The notes beneath the pieces were generated by a model. It was not told where the DNA came from. It saw only the letters and a program-made list of their open reading frames with translations, and searched no databases. Of a DNA stretch of 64,000 bases, positions 1-64,000 are shown piece after piece (position 1 is the stretch's first letter; the number at the start of each line of letters is the position of its first letter). Location: positions 615,199 through 679,198 of the forward strand of contig JARGXX010000012.1 of assembly GCA_030374765.1 (NCBI GenBank), written 5' to 3'. The stretch is from Agarophyton chilense. Lineage: Eukaryota; Rhodophyta; Florideophyceae; Gracilariales; Gracilariaceae. The position numbers and the translations under genes were made by a program.

Positions 1-857
1 TACTTGGGCTCTTTTTTCCTTTATATCCAAGAAGACTTGTTCCTATTTCTTGAATGGGAACTACGATGATCATCATAACAAGCGTTGTAATTGGACATGC
101 CTGATGAATCAAAATTGTCATAACTGGATTCCGCAGCCTCCGCATTTGACGAATTATCACTGGTCTCCGGTTTGTACTGTCTGTTCTTGCGTCTCTTTGA
201 TTTTGGTTTCAATTCCTTCGAACGATCTTCCCTCAAAGTGGTTTCATCCTCCTCCATGACGACTGGGGTAGCAGCAGTCTGCTCATTTATCACCGCCTTC
301 AGGCGTTCCAGACGAGGGTTAACTCGAGTGAGGACTTCCTCCACGTCAACGATCAGGCCCGAGAAAGCCTCAGGAGCGATACTGTGCCTTTCAATTAATT
401 GGTTGAAGTCTTCTCTCAATGTTTTCAAAAACAAGGACATTTGTTCCTTCTCTCCTCGACTTGTGGGTAGAACTTGCTCTTTACGAAGGTGCCCGATGTC
501 TTTGGTAATGACCATCATTTGGGATCCTAATCCAATGATCTGCACACGGTAGGCGTGTGACTCAGATCGGAGACGAAGCACCTCAGCGGGTTAATCATAT
601 TCCTCAACAAAAGTCGTGGTCTGTTAAGCACTAGGTTCATCAGTGGCCATAGGTGCATCCGTTGGAGGCGCGATCGCCAATGCCACGGGTGCAGGGACAT
701 CCGAAGGATCTCGTCTATCAGTCCCAGAGCGAGAGCGATTCATTGCCTGTCGGTACAGTCGAGCTCTTGCTTCGGTAGATGAGGCGAGCCTCAGTCTTGG
801 GCGTGAGCCAAACGGACTCGAGGCGCCAGTACTAAACTGGCTTTTAGTTTGCCGCAT
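1..857 (-). pseudogene. gag: Ty3/gypsy gag N-terminal part (left arm copy)
   Basis: Left-arm copy of the gag at 38502-39416. The reading frame starts at the ATG ending at 857 and meets a TAA shared with the right arm. A second stop, unique to this copy, follows at the start of the main block; the frame then stays open to base 21. The protein is hydrophilic, with a helical middle part rich in L, E and R and a lysine/arginine-rich tail. It lies just downstream of an LTR and primer-binding site, which is where gag belongs. About 10 of 186 residues differ from the other arm. It is a decayed retrotransposon gene and I see no capsid core in this part. Confidence 0.6.
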
Positions 858-931
858 TCCGAAGAAATCCAAGATTCGGAGTCGAAGTAGTTATGGTTTT
901 CAATATCCGTTCTTCTGAGTCGGGAGACCAC

Positions 932-1539
932 TTGTATTCTTCTCTCTCACGGAGGGAGCAGACACCTGGGACAGCGCTAAGACCGCCAACTTGGTTGCTT
1001 GCGGCGAAAGTAAAAGAGAGTAATAGAGCAACACCACTAGCGAGCTAGAAGATGGGGGTTGTAAAAACCCACTCGCTAATGAGTGTGTTTGATAGACTAC
1101 GGTCGTGGTTGAATGGACAAAAACTTGTTGTAGCTTGTCCAGATCACCGGTGAGGGATTCTGAACAGGAAGCAAGTCAATTGTGAACCCGTTTTTGTCTC
1201 TTTTACTTTGGGGTTGGGGCTCACCTCTGTACCATATGTACTGGGCACAGAGGTGAGGGTAAAAAGTTAATGTCTAGATACAAAACTTGGTTAGCCAATT
1301 AGTCCCTTTACAGTATGGAGTAATCGGCTTTAACGAGATTCTGTCTACTAAGGGTAGACTTTCCGTCCACGTTGTTCTCCACTACATATGCCGTTGCAAG
1401 CCAACTCGCACATGAAACATTCAACCTCCGCGGTACGTCGTTCATAACTCAATCCATGCCGTCACAGCCTTCTATGAGTATCATCGTAATTACATGGAAA
1501 AAGGATGCATTAGGCTATCCAAATGCGTAGAATAGTACA
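932..1539 (-). repeat. LTR of Ty3/gypsy element (left arm)
   Basis: 608 bp on the - strand. It begins TGTACTATTCTAC, close to the TGTAGTATTCTAC start of the related LTRs at 37820 and 7722, and ends at a degenerate ATACAA. A 16-base candidate primer-binding site (915-930) and gag follow directly. It mirrors the LTR at 37820-38427. Confidence 0.75.
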
Positions 1540-2030
1540 CCTTTCAATAGAAATCAGAGCTCTAGCGCAAAATTAGAGCTAAAGAATGATCCGGTTTTAG
1601 GATCTGCACACCTATAATCAGCGTCCAGCATTATATAGCCCTGAACGCCAAAATTAACTCAGAATCACTGTTCTCGAATTAAAAAACCCATCGCCGAGAG
1701 CAGCTCTTCCACTACTCACCTTAGCGCCAATCTCCACCACCTCAACGCTTGACATGACTTCTTACGCAACGCAAAGCCAAAGAAGTAATTTTTAGCCCGC
1801 CTTCGTTTCAGCCCAACCCGCTATCGGCCTCCTATCCTACTATTCGTTTGCATTTGTCACCCGATAGAGACAGTTTTTCACCACACCTCTGTCCGTCGCT
1901 CCCACCTCCTTTCTATGGCCTTCAATGAAACCCAACAATACCCTTATATCTGACTGCCGTCGATAACTCATTGTGACAATCCTGTCTGCTCCTATGCTGT
2001 TCAATCGCATGAGTTTCTCGTGGCGCTTCA
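1540..2030. other. No gene seen
   Basis: Upstream flank of the gypsy LTR. Open frames here are short and on both strands, and no motif is recognised. The mirror stretch is about 37320-37819. Confidence 0.5.
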
Positions 2031-2039
2031 GCCATGCGG

Positions 2040-2406
2040 TCTCCACTTGCTCCTGCAACAGGCGTTTCCGTTCTGGCTACTGGTGCTGCCATATCTACAA
2101 CCAATACTTTAGATGCCTAAACTGCGATCATGACGTTAGTGACTGCCACTCTGAGAGGACTTGGCAATTTTTGCAAATATGCGCTCTCGTCAAGATGGCA
2201 ATTCTTATCACCAGAAAGTGCCTGGGGACTCCAGGTGCTTGAAAGAAGACGAAATCCAAATAAGATTGCGCATCAAGCGTATTGTGATGGAGGTTGTGGA
2301 AGACGACGAAACTTCTGCAGACGACGACGAATTCATGAAAGCATTTAAAGAATTAGTATCGAACTTTAATAGTGATGATCAAGAAGAGCCAGACGAAGAC
2401 CCGTAG
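2040..2406 (+). pseudogene. Gag-like zinc-knuckle fragment (left arm)
   Basis: A reading frame contains RCLNCDHDVSDC at about 2111-2146. This resembles a retroelement CCHC knuckle but has a loop three residues too short, giving C-x2-C-x-H-x4-C. A frame change just after it leads into an open frame 2161-2406 that encodes a charged tail ending in an acidic stretch. The tail from about 2285 onward differs strongly from the right-arm copy while the sequence just before it is identical. It is probably a gag remnant of another retroelement; no matching reverse transcriptase is seen nearby. Confidence 0.45.
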
Positions 2407-2887
2407 CCCTCTAAGAAGTGTGGAAAATAGCATCTCGATTTGGGAAACACTCAAGACTGTCCAACAGGAAGCACCATGCTCGAAAATCCAGATAACGACC
2501 ATCCCACCTCTCCAACTTCATCGCAATTAGACCAAGCACAAGTCTCAAAAAGTAGTCCAAGGATTCAGATGTTATGCCTGCTCTACTTACTTTGATAAGG
2601 GCTTAACTCTGTAGCATTTTGTCGGTGGTTTTACAATGGTATTGTGGTGTGTCTTTTTCAAACTTATTCGTTTTTAACAGTAATTACCGCTTGTGCATAG
2701 ATCAAATTTCTCTTTCTGCGATATCAAGAAATCCCGCCGATCGTAATTTGCTCCTTGGGTTTTGGGTGACATGAAACAGTTGCTCTATTTTTTGTGTGCG
2801 GAGGAGGGAATCTTGATAGTTTTACCAAAGGAAAACTGTTGAATCTACAAAGTGATGGCAGTGGCGTGACTTGTGTTGTACAAGGGT
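2407..2887. other. No gene seen
   Basis: About 480 bp with only short open frames and no motif. The mirror stretch is about 36472-36952. Confidence 0.5.
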
Positions 2888-3169
2888 ATGATAAGTACAT
2901 ATTCGGAACCATACGAAAGCTTTGAATCGAAAAAATCAGGGGTATGGGGTCTTGAGAAGGCCTCTTTCTCTGGCACTATTGACGGAGCTCGAGACTCCGC
3001 TCTGGGACGGGTTCGTGGTGCAAGAACAGCAGCACATCGAAAAGGGCGGTTTAGGACATTTACCAACTCGGCCGACGGTAAAGTCTTGTTCGCTGGAGCC
3101 GCCTCTAAGAACTTCTGGGTCTATCATGTTTCGAAAGAGAAGAAGCCGCCACTATTCAACCCCAAATAG
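2888..3169 (+). CDS. Short unrecognised open frame (left arm)
   Basis: A 93-codon frame opening at ATG 2888 that stays open in both arms (mirror 36190-36471) with three or so residue changes. The C-terminal part contains the run DGKVLFAGAASKNFWVYHV, which looks like one beta-propeller-type strand, but one strand is not enough to assign a family. An overlapping frame on the same strand is also open, so this may be chance or a fragment of a broken gene. Confidence 0.25.
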   Translation: MISTYSEPYESFESKKSGVWGLEKASFSGTIDGARDSALGRVRGARTAAHRKGRFRTFTNSADGKVLFAGAASKNFWVYHVSKEKKPPLFNPK

Positions 3170-3224
3170 GTACCTTTACGGTTTACTAGAGAAGAGAGTC
3201 TCACAGTCAGTTGACATGCGATAA

Positions 3225-3761
3225 ATACTGTGAAAATCGATGTGGAGCAGGCTGAGAATTAAGAGGACGCACAAATTGCTAACCAGCGGTCACTTTCTGG
3301 TCGCCTGTCTGAGCAAAAACGTCTTTCAATTATAATTTTGAAGGAGGAAATCATCCGCTTCGAGATGTATGCTAAGGGCCGTTTATAATCTGCGTGACAC
3401 CTGGAAATATTTTGGGTTAGGGGGAATATGGAGATAAAGTTGCCAGTGAGCTCTTATTTGATCCTACAAATTTGGAAGTAAAAATGAAAGCATAAAATGC
3501 AGCTGAAGAGGGTGATTACGTGACAGTTTTCGCACTGTTTTTAAAATTTAATGAGAGATCCATATTGAACTATGTCGTCGAAAGGGTAGTTGTGGCCTTG
3601 ATTCACGAGCTTGCCCAAGGCGTCTCAGTTTTATAGTTCACCTTGTTCTATTGCCCTTGAGGCGCTTAGATAGCACTCCTACCTACGTGTTCAACATGCG
3701 ATGGGAGATTTATTTGATTCTTGCGAATCGGAGCAGTGTGCATGGGAATGTTCCGAACCCA
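3225..3761. other. No gene seen
   Basis: AT-leaning sequence downstream of the Harbinger-like gene, with no recognisable coding or repeat structure. The mirror stretch is about 35597-36134. Confidence 0.5.
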
Positions 3762-5030
3762 TCAACTGTTAATACGACGCCCTGGATTGCTAGTTAGCTC
3801 GTGGTGCGTCGTCAGAGCTTCAGTCAAGACTGGAAGCCTGAAACGTACCCGAAAGATCTTAATGAGTTTATCTAGCTTAACAGAAGGAACGGACGCTCCA
3901 GATTGAACTGTTTCTGTATGTTCAGTAATACAAAGCGATGAAGTCTCCTTACGTGTCCTGTACTTAGCCTTAATATCTTCATCAACGCTATACAGTTTAA
4001 TGAGAAACAACAAAAGTTCTCTGTCCTCCCTTTCCTCTATAAAGAAATTGTATAATATCATACACATGCACACAGTCTGTGCCCATTTCGAAACCTTGTA
4101 CTTTAGCATCATCTTCAATATTTGCCATTTCTGTCGCAGAACCCCGAAAGCTTGCGCCACCTGCATCCATACTGACGATAAAAAAAATTGTAACCATCTT
4201 CGTACCTCGTTCGCTTCTGAGACGCGAGAAGGGAGTAATAAGACTTCCAGTGCAAATATACGCGTCATCACCAACAATGAAAAAGTAGACTGGTAGCCCC
4301 AAACCCTTAAATACGCATATGCCAAGGCACCATTTGTTAAACCGACGCATTGAGCTGAAAAGAAGAGAAAGCGGTGCTCCGAATCAACTAATGTCTGAAC
4401 TGAAAGTACATACAAACCTTTTCGGCACCAATACTTCGCCGTGTTATTCGGAGGGTTGATCTGAACCAAAATTCTATCGATCGCTCCAACACAACCAGTA
4501 AAATTGCTTAGAACCCCAGGTGACGTTTTGAAGCCACAGGACATCTTATGAAGATCTTCAAAATTCAAAGGAATACCAGAAAGATCCAACTCTATTTCAT
4601 AAGCTGAACAAGTTTCGTCAAATATGTTGTACAAATTTGATTTATGTGCACGAAATAGTTGGTAGATATCAGACACATCTTTTCCTGCTATAATACGGAG
4701 CGTTTTTGCCAGCGATGGTTTAACTTAAACTGTGAGACGACCAGATCTTGTTCTCAAGTCCACCTTTTTTGAAAGATATGGCACTATGCGTGCAACGAAG
4801 AGGTGGAAACATCGGCCGGATATCCGATATATCTTTCTAAAAGAGGAATCGCTAAGGTTTCCTGTAACATACTCGAAGGTTATATTTCTCTTCACGATAA
4901 CTGGTGACGTTGAGGATTTGGTGGACGCCTTCTGAGACTTTATTTCAATTGCATGTATTTGCACGCATGCTCCTACTACTGTAGATCGAGATCTGCCACT
5001 TGAAATTGCTGGAAGAATGAAGGGATGCAT
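3762..5030 (-). pseudogene. PIF/Harbinger-like (HARBI1/DDE_Tnp_4) transposase remnant, left arm
   Basis: Starts at ATG 5030. The N-terminal part has the FRKIYRISGRCFHLFV type helix region typical of HARBI1-like proteins. A TAA at about 4726 interrupts the same frame, which continues through LRIIAGKDVSDIYQLF. The core then shows NFTGCVGAIDR (first catalytic Asp), KYWCRKGLYVLSVQ and, in a shifted frame, FIVGDDAY (second catalytic Asp). So one in-frame stop and at least one frameshift inactivate it. The stop is shared with the right arm and therefore predates the duplication. The family is known to cut and paste with DNA-binding partner proteins; no partner gene is recognised here. Confidence 0.8.
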
Positions 5031-7015
5031 TCTTACGCTACGGTCGCCACACTGTTTGATGTGTCAGTGCAAGCAAGTATATCACGTGTGAAATCGATCG
5101 CCCGTGGTCTTGAATGCCTGATCGGGTTGCGATGGGTTGAAAATGTGCTCCAACATGGCATGCATAAATGAAACGTCTTCAACGCTCCAGTAATCGCCCA
5201 TAAAAAGGCTTTTACCACACGCAGATTACATGCAAAAGAACCGGGTGTACGCGAGGTGGATTGGCGGGCATGCATCTGCAAGGGAAAAAATATACGCCAT
5301 TGCAGACTGCATATGCGCACCGTGGGTTCACACGCTGTGCTCGAAGTTGACATAGCGAACGGCGTACCGTTTGCGTCGTGCCACGTCCTGCAATTTCCTA
5401 ACGCCGTTCTTCAGCTGCCGCCCGATTTCGACCCCAGTCACATCCCGTTGCACGATCCGCCGTTGCCGCCTTTCGCCATCGTTCTGCATGCCCTGAAATC
5501 AAACGACGCCAGCATCGTCACACACCATATCGTTTAAGCCCTTAAGACTCATCTTTCAATGTATTTGTTCTCAACCATTGCTCATGCGCTCTTGAAGAAC
5601 GGCCGCCAAACACTCCACGGCTCTACCACACCGGTTTTACAGAAGACGTTCAAACACTACTGCCAGAAATCTACTACGGCACCGTAACCTTATTTCTTAA
5701 ACCACTTCAAATCCATCTTTAAAGCTGTTACCTGTGTGCCAACATCGTCTGTCAATTCTTGGCAAAGCAAAAGCAACAAGCCACCTCTCGTTTCGGTATG
5801 GTAACAGCTACTGCTGGCTACGTTCCATTTGACACGGCTGCATGTCAGAGAAAAGTAGACAACGGACTTTGGGGCGCTGTATACAGCGCTAAACTCGTCG
5901 CCATCCTGTGAACCATGTTTGAGAAAGCCTTCCAGAACGGACTCAATCCACATCCGGTAGATCCACAGCATGTGCGCTTTACAACTCGCATTGGTGCCAT
6001 CTGAGATGCTTTACCCTCCCCAGTATTTGGCTTCAAAGATTGTTTGCACTATTATCGTCCGGTATGATGCCAATTGTTTCGCCTACCAACTCCGTTGCGT
6101 CTGTTGTCCTCGTCATTATCACACGTGCATTATAATTCTTCATTTTCACAAACTGCTGACGCCTTGTTCCTGTGTCCTATTCAAATTCTGCTTCCTCGTG
6201 CAGGTGAAGGCTCGCAAAGTGCTCAAGCACAGATTCATGCTCGCTTGTATTATTACCTCCGCAGATTATCCGTTTTTTGATCACCAATATGGCAACAGTT
6301 TGCCAACACATAAAGACATTGGGTCCTCACCAACTTTGTTACACGTGCCTCGCCATGGAGGAAATTGCGCCTTCCTCGACGAGTTAACGTGCAGAAAAAG
6401 GACACCTGGCTATTTCCAGATTGAGTTTCTGCACTTTATCTCTCACATACGGGACCTCAACAGCAAATTCCACAAGCACCGATGAACCACATAAGAGATC
6501 GCCTTTCCTGTTTGTAACTTCACTACACACACACCAATTTTTCATTACCAAGCTGTAAATCACGGGAGACACGGGTATCCCTAGACGCAAGTTTATCACA
6601 GCCGACCAACGGTTAGATAACAGAGTTAGTTTATATGAAAAGGAAAATAAGAGCTTCATCAGACATAATTATCCACAGGCTGTTGTTCCACCGTAAGAGA
6701 GTTATTTTCTTATTACAGTTCGTTGTGTTTGTGTACGACTGTGAACCAAAGAAAAGTTTTATCTGCCCCTAAATGCGCATTCCAGCCAACACCGTCTCAT
6801 AGATAAAGCTATGTTGCTCTCCCATCTGCACTATTTTGCTGCGATCGATTTTTAGCTTCCTCACCAATTTTCTAATATCTTCTACGGGCATTGGGTTTCC
6901 GCCGATTTCACCTGATGGGAGGAGAACGCATCCTATAGCCACCGAAGCGTTTTATCAATAGAAATAAACGTTCCAGACCTCCCCTCAAGTGAGGAACAAT
7001 GCACAATCGGTGGCA
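5031..7015. other. Region with conserved but unrecognised open frames
   Basis: Several mid-sized open frames on both strands (5256-5537 +, 5690-5971 -, 6384-6659 -) have matching frames in the other arm (33322-34325). None shows a motif I recognise, and overlapping frames on opposite strands are equally open, so they may only reflect recent duplication. From 6660 to 7015 I see nothing. It could be a degraded multi-exon gene. Confidence 0.35.
5970..6485 (+). CDS. 171-codon open frame, unrecognised (left arm)
   Basis: Opens at ATG 5970 and is identical in amino-acid sequence in the mirror copy (32873-33388, - strand). The N-terminal half is cysteine-rich and hydrophobic (for example RCVCCPRHYHTC); the C-terminal half is polar. 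No family is recognised. Identity between the arms alone does not prove coding because the arms are young. An open frame on the opposite strand overlaps its 3' end. Confidence 0.2.
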   Translation: MCALQLALVPSEMLYPPQYLASKIVCTIIVRYDANCFAYQLRCVCCPRHYHTCIIILHFHKLLTPCSCVLFKFCFLVQVKARKVLKHRFMLACIITSADYPFFDHQYGNSLPTHKDIGSSPTLLHVPRHGGNCAFLDELTCRKRTPGYFQIEFLHFISHIRDLNSKFHKHR

Positions 7016-7400
7016 TTAACACTCATGTTTTAATAAATGGCCTGGAAAGAATTCATCCATTCTTCTGCACAATTCCAGCAAAGTGCCCGAAGTTTCAGGT
7101 ACGTCGTCACCTGTGCGGTCAAGATACTGCAACTGAACGAATTCCAGCACACGACCTATGAGCTCTAGCGTTAGAAACAGGTCGTCGTCACTACAGTCAT
7201 ACCAGTCTTCTGCGCACACAAGTTACGCAACATTTCTTGCAGGAGTCTTCCACACAGTACTGTCAGTACCCGGGGCATTGAGCGGATCGGCATGTACAAG
7301 TTTTTAGCGTGCTTTTTCCGCTTATCGACGACATGTCCAACCAGAAAGTGACGGTGTATGACTCCGTGTTCGTGGTCAAATTTGTGGTCAATACCGTGTA
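7016..7400 (-). pseudogene. Unrecognised gene remnant (left arm)
   Basis: Two consecutive open frames on the - strand join over a one-base frame change near 7215. The upstream part contains a leucine-rich helix (VLTVLCGRLLQE) and the downstream part an acidic stretch (WYDCSDDDLFLTLELIG) followed by further helix-like sequence, ending at 7016. The composition looks like a real helical protein rather than random sequence. The same break is visible in the right arm (31966-32340), where the upstream frame is longer. The family is not recognised. Confidence 0.35.
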
Positions 7401-7721
7401 ATAGCCGTTAATGAGAAGGATGTGGCCAAGGAGGGGTCAACATTGATCGCTTTTCACGACATCTCACTATTTCTCTTGCTCTCCTGTGATTATAATGATG
7501 ACCGGTGAGACGGAATCATTCACCATTTGCGAAAGAGAGGGGTGTTTTGATAAAGTGACGACTAAATTGCAGTGACCAGGCTTGCATTGGTGTAATCTTT
7601 TCGATCAGGCGCGTTGTGCATCGCTAAAATCGCTGTAAGGAAGTTTTGAAACGTTCAGCAAAAAGTCAAAATTGTCGGAGTATTTTGGCCATGGTTTTGA
7701 TTTGTGTAAAATAGTGAACTG

Positions 7722-8387
7722 TGTAGTATTCTACTATGTCGGGGAATCCGATAGGCTGGTTTTTCGCGAAGTCGCGGTTGGAACTCATAAGTGAGTGATA
7801 TCATCAGCATTGTGATATGAAACGGCACACCGCGTAGGATGCCAGGAGGCAGGGTACATTGTTGGAACACGTGGTATCACGAGTGGAGTGGCTTGCAACG
7901 GCGCATGTAGTGGCGATCCACGTGGCTGGTTTTAGTACCGTTTGTAGATGTAAGTCCATTAGGGACCGTACCCATACAGTGGTTTGGCTAAGTGGCTCAC
8001 CACTGGGTATTATTTATGTATTATTTTGGCACTCACCATGACAAACAGTATATAGGGTACCAGAGGTCAGCGCCGACTCCAAGTAAAGGAGACAACATGG
8101 GCATCATGACTATTCTGTTCTTCGCTTAGAATTCCTTAACCGGAGATCCGGACGAGCTATAATAGATGGTCAGCCCCCAACCACTTCACGAGCCGTCTCG
8201 TACCTACGTTCCATCAACGATTTACGGTTGCACTGATCACCCTCGCTGGCGAGTAGTGGCCTTACACCCCACTTCCAGCTCGCTGGTGGTGTAGCTCTAC
8301 CACCCCTTTTCCTTCGCCGCAAGCGACCCATCGGCAGTCTGAACGCTGTCGCAGGTGTCTGCTCTCTCCGTTAGAGGTGATACTACA
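7722..8387 (+). repeat. LTR of second Ty3/gypsy element (left arm)
   Basis: 666 bp beginning TGTAGTATTCTAC and ending GATACTACA, giving the TGTAGTAT/ATACTACA terminal inverted repeat of an LTR. Internal blocks such as CTTGCAACGGCGCATGTA are shared with the LTRs at 37820 and 20286, so this is a diverged member of the same family. A gag homologue follows on the same strand. It mirrors 30971-31636. Confidence 0.8.
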
Positions 8388-8899
8388 AACTGATACCATA
8401 TATCATCGTGGATCGGTTCGAAAAGGTGTGTGTTATTATATGGCTGGGGTTTTTTAATTTTTATAAAGTATCACGGCCACGGGTGCACACGGACACCGTT
8501 ATTTAAACAGACCCTTATAACCCAGTTTAGTGATACCAATTCTCTTTTCAGATGTTTCTTTGAGCTCCTTGGCAAATTGGTCTCGTTTTCTTCTTTCTGA
8601 AAGTTTTAACTTGTATACGGGTGGTATTACCCTCATATCAACCAGAAAGCCCTCGTAAGCCGAGCCCGTGATAAAGTGTAGTCGCGCCTTCAGTTGTGTA
8701 GAACTCTATTTTCTCTCGAAAGTCTAAGGTGTACCTTAAAGGTGTGCCCCAATAACTCGAGACTCCTGCCTAGGGCGTCGAAAAACACCCCGAATCTGTA
8801 CTTTTGAACCCCAGCGGGTGAACTTGCGGAGTGTCAAATTCCCTGGGACAGTAATTAAGGTTTGCGGAAGCGGCTAAGCGGTGTGCACGAAGCTCACAC

Positions 8900-10680
8900 G
8901 TAGATGAGATCAAAATCCTCCGTGGCAGGTGCAGCACCTCCTCGCTGGAGGAAATGGGCGGAATTAAACAATCTATTGAAATGATTTGGTGGACCAGCAG
9001 ATAATACCGAAGGCGTCGAAACCCGATTCAATCGTATAAGTTCCCGTCTCAAGATGTTGGAAGAAACCATTGTAATGGATAAGAAGGTTCCTCACCAACC
9101 GGCTGCTTTCTGTCTTCACGCGAAGCACGAGGAGGTCAGGGACAGTAACCGCCATGAGAGTACGAACAATACCGACTACCTCTTGGATTCATTTGATACA
9201 AGTGACCCCTCTCAGAGCTCTCTGTGGTACAAGGTTTGGAGACCAAACAACAAGAAACGTTCAGTATTTTCCTCCCTGGCGGACAGCATAGTAACGGAGC
9301 CTCTCCAGGAATCTACGACAAACTCGGGGTGTAATCCCAAGACAAATCTGCGCTTCAAACGGGGAAAGTGTTGTGGAAGGAGTCATGCCAATGATATTGG
9401 TGTGAAAAGTGTAACCAACCAAGAGAGTGGAGAAAAGGGGGAAAGAAAAAAGGGGACAAGCAGTAGAGCGAGCAGGGCGTTGAGCATGGAAGAAAAAATA
9501 ACGAAATAGAGAATCAGTACACAGGGGCGAGAATACGTAAGTAATAAATGAACCGACATCTACGGCGGTGGTACTACTCTTTAAGACGCAAGGCGGGTAA
9601 GTCTACCCTGTATAACATGGCACAACCTCCGAAGAGAGTCGTAGCACGCGCAGGCGGAAAATACTTAGAGCCACAAGAACCCGGTTGGGGAAGACTTACT
9701 GAGTGACAAAGCGAGCTTGCCGAGCCACTTTATAGAGTAGATTACTATAGTAAACTTTCTACCTTAAAACAATGCAGATAAAAAATATGTAAAATAACCA
9801 GCAATGCTGCGCCAAATTCCACGTGCACCACGGACCAGGCCTCAAGAGAGGCTGAATTAAAATTCGTCTTAGAAGGACTGGTGCAACCTCAACGGGTTGC
9901 ACCACAGTCTCTCTCCGAGGAATAGGATGATAAAGAGTCGAAGACCTCCAACTGATCGTCTGGGAACGACCCTCGTGGTCACTGCAGACGCCCGTCTCGT
10001 TCACAACGATCTTCAGTCACCAAAGGTGTGATTCTTACCCGAGAGAACTTAAAAAGCACCCAGGCCTGAAGAATCTAAATTATACGAATCGGCAGCATCG
10101 GAAGTTCTTCTCCTATCGATATTATTGAGTGGAGAATTCCTCTTCAAATCGTACACCCCGTGGCACGGGTAGAGTGAAATATTGCATCAAGCAAATGTAG
10201 CCATTACTGAGGAGCCTGAACTTTTCTGGAGAGGACCACTTCTTGGTGTTGGATTTTTTCGCACGCGTTGTGGCTGAAGAAAATATACTCGGAATGAATG
10301 AAGGTCATGCCTATCTTACTCTGACGTACTTTATCCATGACGTCGCCAAGGATCAATAAAAATTTGTAGGACACGATCATCACGTCCTTCTGAGGGAGGA
10401 GTTAGCTCTTGGATGGAAGTGGTACAGTATCTCCTGAGGTCTCACGCGACTAACCACTCGATTCAATCGGCTATTCTTGCTCTTTGTGATACCAGCCAGA
10501 TGTTGGGATAAAAGAAATCCGAGTTATCGGTACGCCTCACTAATGCTTTCCATACGCGTGGATATGCTTACTCTACAGAAGAACTCGCATCACCTACATT
10601 GACGGGTTAGACCCAGCCATCAACGACCCTACTAATCCAATGCTACTGGTTTCTCAGGGGTTTGAGAACCCACACTAGAC
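8900..10680 (+). pseudogene. gag: Ty3/gypsy gag remnant (left arm)
   Basis: Downstream of the LTR at 7722. The frame around 9010-9509 is homologous to the gag middle part near 39045 (ISSRLKMLEE against VNPRLERLEA). Around 10390-10500 a capsid-like piece reads GGVSSWMEVVQYLL, matching GGVTSWPEALCYLM of the gag at 58630. Near 10600 YIDGLDPAIND matches FIDVLDPNIKS. Many stops and frame changes lie between these blocks, and no pol follows, so it is a truncated, dead element. The mirror copy is about 28680-30460 on the - strand. Confidence 0.6.
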
Positions 10681-12107
10681 GGAAGAGTCCAAAAAAACTG
10701 ATATAGAGAGTCGTTTCTACGTTTGAGGCGTCCCCATCACCGAGGTATAATGTCTTGCTTTTCGAGAGTTCCTGAAACCAATTAGCTGTATAGAAGTGTA
10801 GTTCATCTCAACATCTCGTTCAAACCGTAAAGTTTGGACTAAAAAAAAAATTCTACACCAGAGAAGACCAATATTTCGTACAAACACCTCGACTGCCTAC
10901 TATCGCCTTGTCTCCAAGAGAGCGTGATTACTAGACCGTAGAAGGTAAATATAATAAAATTTGATGGTAAAAAGGCAGCGTGAAAATCCAAACAGGCAAA
11001 CGACGAGTAGCTGGCCTAAATCATGTAAAACATCGGCCATATGCTTCGATGTGCAGTGAAAAATATATAGTAGTGGGAAAACATCTGACCAAAAAATGTA
11101 GTTGTAGCCAAAGTAGATCCCGCCTTCATCACACAAATTTGATGGAAATTAAGTTCCCTACATGAAATATGTCGCACTCTATAGATTACACAGGGGATGT
11201 CGGCAGGGCACGGTCTCTGACCTAGTTTCCACATTTTGAGCAGCACTATCTACAGTTCCAAGTAGCCACTCTACTACTGTTTTAAATTATGAAACTACTA
11301 TATTCAGAACTACGGACCTAGAAGGTATATTTCAACACCAAGCGTGTCCGACAGCGCCTCAAAGATAAACCGTCTAACGTTTCGTGACCTACTGATTATC
11401 CGAATCCTAAAGCGGCATTTTTTAAGAAAAATAATCCTACAACTATACAAGAGTCTCAAAGGTTTTTAATTCTATCAATATAAAGATCAGAAGTATTTTT
11501 TTTCATACTATCGGAGCGTTAGAGGTTTGATTTTTGACGATACTTTTAAAGCAGCTCTATCTTTAGTTTTTTAATTTTTTCTTGGAAATAAAAAATAATC
11601 ATGCACTGTTTTTTTGAATACTAAAATGTTTTGTAAATATTGAACTTTGTTGTTCAAAAACTAAAATTTCTTTAAACAAACATGATGAGGCCAAAAACTA
11701 CTCCGTTCTTTTCAGCTACTTAGTGTTGCTGAAAACAAGAAACAATTTACAGGTTGCTGGAGTTTAGATGCTGAAGTCATTTGCGGTTGTGGTACTTCGA
11801 ATGCATGGAAGATGGACTCTCGTTGACAGTCTAGAAAACAGTTTACTTTTTGAACTGAATCAAAACATGAGAACTGGACCATAAATTTTTCGTACCTGAT
11901 GGGATTTTGATATAACCAACATCAAACCAACGATTGAAAAATTCTATGTTTTTCTGGGTATTGTGGACCAACATCAATTAAATTAAACTTTTTGAGGGAC
12001 GAGGTGAGATGAGGCGTGTGAAAAGGGTTTACGGCCGTACCACTCTTCATAGCACATGAGAACGTTTTCTGAAAGTATAAGGATGTACAGGATGTGCCCT
12101 CAATGAC
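10681..12107. other. AT-rich stretch, no gene recognised
   Basis: Contains short open frames at 10900-11250 that I cannot assign and a strongly AT-rich part at about 11460-11660 with T and A runs. No repeat family is recognised. The mirror stretch is about 27245-28679. Confidence 0.5.
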
Positions 12108-12227
12108 ACATTCGGCCATATCAAGTTGGCATGCGCCGCATCCCATCCCGAACTGCGAAGCTAAGTCACTTTGAGCTGGGCTAGTACTGACATGAGGGAT
12201 CGGTCTGGAATCCCCAGTGCCGAATGT
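12108..12227 (+). rRNA. 5S rRNA: 5S ribosomal RNA (left arm)
   Basis: A 120-nt match to the eukaryotic 5S layout. The 5' ACATTCGGC pairs with the 3' GCCGAATGT to form helix I. The segment CCCATCCCGAACTGCGAAGC is the loop B/helix III signature and GGGCTAGTACT the loop E/helix IV region. A TTTT run four bases after the end is a Pol III terminator. 5S RNA is a structural part of the large ribosomal subunit and its promoter is internal. It is a single copy per arm and not in a tandem array here. Confidence 0.93.
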
Positions 12228-14140
12228 TTACTTTTGGCTTTGCCACAAATTTGCCACACTCCTACCATTCTTCTTCTTGCACCATCGCACCATCGCACCA
12301 TCGCACATTTTGCTTTCTGCTTCAATAAAACCTTTTTTATCCTTCCCGCTCACCCTCATCCTCCTCTTCCCCAACCTCTCTTCCCCAACCTCTCTTCCCC
12401 AACCTCTCAGCCCCAACCCATCAAGCGCAACGCCCTACGACCTCGCTCCTTCGAAAACTCTGAATCCGATCTATGTGCACCAATCCTGAATGCACTCTCT
12501 CTACCCAAACATGCTCGAAGGTGACCAGGACACAGAACAGTTTTTTGGATATCACACCGACCGCCCGCTCACAGGGCTGAGAGAACAGCACGCTCGCTTC
12601 ACTCACGTCCCAGCGTTTCAGCTCTTCGAATGAGCCGCCAAATAGCCAGAGCAGCGGAGCCAGGCCGCCTGGCGCAGCTTCATGAGACACGCTCGCCTGT
12701 TCGCCTGTTTACCCGCTTGCGAGCGCTGTGCACGCAACTGTAGCCGTTGCTCGGCGGAGGCTGAAGGAAGGTGCCGCCCGGAAGTGTAGATTGAAGGGTA
12801 GATTTCTGATCGCAGCCTGCTACACATGCACCGTTCCGTTTAAGCCCTGGCCTGTCTTTCAAAGCTCTTCTTCGCCTGAAAGCGGCGTGATTTGATTTCG
12901 GTGAACTGCCCCAATTCAGCTGGCCAAGCTCCCAACCGTTTGACCGTACCTGCAAGGGGCTGAAGGGCGCTCAACTCCATCAGCGGTGCCATCTCGCGTC
13001 TTTTAATCGGGCCCAACTCGCAGGTTCATAGTGTTTGACCTGTCTCTCGCCCACTTCACCATGACAGCATGACAGCATTGATCAGAGCGCCGGCGTAAGT
13101 GGCCGGAGGTGTTCTTGCCTCTGTTGTGCTTGTACTGGACAAGTCGATTGTTTTGATGGATGGACGCTTGGCAATTGCATAGCCCGGTAGCGTTCGCCAA
13201 AAGTAGAAACATCCGATAATGAAGCATTGCACAAGGTGGGCGAAACGACGTGAGGAGAGGGATACAGGGTTTCATCGCACAGCCGCACAGCCGAGATCGC
13301 TGGTTACATTGCTAATGTATCCATCATGCGCTCAATGGCACGTGAAAAATACTTGGCCATCACTTTCGTGAATCGGAGAGTAGGGCCCAACTGAGATCTT
13401 CAGCCGTACAACCCACATTTGCTCCGAAACCCTTTGTTCGACATCGGTGGGATAGCCTTCCACAGCTCGGAACCGTCGCCGGCGAGAGACCTTGTGAGGC
13501 AAGGACAAGATCGGGATGCTTGCCAGACCTGAAGCTTTTTGTTGTCTGTATGAACATGAACGCTACTGTCGCCCTCAATGTCGTTTTGAGAGCCACTCGT
13601 TCAGCTGAGCAACACATCGTGAAGATGCACAAAAAAGTACCATCTATTCTAGCTTTGTGCATGCGGGTTTGAGATTAATTTACTCGCGCTGCGAGAATAG
13701 CCGACGATTGGACTCAAGCAAAGCAAGTCACCACCAGAAATTGTCAGACAGTATGTTGTCACGGCGGGAAGCGATTCGGAAGGAGATGAGTTCTGAATGC
13801 ACAAACACCACGGTATCAATTCTCATGCCAAGCTTCTCTCCACCTCTAGACCGCCCCCCCTTCTCTTCAAAGCAACATCGGTAACCCATTTCGAAATCAC
13901 TCAGCTTGATGAGTGAAAATCAGCGCGATCCAATCCGAATGCTTCGTGCATCGAATCTCGAAGCTTTGGCGCACGGAGCGTTGAGAACAAAAGCGCTTCA
14001 GTGCAGAGTTTTGCACTCGTAACCACATGGAGATACTATCGGATGAATGCGCGATCAGGAGAATTCGAAGGCTGTTCAAAGCACTCTTCGAATTAGTACG
14101 CATCATGCCGTACTCCACAGGGAATGAAGAGCTTAGAAGC
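12228..14140. other. Between 5S rRNA and pseudokinase promoter
   Basis: Contains two short tandem repeats (ACCATCGC x3 at about 12284-12310; TTCCCCAACCTCTC-type units at about 12365-12413). Several open frames of 70-100 codons exist on both strands, none recognised. They are almost identical in the mirror stretch 25217-27124. It is probably intergenic or 5' regulatory. Confidence 0.45.
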
Positions 14141-14150
14141 GTATATAAGA
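14141..14150 (+). promoter_or_regulatory. TATA box of pseudokinase gene (left arm)
   Basis: GTATATAAGA lies about 300 bp upstream of the pseudokinase ATG. A pyrimidine-rich leader (about 14290-14400, many C runs) separates the two. The arrangement is conserved in the other arm. Confidence 0.55.
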
Positions 14151-14448
14151 GACTTCCCGGGGAGAGCATGGTTTCCTTCTGCTTCTGGTCGCCGTTTGGA
14201 TTGCGACATTTGTGTTACTATACTATACATTAAGTCTCTCGTCTTTTGCATCCATCGTGGCCATTGTGAACTGAGCACCTCAGTCACCCAACCATCGTCT
14301 TCTTTCTCCCCTTTCCTCACCCTCCCCCCCTACTCCCCCCCACTGCCCCGTCTCCCTCGCTCCCAGCCATTCCCCCCTTCGTGGCGCCCCCAATTGTTTC
14401 GCTTTGTGTCTGCACTGCCGCAGTCTCCCCGTCTTTGTTTGCTTGACA

Positions 14449-15915
14449 ATGGTTGTGCCAGCTATCATCCGGCATAAGAAAATCTTCGAGCATGAGGGAT
14501 ACGTCAGAATCCGCCAATCCCTCCTATCTCGCCGAGAAACTAGGTTCATGCGGCTGCAGGGATCCATGCTTTCGTTGCATACTTCTGAGGATAAGAAAGC
14601 TGAAATGGAAAAGTCTGTTTTTGGTTGTAAAGTCGCATGCACACTTCTCCCCCGAAGCTTCGTGATAAAGTTCAAGAACGGTCAGAAACTTCGAGTTTCG
14701 TGCAGTTCCAAAGGTGAGGCCGGCAAGTGGAAACAAGTTGTGACCCTGGCCTCAACCAAATCATTTCAGAACGAGTACAAGGGTCGGGGAGAGGTCGACC
14801 TGTCCGGGCGCTGGGCGGTTTTCAACGCAGAAAGCTGTACGGACAAGACGGAAGTGTCCGTGCAGCGATTCCGCCGTCAACCTCAGGGGCGGAACAAGCT
14901 CTGTCACCAACTTGCGACGGGGCGCCATATGTATGCGCTCCAGAATCTGTACAATCCGTGCATTTTAACTCCGATCGATACCTTCGTGGAGAAGGAGTTC
15001 GCGTTTATCATCTACAAACCGATCCACGAAAAGAAGCTGCGAGATATCATCGCAGAAAGCGATGGGATACTCTCGGAAAGGGTTACGAAATGCATAGTGA
15101 GGCAAGTTGTATCGGCCATCAATCACTTGCATCGATCTGGATACGTCCACCGCAATATCTCACTGGACAGCATCCTTTGTGACTTTGCGAATCCTACAGA
15201 TCCGAGAGCTCTTCTGTCGACCTTCAACCATGTTGAATTCGTGGACGCTGAAGATGACCAAACCTTGAGTTCCGCTGTGGGCAGGTCACACTACCGAGCC
15301 CCGGAAATGATTGAAGGGAAGCGGTATAACGCCTCAGTGGATATGTTCGCCCTGGGGGTCTGCATTTACCGAATGTTGTGCGGCTCCTTCCCATTCAGAA
15401 TTCCGAAAACTTGTAGGTCTGATATGATCGATGAGCGGAAGCGTGGGCTCATGTTTGACGGAAACGAATGGAAAACCGTTTCCGCAGAAGCCCAAGATTT
15501 TGTGAAGTCTTTGCTTGACCCGGTCTGGCAGAATCGACCCACAGCCACAGCAGCGATGGAAAGCCGGTGGCTTTCTATGGATACAGCCCTGTGTCCTATT
15601 GGCCAAAATGAATCTGTTGCTTCCGAGACTTCCAGCCATCCAGCGGCAGAAGCTTCCGATGGCGCAGCGGATGAAGGGATACCCAGTGACTCCTCATTAT
15701 CCCATCAGAAAAACTGCATTGACGCCCTTCTGGAATCGTACCAACCACAGTTATCACCGTTTATGCAGCGCTTTCTACGGCCGCTTACGAGCGAAACCTC
15801 GGTGGAATCTCCAGTGGACGCCTACAAAAGCATCTTTCAAAGCTATGGCAGAGCTGCAAATAGCGATTTGCCACACTCGAAATCGCGACATGGCACTTCA
15901 GATCCGTTAATGTGA
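14449..15915 (+). CDS. PH-domain pseudokinase (left arm copy)
   Basis: 488 aa from ATG 14449 (context ACAATGG; the frame is open a little upstream without an ATG). Residues about 12-105 form a pleckstrin-homology domain (EGYVRIRQ start, conserved Trp94), expected to bind phosphoinositides or proteins. Residues about 150-385 have a protein-kinase fold: APE is intact (284-286), followed by VDMFALGVCIYRMLCG. The catalytic residues are lost: the VAIK lysine is Gln165, HRD reads HRN (Asn236) and DFG reads VDA (265-267). It should therefore be a scaffold or regulator, not an active kinase. The tail (about 385-488) is polar. No intron is needed. The copy at 23442-24908 differs by one residue (Phe/Tyr in the PH domain) and one silent base. 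Confidence 0.88.
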   Translation: MVVPAIIRHKKIFEHEGYVRIRQSLLSRRETRFMRLQGSMLSLHTSEDKKAEMEKSVFGCKVACTLLPRSFVIKFKNGQKLRVSCSSKGEAGKWKQVVTLASTKSFQNEYKGRGEVDLSGRWAVFNAESCTDKTEVSVQRFRRQPQGRNKLCHQLATGRHMYALQNLYNPCILTPIDTFVEKEFAFIIYKPIHEKKLRDIIAESDGILSERVTKCIVRQVVSAINHLHRSGYVHRNISLDSILCDFANPTDPRALLSTFNHVEFVDAEDDQTLSSAVGRSHYRAPEMIEGKRYNASVDMFALGVCIYRMLCGSFPFRIPKTCRSDMIDERKRGLMFDGNEWKTVSAEAQDFVKSLLDPVWQNRPTATAAMESRWLSMDTALCPIGQNESVASETSSHPAAEASDGAADEGIPSDSSLSHQKNCIDALLESYQPQLSPFMQRFLRPLTSETSVESPVDAYKSIFQSYGRAANSDLPHSKSRHGTSDPLM

Positions 15916-16379
15916 CAAAGCCAATGACCACTCTCTTTTGTAAAAATACCTCTTGAACGTACCAAACTCTTCTAGTTGTAGACCATCATCATGACACTGT
16001 ATGTTGATATTCTTTGTGCGTTGAATGTAACACTTCGCGTGTTCATTCATCGCCCCCCTCCATGATTGTTTTACAATCCAAATAATCATGTGAATGATGG
16101 CGGTTTAAAAGAATGATCTCTAGCGCCTCGGAGACGTTCGAATCACTTTTTATACATAGTTTTTATTCTCGAGTTAAGAAACCCGAAAAGTGAGGTAAGA
16201 AACAATGAGCTTGATCTGCGGGCGGGGGTTTTCAGTCATTCCAATTCGCTAATTTCGAGTCGCATCACGGTGTTGGTCGTCTTCTGCATGACAAATAGAA
16301 GGTATGAATGGCGATTCGTCTCAGGTAATCTGTATCGACTTTCATCTTTTTGCGGTCGACTGCATGAGCGATCAACCTT
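15916..16379. other. Downstream flank of pseudokinase
   Basis: Non-coding end of the arm next to the spacer, containing the 3' flank of the pseudokinase gene. No repeat or RNA gene is seen. The mirror is 22978-23441. Confidence 0.5.
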
Positions 16380-16599
16380 TAAAAGCGCACAATTTTGTAA
16401 AGGTTAAAAGTGGTATTCATTGGGCAGTTATGCTACTAGTGCAAAAGACGACAAACAGAAAGTAATACATACCAAAGTGGTAATTGCGGGGATTTATAAG
16501 CGGTTTGTGAGTGTCGATCAGGCCCGTACTTTTGACCGACTGACCTCTTTTTGGGGTGACTAATGACTGACTGACTTAAAGGCTGTCAGACTAGTCACA

Positions 16600-18562
16600 A
16601 ACTAAACAGTTTGCATGTTGTTTGTGTTGTTTTTGGCGGTTCCGCAAATAAGAATGGGTCTACAAGCAAAGACCTTTTACACTACAAGACGAAACATGTA
16701 ACAAAGTTGAAAACATTTGAACGTTCAGTTTCCACTAATTCTAACGACCATTTCATCCGTACTACACCGCGGATAGAAAACGAGCGGCTGTTTCAAGTGA
16801 AAGAACGAAACACTATCAGGTATTTGTTCTTGAGCAACAATGGTGCGTCCAGTAATACAAGTAAACGTCCTATACCTCCCACATCCCCTCAAAGCGTTTG
16901 CAATCTGCTGCAGTCACGCTTTTGGCGTGTGAAAGTGATACTCCAACATCAAGGATGACATCTTTTCTTCTCCGAAGTTTCGTGGATGTTGGTGGTGGGT
17001 CTGCAGAATTTCAAAAAAACCAAAATGATGTGATGCTTTTTTAACTGTTACAGAATAAACTACCGCATTCTCAAAAGCTCGGTCACAGAAGCCTAGATCG
17101 GTTGTTTGACAGTAGATCAACGGAGCGTCGCTCTTGGTGCTCTAATTATTTTCATAATGTGGCACTACTTAAATCCAAAGTGGAATTTTACTCTGTACCT
17201 ATTAAAACGTTGAATATGTCGTCAGAAAGCAAAGATGCTGAGGAACTTTGTTTTATCATAGAATAAATTTTTGCGCAAACTTCTGTTGTGGGATGTGAAG
17301 ACATCAGATTGCATACCGGGATCGCAGACAAAGAGGCATCTACAGCGCTAGCGGTTATTCTATAGACGAATTATGTCGTTTCGATTATTTTGTCGTTCAT
17401 AAATTGACTCTGGTGGTGAAAAAAGTTTTTGAGTGAAGCACTATGTGGATGAAGTACTTGTATCAAGAAGAAAACCTCATTTCGTACTTAAGTTTCCATC
17501 CTAAACATTTGAAGGCATTCGTAAGCAAATAATTCCAGGAGGCCGTTTCTTAAGACCGACGCAACCGCCTGTAGCATGAGATACAAATACGATAAATTTC
17601 TCGCTTGGCTTCAACATAAGATTATTTGTCTAGAATAAGAACAATCTCTGCCATGCGAAAAAAGCTGAACATTTCAGCTGAATTAATTCTTAGAGTGTCT
17701 ACTAAGCAGGAAGATGTACTTGCAGAATTTATCGCAGTCCTGTCAGAAGTTCGTCGAGCTGCTTGACAGCTTCAGGCTGACAGGAAGTTGAACATGTCTC
17801 GTGCAGCGCGGCTGCTCCATGAACTGTACAAGACCCTCGAAATTATGTCTGGGAACATGGCCGAAATCCGTACAGTCGGTCAAAAACGCGACCCTTTTGG
17901 ACACATTGAAGATGATAATATGATACTCTGCTATACATCAACAGTTGCTTCCGTCGCCCCTGCAAATCAAAAACGAGATCAAGCGCGCACTTGTCATTTA
18001 CAGAAACTTCAAACTCGCTTTCTGGTTGTGAAAACTGCGAACAGACTACAGCAGCTTCTTGCAACAATTTAGAAAAAAGTAGATGTTACAGCTGCTTTAC
18101 GGTATCCTTATGGAACGGACAGTGATGATGTACCATTTCAGCATACAAAAAAGCATCGATGAGTGGTGTACGTTCATAAAGCGCTGCTCTCCGTGATGTC
18201 GATGAGTGCTGTCTCGATTTTTTTAGGTAGGATGGATAATGAACAATCGTCCTACTTAGACATGCTTTATTACGTTGTCATTCGAGAATCTGTTGAGCCT
18301 GATCCCACTCTGAGTGAGAGCGCTTCCGAACTAGTTGTCATCTTTAAACTTTTTTCACAAAGTGATGAAAAGATCGTTGAACAAGAATAGACGTCGAGCT
18401 CCAAGTGAGGCGCTCGAGTATGAGCGAATAGCTAACAAACAAACTGACCTTGTTAGTGCGATACAATTCAATAGAATGGGTAGAGCATCACTTTCGTCGC
18501 CACCATCATCAGCGCCCGCGGAGCGCCTCTTCAGTGATATAGGACGCCTAGAAGGGGGATAA
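16600..18562 (+). pseudogene. hAT-like transposase remnant
   Basis: Near 16610-16700 a degenerate BED-type zinc finger is visible (a Cys, then GSTSKDLLHYKTKHV with the closing His). At 18500-18560 the typical hAT C-terminal dimerisation signature appears as SSAPAERLFSDIGRL. Between them are scattered open frames with stops, so the gene is dead. A possible left end is the CAGGCCCGT at 16519; no convincing matching right end or 8-bp duplication was found. Confidence 0.65.
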
Positions 18563-20285
18563 AGACAGTTGTTGATGACTGGTACCCTGTATGTGACAGA
18601 AACAATTTTGTTTTTGTTTTAGATGAAACCAAGAGCATCGTGCTGACACAGAACCGCTTACTACATTCTTTTCCGAACAGAGTCAAGCAGATCGTACATG
18701 TCGTAGCACGTAAATTCCAGCTGCAGGACACCATGACTAACGTGACTGACTAGGGCAGAAAAGGCGGTGACTAACGAGGTAGAAAAAATAAAAATTCCTC
18801 ATTATCGAGTACGCCCCCGGTGTGGATTGCGTTGTTCGCTTGAACGTGATAGCAGACTTTGCGACATTCGGGAAGAGGCCGATTTCCGGTCACAGAACGT
18901 CATTTGTGCCGGGGTTCTATATTGGTATATCTGAAAACATGGATTTTTCGTCTAAATCGGTGACTTTAAGTTGAGTACAAACATAACATTCTTGTCATAG
19001 TACGTAGTAGGATGAGCTGTTCCGTAGTCCGGCAGATCTTTAAAATTTACTGAAATACCGTATACGGCACCACAACATTAGCCTAAATCACTGCGTTTAT
19101 TTATTGATAATCGTCGCGCGGTGTTTTTATGCGATCTTTCGTTGTTATACGGAAATTAAATATCGAGACTATTGTGTAACTGTCATGAGATTTCATTCAG
19201 ATGAATATGAAGCGTAGAAGATACAATTCTATGGTTTCTTTTATTTCCAAGTAAGATCCACCAGCCAGCCATCGTAGAGCTGCTGATAGTTGCCACAATA
19301 GGCAGTTTTTAACATTTTGTAGAAGGATCGTGTGGCGCCATCTTTTGATTGTGACGCGGTGTGCCAAACATGACACTTAAATCCGCGGAGATAAAACTAT
19401 TCCACAACTGACAGGCCCAAATAGATGAATATGATATAAATACACCGAAATAAACGTCTTTTTCTTCTTGATCTTCTTGAAACGGCGCGCAACCAAACAT
19501 TTATGACGATAGTAACGAGGAGTCAGACTCCCTGGATTCATGTTAGACACTCTGGATGTGTAATGGTTTCTTCAGCCTTCCCATTTCTGCGTTAACCAGA
19601 AGCAGGCGTGTACAATTCTTGGGCAGATTTCCGGGAAGAGATAATAACACAAATATATGCTTTCAATTTATACCAAAAGCTGGATTTTTGCAGGAAAAGT
19701 TACACGGGACTACTTTCGGCAGCTTCTCGTTCAGAGCTAGATCACAGATCGCAACCACGTCTTTACGACCGTCACAAGCTCCTTACTCTGTGGGCGCTTT
19801 CTAGACAGATCCAGCACGACTGAGGTACACAGAAATTCTCTCCTCCAGGCCAAAGGCGCTTCACTAGGTACAGTGGGCTGATAGGTCGTGCTCCGTCCAG
19901 CGGCTATCGCCTCATTGGTCTCCTGTACTGCGGAAAACGCCTCACTGATTTTTATTATGTATGGGGTTGCTCTTCCAGTGGCAGTTGCCTCACCTTTTGA
20001 TAAATTTGAAGGGCTCGAGACCAAGCGAAAGTGATGTTATGGGAGTATAAGTGTTGGTTTAGGTCGTCCAAGAGAGAACGTGGAGACATCAGAGCCGCTA
20101 ATATAGAGTTCTTTAACCTTTAAAATGGAGCTGAAACGAATAACTACTCTATTACTACTATGCGCATCTGGGTTACTCTAGTCGCTGATAGCAGCGCTTA
20201 CAGATGCACACCAAAAATGAAAATATGAAAATTATCATTATTTTTGCTAAATCGCCATGATTGTTTTCGGCGCCAGCGATAGTAT
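18563..20285. other. No gene seen
   Basis: Mixed sequence between the hAT remnant and an LTR fragment. Open frames are short and on both strands. No family is recognised. Confidence 0.5.
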
Positions 20286-20592
20286 TGTAGTATTGTACGC
20301 ATTAGGATAGCCGATGCATCTTTTTTTTGCCTAGGTACGATGATACTCATAGAAGGCTGTGACGACATGGATTGAGTTATGAGCGGCGTCCCGCAGAGGT
20401 TGTATGTTTCACGTGCGAGTGGGCATGCAACGGCGCATGTAATGGATAGCCACGTGGAAGACAAGCGTACCCATCGCAGACAGAAGCCAATTAGAGGGGA
20501 ATACTCTATACCGTAGAGAGGCTAATTGGTTCACCAAGGTTTATATCTAGATATTAATTTGTGGCTCTCACCTCTGTGCACAGTACATATGG
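20286..20592 (+). repeat. Truncated LTR of the gypsy family (spacer)
   Basis: Begins TGTAGTATTGTAC and follows the LTR at 37820-38130 block by block (for example CATGGATTGA, GAGCGGCGTCCCGC, ACAGTACATATGG). Homology ends near 20592, so only the 5' half remains. It is next to the 3' end of the LINE. Confidence 0.7.
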
Positions 20593-20769
20593 TAAGGATT
20601 TTTGTGCTTTCTTCCATCTGAATTCATCTCCCCGCAGCTTTAACGGCGAATTTCTCTCTGTTCTTTTTCCATCTACTATACGTGGACGGGACAGCGGACG
20701 TCTTACTTGGGTTCAACCTGATTTCATTCTCTACACAGTACTTTTCTAGGCACTCTGATTCTGGATGCG

Positions 20770-22835
20770 ATTTGCGGCACCGAATTCCAGTTTTCTCTGG
20801 GTTGTCTACATGACTACATCATCTGCAAACATACTGATGGATATAGTCTCATCTTTCTTTTGTACTTTGTACCTTAGGTCAGCTACGTACGCGATCCACA
20901 GCCCGGGCCAAAGTGTTCCACCTTGAGGAAGTCTTTGTGGTACCAGAAAAAGCCGTTTGTCTGTGGCATTTCATCTGCATGTTCATCTCCGATCCATTAG
21001 AAATGCTCTTGTCCATCTCCAAAGCTGTGTAAGGCAACTCATTTTGGCTATTTTCACCATAAGCCGTTTCTTTTGTACACAATCATACACCTTCGAAAGG
21101 TCAAAGCATATCGCCAACGTTTGCTTCCTAGTATGCCATCCGTGTGTTACCTGTTTACATAATACCGTCACATGTTTCTCTGTTGTTCGATTCATTCGAA
21201 ACCCTGCTTGACAGGGAGGAAGTTTTGGCTCAAGCCACTGCATTAAAAACCTATTCACCATCAGTTCCGCGAGTCTTCTAACACTCGAAGTGAACGAAAT
21301 TGGCCGGAATCTTCCCCAGATTCCTGGTTTGGGTATCGAAATGAGGCGGGACAAGCGCCACTTTGAGAGTGTGATGGCTTCTTCGTAACTTCTGTTGATT
21401 AAATGCTGAAGCCATTGCTTTCCAAGCGGTGGAAGGTTTTGCAAGAAAGCTATTTGGAAATTGTCCGGACCTGACGCTTTGCGCGGATTCATTTCTTTCA
21501 ACCCAACTTCCATATGTCGTAAATGAAAACGCTCTTGAACATTCCCGTTTCTTTGGATCTATTGCAGTACCCATCCAGTGCTTTCCTGTACTCGTTTCTC
21601 AATCAAATGTCTTTGCCATGTTTTTTGACTTTCCTTATCTTGGACGTTACGAACTAGGTGGCCTTTTTCTTTTCGTACCATTTTTCTCCTACTGGAGGGC
21701 AAAGTCAAGATGATTTCCACTTACCAGTTTTCATTCCTTCCAATATTTTCCACATCTTTAAAACTTCATCGGAGCGGTCAAAAAGTACTTACCATATCTC
21801 TCCATGTATTCCGTTTCAATTTGTTGATGACGATTCTTGCTTGCTGTCTAGCTTGCTGTAATGCAATGCGGTTGCTTTTGGTTGAATCCTCTCTGTACTG
21901 CCTCCAAAGCTGTGCCCTAATCGAAATTGCTTCTGATGCTTCTTTATTCCACCATGTTTCTTCATGCCTCCTTCTACCAAACGGGAGTGATATATTTGCT
22001 TCATTTAAGATCGAAGTATAAAGGTGGTGATGCTGTTCATCTATGGTTTTGGTGCGTCTGTGATCCATCAAATAGAGCCTATGTGCTACTTTCTGCGCGT
22101 ACTTTCTCTAATCAACCTTCCACAAGCTCCAACGATACCTTTTCTTCTATACCGACGTTTTCGTTCTAATATACAAAAATATTAGACATGAGTGGTGGTC
22201 TGGTAATGGCTCTTCTGAGATATCCCAACGGCTCAGTGTCATCCACTTCTCGGAAATAGCGGCTACCTAAATTACACTATGCGTTTTACTTACCGGGTCT
22301 GTATTAGTTGGGGTGCCATCTACGTTGATTATAACCTGTTCCGTGCCTTCAAAGTAATCCTGCGACTCGATTTCTACAGCTTTGGCTCTACTGGGATACC
22401 ATGAATGGCAGGTATTGCATTCCGCTAGTAACATGTCTTGATCATCGAGTTTTTCGAACCATCCGGTGGTTTTCATCTGTGGAGAGACGTACACATTTTT
22501 CATAGATAAAAAGCTTCTCGGGGATCAGACTAGGACGGTTACCCGTTCTATTCCACTGATTATTGGATGTAAGTAGGTCAAAGCAGTGATCGGTTCTCTG
22601 ATATATTGCCACTCCTCCGCCACGGCCGCAATTGTTCCCAAATGTTTGTTCTCTATCACATTTTCCAATCGCTGAGAACCCTTGGATCTTGGGAGTGTTG
22701 TCTCCTTGTCTAAGGTTGTGTCTTTTGCAGACACAGGACGTCAGCATTCCAATCGTGTGCTAATCGTGCGATTTTGGCGCGTTTTACCGTCGCGAAAAGG
22801 CTGCGACAGTTGAGTTGGAGTATCCGTAACAATTG
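20770..22835 (-). pseudogene. Non-LTR retrotransposon (LINE) remnant
   Basis: On the - strand an AP-type endonuclease starts near 22835 with LRILQLNCRSLF and LCLQKTQP and continues with GRGGGVAIYQR (about 22615). The reverse transcriptase follows: NPRKASGPDNF (about 21475), ISIPKPG, the block with PCQAGFRMNRTTEKHV, LPQGGTLWPGL (about 20915) and the catalytic FADD (about 20800). Several frameshifts and stops break the frame. Endonuclease followed by RT places it among APE-type LINEs. The 3' end is unclear, near the LTR fragment. Confidence 0.8.
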
Positions 22836-23441
22836 TTTTTCATTGTTTTTTGATTTTTCCATCTTCTTAATTCTGAAAGCTGTTGGCCTCTTTAGGGGTC
22901 CCGACCGCTGATCCGTTTCGCTTCCAGAAATTAAGGGAAGTCAGGCACATTACGTGAAGGCGGATCGCATGTGGCCGAAGGTTGATCGCTCATGCAGTCG
23001 ACCGCAAAAAGATGAAAGTCGATACAGATTACCTGAGACGAATCGCCATTCATACCTTCTATTTGTCATGCAGAAGACGACCAACACCGTGATGCGACTC
23101 GAAATTAGCGAATTGGAATGACTGAAAACCCCCGCCCGCAGATCAAGCTCATTGTTTCTTACCTCACTTTTCGGGTTTCTTAACTCGAGAATAAAAACTA
23201 TGTATAAAAAGTGATTCGAACGTCTCCGAGGCGCTAGAGATCATTCTTTTAAACCGCCATCATTCACATGATTATTTGGATTGTAAAACAATCATGGAGG
23301 GGGGCGATGAATGAACACGCGAAGTGTTACATTCAACGCACAAAGAATATCAACATACAGTGTCATGATGATGGTCTACAACTAGAAGAGTTTGGTACGT
23401 TCAAGAGGTATTTTTACAAAAGAGAGTGGTCATTGGCTTTG

Positions 23442-24908
23442 TCACATTAACGGATCTGAAGTGCCATGTCGCGATTTCGAGTGTGGCAAATCGCTATTTG
23501 CAGCTCTGCCATAGCTTTGAAAGATGCTTTTGTAGGCGTCCACTGGAGATTCCACCGAGGTTTCGCTCGTAAGCGGCCGTAGAAAGCGCTGCATAAACGG
23601 TGATAACTGTGGTTGGTACGATTCCAGAAGGGCGTCAATGCAGTTTTTCTGATGGGATAATGAGGAGTCACTGGGTATCCCTTCATCCGCTGCGCCATCG
23701 GAAGCTTCTGCCGCTGGATGGCTGGAAGTCTCGGAAGCAACAGATTCATTTTGGCCAATAGGACACAGGGCTGTATCCATAGAAAGCCACCGGCTTTCCA
23801 TCGCTGCTGTGGCTGTGGGTCGATTCTGCCAGACCGGGTCAAGCAAAGACTTCACAAAATCTTGGGCTTCTGCGGAAACGGTTTTCCATTCGTTTCCGTC
23901 AAACATGAGCCCACGCTTCCGCTCATCGATCATATCAGACCTACAAGTTTTCGGAATTCTGAATGGGAAGGAGCCGCACAACATTCGGTAAATGCAGACC
24001 CCCAGGGCGAACATATCCACTGAGGCGTTATACCGCTTCCCTTCAATCATTTCCGGGGCTCGGTAGTGTGACCTGCCCACAGCGGAACTCAAGGTTTGGT
24101 CATCTTCAGCGTCCACGAATTCAACATGGTTGAAGGTCGACAGAAGAGCTCTCGGATCTGTAGGATTCGCAAAGTCACAAAGGATGCTGTCCAGTGAGAT
24201 ATTGCGGTGGACGTATCCAGATCGATGCAAGTGATTGATGGCCGATACAACTTGCCTCACTATGCATTTCGTAACCCTTTCCGAGAGTATCCCATCGCTT
24301 TCTGCGATGATATCTCGCAGCTTCTTTTCGTGGATCGGTTTGTAGATGATAAACGCGAACTCCTTCTCCACGAAGGTATCGATCGGAGTTAAAATGCACG
24401 GATTGTACAGATTCTGGAGCGCATACATATGGCGCCCCGTCGCAAGTTGGTGACAGAGCTTGTTCCGCCCCTGAGGTTGACGGCGGAATCGCTGCACGGA
24501 CACTTCCGTCTTGTCCGTACAGCTTTCTGCGTTGAAAACCGCCCAGCGCCCGGACAGGTCGACCTCTCCCCGGCCCTTGTACTCGTTCTGAAATGATTTG
24601 GTTGAGGCCAGGGTCACAACTTGTTTCCACTTGCCGGCCTCACCTTTGGAACTGCACGAAACTCGAAGTTTCTGACCGTTCTTGAACTTTATCACGAAGC
24701 TTCGGGGGAGAAGTGTGCATGCGACTTTACAACCAAAAACAGACTTTTCCATTTCAGCTTTCTTATCCTCAGAAGTATGCAACGAAAGCATGGATCCCTG
24801 CAGCCGCATGTACCTAGTTTCTCGGCGAGATAGGAGGGATTGGCGGATTCTGACGTATCCCTCATGCTCGAAGATTTTCTTATGCCGGATGATAGCTGGC
24901 ACAACCAT
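23442..24908 (-). CDS. PH-domain pseudokinase (right arm copy)
   Basis: Mirror copy of 14449-15915, also 488 aa and uninterrupted, starting at ATG 24908. It has the same lost catalytic residues (Lys to Gln165, HRD to HRN, DFG to VDA) and the same PH domain, with Tyr instead of Phe in the segment around residue 41. Two intact copies differing by about two bases in 1467 suggest either very recent duplication, gene conversion across the palindrome, or selection on the protein. Transcription runs away from the 5S gene and toward the spacer. Confidence 0.88.
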   Translation of the reverse strand: MVVPAIIRHKKIFEHEGYVRIRQSLLSRRETRYMRLQGSMLSLHTSEDKKAEMEKSVFGCKVACTLLPRSFVIKFKNGQKLRVSCSSKGEAGKWKQVVTLASTKSFQNEYKGRGEVDLSGRWAVFNAESCTDKTEVSVQRFRRQPQGRNKLCHQLATGRHMYALQNLYNPCILTPIDTFVEKEFAFIIYKPIHEKKLRDIIAESDGILSERVTKCIVRQVVSAINHLHRSGYVHRNISLDSILCDFANPTDPRALLSTFNHVEFVDAEDDQTLSSAVGRSHYRAPEMIEGKRYNASVDMFALGVCIYRMLCGSFPFRIPKTCRSDMIDERKRGLMFDGNEWKTVSAEAQDFVKSLLDPVWQNRPTATAAMESRWLSMDTALCPIGQNESVASETSSHPAAEASDGAADEGIPSDSSLSHQKNCIDALLESYQPQLSPFMQRFLRPLTSETSVESPVDAYKSIFQSYGRAANSDLPHSKSRHGTSDPLM

Positions 24909-25202
24909 TGTCAAGCAAACAAAGACGGGGAGACTGCGGCAGTGCAGACACAAAGCGAAACAATTGGGGGCGCCACGAAGGGGGGAATGGCTGGGAGCGA
25001 GGGAGAGGGGGCAGTGGGGGGGAGTAGGGGGGGAGGGTGAGGAAAGGGGAGAAAGAAGACGATGGTTGGGTGACTGAGGTGCTCAGTTCACAATGGCCAC
25101 GATGGATGCAAAAGACGAGAGACTCAATGTATAGTAACACAACTGTCGCAATCCAAACGGCGACCAGAAGCAGAAGGAAACCATGCTCTCCCCGGGAAGT
25201 CT

Positions 25203-25211
25203 CTTATATAC
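25203..25211 (-). promoter_or_regulatory. TATA box of pseudokinase gene (right arm)
   Basis: Reverse complement reads GTATATAAG, the mirror of 14141. A small indel and a few substitutions separate the arms between this box and the ATG. Confidence 0.5.
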
Positions 25212-25216
25212 GCTTC

Positions 25217-27124
25217 TAAGCTCTTCATTCCCTGTGGAGTACGGCATGATGCGTACTAATTCGAAGAGTGCTTTGAACAGCCTTCGAATTCTCCTGATCG
25301 CGCATTCATCCGATAGTATCTCCATGTGGTTACGAGTGCAAAACTCTGCACTGAAGCGCTTTTGTTCTCAACGCTCCGTGCGCCAAAGCTTCGAGATTCG
25401 ATGCACGAAGCATTCGGATTGGATCGCGCTGATTTTCACTCATCAAGCTGAGTGATTTCGAAATGGGTTACCGATGTTGCTTCGAAGAGAAGGGGGGGCG
25501 GTCTAGAGGTGGAGAGAAGCTTGGCATGAGAATTGATACCGTGGTGTTTGTGCATTCAGAACTCATCTCCTTCCGAATCGCTTCCCGCCGTGACAACATA
25601 CTGTCTGACAATTTCTGGTGGTGACTTGCTTTGCTTGAGTCCAATCGTTGGCTATTCTCGCAGCGCGAGTAAATTAATCTCAAACCCGCATGCACAAAGC
25701 TAGAATAGATGGTACTTTTTTGTGCATCTTCACGATGTGTTGCTCAGCTGAACGAGTGGCTCTCAAAACGACATTGAGGGCGACAGTAGCGTTCATGTTC
25801 ATACAGACAACAAAAAGCTTCAGGTCTGGCAAGCATCCCGATCTTGTCCTTGCCTCACAAGGTCTCTCGCCGGCGACGGTTCCGAGCTGTGGAAGGCTAT
25901 CCCACCGATGTCGAACAAAGGGTTTCGGAGCAAATGTGGGTTGTACGGCTGAAGATCTCAGTTGGGCCCTACTCTCCGATTCACGAAAGTGATGGCCAAG
26001 TATTTTTCACGTGCCATTGAGCGCATGATGGATACATTAGCAATGTAACCAGCGATCTCGGCTGTGCGGCTGTGCGATGAAACCCTGTATCCCTCTCCTC
26101 ACGTCGTTTCGCCCACCTTGTGCAATGCTTCATTATCGGATGTTTCTACTTTTGGCGAACGCTACCGGGCTATGCAATTGCCAAGCGTCCATCCATCAAA
26201 ACAATCGACTTGTCCAGTACAAGCACAACAGAGGCAAGAACACCTCCGGCCACTTACGCCGGCGCTCTGATCAATGCTGTCATGCTGTCATGGTGAAGTG
26301 GGCGAGAGACAGGTCAAACAATATGAACCCGCGAGTTGGGCCCGATTAAAAGACGCGAGATGGCACCGCTGATGGAGTTGAGCGCCCTTCAGCCCCTTGC
26401 AGGTACGGTCAAACGGTTGGGAGCTTGGCCAGCTGAATTGGGGCAGTTCACCGAAATCAAATCATGCCGCTTTCAGGCGAAGAAGAGCTTTGAAAGACAG
26501 GCCAGGGCTTAAACGGAACGGTGCATGTGTAGCAGGCTGCGATCAGAAATCTACCCTTCAATCTACACTTCCGGGCGGCACCTTCCTTCAGCCTCCGCCG
26601 AGCAACGGCTACAGTTGCGTGCACAGCGCTCGCAAGCGGGTAAACAGGCGAACAGGCGAGCGTGTCTCATGAAGCTGCGCCAGGCGGCCTGGCTCCGCTG
26701 CTCTGGCTATTTGGCGGCTCATTCGAAGAGCTGAAACGCTGGGACGTGAGTGAAGCGAGCGTGCTGTTCTCTCAGCCCTGTGAGCGGGCGGTCGGTGTGA
26801 TATCCAAAAAACTGTTCTGTGTCCTGGTCACCTTCGAGCATGTTTGGGTAGAGAGAGTGCATTCAGGATTGGTGCACATAGATCGGATTCAGAGTTTTCG
26901 AAGGAGCGAGGTCGTAGGGCGTTGCGCTTGATGGGATGGGGCTGAGAGGTTGGGGAAGAGAGGTTGGGGAAGAGAGGTTGGGGAAGAGGAGGATGAGGGT
27001 GAGCGGGAAGGATAAAAAAGGTTTTATTGAAGCAGAAAGCAAAATGTGCGATGGTGCGATGGTGCGATGGTGCAAGAAGAAGAATGGTAGGAGTGTGGCA
27101 AATTTGTGGCAAAGCCAAAAGTAA
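25217..27124. other. Between pseudokinase promoter and 5S rRNA (right arm)
   Basis: Mirror of 12228-14140, with the same short tandem repeats and the same unassigned open frames. Confidence 0.45.
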
Positions 27125-27244
27125 ACATTCGGCACTGGGGATTCCAGACCGATCCCTCATGTCAGTACTAGCCCAGCTCAAAGTGACTTAGCTTCGCAGT
27201 TCGGGATGGGATGCGGCGCATGCCAACTTGATATGGCCGAATGT
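27125..27244 (-). rRNA. 5S rRNA: 5S ribosomal RNA (right arm)
   Basis: Mirror copy of the 5S gene at 12108-12227, read on the - strand with the same terminal helix and loop signatures. The two genes transcribe toward each other, toward the palindrome centre. Confidence 0.93.
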
Positions 27245-28679
27245 GTCATTGAGGGCACATCCTGTACATCCTTATACTTTCAGAAAACGTTCTCATGTGC
27301 TATGAAGAGTGGTACGGCCGTAAACCCTTTTCACACGCCTCATCTCACCTCGTCCCTCAAAAGTTTAATTTAATTGATGTTGGTCCACAATACCCAGAAA
27401 AACATAGAATTTTTCAATCGTTGGTTTGATGTTGGTTATATCAAAATCCCATCAGGTACGAAAAATTTATGGTCCAGTTCTCATGTTTTGATTCAGTTCA
27501 AAAAGTAAACTGTTTTCTAGACTGTCAACGAGAGTCCATCTTCCATGCATTCGAAGTACCACAACCGCAAATGACTTCAGCATCTAAACTCCAGCAACCT
27601 GTAAATTGTTTCTTGTTTTCAGCAACACTAAGTAGCTGAAAAGAACGGAGTAGTTTTTGGCCTCATCATGTTTGTTTAAAGAAATTTGAGTTTCTGAACA
27701 ATAAAGTTCAATATTTACAAAACATTTTAGTATTCAAAAAAACAGTGCATGATTATTTTTTATTTCCAAGAAAAAATTAAAAAACTAAAGATAGAGCTGC
27801 TTTAAAAGTATCGTCAAAAATCAAACCTCTAACGCTCCGATAGTATGAAAAAAAATACTTCTGATCTTTATATTGATAGAATTAAAAACCTTTGAGACTC
27901 TTGTATAGTTGTAGGATTATTTTTCTTAAAAAATGCCGCTTTAGGATTCGGATAATCAATAGGTCACGAAACGTTAGACGGTTTATCTTTGAGGCGCTGT
28001 CGGACACGCTTGGTGTTGAAATATACCTTCTAGGTCCGTAGTTCTGAATATAGAAATATAGTAGTTTCATAATTTAAAACAGTAGTAGAGTGGCTACTTG
28101 GAACTGTAGATAGTGCTGCTCAAAATGTGGAAACTAGGTCAGAGACCGTGCCCTGCCGACACCCCCTGTGTAATCTATAGAGTGCGACATATTTCATGTA
28201 GGGAACTTAATTTCCATCAAATTTGTGTGATGAAGGCGGGATCTACTTTGGCTACAACTACATTTTTTGGTCAGATGTTTTCCCACTACTATATAGTTTT
28301 CACTGCACATCGAAGAATATGGCCGATGTTTTACATGATTTAGGCCAGTTACTCGTCGTTTGCCTGTGTGGATTTTCACGCTGCCTTTTTACCATCAAAT
28401 TTTATTATATTTACCTTCTACGGTCTAGTAATCACGCTCTCTTGGATACAAGGCGATAGTAGGCAGTCAAGGTGTTTGTACGAAATATTGGTCTTCTCTG
28501 GCGTAGAATTTTTTTTTTAGTCCAATCTTTACGGTTTGAACGAGATGTTGAGATGAACTACACTTCTATACACCTAATTGGTTTCAGGAACTCTCGAAAA
28601 GCAAGACATTATACCTCGGTGATGAGGACGCCTCAAACGTAGAAACGACTCTCTATATCAGTTTTTTGGACTCTTCCGT
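27245..28679. other. AT-rich stretch, no gene recognised (right arm)
   Basis: Mirror of 10681-12107. Nothing assignable. Confidence 0.5.
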
Positions 28680-30460
28680 CTATTGTGGGTTCTCAAAACC
28701 CTGAGAAACCAGTAGCATTGGATTAGTAGGGTCGTTGATGGCTGGGTCTAAGCGGTCAATGTAGGTGATGCGAGTTCTTCTGTAGAGTAAGCATATCCAC
28801 ACGTATGGAAAGCATTAGTGAGGCGTACCGATAACTCGGATTTCTTTTATCCAAACTTCTGGCTTGTATCACAAAGAGCAAGAATAGCCGATTGAATCGA
28901 GTGGTTAGTCGCGTGAGACCTCAGGAGATACTGTACCACTTCCATCCAAGAGCTAACTCCTCCCTCAGAAGGACGTGATGATCGTGTTCTACAAACTTCT
29001 ACTGATCCTTGGCGACGTCATGGATAAAGTACGGCAGTGTAAGATAGACCTGACCTTCATTCACTCCGAGTATATTGGCTTCAGCCACAATGCGTGCGAG
29101 TAAATCCAACACCAAGAAGTGGTTCTCTCCAGAAAAGTTCAGGCTCCTCAGTAATGGCTACATTCGCTTGATGCAATATTGCACTCTACCCGTGCAACGG
29201 GGTTTACGATTTGAAGAGGAATTCTCCAATCAATAATATCGATAGGAGAAGAACTTCCGATGCTGCCGATTCGTATAATTTAGATTCTTCAGACCTGGGT
29301 GCTTTTTTAGTTCTCTCGGGTAAGAATCACACCTTTGGTGACTGAAGATCGTTGTGAACGAGACGGGCGTCTGCAGTGACCACGAGGGTCGTTCCCAGAC
29401 GATCAGTTGAAGGTCTTCGACTCTTTATCATCCTATTCCTCGGAGAGAGACTGTGGTGCAACCCGTTGAGGTTGCACCAGTCCTTCTAAGACGAATTTAA
29501 TTCGGCCTCTCTCGAGGCCTGGTCCGTGGTGCACGTGGAATTTGGCGCAGCATTGCTGGTTATTTTACATATTTTTTATCTGCATTGTTTTAAGGTAGAA
29601 AGTTTACTATAGTAATCTACACTATATAGTGGCTCGGCAAACTCGCTTTGTCACTCAGTAAGTCTTCCCCAACCGGGTTCTTGTGGCTCTAAGTATTTTC
29701 CGCCTGCGCGTGCTACGACTCTCTTCGGAGGTTGTGCCATGTTATACAGGGTAGACTTACCCGCCTTGCGTCTTAAAGAGTAGTACCACCGCCGTAGATG
29801 TCGGTTCATTTATTACTTACGTATTCTCGCCCCTGTGTACTGATTCTCTATTTCGTTTTTTTTTCTTCCATGCTCAACTCCCTGCTCGCTCTACTGCTTC
29901 TCCCCTTTTTTCTTTCCCCCTTTTCTCCACTCTCTTGGTTGGTTACACTTTTCACACCAATATCATTGGCATGACTCCTTCCACAACACTTTCCCCGTTT
30001 GAAGCGCAGATTTGTCTCGGGATTACACCCCGAGTTCGTCGTAGATTCCTGGAGAGGCTTCGTTACTATGCTGTCCGCCAGGGAGGAAAATACTGACCGT
30101 TTCTTGTTGTTTGGTCTCCAAACCTTGTACCACAGAGAGCTCTGAGAGGGGTCACTTGTATCAAATGAATCCAAGAGGTAGTCGGCATTGTTCGTACTCT
30201 CATGGCGGTTACTGTCCCTGACCTCCTCGTGCTTCGCGTGAAGTCAGAAAGCAGCCGGTTGGTGAGGAACCTTCTTATCCATTACAATGGTTTCCTCCAA
30301 CATCTTGAGACGGGAACTTATACGATTGAATCGGGTTTCGACGCCTTCGGTATTGTCTGCTGGTCCACCAAATCATTCCAATAGATTGTTGAATTCCGTC
30401 CATTTCCTCCAGCGAGGAGGTGCTGCACCTGCCACGGAGGATTTTGATCTCATCTACGTG
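28680..30460 (-). pseudogene. gag: Ty3/gypsy gag remnant (right arm)
   Basis: Mirror of 8900-10680. The open part 29848-30174 carries the same SFDTSDPSQSS segment and basic tail. Stops and frame changes are largely shared with the left copy, so decay preceded the duplication. Confidence 0.6.
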
Positions 30461-30970
30461 TGAGCTTCGTGCACACCGCTTAGCCGCTTCCGCAAACCTT
30501 AATTACTGTCCCAGGGAATTTGACACTCCGCAAGTTCACCCGCTGGGGTTCAAAAGTCCAGATTCGGGGTGTTTTTCGACGCCCTAGGCAGGAGTCTCGA
30601 GTTCTTGGGGCACACCTTTAAGGGTACACCTTAGACTTTCGAGAGAAAATAGAGTTTTACACAACTGGAGGCGCGACTACACTTTATCACGGGCTCGGCT
30701 TACGAGGGCTTTCTGGTTGATATGAGGGTAATACCACCCGTATACAAGTTAAAACTTTCAGAAAGAAGAAAACGAGACAAATTTGCCAGGGAGCTCAAAG
30801 AAACATCTGAAAAGAGAATTGGTATCACTAAACTGGGTTATAAGGGTCTGTCTAAATAACGGTGTCCGTGTGCACCCGTGGCCGTGATACTTTATAAAAA
30901 TTAAAAAACCCCAGCCAAATAATAACACACACCTTTTCGAACCGATCCACGATGATATATGGTATCAGTT

Positions 30971-31636
30971 TGTAGTATCACCCCTAACGGAGAGAGCAGA
31001 CACCTGCGACAGCGTTCAGACTGCCGATGGGTCGCTTGCGGCGAAGGAAAAGGGGTGGTAGAGCTACACCACCAGCGAGCTGGAAGTGGGGTGTAAGGCC
31101 ACTACTCGCCAGCGAGGGTGATCAGTGCAACTGTAAATCGTTGATGGAACGTAGGTACGAGACGGCTCGTGAAGTGGTTGGGGGCTGACTATCTATTATA
31201 GCTCGTCCGGATCTCCGGTTAAGGAATTCTAAGCGAAGAACAGAATAGTCATGATGCCCATGTTGTCTCCTTTACTTGGAGTCGGCGCTGACCTCTGGTA
31301 CCCTATATACTGTGTGCCATGGTGAGTGCCCAAATAATACGTAAATACTACCCAGTGGTGAGCCACTTAGCCAAACCACTGTATGGGTACGGTCCCTAAT
31401 GGACTTACATCTACAAACGGTAGTAAAACCAGCCACGTGGATCGCCACTACATGCGCCGTTGCAAGCCACTCCACTCGTGATACCACGTGTTCCAACAAT
31501 GTACCCTGCCTCCTGGCATCCTACGCGGTGTGCCGTTTCATATCACAATGCTGATGATATCACTCACTTATGAGTTCCAACCGCGACTTCGCAAAAAACC
31601 AGCCTATCGGATTCCCCTACATAGTAGAATACTACA
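30971..31636 (-). repeat. LTR of second Ty3/gypsy element (right arm)
   Basis: Mirror of 7722-8387 with the same TGTAGTAT/ATACTACA ends and the same 666-bp length. Confidence 0.8.
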
Positions 31637-31965
31637 CAGTTCACTACTTTTACACAAATCAAAACCATGGCCAAAACATTCCGACAGTTTTGACTCTTTG
31701 CTGAAAGTGCCAAAACTTCCTTACAGGATTTTAGCGATGCACAACGGGCCTAATGGAAAAGACTACACCAATTCAAGCCTGGTCACTGCACTTTAGGCAT
31801 CACTTTATTAAACCACCCCTCTCTTTGGCAAATTGTGAACGATTCCGTCTGACCGGTCATCATTATAATCGCAGAGAGCAAGAGAAATAGTGCGATGTCG
31901 TGAAAAGTGATCAATATTGACCCCTCCTTGGCCACATCCTTCTCATTAACGACTATTACACGGTA

Positions 31966-32340
31966 TTGACCACAAATTTGACCACGAACACGGAGTCATA
32001 CACCGTCACTTTCTGGTTGGACATGTCTTCGATAAGCGAAAAAAGCACGCTAAAAATCTTGTACACGCCGATCCGCTCAATGCCCCGGGTACTGACAGTA
32101 CTGTGTGGAAGACTCCTGCAAGAGGTGTTGCGTAACTTGTGTGCGCAGAAGACTAGTATAACTGTAGTGACGACGACCTGTTTCTAACGCTAGAGCTCAT
32201 AGGTCGTGTGCTGGAATTCGTTCAGTTGCAGTATCTTGACCGCACAGGTGACGACGTACCTGAAACTTCGGGCACTTTGCTGGAATTGTGCAGAAGAGTG
32301 GATCAATTCTTTCCAGGCCATTTATTAAAACATGAGTGTT
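31966..32340 (+). pseudogene. Unrecognised gene remnant (right arm)
   Basis: Mirror of 7016-7400. The upstream frame is open over 73 codons here (VTFWLDMSSISEK onward), then a one-base shift leads to the acidic CDDDLFLTLELIG part. Its presence in both arms shows the break is older than the duplication. Confidence 0.35.
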
Positions 32341-32872
32341 AATGCCACCGATTGTGCATTGTTCCTCACTTGAGGGGAGGTCTGGAACGTTTATTTCTAT
32401 TGATAAAACGCTTCGGTGGCTATAGGATGCGTTCTCCTCCCATCAGGTGAAATCGGCGGAAACCCAATGCCCGTAGAAGATATTAGAAAATTGGTGAGGA
32501 AGCTAAAAATCGATCGCAGCAAAATAGTGCAGATGGGAGAACAACATAGCTTTATCTATGAGACGGTGTTGGCTGGAATGCGCATTTAGGGGCAGATAAA
32601 ACTTTTCTTTGGTTCACAGTCGTACACAAACACAACGAACTGTAATAAGAAAATAACTCTCTTACGGTGGAACAACAGCCTGTGGATAATTATGTCTGAT
32701 GAAGCTCTTATTTTCCTTTTCATATAAACTAACTCTGTTATCTAACCGTTGGTCGGCTGTGATAAACTTGCGTCTAGGGATACCCGTGTCTCCCGTGATT
32801 TACAGCTTGGTAATGAAAAATTGGTGTGTGTGTAGTAAAGTTACAAACAGGAAAGGCGATCTCTTATGTGGT

Positions 32873-33388
32873 TCATCGGTGCTTGTGGAATTTGCTGTTG
32901 AGGTCCCGTATGTGAGAGATAAAGTGCAGAAACTCAATCTGGAAATAGCCAGGTGTCCTTTTTCTGCACGTTAACTCGTCGAGGAAGGCGCAATTTCCTC
33001 CATGGCGAGGCACGTGTAACAAAGTTGGTGAGGACCCAATGTCTTTATGTGTTGGCAAACTGTTGCCATATTGGTGATCAAAAAACGGATAATCTGCGGA
33101 GGTAATAATACAAGCGAGCATGAATCTGTGCTTGAGCACTTTGCGAGCCTTCACCTGCACGAGGAAGCAGAATTTGAATAGGACACAGGAACAAGGCGTC
33201 AGCAGTTTGTGAAAATGAAGAATTATAATGCACGTGTGATAATGACGAGGACAACAGACGCAACGGAGTTGGTAGGCGAAACAATTGGCATCATACCGGA
33301 CGATAATAGTGCAAACAATCTTTGAAGCCAAATACTGGGGAGGGTAAAGCATCTCAGATGGCACCAATGCGAGTTGTAAAGCGCACAT
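32873..33388 (-). CDS. 171-codon open frame, unrecognised (right arm)
   Basis: Mirror of 5970-6485 with identical translation. No family recognised. Confidence 0.2.
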   Translation of the reverse strand: MCALQLALVPSEMLYPPQYLASKIVCTIIVRYDANCFAYQLRCVCCPRHYHTCIIILHFHKLLTPCSCVLFKFCFLVQVKARKVLKHRFMLACIITSADYPFFDHQYGNSLPTHKDIGSSPTLLHVPRHGGNCAFLDELTCRKRTPGYFQIEFLHFISHIRDLNSKFHKHR

Positions 33389-34327
33389 ACTGTGGATCTA
33401 CCGGATGTGGATTGAGTCCGTTCTGGAAGGCTTTCTCAAACATGGTTCACAGGATGGCGATGAGTTTAGCGCTGTATACAGCGCCCCAAAGTCCGTTGTC
33501 TACTTTTCTCTGACATGCAGCCGTGTCAAATGGAACGTAGCCAGCAGTAGCTGTTACCATACCGAAATGAGAGGTGGCTTGTTGCTTTTGCTTTGCCAAG
33601 AATTGACAGACGATGTTGGCACACAGGTAACAGCTTTAAAGATGGATTTGAAGGGGTTTAAGAAATAAGGTTACGGTGCCGTAGTAGATTTCTGGCAGTA
33701 GTGTTTGAACGTCTTCTGTAAAACCGGTGTGGTAGAGCCGTGGAGTGTTTGGCGGCCGTTCTTCAAGAGCGCATGAGCAATGGTTGAGAACAAATACATT
33801 GAAAGATGAGTCTTAAGGGCTTAAACGATATGGTGTGTGACGATGCTGGCGTCGTTTGATTTCAGGGCATGCAGAACGATGGCGAAAGGCGGCGACGGCG
33901 GATCGTGCAAAGGGATGTGACTGGGGTCGAAATCGGGCGGCAGCTGAAGAACGGCGTTAGGAGATTGCAGGACGTGGCACGACGCAAACGGTACGCCGTT
34001 CGCTATGTCAACTTCGAGCACAGCGTGTGAACCCACGGTGCGCATATGCAGTCTGCAATGGCGTATATTTTTTCCCTTGCAGATTCATGCCCGCCAATCC
34101 ACCTCGCGTACACCCGGTTCTTTTGCATGTAACCTGCGTGTGGTAAAAGCCTCTTCATGGGCGATTACTGGAGCGTTGAAGACGTTTCATTTATGCATGC
34201 CATGTTGGAGCACATTTTCAACCCATCGCAACCCGATCAGGCATTCAAGACCACGGGCGATCGATTTCACACGTGATATACTTGCTTGCACCGACACATC
34301 AAACAGTGTGGCGACCGTAGCGTAAGA

Positions 34328-35596
34328 ATGCATCCCTTCATTCTTCCAGCAATTTCAAGTGGCAGATCTCGATCTACAGTAGTAGAAGCATGCGTGCAAA
34401 TACATGCAATTGAAATAAAGTCTCAGAAGGCGTCCACCAAATCCTCAACGTCACCAGTTATCGTGAAGAGAAATATAACCTTCGAGTATGTTACAGGAAA
34501 ACTTAGCGATTCCTCTTTTAGAAAGATATATCGGATATCCGGCCGATGTTTCCACCTCTTCGTTGCACGCGTATCGCCATATCTTTCAAAAAAGGTGGAC
34601 TTGAGAACAAGATCTGGTCGTCTCACAGTTTAAGTTAAACCATGGCTGGCAAAAAAGCTCCGTATTATAGCAGGAAAAGATGTGTCTGATATCTACCAAC
34701 TATTTCGTACACATAAATCAACTTTGTACAACATATTTGACGAAACTTGTTCAGCTTATGAAATAGAGTTGGATCTTTCTGTTATTCCTTTGAATTTTGA
34801 AGATCTTCATAAGATGTCCTGTGGCTTCAAAACGTCACCTGGGGCTCTAAGCAATTTACTGGTTGTGTTGGAGCGATCGATAGAATTTTGGTTCAGATCA
34901 ACCCTCCGAATAACACGGCGAAGTATTGGTGCCGAAAAGGTTTGTATGTACTTTCAGTTCAGACATTAGTTGATTCGGAGTACCGCTTTCTCTTCTTTTC
35001 AGCTCAATGTGTCGGTTTAACAAATGGTGCCTTGGCATATGCGTATTTAAGGGTTTGGGGCTACCAGTCTACTTTTTCATTGTTGGTGATGACGCGTATA
35101 TTTGCACTGGAAGTCTTATTACTCCCTTTCTCGCGTCTCAGAAGCGAACGAAGTACGAAGATGGTTACAATTTTTTATATCGTCAGTATGGATGCAGGTA
35201 GCGCAAGCTTTCGGGGTTCTGCGACAGAAATGCCAATTATTGAAGATGATGCTAAAGTAAAAGGTTTCGAAATGGGCACAGACTGTGTGCATGTGTATGA
35301 TATTATACAATTTCTTTATAGAGGAAAGGGAGGACAGAGAACTTTTGTTGTTTCTCATTAAACTGTATAGCGTTGATGAAGATATTAGGGCTAAGTACAG
35401 GACATGTAAGGAGACTTCATCGCTTTGTATTACTGAAAATACAGAAACGGTTCAATCTGGAGCGTCCGTTCCTTCTGTTAAGCTAGATAAACTCATTAAG
35501 ATCTTTCGGGTACGTTTCAGGCTTCCAGTCTTGACTGAAGCTCTGACGACGCACCACGAGCTAACTAGCAATCCAGGTCGTCGTATTAACAGTTGA
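34328..35596 (+). pseudogene. PIF/Harbinger-like transposase remnant (right arm)
   Basis: Mirror of 3762-5030, starting at ATG 34328. It shares the in-frame TAA after RSGRLTV and then carries the DDE core across shifted frames: NNTAKYWCRKGLYVLSVQ, the FIVGDDAY block and a C-terminal tail to 35596. Its frameshift positions are not all the same as in the left arm, so decay continued after duplication. Confidence 0.8.
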
Positions 35597-36189
35597 TGGG
35601 TTCGGAACATTCCCATGCACACTGCTCCGATTCGCAAGAATCAAATAAATCTCCCATCGCATGTTGAACACGTAGTGAGGAGTGCTATCTAAGCGCCTCA
35701 CGGGCAATAGAACAAGGTGAACTATAAAACTGAGACGCCTTGGGCAAGCTCGTGAATCAAGGCCACAACTACCCTTTCGACGACATAGTTCAATATGGAT
35801 CTCTCATTCAATTTTAAAAACAGTGCGAAAACTGTCACGTAATCACCCTCTTCAGCTGCATTTTATGCTTTCATTTTTACTTCCAAATTTGTAGGATCAA
35901 ATAAGAGCTCACTGGAAACTTTATCTCCATATTCCCCCTAGACCAAAATATTCCCAGGTGTCACCGCAGATTATAAACGGCCCTTAGCATACATCTCGAA
36001 GCGGATGATTTCCTCCTTCAAAATTATAATTGAAAGAGGTTTTTGCTCAGACAGGCGACCAGAAAGTGACCGCTGGTTAGCAATTTGTGCGTCCTCTTAA
36101 TTCTCAGCCTGCTCGACATCGATTTTCACAGTATTTATCGCATGTCAACTGACTGTGAGACTCTCTTCTCTAGTAGACCGTAAAGTTAC

Positions 36190-36471
36190 CTATTTGGGGT
36201 TGAATAGTGGCGGCTTCCTCTCTTTCGAAACATGGTAGACCCAGAAGTTCTTAGAGGCGGCTCCAGCGAACAAGACTTTACCGTCGGCCGAGTTGGTAAA
36301 TGTCCTAAACCGCCCTTTTCGATATGTTGCTGTTCTTGCACCACGAACCCGTCCCAAAGCGGAGTCTCGAGCTCCGTCAATAGTGCCAGAGAAAGAGGCC
36401 TTCTCAAGACCCCATACCCCTGATTTTTTCGATTCAAAGCTTTCGTATGGTTCCGAATATGTACTTATCAT
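36190..36471 (-). CDS. Short unrecognised open frame (right arm)
   Basis: Mirror of 2888-3169; a few residue changes, still open. Confidence 0.25.
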   Translation of the reverse strand: MISTYSEPYESFESKKSGVWGLEKASFSGTIDGARDSALGRVRGARTATYRKGRFRTFTNSADGKVLFAGAASKNFWVYHVSKERKPPLFNPK

Positions 36472-36952
36472 ACCCTTGTACAACACAAGTCACTCCACTG
36501 CCATCACTTTGTAGATTCAACAGTTTTCTTTTGGTAAAAATATAAAGATTCCCTCCTCCGCACACAAAAAATAGAGCAACTGTTTCATGTCACCCAAAAC
36601 CCAAGGAGCAAATTACGATCGGCCGGATTTCTAGATATCGCAGAAAGAGAAATTTGATCTATGCACAAGCGGTAATTACTGTTCAAAACGAATAAGTTTG
36701 AAAAAGACACACCACAATACCATTGTAAAACCACCGACTAAATGCTACAGAGTTAAGCCTTTATCAAAGTAAATAGAGCAGGCATAACATCTGAATCCTT
36801 GGACTACTTTCTGAGACTTGTGCTTGGTCTAATTGCAATGAAGTTGGAGAGGTGGGATGGTCGTTATCTGGTTTTTCGAGCATGGTGCTTCCTGTTGGAC
36901 AGTCTTGAGTGTTTCCCAAATCGAGATGCTATTTTCCACACTTCTTAGAGGG

Positions 36953-37319
36953 CTACGGGTGTTGGTCAGGCTCTTGTTGATCATAACTATTCAAATCCAA
37001 TATTAATTCTCTAAATACTTTCGTGACGTCTTCTTCATCTGCAGAAGCATTGTCGTCTTCCACACCCTCTATCACAATACGCTTGATGCGCAATCTTATT
37101 TGGATTTCGTCTTCTTTCAAGCACCTGGAGTCCCCAGGCACTTTCTGGTGATAAGAATTGCCATCTTGACGAGAGCGCATATTTGCAAAAATTGCCAAGT
37201 CCTCTCAGAGTGGCAGTCACTAACGTCATGATCGCAGTTTAGGCATCTAAGGTATTGGTTGTAGATATGGCAGCACCAGTAGCCAGAACGGAAAGGGCTG
37301 TTGCAGGAGCAAGTGGAGA
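36953..37319 (-). pseudogene. Gag-like zinc-knuckle fragment (right arm)
   Basis: Mirror of 2040-2406. The knuckle and the following 40 codons match the left arm, but the last 40 codons diverge to roughly 80% at DNA level while keeping the frame and the stop position. Confidence 0.45.
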
Positions 37320-37819
37320 ACGCATGGCTGAAGCGCCACGAGAAACTCATGCGATTGAACAGCACAGGAGCAGACAGGATTGACACGGTGAGTTATGGAC
37401 GGCAATCAGATATAAGGGTATTGTTGGGTTTCATTGAAGGCCATAGAAAGGAGGTGGGAACGACGGACAGAGATGTGGTGAAAAACTGTCTCTAACGGGT
37501 GACGAATGCAAATGAATTGTAGGATAGGAGGCCGATAGCGGGTCGGGCTGAAACGAATGTGGGTCAAAAATGACTTCTTTGGCTTTGCGTTTCGGAAGAA
37601 GTCATGTCAAGCGTTGAGGTTGTGGAGATTGGCGCCAAGGTGAGTAGTGGGAGAGCTGCTCTTGGCGATGGGTTTTTTAATTCGAGAACAGTGATTTTGA
37701 GGTAATTTCGGCGTTGAGGGCTATATAATGCTGGACGCTGATTATAGGTGTGCAGATTCTAAGACTGGAACGTTCTTCCGCTCTGCTTTTGCGCTAGGGC
37801 TCTGATTACTAATGAGAGG

Positions 37820-38427
37820 TGTAGTATTCTACCCATTCTGACAGCTGATGCATCCTTTTTTTCGTGTAAGTACAATGATACTCATAGAAGTCTGTGACGG
37901 CATGGATTGATTTATGAGCGGCGTCCCGCTGAGGTGGTAAGTTTCACGTGCGAGTTGGCTTGCAACGGCGCATGTAGTGGATAGCCACGTGTAAGGCAAG
38001 TCTACCCTTCGTAGACAGAATCTCATTAGAGCCGATTACCCTATACTGTAGAGGGACTAATTGGCTAACCAAGTTTTGTATCTAGACATTAACTTTTTAC
38101 CCTCACCTCTGTGCCCAGTACATATGGTACAGAGGTGAGCCCCAACTCCAAAGTAAAAGAGATAAAAACGGGTTCACAATTGACTTGCTTCCCGTTCAGA
38201 ATCCCTCACCGGTGATCTGGACAAGCTACAACAAGTTTTTGTCCATTCAACAACGACCGTAGTCTATCAAACACCCTCATTAGCGAGTGGGTTTTTACAA
38301 CCCCCATCTTCTAGCTCGCTAGTGGTGTTGCTCTATTACTCTCTTTTACTTTTGCCGCAAGCAACCAAGTTGGCGGTCTTAGCGCTGTACCAGGTGTCTG
38401 CTTCCTCCGCGAGAGAGAAGAATACAA
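37820..38427 (+). repeat. 5' LTR of the interrupted Ty3/gypsy element
   Basis: Begins TGTAGTATTCTAC and ends near AGAATACAA. It contains two GAGGTGAG/CTCACCTC-type inverted segments around 38100-38140. The element reads to the right: primer-binding site, gag, the large insertion, then gag-pol. Confidence 0.8.
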
Positions 38428-38428
38428 G

Positions 38429-38444
38429 TGGTCTCCCGACTCAG
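38429..38444 (+). other. Candidate tRNA primer-binding site
   Basis: TGGTCTCCCGACTCAG lies one base after the LTR end. It starts with TGG, as expected for pairing with the CCA end of a tRNA. The same sequence is found in the left arm (915-930). Confidence 0.55.
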
Positions 38445-38501
38445 AAAAACTGTTAGTGAAAACCATAACTGCTTCGACTCCGAATCTTGGATTTCTTCGG
38501 A

Positions 38502-39416
38502 ATGCGGCAAACTAAACCCCAGTTTAGTACTGGCGCCTCGAGTCCGTTTGACTCACGCCCAAGACCGAGGCTCGCCTCATCTACCGAAGCAAGAGCTCGA
38601 CTGTACCGACAGGCAATGAATCGCTCTCGCTCTGGGACTGATAGACGAGATCCCTCGGATGTCCCTGCACCCGTGGAATTGGCGATCGCGCCTCCAACGG
38701 ATGCACCTATGGCCACTGAGGAACCTAGTGCTTAACAGGCCACGACTTTTGTTGAGGAATATGATTTACCCGCTGAGGTGCTTCGTCTCCGATCTGAGTC
38801 ACACGCCTACCGTGTGCAGATCATTGGATTAGGATCCCAAATGATGGTCATTACCAAAGACATCGGGCACCTTCGTAAAGAGCAAGTTCTACCCACACGT
38901 CTAGGAGAGAAGGAACAAATGTCCTTGTTTTTGAAAACATTGAGAGAAGACTTCAACCAATTAATTGAAAGGCACAGTATCGCTCCTGAGGCTTTCTCGG
39001 GCCTGATCGTTGACGTGGAGGAAGTCCTCACTCGAGTTAACCCTCGTCTGGAACGCCTGGAGGCGGTGATAAATGAGCAGACTGCTGCTACCCCAGTCGT
39101 CATGGAGGAGGATGAAAACACTTTGAGGGAAGATCGTTCGAAGAAATTGAAATCAAAATCAAAGAGACGCAAGAACAGACAGTACAAACCGGAAACCATT
39201 GATAATTCGTCAAATTCGGAGGCTGTGGAATCCAGTTCTGACAATTTTGATTCATCAGGTATGTCCAATTACAACGCTTGTTATGATGATCATCGTAGTT
39301 CCCATTCAAGAAATAGGAACAAGTCTTCTTGGATATTAAGGAAGAAAGAGCCTAAGTACAAGGGGCTCAAGCTCCTTCTTTGCACGAGTCCGTTATATCG
39401 GAAGGTCCTGGACTAA
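38502..39416 (+). pseudogene. gag: Ty3/gypsy gag, N-terminal part (right arm)
   Basis: Frame from ATG 38502 with a TAA at 38733, then open in the same frame to 39416. A helical block (about 38980-39080) is followed by a lysine-rich stretch and a serine/asparagine-rich linker. The open frame ends where the large element begins (39418). Gag capsid sequence resumes at 58366, on the far side of the insertion. A frame change just before the insertion is possible. The shared TAA with the left arm shows the gene was already dead before duplication. Confidence 0.7.
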
Positions 39417-39417
39417 A

Positions 39418-39454
39418 GGTCTTACGTCTGTGTTCTCGGAATGCTAGATAAGTG
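39418..39454 (+). repeat. Left terminal inverted repeat
   Basis: Core GTGTTCTCGGAATGCTAG (39430-39447) is repeated in inverse at 58336-58353. Matching continues outward through TTACGTC and inward through AGTG with about seven mismatches in 37 positions. CTAG-containing motifs follow inside (39456, 39465, 39514). Confidence 0.85.
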
Positions 39455-39677
39455 TGCTAGATAGCTAGTTTTGTAAATAAAAAGCCAAAAAATCTAAGAA
39501 TTTTGCAGATTGCGCTAGTTCGGCACCTGAAAAAAATTTTTTGGAAATAAGAACTCCATGCATCTTAGTGTTTTGACCACTTAATACAGTTTAATCTGCA
39601 TTTGCAGTTTACTGGTCACTTTTGACCGCTCTAGGTGGAGATCCACACCAAGGCAGTCGTCAGTACCTTCTACCTCA
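39455..39677. other. AT-rich subterminal region
   Basis: Non-coding, with several CTAG/CTAGTTT motifs also found near the right end. No gene. Confidence 0.5.
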
Positions 39678-40553
39678 TTACTGGCCCTTTTGCTTACTAG
39701 GCTCCAGCCTTCCACCAGGAGGGTATTTGAGGTTGAAGAAGTCCACCACCGCATTCTCAACCTCGTCCACCTCCCCACTGCTCAAGTTCCTCACACCCGG
39801 CTGCCCCACCACACACACATTCCCACCCTTATTCTCCACATCCTTACCAACCCTCCTCTTCTTCAGCCGACTCTCTCCAACTCCTCCCCCTTTCCATTCT
39901 TCTCTCCCCTTCTTCATCCCAGCCGACTCTCTCCAACTCCTCCCCCTTTCCATTCCTCTCTCCCCTTCTTCATCCCAGCCGGCTCGCCGCGTCTCCCTGG
40001 CGTCACCGGCGACCCTTTCGCTCTCCCCCTCTCCTCTCCCACCTCCTTCAACACCTTCCGCGCACCCCAAATCTCCCCCACCCCTTCCATGTGCACTTCC
40101 AACACCTTCACACGCCTCTTCAGTTCCTCATTCGCCCTCCACAGCTTCCCCATCTCCAGCCCCATGGGGATCCGCTCGACATCGCCAACGCCCGCGAAAG
40201 CTATCGACAAGAGCCACCGCAAGCGCAAGCGCACTCACCATAGTGCGGCCAGTAGTACCCGCAGCCTGCCACACAGCACCCCCCCTCGAAAATTCTCTCG
40301 GCCACCTCCGGCCTTTTATCTCCTTTTTTTGACCCGCTTTTCGCGCGCGCTCGCCCAATTTCAGTACCCTCGTACACCCCTGCATCTACGCTCCGGATGC
40401 CCTTCACCCCACGCATTGCTCACTCACACACTCCCATCCATATTCCGACACCTTCTATTATGTTCAGCGCTCCCTCACTACTCCCAATTTCATAGCCTTC
40501 TCATTTATAATAAATCCCACTCATTCGTAACACAAACCGCCGACTACTCATAA
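39678..40553. other. Pyrimidine-rich stretch, open on both strands
   Basis: The + strand carries a frame of 287 codons (39690-40553) rich in S, P, H and T. The - strand carries frames of 106 and 130 codons rich in G, E, R and K, one with a coiled-coil-like segment (LWRANEELKRRVKVLEVHM). Extreme C/T bias of the + strand removes stops from several frames at once, so I cannot tell which strand, if any, is coding. No domain is recognised. Confidence 0.35.
39865..39985. repeat. Tandem duplication of about 57 bp
   Basis: Two copies of a pyrimidine-rich unit starting CAGCCGACTCTCTCCAAC, almost identical, with the first bases of a third unit (CAGCCGG) after them. Confidence 0.8.
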
Positions 40554-40776
40554 GCCCTCTTTCCCGTTATGACTTCCATAACAACACACACTCCTACAAT
40601 TTTAACACAATAAACACCATTCAATATCATAAATCTAACCTCCTTCCCAAAAACCCCTAACGCCCATTCCTCCACAACCATACTCCTTCTCTATTTAATC
40701 ACATCTCCACACTCGCCACCCCCACCACTTCTTCAATTCCAAGCACACCGCACTCCAAACACCTTTTGCAATCAAC

Positions 40777-41600
40777 ATGACCGACTCTCTCACTGCCATC
40801 CCTTGCACCTCCGACCCAGCCGTTATTGTCGGCAGAGGCCGAATCGGCACTTTGCTTCGCAACAACGGCACCCCACAAGATGCTTTTCTCTCAACTCAAG
40901 AATTCATCTCCGCGCAATACATCCCCGACGGCCCCATTTTCTTCCGCGGTAGAAATCATTCACTGGAAGCCGTCATTCAATTCTGCCCTTCCTCCCGCAG
41001 AGAGGATCTGGTCTTCCTTCAGAACGGAAACATTCTCCTCTTCTTTCAACCTATGGGCTCCAAAACTGCACCAAAGCCGTTCTCTTCCTCGCCGTCCCCT
41101 CCCTTAGCGCACCCCCCGAGGACGGTGTCACCCTCCTCAGTCCGCATGGTCTCACAACTGCCACCGGCAAATGGGCTCCCGCACTCGCCAATCGCCTCAG
41201 TACCGCAGGCCTCACTTGTCATGTCGCCGACCAGCCCTCCTTCTCTAAAGCTTACTACGAAAAACTCGTATGGATATCAGCTTTTAATCTCGTCGGCTCC
41301 TCTTATGGCTTTATCACAATGCACGAAGTTGCAGTACAACACCGCACAGTCGTTTCAACCATAATGAAAGAGCTCCTCGCCATCGTCACATCCGAAACAG
41401 GAATCGCCTACAATACAACAGAAACACTCCAAAAACTTCTGGCCCACGGAAAAACACTTACACAGTTCCCCACCTCCTTCTCAGACTTTGAGTTCCGGAA
41501 CGTCTACTTCTACAACGTTTCTAACGCCCAAAAATCCATTGCAAACCGTGACCCCGCCCCTTTCCATACGAACTTCTTGAACGTCCTCCTCAATGGGTAG
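40777..41600 (+). pseudogene. Ketopantoate-reductase-like protein, frameshifted
   Basis: Starts at ATG 40777. The N-terminus has a Rossmann dinucleotide-binding loop (VIVGRGRIGTLL, GxGxxG). The block DLVFLQNG is typical of the PanE/ApbA-like family found in cyanobacteria and algae. At about 41045-41051 the frame shifts by one base; downstream the family pattern resumes (TKAVLFLAV, TATGKWAPAL, YEKLVWISAFNLVG, FEFRNVYFYNVS) to the stop at 41600. Ignoring the shift, the length of about 274 residues suits the family. Such enzymes reduce 2-ketopantoate or related keto acids with NADPH. It looks like captured host cargo in the transposon; a sequencing error or tiny intron at the shift is possible. 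Confidence 0.7.
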
Positions 41601-42015
41601 TACTTCATTCATATACCCCTTCCAATAAAAACAAGTCCTCCTTTCTAAAGCATATGTCCATCTCCTTCGCTGCCTCGATAAAGACTGCTATCCGCATGAC
41701 ACCACTTCAGAATATATGAAACGATATTAAGAATTGCTTCGTACATCACAAATCATCACTACAACCACTCTTCATAAATCTTCCAACTTTGCAATTAAGT
41801 CTGTACCCAATAACCGCTCCTACAGCCTATCAAAGGTTTTCATTCATAACAATTATTCATACTCCGCGACAGAGATACGGCAACAACCTAACAACTACTT
41901 TGATCACTACATATATATATCCACCGATGACCACCCTACTTCATTGCGCTCAACATACTGTATCCAGTCCCTCACAAATACCTTTCTACACAACACTCTC
42001 CTCTCCTTCTCAAGC
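41601..42015. other. No assigned gene
   Basis: C-rich, G-poor intergenic sequence. An open frame runs through it into the next gene but has no ATG before 42016. Confidence 0.5.
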
Positions 42016-43195
42016 ATGCAGCGCTACGAAGCTTCCCTACCCCCTGGTTCTTCTGTCCAATGCTCAGCAGCTGTGGATATTCTTCCACAACGAACGGTTA
42101 TCACCATCGACGAAGTCCTTCAAATCAAACTTCCAACCACCCAGAATGTGGTCGAAGTCAGAGGGTTCCAGAATCATATCACCAACGAGCTCATGGACGA
42201 GATTCGTGACATTTGTACGACCGCCAGGAGGCTCCCCACTCGCAACTCCCTACAGCAGCAAGATACTCTGAAACAACTGTTCAAAGAGCGGTATCATATC
42301 GTTACCTATGTGCAGCGTACAAGGAAGACTAGCAAACCGGAACGCCTTTACTAAGATGTTCAGTTAGCAAACACTCTTCACATCGACCTTAACGTTCACA
42401 ATCACACTAACTACACTCTTCGGAGTTATAGACCCAGCTCTGCAATATACGCTTCCATTCAAATTCAACTCTCTCCTTCTGTTCATTCTCATAACGCTAT
42501 TGAGGTGTCCTATCCAAAGCCTGCTACACATTCTCATAATCGAAGGAGGCGTACAATGTATAAACGCGTTATACGGGTCTCTACAAACTACGCCGTTCAA
42601 TCCATACCAGCGATATACCTGGAAGAAACGAGCCTTTCTGGAATTCGGGGCTCTACTCCTTACTCTACTCATCCCCCTCAACGCCATACTTTTCCTCGTT
42701 CACCGCTTCATTCCAGTCAGCGGTACGCTTTCATCAGACGTGAAGACAAATTGTATCGCCTTCTCCACAGGAAGGGCCGCAGTTGGCGCTTTGGCATATC
42801 TTCTCCAGCTTTTTTCTATATCCTTCTTTCCAGAGTCCTATCTTAACACAAAGTTCACAATGACCCCGGAACCACGGAGAACCTCTTTTATGAACCTCGT
42901 GCTTGGCGCCCTCTCCCACTCTTTTCAACAGGCTTTATTCATATCCAGTCCGGTTGTAACCTTCCAACTACTCGGTATGAGGCTGTCGGCATGCACTTTC
43001 GCTGCACTCTCTTCAACCGCCTTCTCCACCTCTCGCATTGAGGGCCCTGGTGTTCCTATACTGCTTGGTAACACAGTGGATGTCGTAATCTTGATATCTT
43101 CGACAGTTGTCATTCACTATGAGAAAGTGAAAGCAAGTGCTGCTCTCACGCGTTTCAATCCAGTTGTTCAGGAGTTTCTACTGAAAGACGACTGA
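42016..43195 (+). CDS. Putative two-exon membrane protein, unrecognised
   Basis: Two adjoining frames. The first opens at ATG 42016 and runs to 42354 (112 aa, soluble, with a helical C-terminal half). The second has no ATG at its start and runs from about 42367 to 43195. It encodes 5-7 hydrophobic segments, for example LLLFILITLL, FGALLLTLLIPLNAILFLV, ALAYLLQLFSISFF and VVILISSTVVI. A short intron from GTACAAGG (about 42318) to CAGTTAG (42368), with TTTACTAAG as branch region, would join them; this is a proposal from sequence only. The gene ends 81 bp from the convergent dioxygenase frame. No family is recognised. Confidence 0.4.
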
Positions 43196-43276
43196 TCACT
43201 ATTACAAGAAAAGGGGACTACTCCACATATTACCTCAAATTGTACTCTTTATTGTTCAATAGGTAACAGATACTAT

Positions 43277-45559
43277 CTAGTCGTCGTCGTCATCCATTAT
43301 CATACCGCCGTCTTCATAGTCTCCATCTGTGTTAGCCGAGTTGAGACCCATCCCAGGTTCATCATCCTCTTCTTCATACTCCTCTTCCCCACTTTCAACA
43401 ACTTCCATTTTATAATCTTCATCCAACTCCTCATCCTCATCTACCTGGACGTCTTCATCATCACCCTTGTTGGAATCATCCTCTTCGAACTTAGGCCGAA
43501 ATGCTGGTTGCCTATGCACTGCGTCCGGTAGCTTGTACCCATCCGGTATTAAGTACATGTGATACCTCATGCAAACTTCCTTAACCAATGCATCCTCGTA
43601 TCCAGCTCCAGCATGAAACACATCTCCTCTTCCAATAAAAATGGAGTACGGCGGAATCCTGAACTTCCTCACTACCATCGTCCGAGACAGTCGCTTCAAG
43701 CTCCTGTCGTCGGGCACGTACATGTTATGTGACCTCTCACAAACCCAAAGCATAAACGAACTCGCTCCCGACGCCATCATGAAGAACCCTGGAACCTCTC
43801 CGACGTTCTTCTCGGCATCGGTCAGTCCTCGAAAGTCCGTATGTAACACCTGCCTTGGACAGCCCTCCGCCGTACACAGCACTCGCCCCCCTGTTTCAGG
43901 GGCATACATCCTCTTCTTCCCCGACCGGTTGTTGCACAACCGAAGAGCGGCCGCAATCTGTCCAAACCTCGCATCCAACAATGCCCTTTTCCTCACCATT
44001 AAAATGTTGTTCTCGTCCCCCTCCACAGAATCCACAATCCCCACCTTCGTCGTAATGTACCGCCCAACTCCCTTCATTCTATCTCCAGCGTCTCTCTCCT
44101 CACCAGCGTTGATTATAGGGTCCCATTTCTTTCTATTCCCTTCAATCGTCAAGTCCGGTTGGTTCAAGAAATCCGTCTGGAAGAACTCGAGCAAAGTCCC
44201 AGTCACATCCCCATCGAAGTTTACTCCCCTCTTCTTCGCCTCATCCGCCATCCCCTCGTCCGTGGCAAACTCTTCCAGCACACAAAATCCTTTCTCCATC
44301 AGCTCACTTCTCTTAGTCGCGAAGTACTCGCGGGCCAAGTCATCCCTCTCCATTGCTGCCATCCATATCGCCTGCTCTTCATTCACAGGGTGGTCCTTCG
44401 TCGGTAGAATCACCCCAAGAACCGGTTCTTTCGTGGAACCCAGTTCCTTGTGCCTGTTATGAGCAGCACGCCAATAAACCGCATGGTGCACACTTTTCAA
44501 GTCTTCTACCCTCAAGCACTCCGCCCTGTGCTTGTTCCGTAGGTAAATCATCTGCATCCAGAGGTGCTGATGCTTCACTCCATTTTCACCCGCCGGCCAC
44601 CCGCTCGGAAGTGCATTCACCAAGTACACCCACGACATACCCGACCCCCCCGCATACGGTCCCGCCCTCCTCAGCCCCTTCGAAACACCCTCCGGATTAT
44701 TGTCTTCGAAGCCACGCATTTGCATACCTTCCTCCTCTTCGTCCCCTACAAATGCACCCTGCCCCCCATCATCATCCAGTTCATCGTCACTCGATGAGAA
44801 AACATTGAGTACATGTTCCTTCAAGAAGCGCTTCAGCTCTTTCCTGCTCATCTTCTTGAACACATCCACCACGTCAGCCGGTAGTTGAGCCGCAGATGTG
44901 CCCACCGTCTTTCTCCTCTTCCTCTTCCGCTTTAAAGGCTGTTCATACTCGCGTTCATCATCACTAATGACCACAGCCTTTCTCTTCCCCTTTCTCTGTC
45001 TAGGTTCCATCACCATCTCACCCGCAGCATCCAGCCCGCGCTCAGTACCTTTTCTAGTTCGTGTGATGCGTCTGGGAACCACGGGTTCCTGGTGGGGTAC
45101 TGACTCCCCAGCACTAGACGAAGGAACATTCACAGAAGGTGGCACCTCCACCACATCCTTCTCCGCACTTGGGGACGCCAGACTCACTTTCAGACCGCCT
45201 TCAATCCGCCTTTGTGCGGTTTTCATCCTCTTCGACACCAACCCCGGCCACAACCGCTTCGGACCACTGAGTTCCATCTTCGCTGTTTGCATGCAAAGGT
45301 ACTCCCTTAAAGACACCTCGTTCTTTCCCATCACAATTGTGCTGTCTAGAACCTTCGCTGCCGTCAGACCCTTCTCCTTTCCCGCCCTTTCGCATAGTTG
45401 GAACATTCCTATGGCGCATTGGAAGAACTGCTTTCGCGTCTCTTGGAAACGTCCCATATTCCCCGTAGAACCCATCCTCACCCTCACATGTAGCTGCAAA
45501 CAACGGATTGCGAAACGGAATATTTCGTCTTCGAGTCCTAACAACAAGTCACTCGACAC
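43277..45559 (-). CDS. 2-oxoglutarate/Fe(II) dioxygenase-like domain (3' part of composite gene)
   Basis: 760 codons open on the - strand without an ATG at the start, so the translation shown by the frame probably continues an upstream exon or frame. Residues about 150-290 are basic and acidic, low-complexity, with nuclear-localisation-like runs (KRKRKRRK). The C-terminal half carries the double-stranded beta-helix signature: His573-x-Asp575 in VLHTDFRG, then FHAGAGYED (His649) and RYHMYLIP (Arg665). These are the iron and 2-oxoglutarate ligands of phytanoyl-CoA/TET-JBP-type dioxygenases. The tail is strongly acidic. Possible substrates are modified DNA or chromatin, judged only from the neighbours. 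The exact subfamily is not settled. Confidence 0.7.
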   Translation of the reverse strand: MSSDLLLGLEDEIFRFAIRCLQLHVRVRMGSTGNMGRFQETRKQFFQCAIGMFQLCERAGKEKGLTAAKVLDSTIVMGKNEVSLREYLCMQTAKMELSGPKRLWPGLVSKRMKTAQRRIEGGLKVSLASPSAEKDVVEVPPSVNVPSSSAGESVPHQEPVVPRRITRTRKGTERGLDAAGEMVMEPRQRKGKRKAVVISDDEREYEQPLKRKRKRRKTVGTSAAQLPADVVDVFKKMSRKELKRFLKEHVLNVFSSSDDELDDDGGQGAFVGDEEEEGMQMRGFEDNNPEGVSKGLRRAGPYAGGSGMSWVYLVNALPSGWPAGENGVKHQHLWMQMIYLRNKHRAECLRVEDLKSVHHAVYWRAAHNRHKELGSTKEPVLGVILPTKDHPVNEEQAIWMAAMERDDLAREYFATKRSELMEKGFCVLEEFATDEGMADEAKKRGVNFDGDVTGTLLEFFQTDFLNQPDLTIEGNRKKWDPIINAGEERDAGDRMKGVGRYITTKVGIVDSVEGDENNILMVRKRALLDARFGQIAAALRLCNNRSGKKRMYAPETGGRVLCTAEGCPRQVLHTDFRGLTDAEKNVGEVPGFFMMASGASSFMLWVCERSHNMYVPDDRSLKRLSRTMVVRKFRIPPYSIFIGRGDVFHAGAGYEDALVKEVCMRYHMYLIPDGYKLPDAVHRQPAFRPKFEEDDSNKGDDEDVQVDEDEELDEDYKMEVVESGEEEYEEEDDEPGMGLNSANTDGDYEDGGMIMDDDDD

Positions 45560-45682
45560 ATGCGCAAGCGTTAGAACTGGACCCTCCTTTCATACGTTCT
45601 CAAAGAACTCCAGGAGACCTTCGCTCCTGACGAATTTCAACCCAAGAGTCGCATAGCGATTCAAGTGGCGCAAGCTGAAGAT

Positions 45683-46600
45683 TCATATAGCTTTGCTCGT
45701 CTTCAGCGCCCCAGCTATCCGTGTCGGAGTAAGGTCAGCCAACTTGGTTCTATTGTCGTCAATCAAGTTGCAAATGAAGGACACTGTCGAATGAACCTTG
45801 TCGGCGAAACTCATCTTCAACACATTTGAACTCATTTCATTGAGTACATTACCAAGACCGAGCACTTCGTTCAGCGATAAAGGCTTCCGGTCCTTGCGTC
45901 TCCAAAGAACGACATCAAGAGACCGCACAATTTCCAACCACTTTCTCCCTTCAGAGGGATCATTCTTCAGATCTCGCAGAACCAAGGCGCGGTGATGACC
46001 GTCAATGAGTATGACAGGCACCACTACCCTCCCATTGTGAACAATTTCACTGAAATCTAATTCCATTCCCCCGAAGATGGCAACAGCAATCGACCCTGCC
46101 GACGCAAGCCAGCCAAACGTTTTGCACTTTGCCATCGTCGCCGCCTTGTGTTCCGCATTCACACTTCTGACAGTCTTCTCGGGGATTTGTATGTCATCTA
46201 TGTCCACAATCAAGCGGCACTGGTCATAGTCTGAAACAGAGATCTTCTTTTCCACGACAGTCCTATCCACTTCCTGCGAAGGAACGGCATCGCCGTCATC
46301 GAACAACTCCAACTCGGGACCGGTGTGCAAATCCCCGCGTACATTCACCGCTGACCCCACCTCCACAACATCTTCATCAGAATCATCCTCTATGGTCACC
46401 CTCTTTTTCGGCTTGACGGGTTGCTTCATGGCCGGCGGCACTGTTGTTGGCTGTGCCCTCTTCCCCCTCAAAGGCGTAGCAGACTCCTTCGAGGGGGTTG
46501 CGCTTTTGGGAGTCTCCGGCCGAGGAGGCCCTGGAGTCAGCACAGAGGAGACGCATGTCATCATCGAGGTATCCCATGCGTATATACCTGCCGACACCAT
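45683..46600 (-). CDS. ParB-like domain (middle part of composite gene)
   Basis: First ATG at 46600, but the frame is open a little upstream without one. The first half is proline/serine/lysine-rich (PRPETPKSATPSK). The second half has a ParB/sulfiredoxin-type core: VPVILIDGHHRALVLRDL, with the GHHR signature and preceding beta strands (IQIPEKTVRSVNAEHKA). ParB-type domains bind DNA, CTP or act as nucleases. The frame ends in TGA and, after 41 further codons and a second TGA, continues in the same frame into the dioxygenase part, so both probably belong to one gene. Confidence 0.6.
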   Translation of the reverse strand: MVSAGIYAWDTSMMTCVSSVLTPGPPRPETPKSATPSKESATPLRGKRAQPTTVPPAMKQPVKPKKRVTIEDDSDEDVVEVGSAVNVRGDLHTGPELELFDDGDAVPSQEVDRTVVEKKISVSDYDQCRLIVDIDDIQIPEKTVRSVNAEHKAATMAKCKTFGWLASAGSIAVAIFGGMELDFSEIVHNGRVVVPVILIDGHHRALVLRDLKNDPSEGRKWLEIVRSLDVVLWRRKDRKPLSLNEVLGLGNVLNEMSSNVLKMSFADKVHSTVSFICNLIDDNRTKLADLTPTRIAGALKTSKAI

Positions 46601-46642
46601 ATCCTTCAGCAACTCCGGCGGCTCCTCTGCTCCCTTGAAAGA

Positions 46643-46963
46643 TTACGGATACTTGTAGTTGATCCCCTCCTTAATTTCAGTCCTCCAGATGGCCACCAAG
46701 TCCTCTCCCGGCTTCGCAGACTCGCGCAACGAATGGCCATGCATCGCTCTGCAAAGCGCCTTCCCGGCCGCTCCACTGCCCCCAACACCTCTCAACTCCG
46801 CAGTGCCAACCATAGTACCCTTCTTCTTCCCTGTCCCATCCGCCAGGAACAACGCCACCCTATCCCCACCAGCCAGATTGTTTCCCGATGTAGCTTTTCG
46901 CGGAGTGGCGCGTGGAGTACCCCGCGGAGTACCCCTCGCTTTCGCTTTGCCTCGAGTCATCAT
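46643..46963 (-). CDS. Basic N-terminal part of the composite ParB/dioxygenase gene
   Basis: 106 codons from ATG 46963 (two consecutive ATGs). It begins with a lysine/arginine tail containing a repeated RGTPRGTPRATPRK pattern, similar in composition to chromatin-binding tails. It ends in KEGINYKYP and a TAA. The next open stretch on the - strand continues in the same frame, so this is the likely 5' end of the composite gene. The start lies about 265 bp from the palindrome array, facing away from the methyltransferase gene, so the array sits in a shared divergent promoter region. Confidence 0.5.
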   Translation of the reverse strand: MMTRGKAKARGTPRGTPRATPRKATSGNNLAGGDRVALFLADGTGKKKGTMVGTAELRGVGGSGAAGKALCRAMHGHSLRESAKPGEDLVAIWRTEIKEGINYKYP

Positions 46964-47227
46964 TTGAATCGGATCGTAGTCGGTCGAGGTTGCAAATGGT
47001 CGCAGAGCGCTTTGAGCCTTTTATGGTATACAGACTAAGACGTATTAGATCGAGCTCCTTTGGTGGCGACTATCCGGAACACTCCCGAGAGCAGTTCGTT
47101 GCAATCAGCCTGAACTACGTCCGCTTAGTTTCAAACTCAAGAAACTCCTTGTCTCTTTCCATCACAAACACGCCTATTGGCTTGGTAGGCGATACAAGAA
47201 AATAAAATTAAAAAATTAAAAATATCC

Positions 47228-48209
47228 TGACGGCCGACAGAGGTGCGCGCCGACTTCATCGGGGGTCCCCGATGAAGTCCCCGCGCACCTCTGTCGGCCG
47301 ACATAATACATATAATTTTGTAATTTTTGGAATGCTCAGGTGTACACGGTGCACTCTGTCGGCCGACAGAGGTGCGCTCCGACTTCATCGGGACCCCCGA
47401 TGAAGTCCCCGCGCACCTCTGTCAGCCGACATATACATATAAATTTTGTCAGGTGTACACCGACATAATACATATAATTCTATAATTTTTGGAACGCCCA
47501 GGTGTACAAGGTGCACTCTGTCGGCCGACATAATACATATAATTTTGTAATTTTTGGAACGCCCAGGTGTACACGGTGCCTTCTGTCGGCCGACAGAGGT
47601 GCGCAAGGACTTCATCGGGACCCCCGATGAAGTCGGAGCGCACATCTGTTGGCCGACAGTCGACTAATAACTCAGAAACGCATCATGCGTGATGTTACGG
47701 CGTATTTGTCGGCAGACAATTCATCAACATGTTGTAGGGACACCATTCGGGCCATTTGTGGGCCGCCAGGAGTGTGCTGCGACTTCATCGGTGGACCGAT
47801 GAAGTCGCAGGGCACCCCTGTCGGCCGACAAATACGCCATAACATCACGCATGATGCGTTTCTGAGATGTTGGTAGACTGTCGGCCGACAGAGGTGCGCT
47901 CCGACTTCATCGAGGGTCCCGATGAAGTCCCCGTACACCTCTGTCGGCCGACAGAGTGCACCGTGTACACCTGAGCGTTCCAAAAATTACAAAATTATAT
48001 GTATTATGTCGGCCGACAGAGGTGCGCACGGACTTCATCGGGACCCCCGATGAAGTCGGAGCGCACCTCTCTCGGCCGACAGAGTGCACCGTGTACACCT
48101 GGGCGTTCCAAAAACTACAAAATTATATGTATTATGTCGGCCGACAGAGGTGCGCGGGGACTTCATCGGGACCCCCGATGAAGTCGGAGCGCACCTCTGA
48201 CGGCCGACA
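47228..48209. repeat. Array of nested palindromes between divergent genes
   Basis: Seven near-perfect palindromes of about 75 bp: 47228-47303, 47357-47431, 47584-47658, 47757-47830, 47879-47953, 48007-48081, 48135-48209. Each has outer arms TGTCGGCCGACA (itself a palindrome), then GAGGTGCGC, then GACTTCATCGGG and its complement. Spacers of about 53 bp (TAATACATATAATTTTGTAA ... GGTGCACTC) separate them, forward in the left half and inverted in the right half, so the whole array is itself inverted around about 47.77 kb. Lone 12-bp palindromes occur at 47519 and (one mismatch) 47707. Each unit could fold into a long hairpin. Confidence 0.95.
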
Positions 48210-48382
48210 GAATGCAACCAGGATAGCTGCGAAGTCGTTCCGCAACAACCGTTCTTCCGTGCGCGCTCCTCAACCGTACTCACAATCTTTCCGTACCCAC
48301 CCGCACCCACCCGCACCCGCTGCTCTCTTTCACTCAGGCTCTTGTGACGACCGCCCGTGAGGTTGTTTGAACATGTACATAA

Positions 48383-51300
48383 ATGGCTCCAGAACCCACG
48401 AGAACTTCTTCATCGCCTGCGGCAGACACCTTCGAAATGGGTAAACTGTTTGGTACGGGGGATGAAGTTATCAGGGCGTGTCTGGATTGGCGTGATCGTT
48501 ACGCATTAACGAGGCGGGAGGAAGATGAGCCGCGAAAAGTGGGGCACACTGCATTCATCGATTTCGCAATTGCCAATCGCCACATCCTACCGGAGACCGC
48601 GAAGTTTTTTTATACTCTCCTAGGTCCCGACCACACCAATTACACAGAAGATGAGCTCCGAGTTGTAGGAATGAGGGGCTCGAACTGTCAGAATTATTTC
48701 TCGGCGAGGTTGCTGGATATAAGGGATGGGGACCCAGATAGGCGCGTGAGGGACTTTTGGAACGCGTACGAGGCGGTGGAGTTCAAGGGCATCCCGAAGA
48801 ATATCACTTTGACAGAGTTCTTCAAAGGTCTGGATACAACCCGAAAGAAGGCGAGCAAAAGCCGGGCTCCATTCGCGACCGACTTCCCGACAATGTTCCA
48901 GAGGTTGCTGTTCCTCATTTGTATTCAGTCGGTCTCTATGGAGAAGAGAAGAGTCTCCCGAAAGCGAAGAAAGCGGGACAGAACCTACGATACGCCATTT
49001 TCGAAGGTGGCGATTTATTACAAACCAGGAGCTCAGCGTGTGGGCTTTGGTGTGCAGCTCGTCAATAACGCGTGGGACAGCTTCGCCCAGTATTTGGGAT
49101 TCCCTGGCGTGGAATTAATGGGTTTGCCCTTTATCCATCTACGATATTCTGATATGCAGTTCCAGGCAATCGGAAACAGAAGGGATGGGTTCTCTCACAA
49201 GGACATGGCCCAACGACTCCTTCCTGGTAGAAACCGTACTTTATTGGAGGAGGATGTCGTCCCATGGGCGTGGAACCTGCCGGAGTACGTTGACACTCCA
49301 CTTCGTATGTTGGCCAAAGAGTTTCTCGCTGACCTGCACAAAGTGGTGGTGAATGAGCAGCTTTACTCTATATCAGCTCCGGAAAGATGGGACGTTCTAA
49401 AACCGTTTACATACACTTTGCCTAAAGTGTTGGCGGAGAGATTCGACTGCTTCTCGAACTCTCTTATCTCTACCATCTCGGAATACATATCGCCACTAAA
49501 GCTGCGAGGGAGTGTGGAGGTGGAAGTGGTGGCTGCGACAAAGGCGGAACCTACTATGGTTATGGAAGAAGACGAGATAGAAGTTGTACCCCCTGAGAAA
49601 GATTCAGAGGCTCCGGCGGTGGAGGGTGGAGAGGGAGTGGAGGGTGGAACCGGGAATGAAGAAGAGAACATGGGTGTTGGTCAGCATTCTTCCACAGCTG
49701 GACCAAGGTCGGTCGAATCTGAGTCGGTGGATATTCTGCCGCCTCACGACCTTACCTCTCTGGATGATATAATGTCTCTCCAAAAGTGCGAGTCGGAGAT
49801 GGATAAGCACTGTCGAATGTACAATTGTACTTTCGAGAACCTGGTGGAGATTGACGAGACATTGCGCAGCAATGGGGTCTCTCCGATAGGGAAAGTGCAG
49901 TTGGTTCTCACGGACCCGCCGTATAATATACGTGCGAAGAAGAACAGGAAAAACAGCTGGTACGACGTTCTTAACCGGCAAGACATGGTGAAGACGACGA
50001 AGCTCATCTCTAAACTTCTGCGTCCGGGAGGGCATTTCGTTATATTCTGCGCGATTGAGCAGGTGAACGAATGGAAAGAAGTGTTGGGTCGAATTGGTGC
50101 AAAGGATGAGAATGGACAGAAGAGCAGGTCGTTTGTCGTAGACAAGGTCCAGCTGCACTTCATTCGCTCTCAAGGCAATCCGATGCGTAATCCCGGGCTT
50201 AGTTCGTGCTCCCTGTGTCCCGGAACAGAGTACGCCATTCATGGAGTTCGCAGCGGGTTGTCCTACGCCGAACAACATGGCATGGTGAACTATGAGAACT
50301 TCAGCTATGTACCATCGCGATATCCGGGTTACCATAGCGTGATTGACCAAGTGCCTCCCATGTCGAATGGTGAAACACTTCTATGGAGAAGGAAGAATGC
50401 CAAAGGAGCAGTTACGTATCAGAAAGTGCGGGCGGAACAGAAGTCACGCGCTTTGCTGAAGGAGGTCATTAGCAGGTTTTCTCAGCCGGGAGACATAGTG
50501 GTGGACCTCTTCGCCGGATCATTTTCAACGGCCATGGCATGCATGGAACTGGAAAAGCACCGTCAGTTTCTAGGGTGTGAGCCAGATCCGCAGTGCTTTG
50601 CTCATGCGAAGCACGCCGCTACAGTGAAATTTGCGTCATGCATGCGGAATAACGAGACGGACATTCATATAACGCAAGATGTTCGGAACGCTGTGACTCG
50701 AGTGACATGCTTGTTTCCGGACGTCGTCATAAAGCGTTCGAAGTCCTGGAAAACACCTACCGGATTTCCCGAGCATCAGATGTTTCCACCCCATATCGTG
50801 GATTTTCTCTCCTCCATGAGGCAGGATAAGAATATATCGGAGATTGGGCGACGGCAGGCGCTGTATGAGTGGCCAAGAAGTTTTCAAGGAAAGATGTCAC
50901 TGTTGGATTGGAATGCTATTCTGGCAGTGGAGGCGACAGTATGTGGTTGTCGGATTGCAAAGTCGACGATAAGGCACCCGAATGCTGGAGTTGGTGTGTA
51001 CACAACACGCCGGGTGATACAAGGTGAGACTGTTTGTTACTTTTACGGGACTTTGGTGTACCATAATCTTTCAAAGCGGAAGGAAGTTCATAAGGCATAC
51101 GGAGGGGGGCTATTGAAAGCGACTGCTGATCGTTTTCGGCAGTACGCGATGGAGATAAGCGTCCGAGGGGAAGTGTTTCACAAGCTACCAGGAAGAATTA
51201 GTGGGGTGTCTCTTATTCCGGTGTGGATTGTCCCTGCTCCATTTTGCTTGGGGGGAACAATTAACGACCCCAAGTATGTGGAAGGGGATAGGGACAGGGA

Positions 51301-51514
51301 TGCGGTTGAAGACGGGTTAATGAGACGCCGAACTGCAAATGTTCGGGTCATCAGAACTCCGGGGACGGGGCGGACCCCATTTCAGTTGAGAGATTATAGA
51401 TTGCTTTCTGTGCAAGCAATTCGATATATAGAAATAGGAGAGGAGCTGTTCGCGGATTATTGGACAGAGTATATCTGGAGTATGAATAACACGCCAGTCA
51501 TATTAATCGATTAA
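48383..51514 (+). CDS. DPPY-type DNA methyltransferase fused to SET domain
   Basis: 1043 aa from ATG 48383 (context AAATGG), no intron. Residues 1-390 are an unrecognised N-terminal region. A low-complexity acidic linker follows (about 392-450). Next comes an amino-methyltransferase: TDPPYN (510-515, catalytic motif IV) before DLFAGSFSTAMA (708-719, SAM-binding motif I). This order is that of beta-class bacterial N6-adenine/N4-cytosine enzymes. The C-terminus from about 856 to 1043 is a SET-like lysine methyltransferase domain: AGVGVYTTRRVIQGE, GTINDP in place of the NHS motif, and IGEELFADYW at the end. Predicted role: methylate DNA and a histone from one polypeptide. It is transcribed away from the palindrome array. 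Confidence 0.85.
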   Translation: MAPEPTRTSSSPAADTFEMGKLFGTGDEVIRACLDWRDRYALTRREEDEPRKVGHTAFIDFAIANRHILPETAKFFYTLLGPDHTNYTEDELRVVGMRGSNCQNYFSARLLDIRDGDPDRRVRDFWNAYEAVEFKGIPKNITLTEFFKGLDTTRKKASKSRAPFATDFPTMFQRLLFLICIQSVSMEKRRVSRKRRKRDRTYDTPFSKVAIYYKPGAQRVGFGVQLVNNAWDSFAQYLGFPGVELMGLPFIHLRYSDMQFQAIGNRRDGFSHKDMAQRLLPGRNRTLLEEDVVPWAWNLPEYVDTPLRMLAKEFLADLHKVVVNEQLYSISAPERWDVLKPFTYTLPKVLAERFDCFSNSLISTISEYISPLKLRGSVEVEVVAATKAEPTMVMEEDEIEVVPPEKDSEAPAVEGGEGVEGGTGNEEENMGVGQHSSTAGPRSVESESVDILPPHDLTSLDDIMSLQKCESEMDKHCRMYNCTFENLVEIDETLRSNGVSPIGKVQLVLTDPPYNIRAKKNRKNSWYDVLNRQDMVKTTKLISKLLRPGGHFVIFCAIEQVNEWKEVLGRIGAKDENGQKSRSFVVDKVQLHFIRSQGNPMRNPGLSSCSLCPGTEYAIHGVRSGLSYAEQHGMVNYENFSYVPSRYPGYHSVIDQVPPMSNGETLLWRRKNAKGAVTYQKVRAEQKSRALLKEVISRFSQPGDIVVDLFAGSFSTAMACMELEKHRQFLGCEPDPQCFAHAKHAATVKFASCMRNNETDIHITQDVRNAVTRVTCLFPDVVIKRSKSWKTPTGFPEHQMFPPHIVDFLSSMRQDKNISEIGRRQALYEWPRSFQGKMSLLDWNAILAVEATVCGCRIAKSTIRHPNAGVGVYTTRRVIQGETVCYFYGTLVYHNLSKRKEVHKAYGGGLLKATADRFRQYAMEISVRGEVFHKLPGRISGVSLIPVWIVPAPFCLGGTINDPKYVEGDRDRDAVEDGLMRRRTANVRVIRTPGTGRTPFQLRDYRLLSVQAIRYIEIGEELFADYWTEYIWSMNNTPVILID

Positions 51515-51683
51515 AAGTGCATCGCTTTTGTTACTTTACTTCATTGTAGTGTACCAGATATTGTGGGCTTTTACTATGTTTGTCGCTACATATAACGTCA
51601 AAGCGTGACGTAGTACATATGCTAAAGGAAAGTCATGTACACCGAAGGAGAATACTTTCCCAATATGTGGTGCGTTCGAGCGC

Positions 51684-51696
51684 ATATTTAAAATAT
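51684..51696 (+). promoter_or_regulatory. TATA-like element
   Basis: ATATTTAAAATAT about 145 bp upstream of the ATG at 51839, in the 325-bp gap after the methyltransferase gene. It is the only clear AT-rich promoter-like site there. Confidence 0.35.
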
Positions 51697-51838
51697 CTGA
51701 AAAGTTTGGGGGTTTTCTGAGAACACGAAAAGGGTGGAGGTATATTTTTGGAAGCAGAATGTTTCGAAGCTTCTCTCCCATCCATCGCATTGCAACGCGT
51801 GGAAGACCATACCACGATCGCTCTCTCTCTCTTCAACC

Positions 51839-54472
51839 ATGGCTCCGAAGCGCAAATCGAGAAGCGAGAACACTAGCGGGCGCGGTACAAAATCACGGCG
51901 GCATGGAGGGGATGCGGAGGGCGGAAGGGACAAGGGGCGTAGGCTCCAGGGCGCGAGTGGAGAGAAGGGAGGCGTGCGCCTGAGAGGTAGATCAAGGGAA
52001 GATGGTGGGGAAGGAGAGGCGAGTGGGGGCAAAGGAAAGGCTGTTCGCGCAAAGGAGACGGTGACGGAGGAGAGTGCGGAGCAAATCACGTCGCCTACGG
52101 GAGAGATGGTGCGGAGCGGCGATGGAAAACGGGATGGCGTGCGAAGCAACCGCACGCGTGTACCTAGAAGTGGATTGCGGGGGAGGGCGAGCAGAGCTCC
52201 AGGGAGGACAAGGAGAGGGGATGCATCCGAGCGGACTCTAAGTGCTGTACTCACGTCTTCAGCTGATGTGGAGCCGGTAAATCCATGCTCTGCACCTGAA
52301 GGAGGTGAAGAGATTCCGAATGACAGGACGAAGGGGCGTAAGGAGGGAGAGAGAATGATCGGAGAACGTGGATCTCGCCTCAGAGGCGTTGAAGAAGCAG
52401 GGGCATCGTTTACGGGTATGAGGAAAGAGGACGGTGATGATGAGATACAGAAAGGGAGAATAGAGAGTAGCCGTGGTGGGGAGGGTAGAATAGGTGGACC
52501 CAGTAGTGGTCTAATCGCGGGCGCAAGAGTCGTTCGAGAGAGAACAGAAGGAGAGAGTGTTGGAGTTACCGCGGGGGAACAGGCGGAAAGATGGGAGGGG
52601 GCGAACTTGGATTACGTGGAAGAAAGGAGAGAGCGTGCAAGGGAAAGAATGGGGAGTGTTCGAGTTACAGGAAGAAGAGCGATAGACGAAAGGGAAAGCA
52701 GAGAAGTGCATGTGAGTGAGGGGGGGAGAAGGGGGTTTGCTGGAGGGAGAACACGTGGTTCAGGGGAGGAAGGCGATGGAAGAGCAGCAGTTCTTTCTCA
52801 TCAGGGAGAAGATGTCGAGCGTTTGCCACCGAGGAGAGGGGTGGGTTTGGGAGTTGAAGGGTTTGAGGTGAACGCAAGGCGAAGGACGCCGGAAGGTATG
52901 CGAGAAAGGAGAAACATTGTATTTACAAGGAATAATGATAACGGGGAGAATGCGAATTCAAATGTCGTGGAGAACGCCGTCCGTATAGTGGAAGATGAAG
53001 CAAGTGATGATGACATAGTTTTGTTGCCGCGGTCGATGCTAATTGAGAAGATGAATGTGTTGAAGGGACAAATGGGACGTATGAAGGAAGACAGGTACAG
53101 TGTGATGGTGAGTTTGAAAATGACCCAAACGGAGCTGGATCGGGCGAGGGAGGAAATGAAGCAGCAGAATGTGCTGATTGAGAGTTTGAGGGAGGCGTTG
53201 AAAGGTAGAATCGCTGGGGAAGGGAGGGGGGAGGGAGGCGTGACGCGGCGACGAAAGTATGACATTGGAGTGCAGGAATTCTTTTATGGATTTGCACGTC
53301 GTGTGTATGATAGGATTCTTCATTATGCAAAACTGGAGGCATCGGAACTTTGCTTCGACACCGAGAATGTGGGTCGAAGCTGGAAAAATAGAAGTGAGGC
53401 GGTTGGGGAGAGTAGGGAGGAAAGCATGTTTGTGGTGGGAGAGAAGGAAATGGTTCCGAGATGTCCATTTGAGGTTGCATATGAGATGAGACCGTATACG
53501 CCGTCGACAGAGGGCGGGAGCCATTTGTTGTTGAAGCACGTGGTAGAGACTGAGTTAATGGGAGAGAAATGGGAGTCGATAAGGGAAGCGGGGAGGAGAG
53601 AGGAGTGTGTGAAAAATGTAAGTGCGGATAGGTGCTTGAGACAGAGGATGAAGCAGACATTGAGCGATGTGGTTGGGGTGCGGAAGCGAGCTGCGCTTGA
53701 TAAGCTGTTTTCTATGCTTGGATATGATTTGATCGCGAAACGAGCTAAGGTGACTGAAGGGACGGAGCTTTGGGCGGAGTTGAAGAAGCAGATTGAGGAG
53801 GCGCAGGAGACGTTGATGGGGTCGGGGGAGGATGGGAGAGGTAAGCTGTGTGCGTGGAGAACGAGTGCGATTGAAGATATTACTTATTCTGCATCGAAGG
53901 TGTCTGAGAACTTGGAGGACTTTGGTGAGGCAGATATGTATTTTCGAAATCAAGTGTCGTTGAAAGTGTTGGAGGAGTTTATGGGCTACGCGGTAGAGAG
54001 TCACAGAAATGGAGAAAGGCAGTATGTGGATGGGACGGTGATGCATCTTGCGCGACTTGATGCATGGATTGGATGTGTGGTGACCACGATGGATAGAGAC
54101 GTTGGGCGGGGAGGCCAAAGGCAACTTTTGTTCTCGACGCTGTTTGGGAGGTTTCTGCCACTGGCTGTTGAGGACATATTGAGGGTTGCCTGGAACATGG
54201 TGAAGGATGAGTATTCTGAGGAGTTTGAGATTGATGGATTCTGTGGAGGGCATCGTAGAGATGTGAGTGGGAATAAGGAGAGAATCGCGACGGTTGGGCT
54301 ATGGATACCGTCGAGAGAGAAAATCTATCTGGCGATAAGGGAGGAGTTTTTCATGGAGAATCTCACGAGAAGACTTGGAGCGGTGTTAGATTGCTATATA
54401 GCGTCATGTGGACCAGAAGAACCACGGTTCAAGCGCTTAGCGTTGGGGAGTAGGCAAGGAGTGGGAGAGTGA
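51839..54472 (+). CDS. 877-aa basic coiled-coil protein, unrecognised
   Basis: Starts at ATG 51839 in a good context (ACCATGG); the open frame extends upstream without ATG. Residues 1-390 are disordered and rich in R, G, E and K (MAPKRKSR start, then many RGG/GRG-like pieces), typical of nucleic-acid-binding tails. About 400-460 is a coiled coil (MLIEKMNVLKGQMGRMKED, then TQTELDRAREEMKQQN). The rest (about 475-877) looks folded and mainly helical, with no recognised motif. It ends 87 bp from the convergent transposase. In many large DNA transposons a second DNA-binding protein assists the transposase; that role is a guess here. Confidence 0.65.
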   Translation: MAPKRKSRSENTSGRGTKSRRHGGDAEGGRDKGRRLQGASGEKGGVRLRGRSREDGGEGEASGGKGKAVRAKETVTEESAEQITSPTGEMVRSGDGKRDGVRSNRTRVPRSGLRGRASRAPGRTRRGDASERTLSAVLTSSADVEPVNPCSAPEGGEEIPNDRTKGRKEGERMIGERGSRLRGVEEAGASFTGMRKEDGDDEIQKGRIESSRGGEGRIGGPSSGLIAGARVVRERTEGESVGVTAGEQAERWEGANLDYVEERRERARERMGSVRVTGRRAIDERESREVHVSEGGRRGFAGGRTRGSGEEGDGRAAVLSHQGEDVERLPPRRGVGLGVEGFEVNARRRTPEGMRERRNIVFTRNNDNGENANSNVVENAVRIVEDEASDDDIVLLPRSMLIEKMNVLKGQMGRMKEDRYSVMVSLKMTQTELDRAREEMKQQNVLIESLREALKGRIAGEGRGEGGVTRRRKYDIGVQEFFYGFARRVYDRILHYAKLEASELCFDTENVGRSWKNRSEAVGESREESMFVVGEKEMVPRCPFEVAYEMRPYTPSTEGGSHLLLKHVVETELMGEKWESIREAGRREECVKNVSADRCLRQRMKQTLSDVVGVRKRAALDKLFSMLGYDLIAKRAKVTEGTELWAELKKQIEEAQETLMGSGEDGRGKLCAWRTSAIEDITYSASKVSENLEDFGEADMYFRNQVSLKVLEEFMGYAVESHRNGERQYVDGTVMHLARLDAWIGCVVTTMDRDVGRGGQRQLLFSTLFGRFLPLAVEDILRVAWNMVKDEYSEEFEIDGFCGGHRRDVSGNKERIATVGLWIPSREKIYLAIREEFFMENLTRRLGAVLDCYIASCGPEEPRFKRLALGSRQGVGE

Positions 54473-54559
54473 TAAGGTACGGGGGGATAAGGGGGTAAGG
54501 AGGTGCAGCAAGATGGGGGTCGGCTATGGAAGAAAAGCAGCGGTGCCTATTTTATTGGA

Positions 54560-57500
54560 TCATGTGCCTTGGGAGGTATTATTATGGGTGCCACCCAGTG
54601 GTGGTGTTGTGCCACCCAGTGGTGGTGTTGTGCCACCAGTGGTGGTTTTGGAGAAGTAGGGCTTGGCAGTTGGGTCTCGGTAGAATCTGTTCAGGTAAAA
54701 TCGATGGAAGCGCCAGTGCAATCGAGGGGTGAAGGGGGGTGCGGGGTAGTTTTGGCGAAGTACATGAACGGGGCCGAGAATGGATGAGGATGGTACGAGG
54801 CCGAACCAGGGGGAGACGTTGTCGGAGTTGGAAGTGTTTGAGATAGGAAGGGGGTGGGCGGTGTTGTTATGTTCGTCGTCTGTTGCCCATCGGAGGCAGA
54901 TGCAATTGAGAGAGACATCGACTTGATCCTGGGGTGGAACGAGTTCGAGGAACTGAACGAAGGCGAACTCGTTATGAGTGGAAGGGGAAGAAGGGGTGGT
55001 GAAGCGAAGAAGAGAGTTGAGCTTGCAGACCCAGGCGGTGGGAGTGGGGTTGGAGAAGCTGGAACCGGCAACGAGGATGTTGGAGAACTTTGGGGTTTTA
55101 GAGGGACCGAAGGAGGGAGCAGCGAAGATACGTTGAATGAGTGGGAGAGGGGGATCTTTGACGGCGAGCTCGTTTCGATCGGCGATGTAGTCGTCTAGGG
55201 TTGGGGTGAAGCCGCCGACGACGTATGCGGAATTGACGAATGTGAGACGGGTTTGGCGGAGAGTGGGGGAGTCCTGGTTGAGAGCTAGTGTTTCGAGTGT
55301 GAGTGTGACGAAGGAGGGGAGTGCGAGGGTTCCAATCTGTGAGATGATGGCGATAGTGTCTGGGGAGAAGAGGTCCTGAAGGGAAGAGATTGTTGAGTGG
55401 GGGTTTGCTCGAAGGAATTTGTGAGCGGTGATGAGATCGGAAAAGGAGGTGTGCTTGCCATCACGGACGAAACCTGGTTTGCGGGCTTGGAAGGGAGGAG
55501 GAGGGGCATGGGAGGATGAGGTGACGGAAGGATCAGCGGAGAGAGAAATCCAATTGTTGACGGCATCGGAGCGTTCGATGGCACGGATGGTTTCGTTGTG
55601 CGCGGTGGGTCTGCGCTTGGAGGTTCGGGAGTAATGTGCTTTGAAGAGGGTATGGGCTTGTTCGAAGATGCCTGCATCGTTGAAGTGGAGACCCTCAAAG
55701 CGTCGAATGTCGTCTACGATGTGATCGAGGAGGTGGAATTTGAGGGTGCCAAGGTTGGAGGTATGGTATGGACCGAGAACATCGACAGCTCTGTGCTTGA
55801 AGGAATGGATTTGGGAGGCGAGTTTGGCAAGACGAGAAGTGGTCCATTCGGGGACGGAGTTGTAGCACATGGAGGTGAGGAGGAGGTCTGTGTACTTGGA
55901 GAAGACGGTTGTGATGGGAGAGGAATTGGCTTCGTCACAGCAGCGGTCGAAGAAGGCGCCGATGAAGGGGAAGACCATGTCGAGGGCGCGGTAGTCTTTT
56001 GCTTCTAGCATGCCGCGGACGCCGTCAGTTGTGAAGAAGCCGTTGAGGGACTGCCCGCTTTCGGAAGTAGAGAAGTCGATGTGGAGGCCGGTAGCTGGGG
56101 AATGATTTTCGATGGCGGTGAGGATGAAGTTGGAGTGCTTGAGGATGGAGGTGCGGACGGAGTGGAAGGAACGGCGGGAGTTTGTGGAGCTGATGGTGGT
56201 GAAGAGGTGTTCTGATCTGAGACGTTCGATGGCGACGAGCTTGATGAGTTTGGAAACGCCGAGGTAGAAGTTGTGGAGGGGTTCGAAGGGGAAGATGTTG
56301 TATGGGGTGAGGAGGGGGGTGATGTTGAAAAGGGGGTAAGACTCGAAGAGGGAGGGGTATTTTGCGAGGGAGAGGGAGTGGAGTGCTTGGAGAGCTTGTT
56401 GCTTGAAGTTGCGCGAGACTCTTGGCTTGCGGGCGAGGAGAGCTGCTTCGGAGTCCTTGAGGAGGGAGAAGTGTTTGTTGCGGGCTGCAAGGGTGAGAGG
56501 AAGAGATCGAGGGGGATGGACGTGAGAGTGTTGGTGGAGTTGTGAGCGAGGGACAGAGCATCTTTGGCAGGGGTGCTGGGGGCGGGTGCCGTGGGAGATG
56601 GCGAGAATATCCTTTGCCTCGGGAATGTCTGCGCAGTAGCTGGCGATGATGGGGTGGCATTGACGAAGAACGCCGTCTGCGTCGCGGAAGGGGAAACCGG
56701 GGAGGGCGGAAGAGAAGAGAGGTTGAAGGAGGGAGGAGATGGTCTGCTGTATGAGTTCCATTTTTGTTTCGCGGGGGATGGAGGAGGAATGAGTGATGAT
56801 ATCTGCATCTGGAGAAGAAGTGATTGGGGTGAAGGAGGTGGGAAGATAGCCCAGGAGTGTGAGATTGTCGGAGATGCATTTGCGGCGAAAGGAGTCGGAG
56901 AAGTTGAGAAGGGTGATGTGGAGTGGGTAGGAGGTGATGGAAGAAGATTTGAGAGAGGTAGAGGACTTGTCGGAGTAGATTTGTACGAGGCCGATGAAGG
57001 AGTCGATACCGGTGGAGTGAGGGAGATGCCAGACGATGTTATCTTTTGTGGACTGCATGATGGCGGTCTTGAGTGCGGGGACGACTTTTGAGCCGAGGGT
57101 GGCTGCCATGGGGTGTGCGAAGGCGGGGGAGCCGGAGGCGGATGTTTGGGAGATGGGGTGGAAAAAGGTGTTCTTGAAGTGTGCGAGGGCGAGCTGTTGT
57201 TTGAGGACATGGATTGCGTCTTTCTGGAAGAGGGTTGCGGAGAAGCGTTTGTGGGGATCGAATATCGTGGAGGGGGCGAAACCAATGGACCTGATTCTCT
57301 GGTGGAAGAGGTCTGCCTGGAGCTCGAGGCATTGCTTTGCGGAGGAGACTGAGTTCCGGAATGTTGATTCGGAGAAGTGGGGATCATTAAGGAGAGTGAT
57401 GAGTTCGTCAGCCTTTCGTTGTCCAAGCTTGGAGGCGATGGAGGAGATGTAGAGGACCATTTTCTCCAGGTGGGGGTTGTCGAGGGGGGGAGTGGAAGGA

Positions 57501-57845
57501 GGGAGGGGGGGAGAGAGCGAGAGAGGAGGGGGAACCGAGAGGTGCAGTGGCGACGTGGATGGCGTCCTGGGTGTGGAGGGAGAGAGAGAGCTGGTCTTGG
57601 AGGTAGGAGTCATGGTGTGCGAGAGGGACGTTGTCGGAAGGGCGATGTGAGGGAGGAGGATGAGGGGGGAGTTGTGAGGTGGACTTGTGGCGTTTTGTGC
57701 GGGGGGGGAAGTTGGGTTCATTTCGGCCAGGGGAGAGGAAGCGCTTGTTGGCGGAGAGGCGATGAGGGCACCTTCTCTGGTGCCGCTGGAGGGCGGGGAT
57801 TTCTCGGGCGAAGAAGGAGTAACTGTTGAAGCAGCAGGAAGGCAT
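54560..57845 (-). CDS. Tnp2/Plavaka-like DDE transposase (CACTA-type), two-frame gene
   Basis: The main frame ends at 54560 and is open for over 1100 codons. Its core resembles Tnp2/Plavaka transposases: a conserved Asp in CADIPEAKDI, a zinc pair in PCQRCSVPRSQL (about 90 bp downstream), then LFNITPLLTPYNIFPFEPLHNFYLGVSK (given in parts: PLLTPYNIFP, PLHNFYLGV) with the His of the active site. The likely start is ATG 57845 in another frame, which encodes a zinc-finger-like N-terminus (MPSCCFNSY ... ALQRHQRRC) before a proline/serine-rich linker. A small intron or frame change between about 57650 and 57450 must join them. The C-terminus has repeated GGTTPPL units. Confidence 0.65.
54590..54648. 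repeat. Short tandem repeat in transposase 3' end
   Basis: Three units of about 21 bp built on GCCACCCAGTGGTGGTGTTGT, encoding the repeated GGTTPPL residues at the transposase C-terminus. Confidence 0.85.
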
Positions 57846-57967
57846 GGTGGGTGGAGGAGAGGTGGTGGGAAAGAAGTTGGTAGGGGGCGTAGACGGAGAG
57901 AGAGTATGGCGCACACAGGGCACGTGACAGGGGAGGGCGGTGGAGAATAATATAGAATGCAAGGCAC

Positions 57968-58328
57968 GTGAGGTCTGCCAGGTCGGGCTGCGATTCTATT
58001 GCGATTGATATGGATGGTACTAAATGTTCAATTTCTATTTTGAGGTCCATTTTGGGACCGGTTGTTTTTACTAATCTGTCAATCTAGAGCGCACAAAGAT
58101 TGAATCTGCTCCTGCACCACTTCTCTACTTTTACCTTTAAACTGCGGCGACAGAAAGATTCACGCTAGTTTTACCTCCATCAAAACTAGAAAAACTGCAG
58201 ATATGTGCTAGTTTTCCTTCCCATACAAACTAGCACTAATGAACAAATGAAAATATTCCGAAATTAACACTTCCAAATTTGGATAAATTCACGGGTTTTT
58301 CGGTCATTTCAATTCGTCCTTTTTTGAC
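57968..58328. other. Right subterminal region
   Basis: Non-coding, AT-rich toward the end, with at least four CTAGTTT/AAACTAG motifs. No gene seen. Confidence 0.5.
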
Positions 58329-58365
58329 CACTGAACTAGCATTCCGAGAACACTGACGTAACGCC
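58329..58365 (-). repeat. Right terminal inverted repeat
   Basis: Reverse complement begins GGCGTTACGTCAGTG and continues with the same core as the left end. Inside lie subterminal GTGCTAGTTT-type motifs in both orientations at about 58164, 58184, 58205 and 58227, typical of transposase-binding subterminal repeats. Confidence 0.85.
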
Positions 58366-59400
58366 TACAAAAGAGAGAAAAGAACCGATCCAGTCGCGAA
58401 ACAGCAAAAGTTAAGAACCACATCAAGCTGTTAAGGATTGGAATAAATGATCTAGTCTTTGATGGAAAACCCCCCATTCTCGTCATCGAGTTCCTTACTC
58501 GTATCGTTGTCGACGTGGATACCCTAGAAATAAGTCAACCTCAGGCTTAGGTTTCATTTCCCCACACCTTGGTAGGTTTTGCGTCAGAGAAATATCGTTC
58601 TGTCTGCTCATCCTTAATAGCCACCGACGGAGGCGTAACCTCCTGGCCCGAGGCATTATGTTACTTAATGCAAAGCTATGTGACGTCCAACGCGGATCGA
58701 CAGTTTATCCTGGATCTTCGTAATGTGACCCAGAAACCTAGTGAAGGAGAAGCAGAATACAGCTCAAGGCTTAACAAACCGCCACTCGCTCTGGAAACTT
58801 TCATTCAACTGAAGACAATGTTACGTTGTTCATCGATGTGCTAGATCCCAATATCAAGTCTCTAGGGGCTCGATTTCCAGAGAAGAATGCTAGAGCCTCA
58901 TTTCTGAACTTGGTTGATTTTGTTTAAGTTGAAGGTGATGCCGTGAGAGCTCGCGGAAACACGCATTACACCACAAAACTTGGTTTATCGAAGACAGAGA
59001 AGCGACGCAAACAAACCGCGAAGTCCGCTCACAATGTATAACATCAGGAATATCCTGTAGACTCCCGAGAGTCCTTTTTCAGTAGGTATGATGACCCACG
59101 GCAGCACAACGCTGTCTATTTGATAGATTATTGGGAGTCATAAGTGCCGACAGACGAGTTACCTCATTTGTAGACACAGAATGAAGAAGCCGCAATGGCT
59201 ATGGAGGGCACACGCCCAGTATATTGCGCATAAAGGGTTTCCCCAGAAGGAGGGTTCAAGAATAGCAAACCCGGATGGTTGGGAACTCGGGTTGCATACC
59301 GATCCCAGCCAATGACAGCACCCAGCCGAAAGGCATTACTATGCTACCTGTTTTACGGTCGTCATCATCATCTGTCCGCAGATTGAACACTTCCTGATAA
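58366..59400 (+). pseudogene. gag: Ty3/gypsy gag, capsid part and degenerate zinc knuckle
   Basis: The frame resuming after the insertion reads LVFDGKPPILVIEFL, a gag capsid start. It continues with TSWPEALCYLMQSYV and FIDVLDPNIKSLG, matching the older gag at about 10.4-10.6 kb. Near 59340 CYLFYGRHHHLSAD is a CCHC knuckle that has lost its second cysteine. Stops at several places break the frame. Confidence 0.7.
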
Positions 59401-59715
59401 GTATTTAATGCACTTTCTTAAGAATTACGAAGCCCTCTCGGACGAGGAAAGAAAACGAATGCCGGCTGGTAAACACTGAAGAGTATAGAACTGGCTTAGC
59501 CACAGCCCCGGAATTTAATCTGGAGCCCTAGGGGTTCAGAACCCTGAAGCATTGCAGTCAAACCCGCAATTTGGGAGTAACGCGCCCAGAGCGAAGGAAA
59601 CCAATCAGTCGGAAAACTAATTGAGGAAACACCAAGCAGGTCGTTTCTAGGCCGCACTGTAGTGCCGATCAGAGAGAACTCGTTTCCCTGTTCACACGTT
59701 TAGAGTTCCAAGATA

Positions 59716-60288
59716 TTGATGAGGACTCATCACATTCCGTCTAGCAAATTGAATCTGTCCGTTGGAAAGCGAGTACAGTTTGACTGTGAACATAAACGCC
59801 CATGGCGACGCTACGTGTGTCTGTCGAAACGAAAGAACTTCATTATGATGATGCGGGAGAGATACTATAAAATTTACGCAGACATTGGCTCGGATAAGAC
59901 TTTCTCAATCCGTGGCTTGACCGTCCTTGACACAGGGGCAAGACCGAACATTATTCGGATCTCCGAACTATCAGCAGCAAATATGAAACAAATCTGATAT
60001 GGTTCGCTGCCAGATATCTGAAATGCTAACATGAATGCAGTGCGAACACTTGGAACAGTGAGACTGCTCGTTCGACTGGGGCACTTTTTAGTGAATGTAT
60101 GGTTTATTGTCGGCAATTCGCAGGCTGCACCAGATGTACTAGACTGTGACTATTGCGTCAAGCTCGTTGAAGCAATCCGCCCCCGGGGACGACTAGTCGC
60201 GCTGGACGATGGCTTAACGATGCCAATAGTGCGAAGACCATTACGGAGAGCCCCTACAGCAACTCCACTTCCGTTCTCCATGGAATAA
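59716..60288 (+). pseudogene. Ty3/gypsy aspartic protease remnant
   Basis: LTVLDTGARPNIIR carries the DTG active site (Asp codon at 59929), followed by VWFIVGNSQAAPDVLDCDY, the typical second half (flap and ILG-like turn). The frame stops at 59997 and shifts before 60031. The family cuts the Gag-Pol polyprotein. Confidence 0.7.
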
Positions 60289-60584
60289 GAGCTGGCTCGT
60301 GGTCGTACATTACTGAAGATTTTCGTTTCGAATCATACAGTACTAAAGACTCAATCCCAAATCTGGGTACAACTCAAAACAGAACGACATCTTCTCGTAG
60401 TAATAAAGCCTGTATCCGCTATGTACGAGCATCCAGGGTTGCTTTCAGCGAATGGAATTGTCAAAGTCGAACCGTCTAAGCCTTTCTGGAATTTTTCAGT
60501 AACTTTACTGATAACGATTATTGTTTACCGAAGAATCAGATTGTTGCAGCTTCTCTGCCGCACCCACAACCTCTATGAACCACA

Positions 60585-61020
60585 TTGATCTCCTCCACAT
60601 ATCCGACAGATCTGAGTTTCGGATATCTTAAATACATCCCAAGAGTGTCATTTGGACATCCAGGATGTCCTGTAGACATCCAAATGAAAACCAAATGTTG
60701 TGTGTAAGAGATACCTGATGGATGTTCAAGACATATTCGTTAGATATTCTATTGATATCCAATAGGATATCCGAAAGATGCCATCAGCTTTTAGGGCATC
60801 TATAGAACATCTAACAGATATCTTTAGTATATATCATGGATATATTATTGCACATCTAACAGTGAACCACCGGTTGTCTTTTACACTCATATAATTGACA
60901 TCGTTTGCACATCGGTTGGGTGTCTGGTACTTCCCTGAGATCGACTTGGATGTCAAACGAGTATCAAATGGACATCTTTATAGTTACCTGAAAACAGTGG
61001 TTCCCACTCATGACTCTACA
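60585..61020. repeat. Degenerate GACATCCAA-type repeat stretch inside pol
   Basis: About 440 bp with many variants of GACATCC, GATATCC and their complements (GGATGTCC, GGATATCC), with neither protease nor RT coding sense. It lies where gypsy elements have only a short linker, so it is probably an insertion or local expansion. Confidence 0.5.
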
Positions 61021-61042
61021 GTATAAGTGCTAGGGCTCACGG

Positions 61043-62030
61043 ATGTCTCAAGAAAACCAGAGAATGTTCTGGAATTTTCTAGAGTCGCAAACTACAGAAG
61101 CGCAGAAAGACCAAGATCGGCTGGTAGAGGAGCCCACTCTTTCTCACGCTCCCGAGCAAAACCAGGAAAGAATCAAACAAATGTTGAAAATTTATGCCTC
61201 TATGTGGTGTGGAAATCTAGGAGACATCTTCGCCACAAAACATCACATCGATGTTATTCCGGGATCTTGTCCCATTTCTCAGCCACCATAAGAAGCAGGC
61301 CCGAGAACGCGTCAGATTGAGGAAGAAAATGTATCCAAGATGTTGGAAGCAGGAATCATCGAAACAGCTCAATCTTCTTGGGTCTCACCAGTGGTCTTAA
61401 TACCGAAACCGGACGGTCCCTTAAGGTTTTTTATTGATTACAAAAAAATTAATGCTGTAACTATACGATATACGTACCCGCTGCCTCGCATGGACGAGTG
61501 CATATATAGCATAGGCGAAGCAGACCTGCTTACCACGCTTGACGCCAACAATGGTTATTGGAAGGTTCCTGTACCCGAAAAGACCAGGATAAGACTACAT
61601 TCGTATGCCACGCTGGATTGTACCGTTTCAAGCGGATGCTATTTGAACGAAGCAATGCCCCGCGACTTTCTAACGCGCTCTGGATATATTACTCTCAAAG
61701 TATAAGTGGAACACTTTTTTAGTGTACTTGGATGACGACATAACCTTCTCACAGCATATAGAAATCCATTTGCAACATATGAAGAAGATCTTCAAAGCGC
61801 TGCAGACAACCAGTTTAATCTTGATGTATAAGAAGTATGAATGGTTCGATAATACGGTGAAGTACTTGTGACACATAATTAAGCCCGGTCAGCTTTCAAT
61901 CCATACAGCTCAAACGGATTCTGTCCACAAAGCGCAAGCACCATCTACAGATACACAACTGCCGTCCTTTCTTGGATTATATAACGTCTATCGACGATTC
62001 ATAGCCCGTTACTCGCATGTGGCTGCTCCA
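61043..62030 (+). pseudogene. pol: Ty3/gypsy reverse transcriptase remnant
   Basis: The N-terminal connection reads GDIFATKHHIDVIPGS, followed by SSWVSPVVLIPKPDGPLRF, YPLPRMDE and LDANNGYWKVPV (given in pieces). The catalytic box YLDDD is at 61725 and SFLGLYNVYRRFI marks the thumb region. Stops and at least two frame changes (near 61290 and 61700) disable it. It converts element RNA into DNA in intact relatives. Confidence 0.85.
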
Positions 62031-62640
62031 CTAAACGCATTGTTGCGTAAAGAACAACCTGTTCGGATCATAGAATTCGAATGGGCGAAACAAGAAGTCT
62101 TAGAGACTCTGAAAACGAGTATTGTTACGATGCCAATCTTGGCATTACCCAAACTCGACCTTTTTTACTCCTAGTAAACATACTTCATTGGGGATCAGGT
62201 AGGATGTGGCCTGTTTCAGAACCATTTATACGGTCAAATAAAACTAATCGGTTACTGGTCATGAACGCTAAACGTTGCAGAGAAGAACTACTCCATTTCA
62301 GAAAAGGAATGCATTGCAATATTTTGGGCCCTGACTACTTTACGCAACGGACAATTCCTATAGGAAAGAAACGTTTACCATCCATACGGATCATTGATCC
62401 TTTACGATGGCTATAATAAATAACGGACTTTTTGGGAGATTACAATATGGGTGTCGGCGCCTATCCATAATTCTATTTCAAAGTTAAGTACAAGAAAGAA
62501 ATAGATAACATCCAAGCAGACGCTTTGTCGCAATTGAATAAATTGGGACAAATCGACGAAGAAATCGATGACGATATATCCTGTTTCTCAATGAAGATGA
62601 AAAACAATGACGAGGAACTCGCATATCAAGAAGAAAAGGA
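62031..62640 (+). pseudogene. pol: Ty3/gypsy RNase H remnant
   Basis: After EWAKQEVLETLK and the VTMPILALPKLD block, a degraded RNase H region follows with a changed frame. Near 62515 the closing segment IQADALSQLNK is clear (ADALSR-type end of the domain). Confidence 0.7.
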
Positions 62641-62879
62641 TATTAATTCCCTTTGAACCCTCTAATATCCATCCACGGAACGGAACCGTCTGATAAACTA
62701 GACCATATCTCGATAAATGAGCTCCTTATTGAGCATCTCACCGATAATTTCTCTGCAGCAAAAAGCTCTCGTCTTGGCGGGGGGGATGATCTATCGTTTT
62801 CGTTCGATTCACGAGTTACCTTACTTAGACATGTCGAGAATCATGATAATATCGTGGGTCCGCACGCTTTGAAAGTCGT

Positions 62880-63570
62880 GTACTCTATTTAGCTCATTAT
62901 GCAAAGCTATCTGGAGACCCAGGGGGAACGAAACTGTTCATGAATTTTAGGAGGGACTCTAATTGGCCAACCATGGCAATGGACTGCCATGCGATGGTGA
63001 GACCATGCCGAACGTGCGCGATGAATCGCGTTAAACTCTATAAGAAGAGGAAGAAGATGACCCTATTTCTGGCGAAGGCACCTTTACAGGTCGTTAGTAT
63101 CGACATACTTGTAGAGCTAATTCGTTCCAAAAGAACATAACGCTATCTTTTGGGAAGTACCGATCGATTCTCGAAACTCGTACGTACTGTACCGCCGGAA
63201 AGGACAACCGCCTCGGCAATAGCTCAAGCGTTCCCCATAAAATCGGTGTATGTATACAGACCGCAGAAGATTGTGTTATCAGATAATGTAAAGCAGTTTA
63301 TTCCTAAGTTCTTTCAAAATGTGTGCAGAATAATTGGCATGAAGAAAGTGTTCACCACAACCTACAACCCTCAGTGTAATAATCAAGTGTAATGCTACAC
63401 GCGCACGTTACTAGCCGCTCTTCGCCACTACATCCAAGATCACCCCAAGGAATGGTACATGTACACCGACACACTCTGTTATGCGTACAACACGAACTTG
63501 CATACGTCTACAAAGGCGACTCCATTCGATCTCGTGATCTCACGTAGTCCTCCCCGTTTCCATTGATGTT
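62880..63570 (+). pseudogene. pol: Ty3/gypsy integrase remnant
   Basis: A degenerate HHCC finger (LAHYAKLSGD ... PCRTCAMNRV) precedes the core: VVSIDILVELI, LLGSTDRFSKLVRTVP, IVLSDNVKQFIPKFF (second catalytic Asp) and NPQCNNQV. A stop falls where the catalytic Glu normally follows the NGQVE-like motif, with readable homology (LLAALRHYIQDHPKEW) after it. Integrase joins the DNA copy to the host genome; this one is inactive. Confidence 0.8.
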
Positions 63571-64000
63571 GCCCGAAGTTGACGAAGAGAAGCCGATACC
63601 GTCGAAGAACCATCTGAAATGGACAGAAGACGTAAAGTCAAGAACCCAGCAAGCAGCTCGGGAGTTGGGGAAAACGCTAGCTGGTTACAAACGTAAGTAG
63701 TACGTCCGTAGACAAAGACAAGTGTCAAATCTTCAGGTAGTAGGATACGCTTTTGTTGGCGTGTAAAGATCTGAAAAGCAGGATGGACCGCGTCACAAGT
63801 TGCTGCCGGTAGCATCTGGATCTTGCCGGGTAATGGACGTCACAAATGACATTGTGGTCCCGAAGACAGGAAAAGTCGTCGAACAATTTCGCACGATCGC
63901 GTTGAGACCGCACCAGAACCGAACACAAAAGTCCAAGGAGCTAGGAGAGGAAGCATTGCAGAAACAGCAAGATCGGGAGCAACCCGTAGACTCACAGTAC
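63571..64000 (+). pseudogene. Degraded C-terminal end of gypsy pol
   Basis: Continues in the gypsy orientation without a clear frame. It probably includes the integrase C-terminal domain. No LTR appears before the window ends. Confidence 0.4.

Follow-up and report, generated by a model that had tools for sequence, protein, structure and literature searches.

A Plavaka-like element and its surroundings

The window (the whole stretch of 64,000 nt that we have analysed) contains at 39417-58366 an element of 18.95 kb, bounded by imperfect terminal inverted repeats of 38 nt whose local end-to-end alignment scored 70, against 33 at most in 500 control pairs. The features identified within it are collected in Table 1. 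They include a transposase of the Plavaka family, an array of hairpin-forming repeats that sits between two divergent ORFs (of 309 and 1043 aa) and, within the longer of these ORFs, a DNA amino-methyltransferase of bacterial type followed by a SET-like C terminus. The initial annotation had proposed that this ORF belongs to a transposon, and the transposase together with the terminal inverted repeats bears this out.

Table 1. Features of the element, in coordinates of the window.
Feature	Coordinates	Strand	Basis or remark
Left terminal inverted repeat	39417..39454	+	87% complementarity with 58329-58366 across 38 nt
Two overlapping open frames	40777..41597	+	Second frame weakly like the ketopantoate reductase C-terminal family
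760-aa ORF	43277..45559	-	HTD...FHAG...RYH spacing like 2-oxoglutarate dioxygenases, by eye only
309-aa ORF	45683..46612	-	GHHRALVL stretch ParB-like by eye only
Array of inverted hairpin-forming repeats	47204..48216		Many units ~128 nt apart, with TGTCGGCCGACA cores
1043-aa ORF	48383..51514	+	N-terminal ~470 aa without known family, beta-class DNA amino-methyltransferase, SET-like C terminus
N6_N4_Mtase domain, residues 505-742	49895..50608	+	PF01555, PHROG_67, alignment with six phage and plasmid enzymes
SET-like domain, residues 869-1026	50987..51460	+	PF00856 at cut-off on the cut-out part; own SET profile
912-aa ORF	51734..54472	+	No family found (scanned from 51836, 878 aa)
Plavaka-family transposase, 1135-aa ORF	54560..57967	-	PF18759, E 4.4e-22, 79.2 bits (cut-off 26.3)
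Right terminal inverted repeat	58329..58366	-	Pair of 39417-39454

The termini of the element (AGGTCTTACG and CGTAACGCCT, i.e., AGG..CCT) match neither the PlavakaA nor the PlavakaB ends, which are TGT..ACA or CATCA..TGATG (PMC12730594). The trinucleotide CTA found at 39413-39415 and 58365-58367 is a possible target duplication, but it would shift the ends and could be due to chance. Because the termini differ from those of both lineages, and a target duplication of 2-3 bp is not established, we have named the element Plavaka-like; judged by its ends it is neither PlavakaA nor PlavakaB. The left 200 nt contain four copies of the motif GCTAG/CTAGC, the right 301 nt another four and the other ~18.4 kb of the element also four, and there are 31 in the flanks, which make up ~45 kb; this is reminiscent of the subterminal repeats of CACTA-type elements. 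The surroundings point to a eukaryotic nuclear contig, because the flanks gave Pfam matches to a kinase (Pkinase, E 3e-35), a reverse transcriptase (RVT_1, E 1.6e-11) and a DDE transposase (DDE_Tnp_4, E 1.2e-7). The left flank is included in a 16.4-kb inverted duplication (1-16379 and 22978-39358, 97.8% identical), both arms of which carry a 5S rRNA gene.

Several other ORFs of the element have resemblances that we do not take as identifications. For the 760-aa ORF neither a TET/JBP nor any other dioxygenase identity is claimed, as Pfam, NCBIfam, PHROGs and PDB gave no significant match, and no TET/JBP family appeared among the Pfam matches of the main ORFs of the element. Likewise, we do not claim the 309-aa ORF as a ParB, since no ParB family was found in the Pfam, NCBIfam and PHROGs scans; the ten rows listed for a ParB profile of our own (built on three sequences, of which one is probably no ParB) were all shuffles, and the 309-aa protein itself was absent from them. 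Searches of the viral_contigs collection with back-translated peptides, which reach close relatives only, confirmed no relatives of the transposase, of the ParB-like part of the 309-aa ORF or of the protein part encoded by 43277-44266. The second of the two overlapping frames at 40777-41597 matched ApbA_C below the cut-off (E 0.019), and this gene looks frame-broken.

A methyltransferase and a SET-like part in a single frame

The 1043-aa ORF lies where it had been placed and is uninterrupted: it starts with ATG, has no internal stops and is immediately preceded by an in-frame TAA at 48380. Given the base composition, a run of 1043 codons without a stop has a probability of ~8e-25. The composition by codon position is broadly similar across the N-terminal, methyltransferase, linker and SET stretches, and therefore, to judge from the DNA, we have a single gene here, so that at this level the two domains do lie on the same polypeptide, as had been claimed. 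These data bear on another reading, that of a fusion formed by accident in a single decaying copy, where a captured methyltransferase gene happened to be joined to a SET gene and the product has not been maintained. A single copy was seen, another cargo gene (40777-41597) has the broken appearance mentioned above, and no relative of the 1043-aa protein or of its SET part was confirmed in viral_contigs (again with back-translated peptides, reaching close relatives only), all of which would fit such an accident. Long decay is nevertheless argued against by the stop-free length and the broadly uniform coding composition, and we regard this reading as distinctly unlikely. The presence of a beta-class amino-methyltransferase and a SET-like domain in one frame, within a DNA transposon in a eukaryotic setting, is supported.

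The assignment of the first domain to the beta-class amino-methyltransferases held up well. In the Pfam scan of the whole protein, PF01555 matched residues 505-742 with E 2.4e-18 and 67.3 bits (cut-off 26.7), and the methyltransferase half also matched PHROG_67 (E 1.3e-26). Motif IV (DPPYN) lies upstream of motif I (DLFAGSFSTAMA, residues 708-719), which is the beta-class order. Both the order and the position of motif I were correct in the initial annotation, and only the start of DPPYN has to be moved, from residue 510 to 511 (511-515). Motif I includes the stretch FAGSFST, in which F replaces the second G of the SAM-binding loop, a replacement also found in the phage BS46 (AGSFST). The top PDB matches (phmmer against PDB sequences) were adenine methyltransferases of the DpnA type (E 2.8e-10) and CcrM (E 1.5e-5). 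Since DPPY is the usual form of the motif in N6-adenine enzymes and SPPY the usual one in N4-cytosine enzymes (PMC8885841), the product would more likely be N6-methyladenine than N4-methylcytosine, as a rule of thumb.

Relatives of this half are found in phages and plasmids. The whole protein was matched (tblastn) by 47 of 50,697 phage records at E <= 1e-3, and residues 440-778 by 144 of 72,556 plasmid records at E <= 0.01. The best-scoring ORF on the phage, plasmid and viral-contig loci reached 52.1 bits (E 2e-16, calculated for this small set alone), and identity to six chosen phage and plasmid relatives was 23-29% in the alignment. The comparison covered phage, plasmid and viral-contig sequences, and a phage or plasmid origin is a candidate only.

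For the C terminus, a SET-like domain had been claimed from about residue 856. A match is indeed present (residues 869-1026), although its strength is weak. PF00856 scored below its cut-off of 22.4 bits when the whole protein was scanned (18.2 bits, E 0.0034) and just at it (22.4 bits, E 1.7e-4) when residues 840-1043 were scanned alone, so that profile searches of the two halves gave a clear match for the methyltransferase and one only at or below the cut-off for the SET part. A profile of our own, built from 87 SET proteins (80 from GTDB and 7 from viral contigs), gave 14.6 bits on the whole protein and 19.9 bits on the SET part, the latter as the sum of two pieces, the best of which scored 10.1; the best of 2000 shuffles reached 6.4 bits, with a best piece of 6.0. 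Two further comparisons speak against the assignment. The SET part had no PDB match below E 0.39 (phmmer), although the top two rows are the SET enzyme KMT2C, and when its profile was compared with that of nine viral SETs, the alignment extended over no more than 30 columns (P 0.0012, probability 19%). Among plasmids, 14 of 72,556 records were matched, all at E 2 or worse and, where annotated, under other names, and the SET family was found in none of 5 viral records.

The motifs of the family are partly preserved. GVG (869-871) and EELFADY (1020-1026) correspond to the GxG and ELxxDY-type motifs, in the right order and aligned with the SET family by MAFFT. GTINDP is present at 958-963, as had been noted, with ND (961-962) in the place where the NH of the NHSC motif would be expected; this registration is a reading by eye, because MAFFT left the stretch uncleanly placed, with a gap there. 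An insert of ~20 residues, also read by eye, follows directly after ND, and the C-terminal cysteines common to the SET relatives are absent. SET activity is doubtful because the NH pair reads ND, and the SET-like half may be inactive, given this replacement and a match at or below the Pfam cut-off. SET domains with other NH replacements exist. Our SET relatives were all retrieved through a FINHSC-type pattern, and for this reason the constancy of NH among them is partly the result of selection and a poor guide to how variable this pair is in the family at large.

Without an alignment, AlphaFold2 produced no usable model of the SET part (pLDDT 32.3). When 42 SET relatives were supplied, pLDDT rose to 57.9 and a partial SET-like core appeared, with values under 50 in 92 of the 194 modelled residues, among them residues 78-133 of the modelled part. 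Foldseek found 36 matches at E <= 0.001 for this second model, to SET structures (TM by query 0.33-0.45). The SET fold of the model is not independent, because SET sequences were the input of the alignment, which favoured such a core, and we take it as compatible with a SET fold and not as a proof.

In a rival reading, the DNA methyltransferase would be active and the SET-like part would be a catalytically dead remnant or a docking module for other proteins, so that only DNA would be marked. The score at the cut-off, the change of NH to ND with its insert, the missing cysteines and the low-confidence region of the model speak for it. Against it, GVG and EELFADY have been kept, coding composition is maintained to the end of the frame, and the NH of the relatives is constant partly through the way in which they were retrieved. 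We hold this reading possible, if somewhat less than probable.

Known relatives and a proposed role

The closest parallel to the methyltransferase half in a eukaryote is the N4CMT of bdelloid rotifers, a bacterial N4C-methyltransferase fused to a chromodomain (PMC8885841). In both cases a eukaryotic genome encodes a permuted (beta) PF01555 amino-methyltransferase of bacterial type that is joined to a chromatin domain; the two proteins differ in the motif (SPPY, of the N4C form, against DPPYN here) and in the partner, a chromodomain reader in the rotifers and a SET-like putative writer here (PMC8885841). N4CMT, moreover, is described as captured by the rotifers and acting on transposons (PMC8885841), whereas the gene described here sits inside one. 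Since the bdelloid enzyme, which belongs to the same Pfam family, is stated in that account to lack eukaryotic homologs (PMC8885841), another case in eukaryotes, independent of the first, would be of importance on its own.

Precedents for the cargo come from other transposons. Fungal DNA transposons, those of the Plavaka family among them, have captured TET/JBP genes (PMC12730594); these transposons share with this element a transposase of the Plavaka family and an epigenetic enzyme as cargo and differ from it in their ends. Genes for SET histone methyltransferases are carried by HarbingerS and MuDR elements (cited in PMC12730594), which are likewise DNA transposons; they belong to other transposase superfamilies, and the passage dealing with them mentions no fusion to a DNA methyltransferase. 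The phage and plasmid enzymes of PHROG_67 resemble the methyltransferase half in sequence, though only at the low identities given above, and no SET gene is annotated within the stretches of ~2.2 kb examined at their loci. One plasmid relative (L006) has a ParB_N match under the cut-off (23.7 bits, cut-off 26.3) and another (L004) has no ParB match; the 1043-aa protein contains no ParB family either. What is known, then, are transposons with TET/JBP or SET genes and the fusion of N4CMT with a chromodomain. The fusion of a methyltransferase with a SET-like domain may be new, as among the titles and abstract openings listed in searches of open-access literature none reports one in a transposon.

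Methylation of DNA or of histones by the 1043-aa protein is an activity that we infer from its domains. The reading that we put forward, and to which we give about even weight for and against, is that of a captured epigenetic cargo. The transposon would have acquired both parts, the DNA methyltransferase of bacterial type and the SET-like domain, within one protein. The methyltransferase half would methylate the DNA of the element itself, most likely to N6-methyladenine, and the SET-like half would either methylate lysine in a chromatin protein nearby or act as a module for docking to chromatin. Acting together, both halves would give the element control over its chromatin state, by which it could escape the silencing by the host or choose its timing. 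Against this reading, chromatin roles could not be confirmed for the genes next to the ORF. The hairpin array beside the gene would be the likeliest candidate for a local target or a site of regulation, a guess made from its position. Single epigenetic enzymes are a known transposon cargo, while here one polypeptide could write marks on both DNA and histones; if it does write both, it would offer a direct test of how transposons counter silencing or make use of it, and would be a natural means of coupling the two marks.

GC skew around the hairpin array

The GC skew of the forward strand is negative to the left of the hairpin array and positive to the right, in genes of both orientations alike. 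At fourfold degenerate G/C sites, the share of G in 1-kb bins rightwards from 48.5 kb is 0.62, 0.69, 0.75, 0.70, 0.83, 0.91, 0.97, 0.98 and 0.97, with 0.75 in the last; leftwards from 45.5 kb the values are 0.37, 0.19, 0.16, 0.37, 0.35 and 0.08, a less regular gradient. Over the element as a whole (39417-58366) the rise is nearly linear. In a logistic fit to 1318 such sites from eight gene segments, the log-odds of G increased by 0.31 per kb (z 19); after adding a term for the side of the array the slope kept a z of 5.8, and the side term itself had one of 0.02. All these z values are inflated, because sites within one gene are not independent, and for this reason, and because only one element is involved, we treat the gradient as a strong lead.

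Transcription was rejected as the cause of the skew because its sign does not follow the strand of the gene (z 1.9 for gene strand, 0.97 with the side term), and cytosine deamination is unlikely because the A/T fourfold sites show no effect (z 0.53). The gradient suggests replication from a centre or, as another possibility, repeated resection of the ends with C-biased fill-in. It hints that the element may have a private phase of replication or repair.

Phage and plasmid enzymes of the beta-class type can mark DNA or control initiation. The methyltransferase could likewise serve DNA maintenance and not silencing, by marking the DNA of the element or controlling initiation while the element replicates or exists outside the chromosome, a phase for which the hairpin array would be the centre. 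The zero point of the fitted skew, near 47.66 kb, falls within the array, the flanking DNA has hardly any skew (0.00 and -0.02), as have the kinase ORFs of both arms and a gag-like ORF used as flank controls (fourfold skew 0.08, -0.08 and -0.07), and the relatives of the methyltransferase in phages and plasmids would suit this role. However, in a two-segment fit the switch comes at 48.43 kb, just outside the array, the z values are inflated as stated, two other ORFs of the flanks are also skewed (-0.35 and -0.32), and no replication gene appeared in the family scans of the element. Plavaka-type elements are, besides, generally regarded as cut-and-paste elements, which also counts against this reading, and we consider it unlikely. 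A further reading, in which an element with its own replicative or end-processing phase around the central array would use the fused DNA-and-lysine methyltransferase to mark the DNA and chromatin of its copies as one system of self-recognition, strikes us as very improbable. Should the gradient recur in other copies, one would have to ask whether an element supposed to move by cut-and-paste exists for part of the time as a replicon.

As to the array itself, comparison with RNA families gave seven matches, all of them under the gathering scores and looking like generic hairpins, so that an RNA-family identity was rejected. Its units are nested palindromes from which long hairpins can form; folding of a single 128-nt stretch gave z -8.5.
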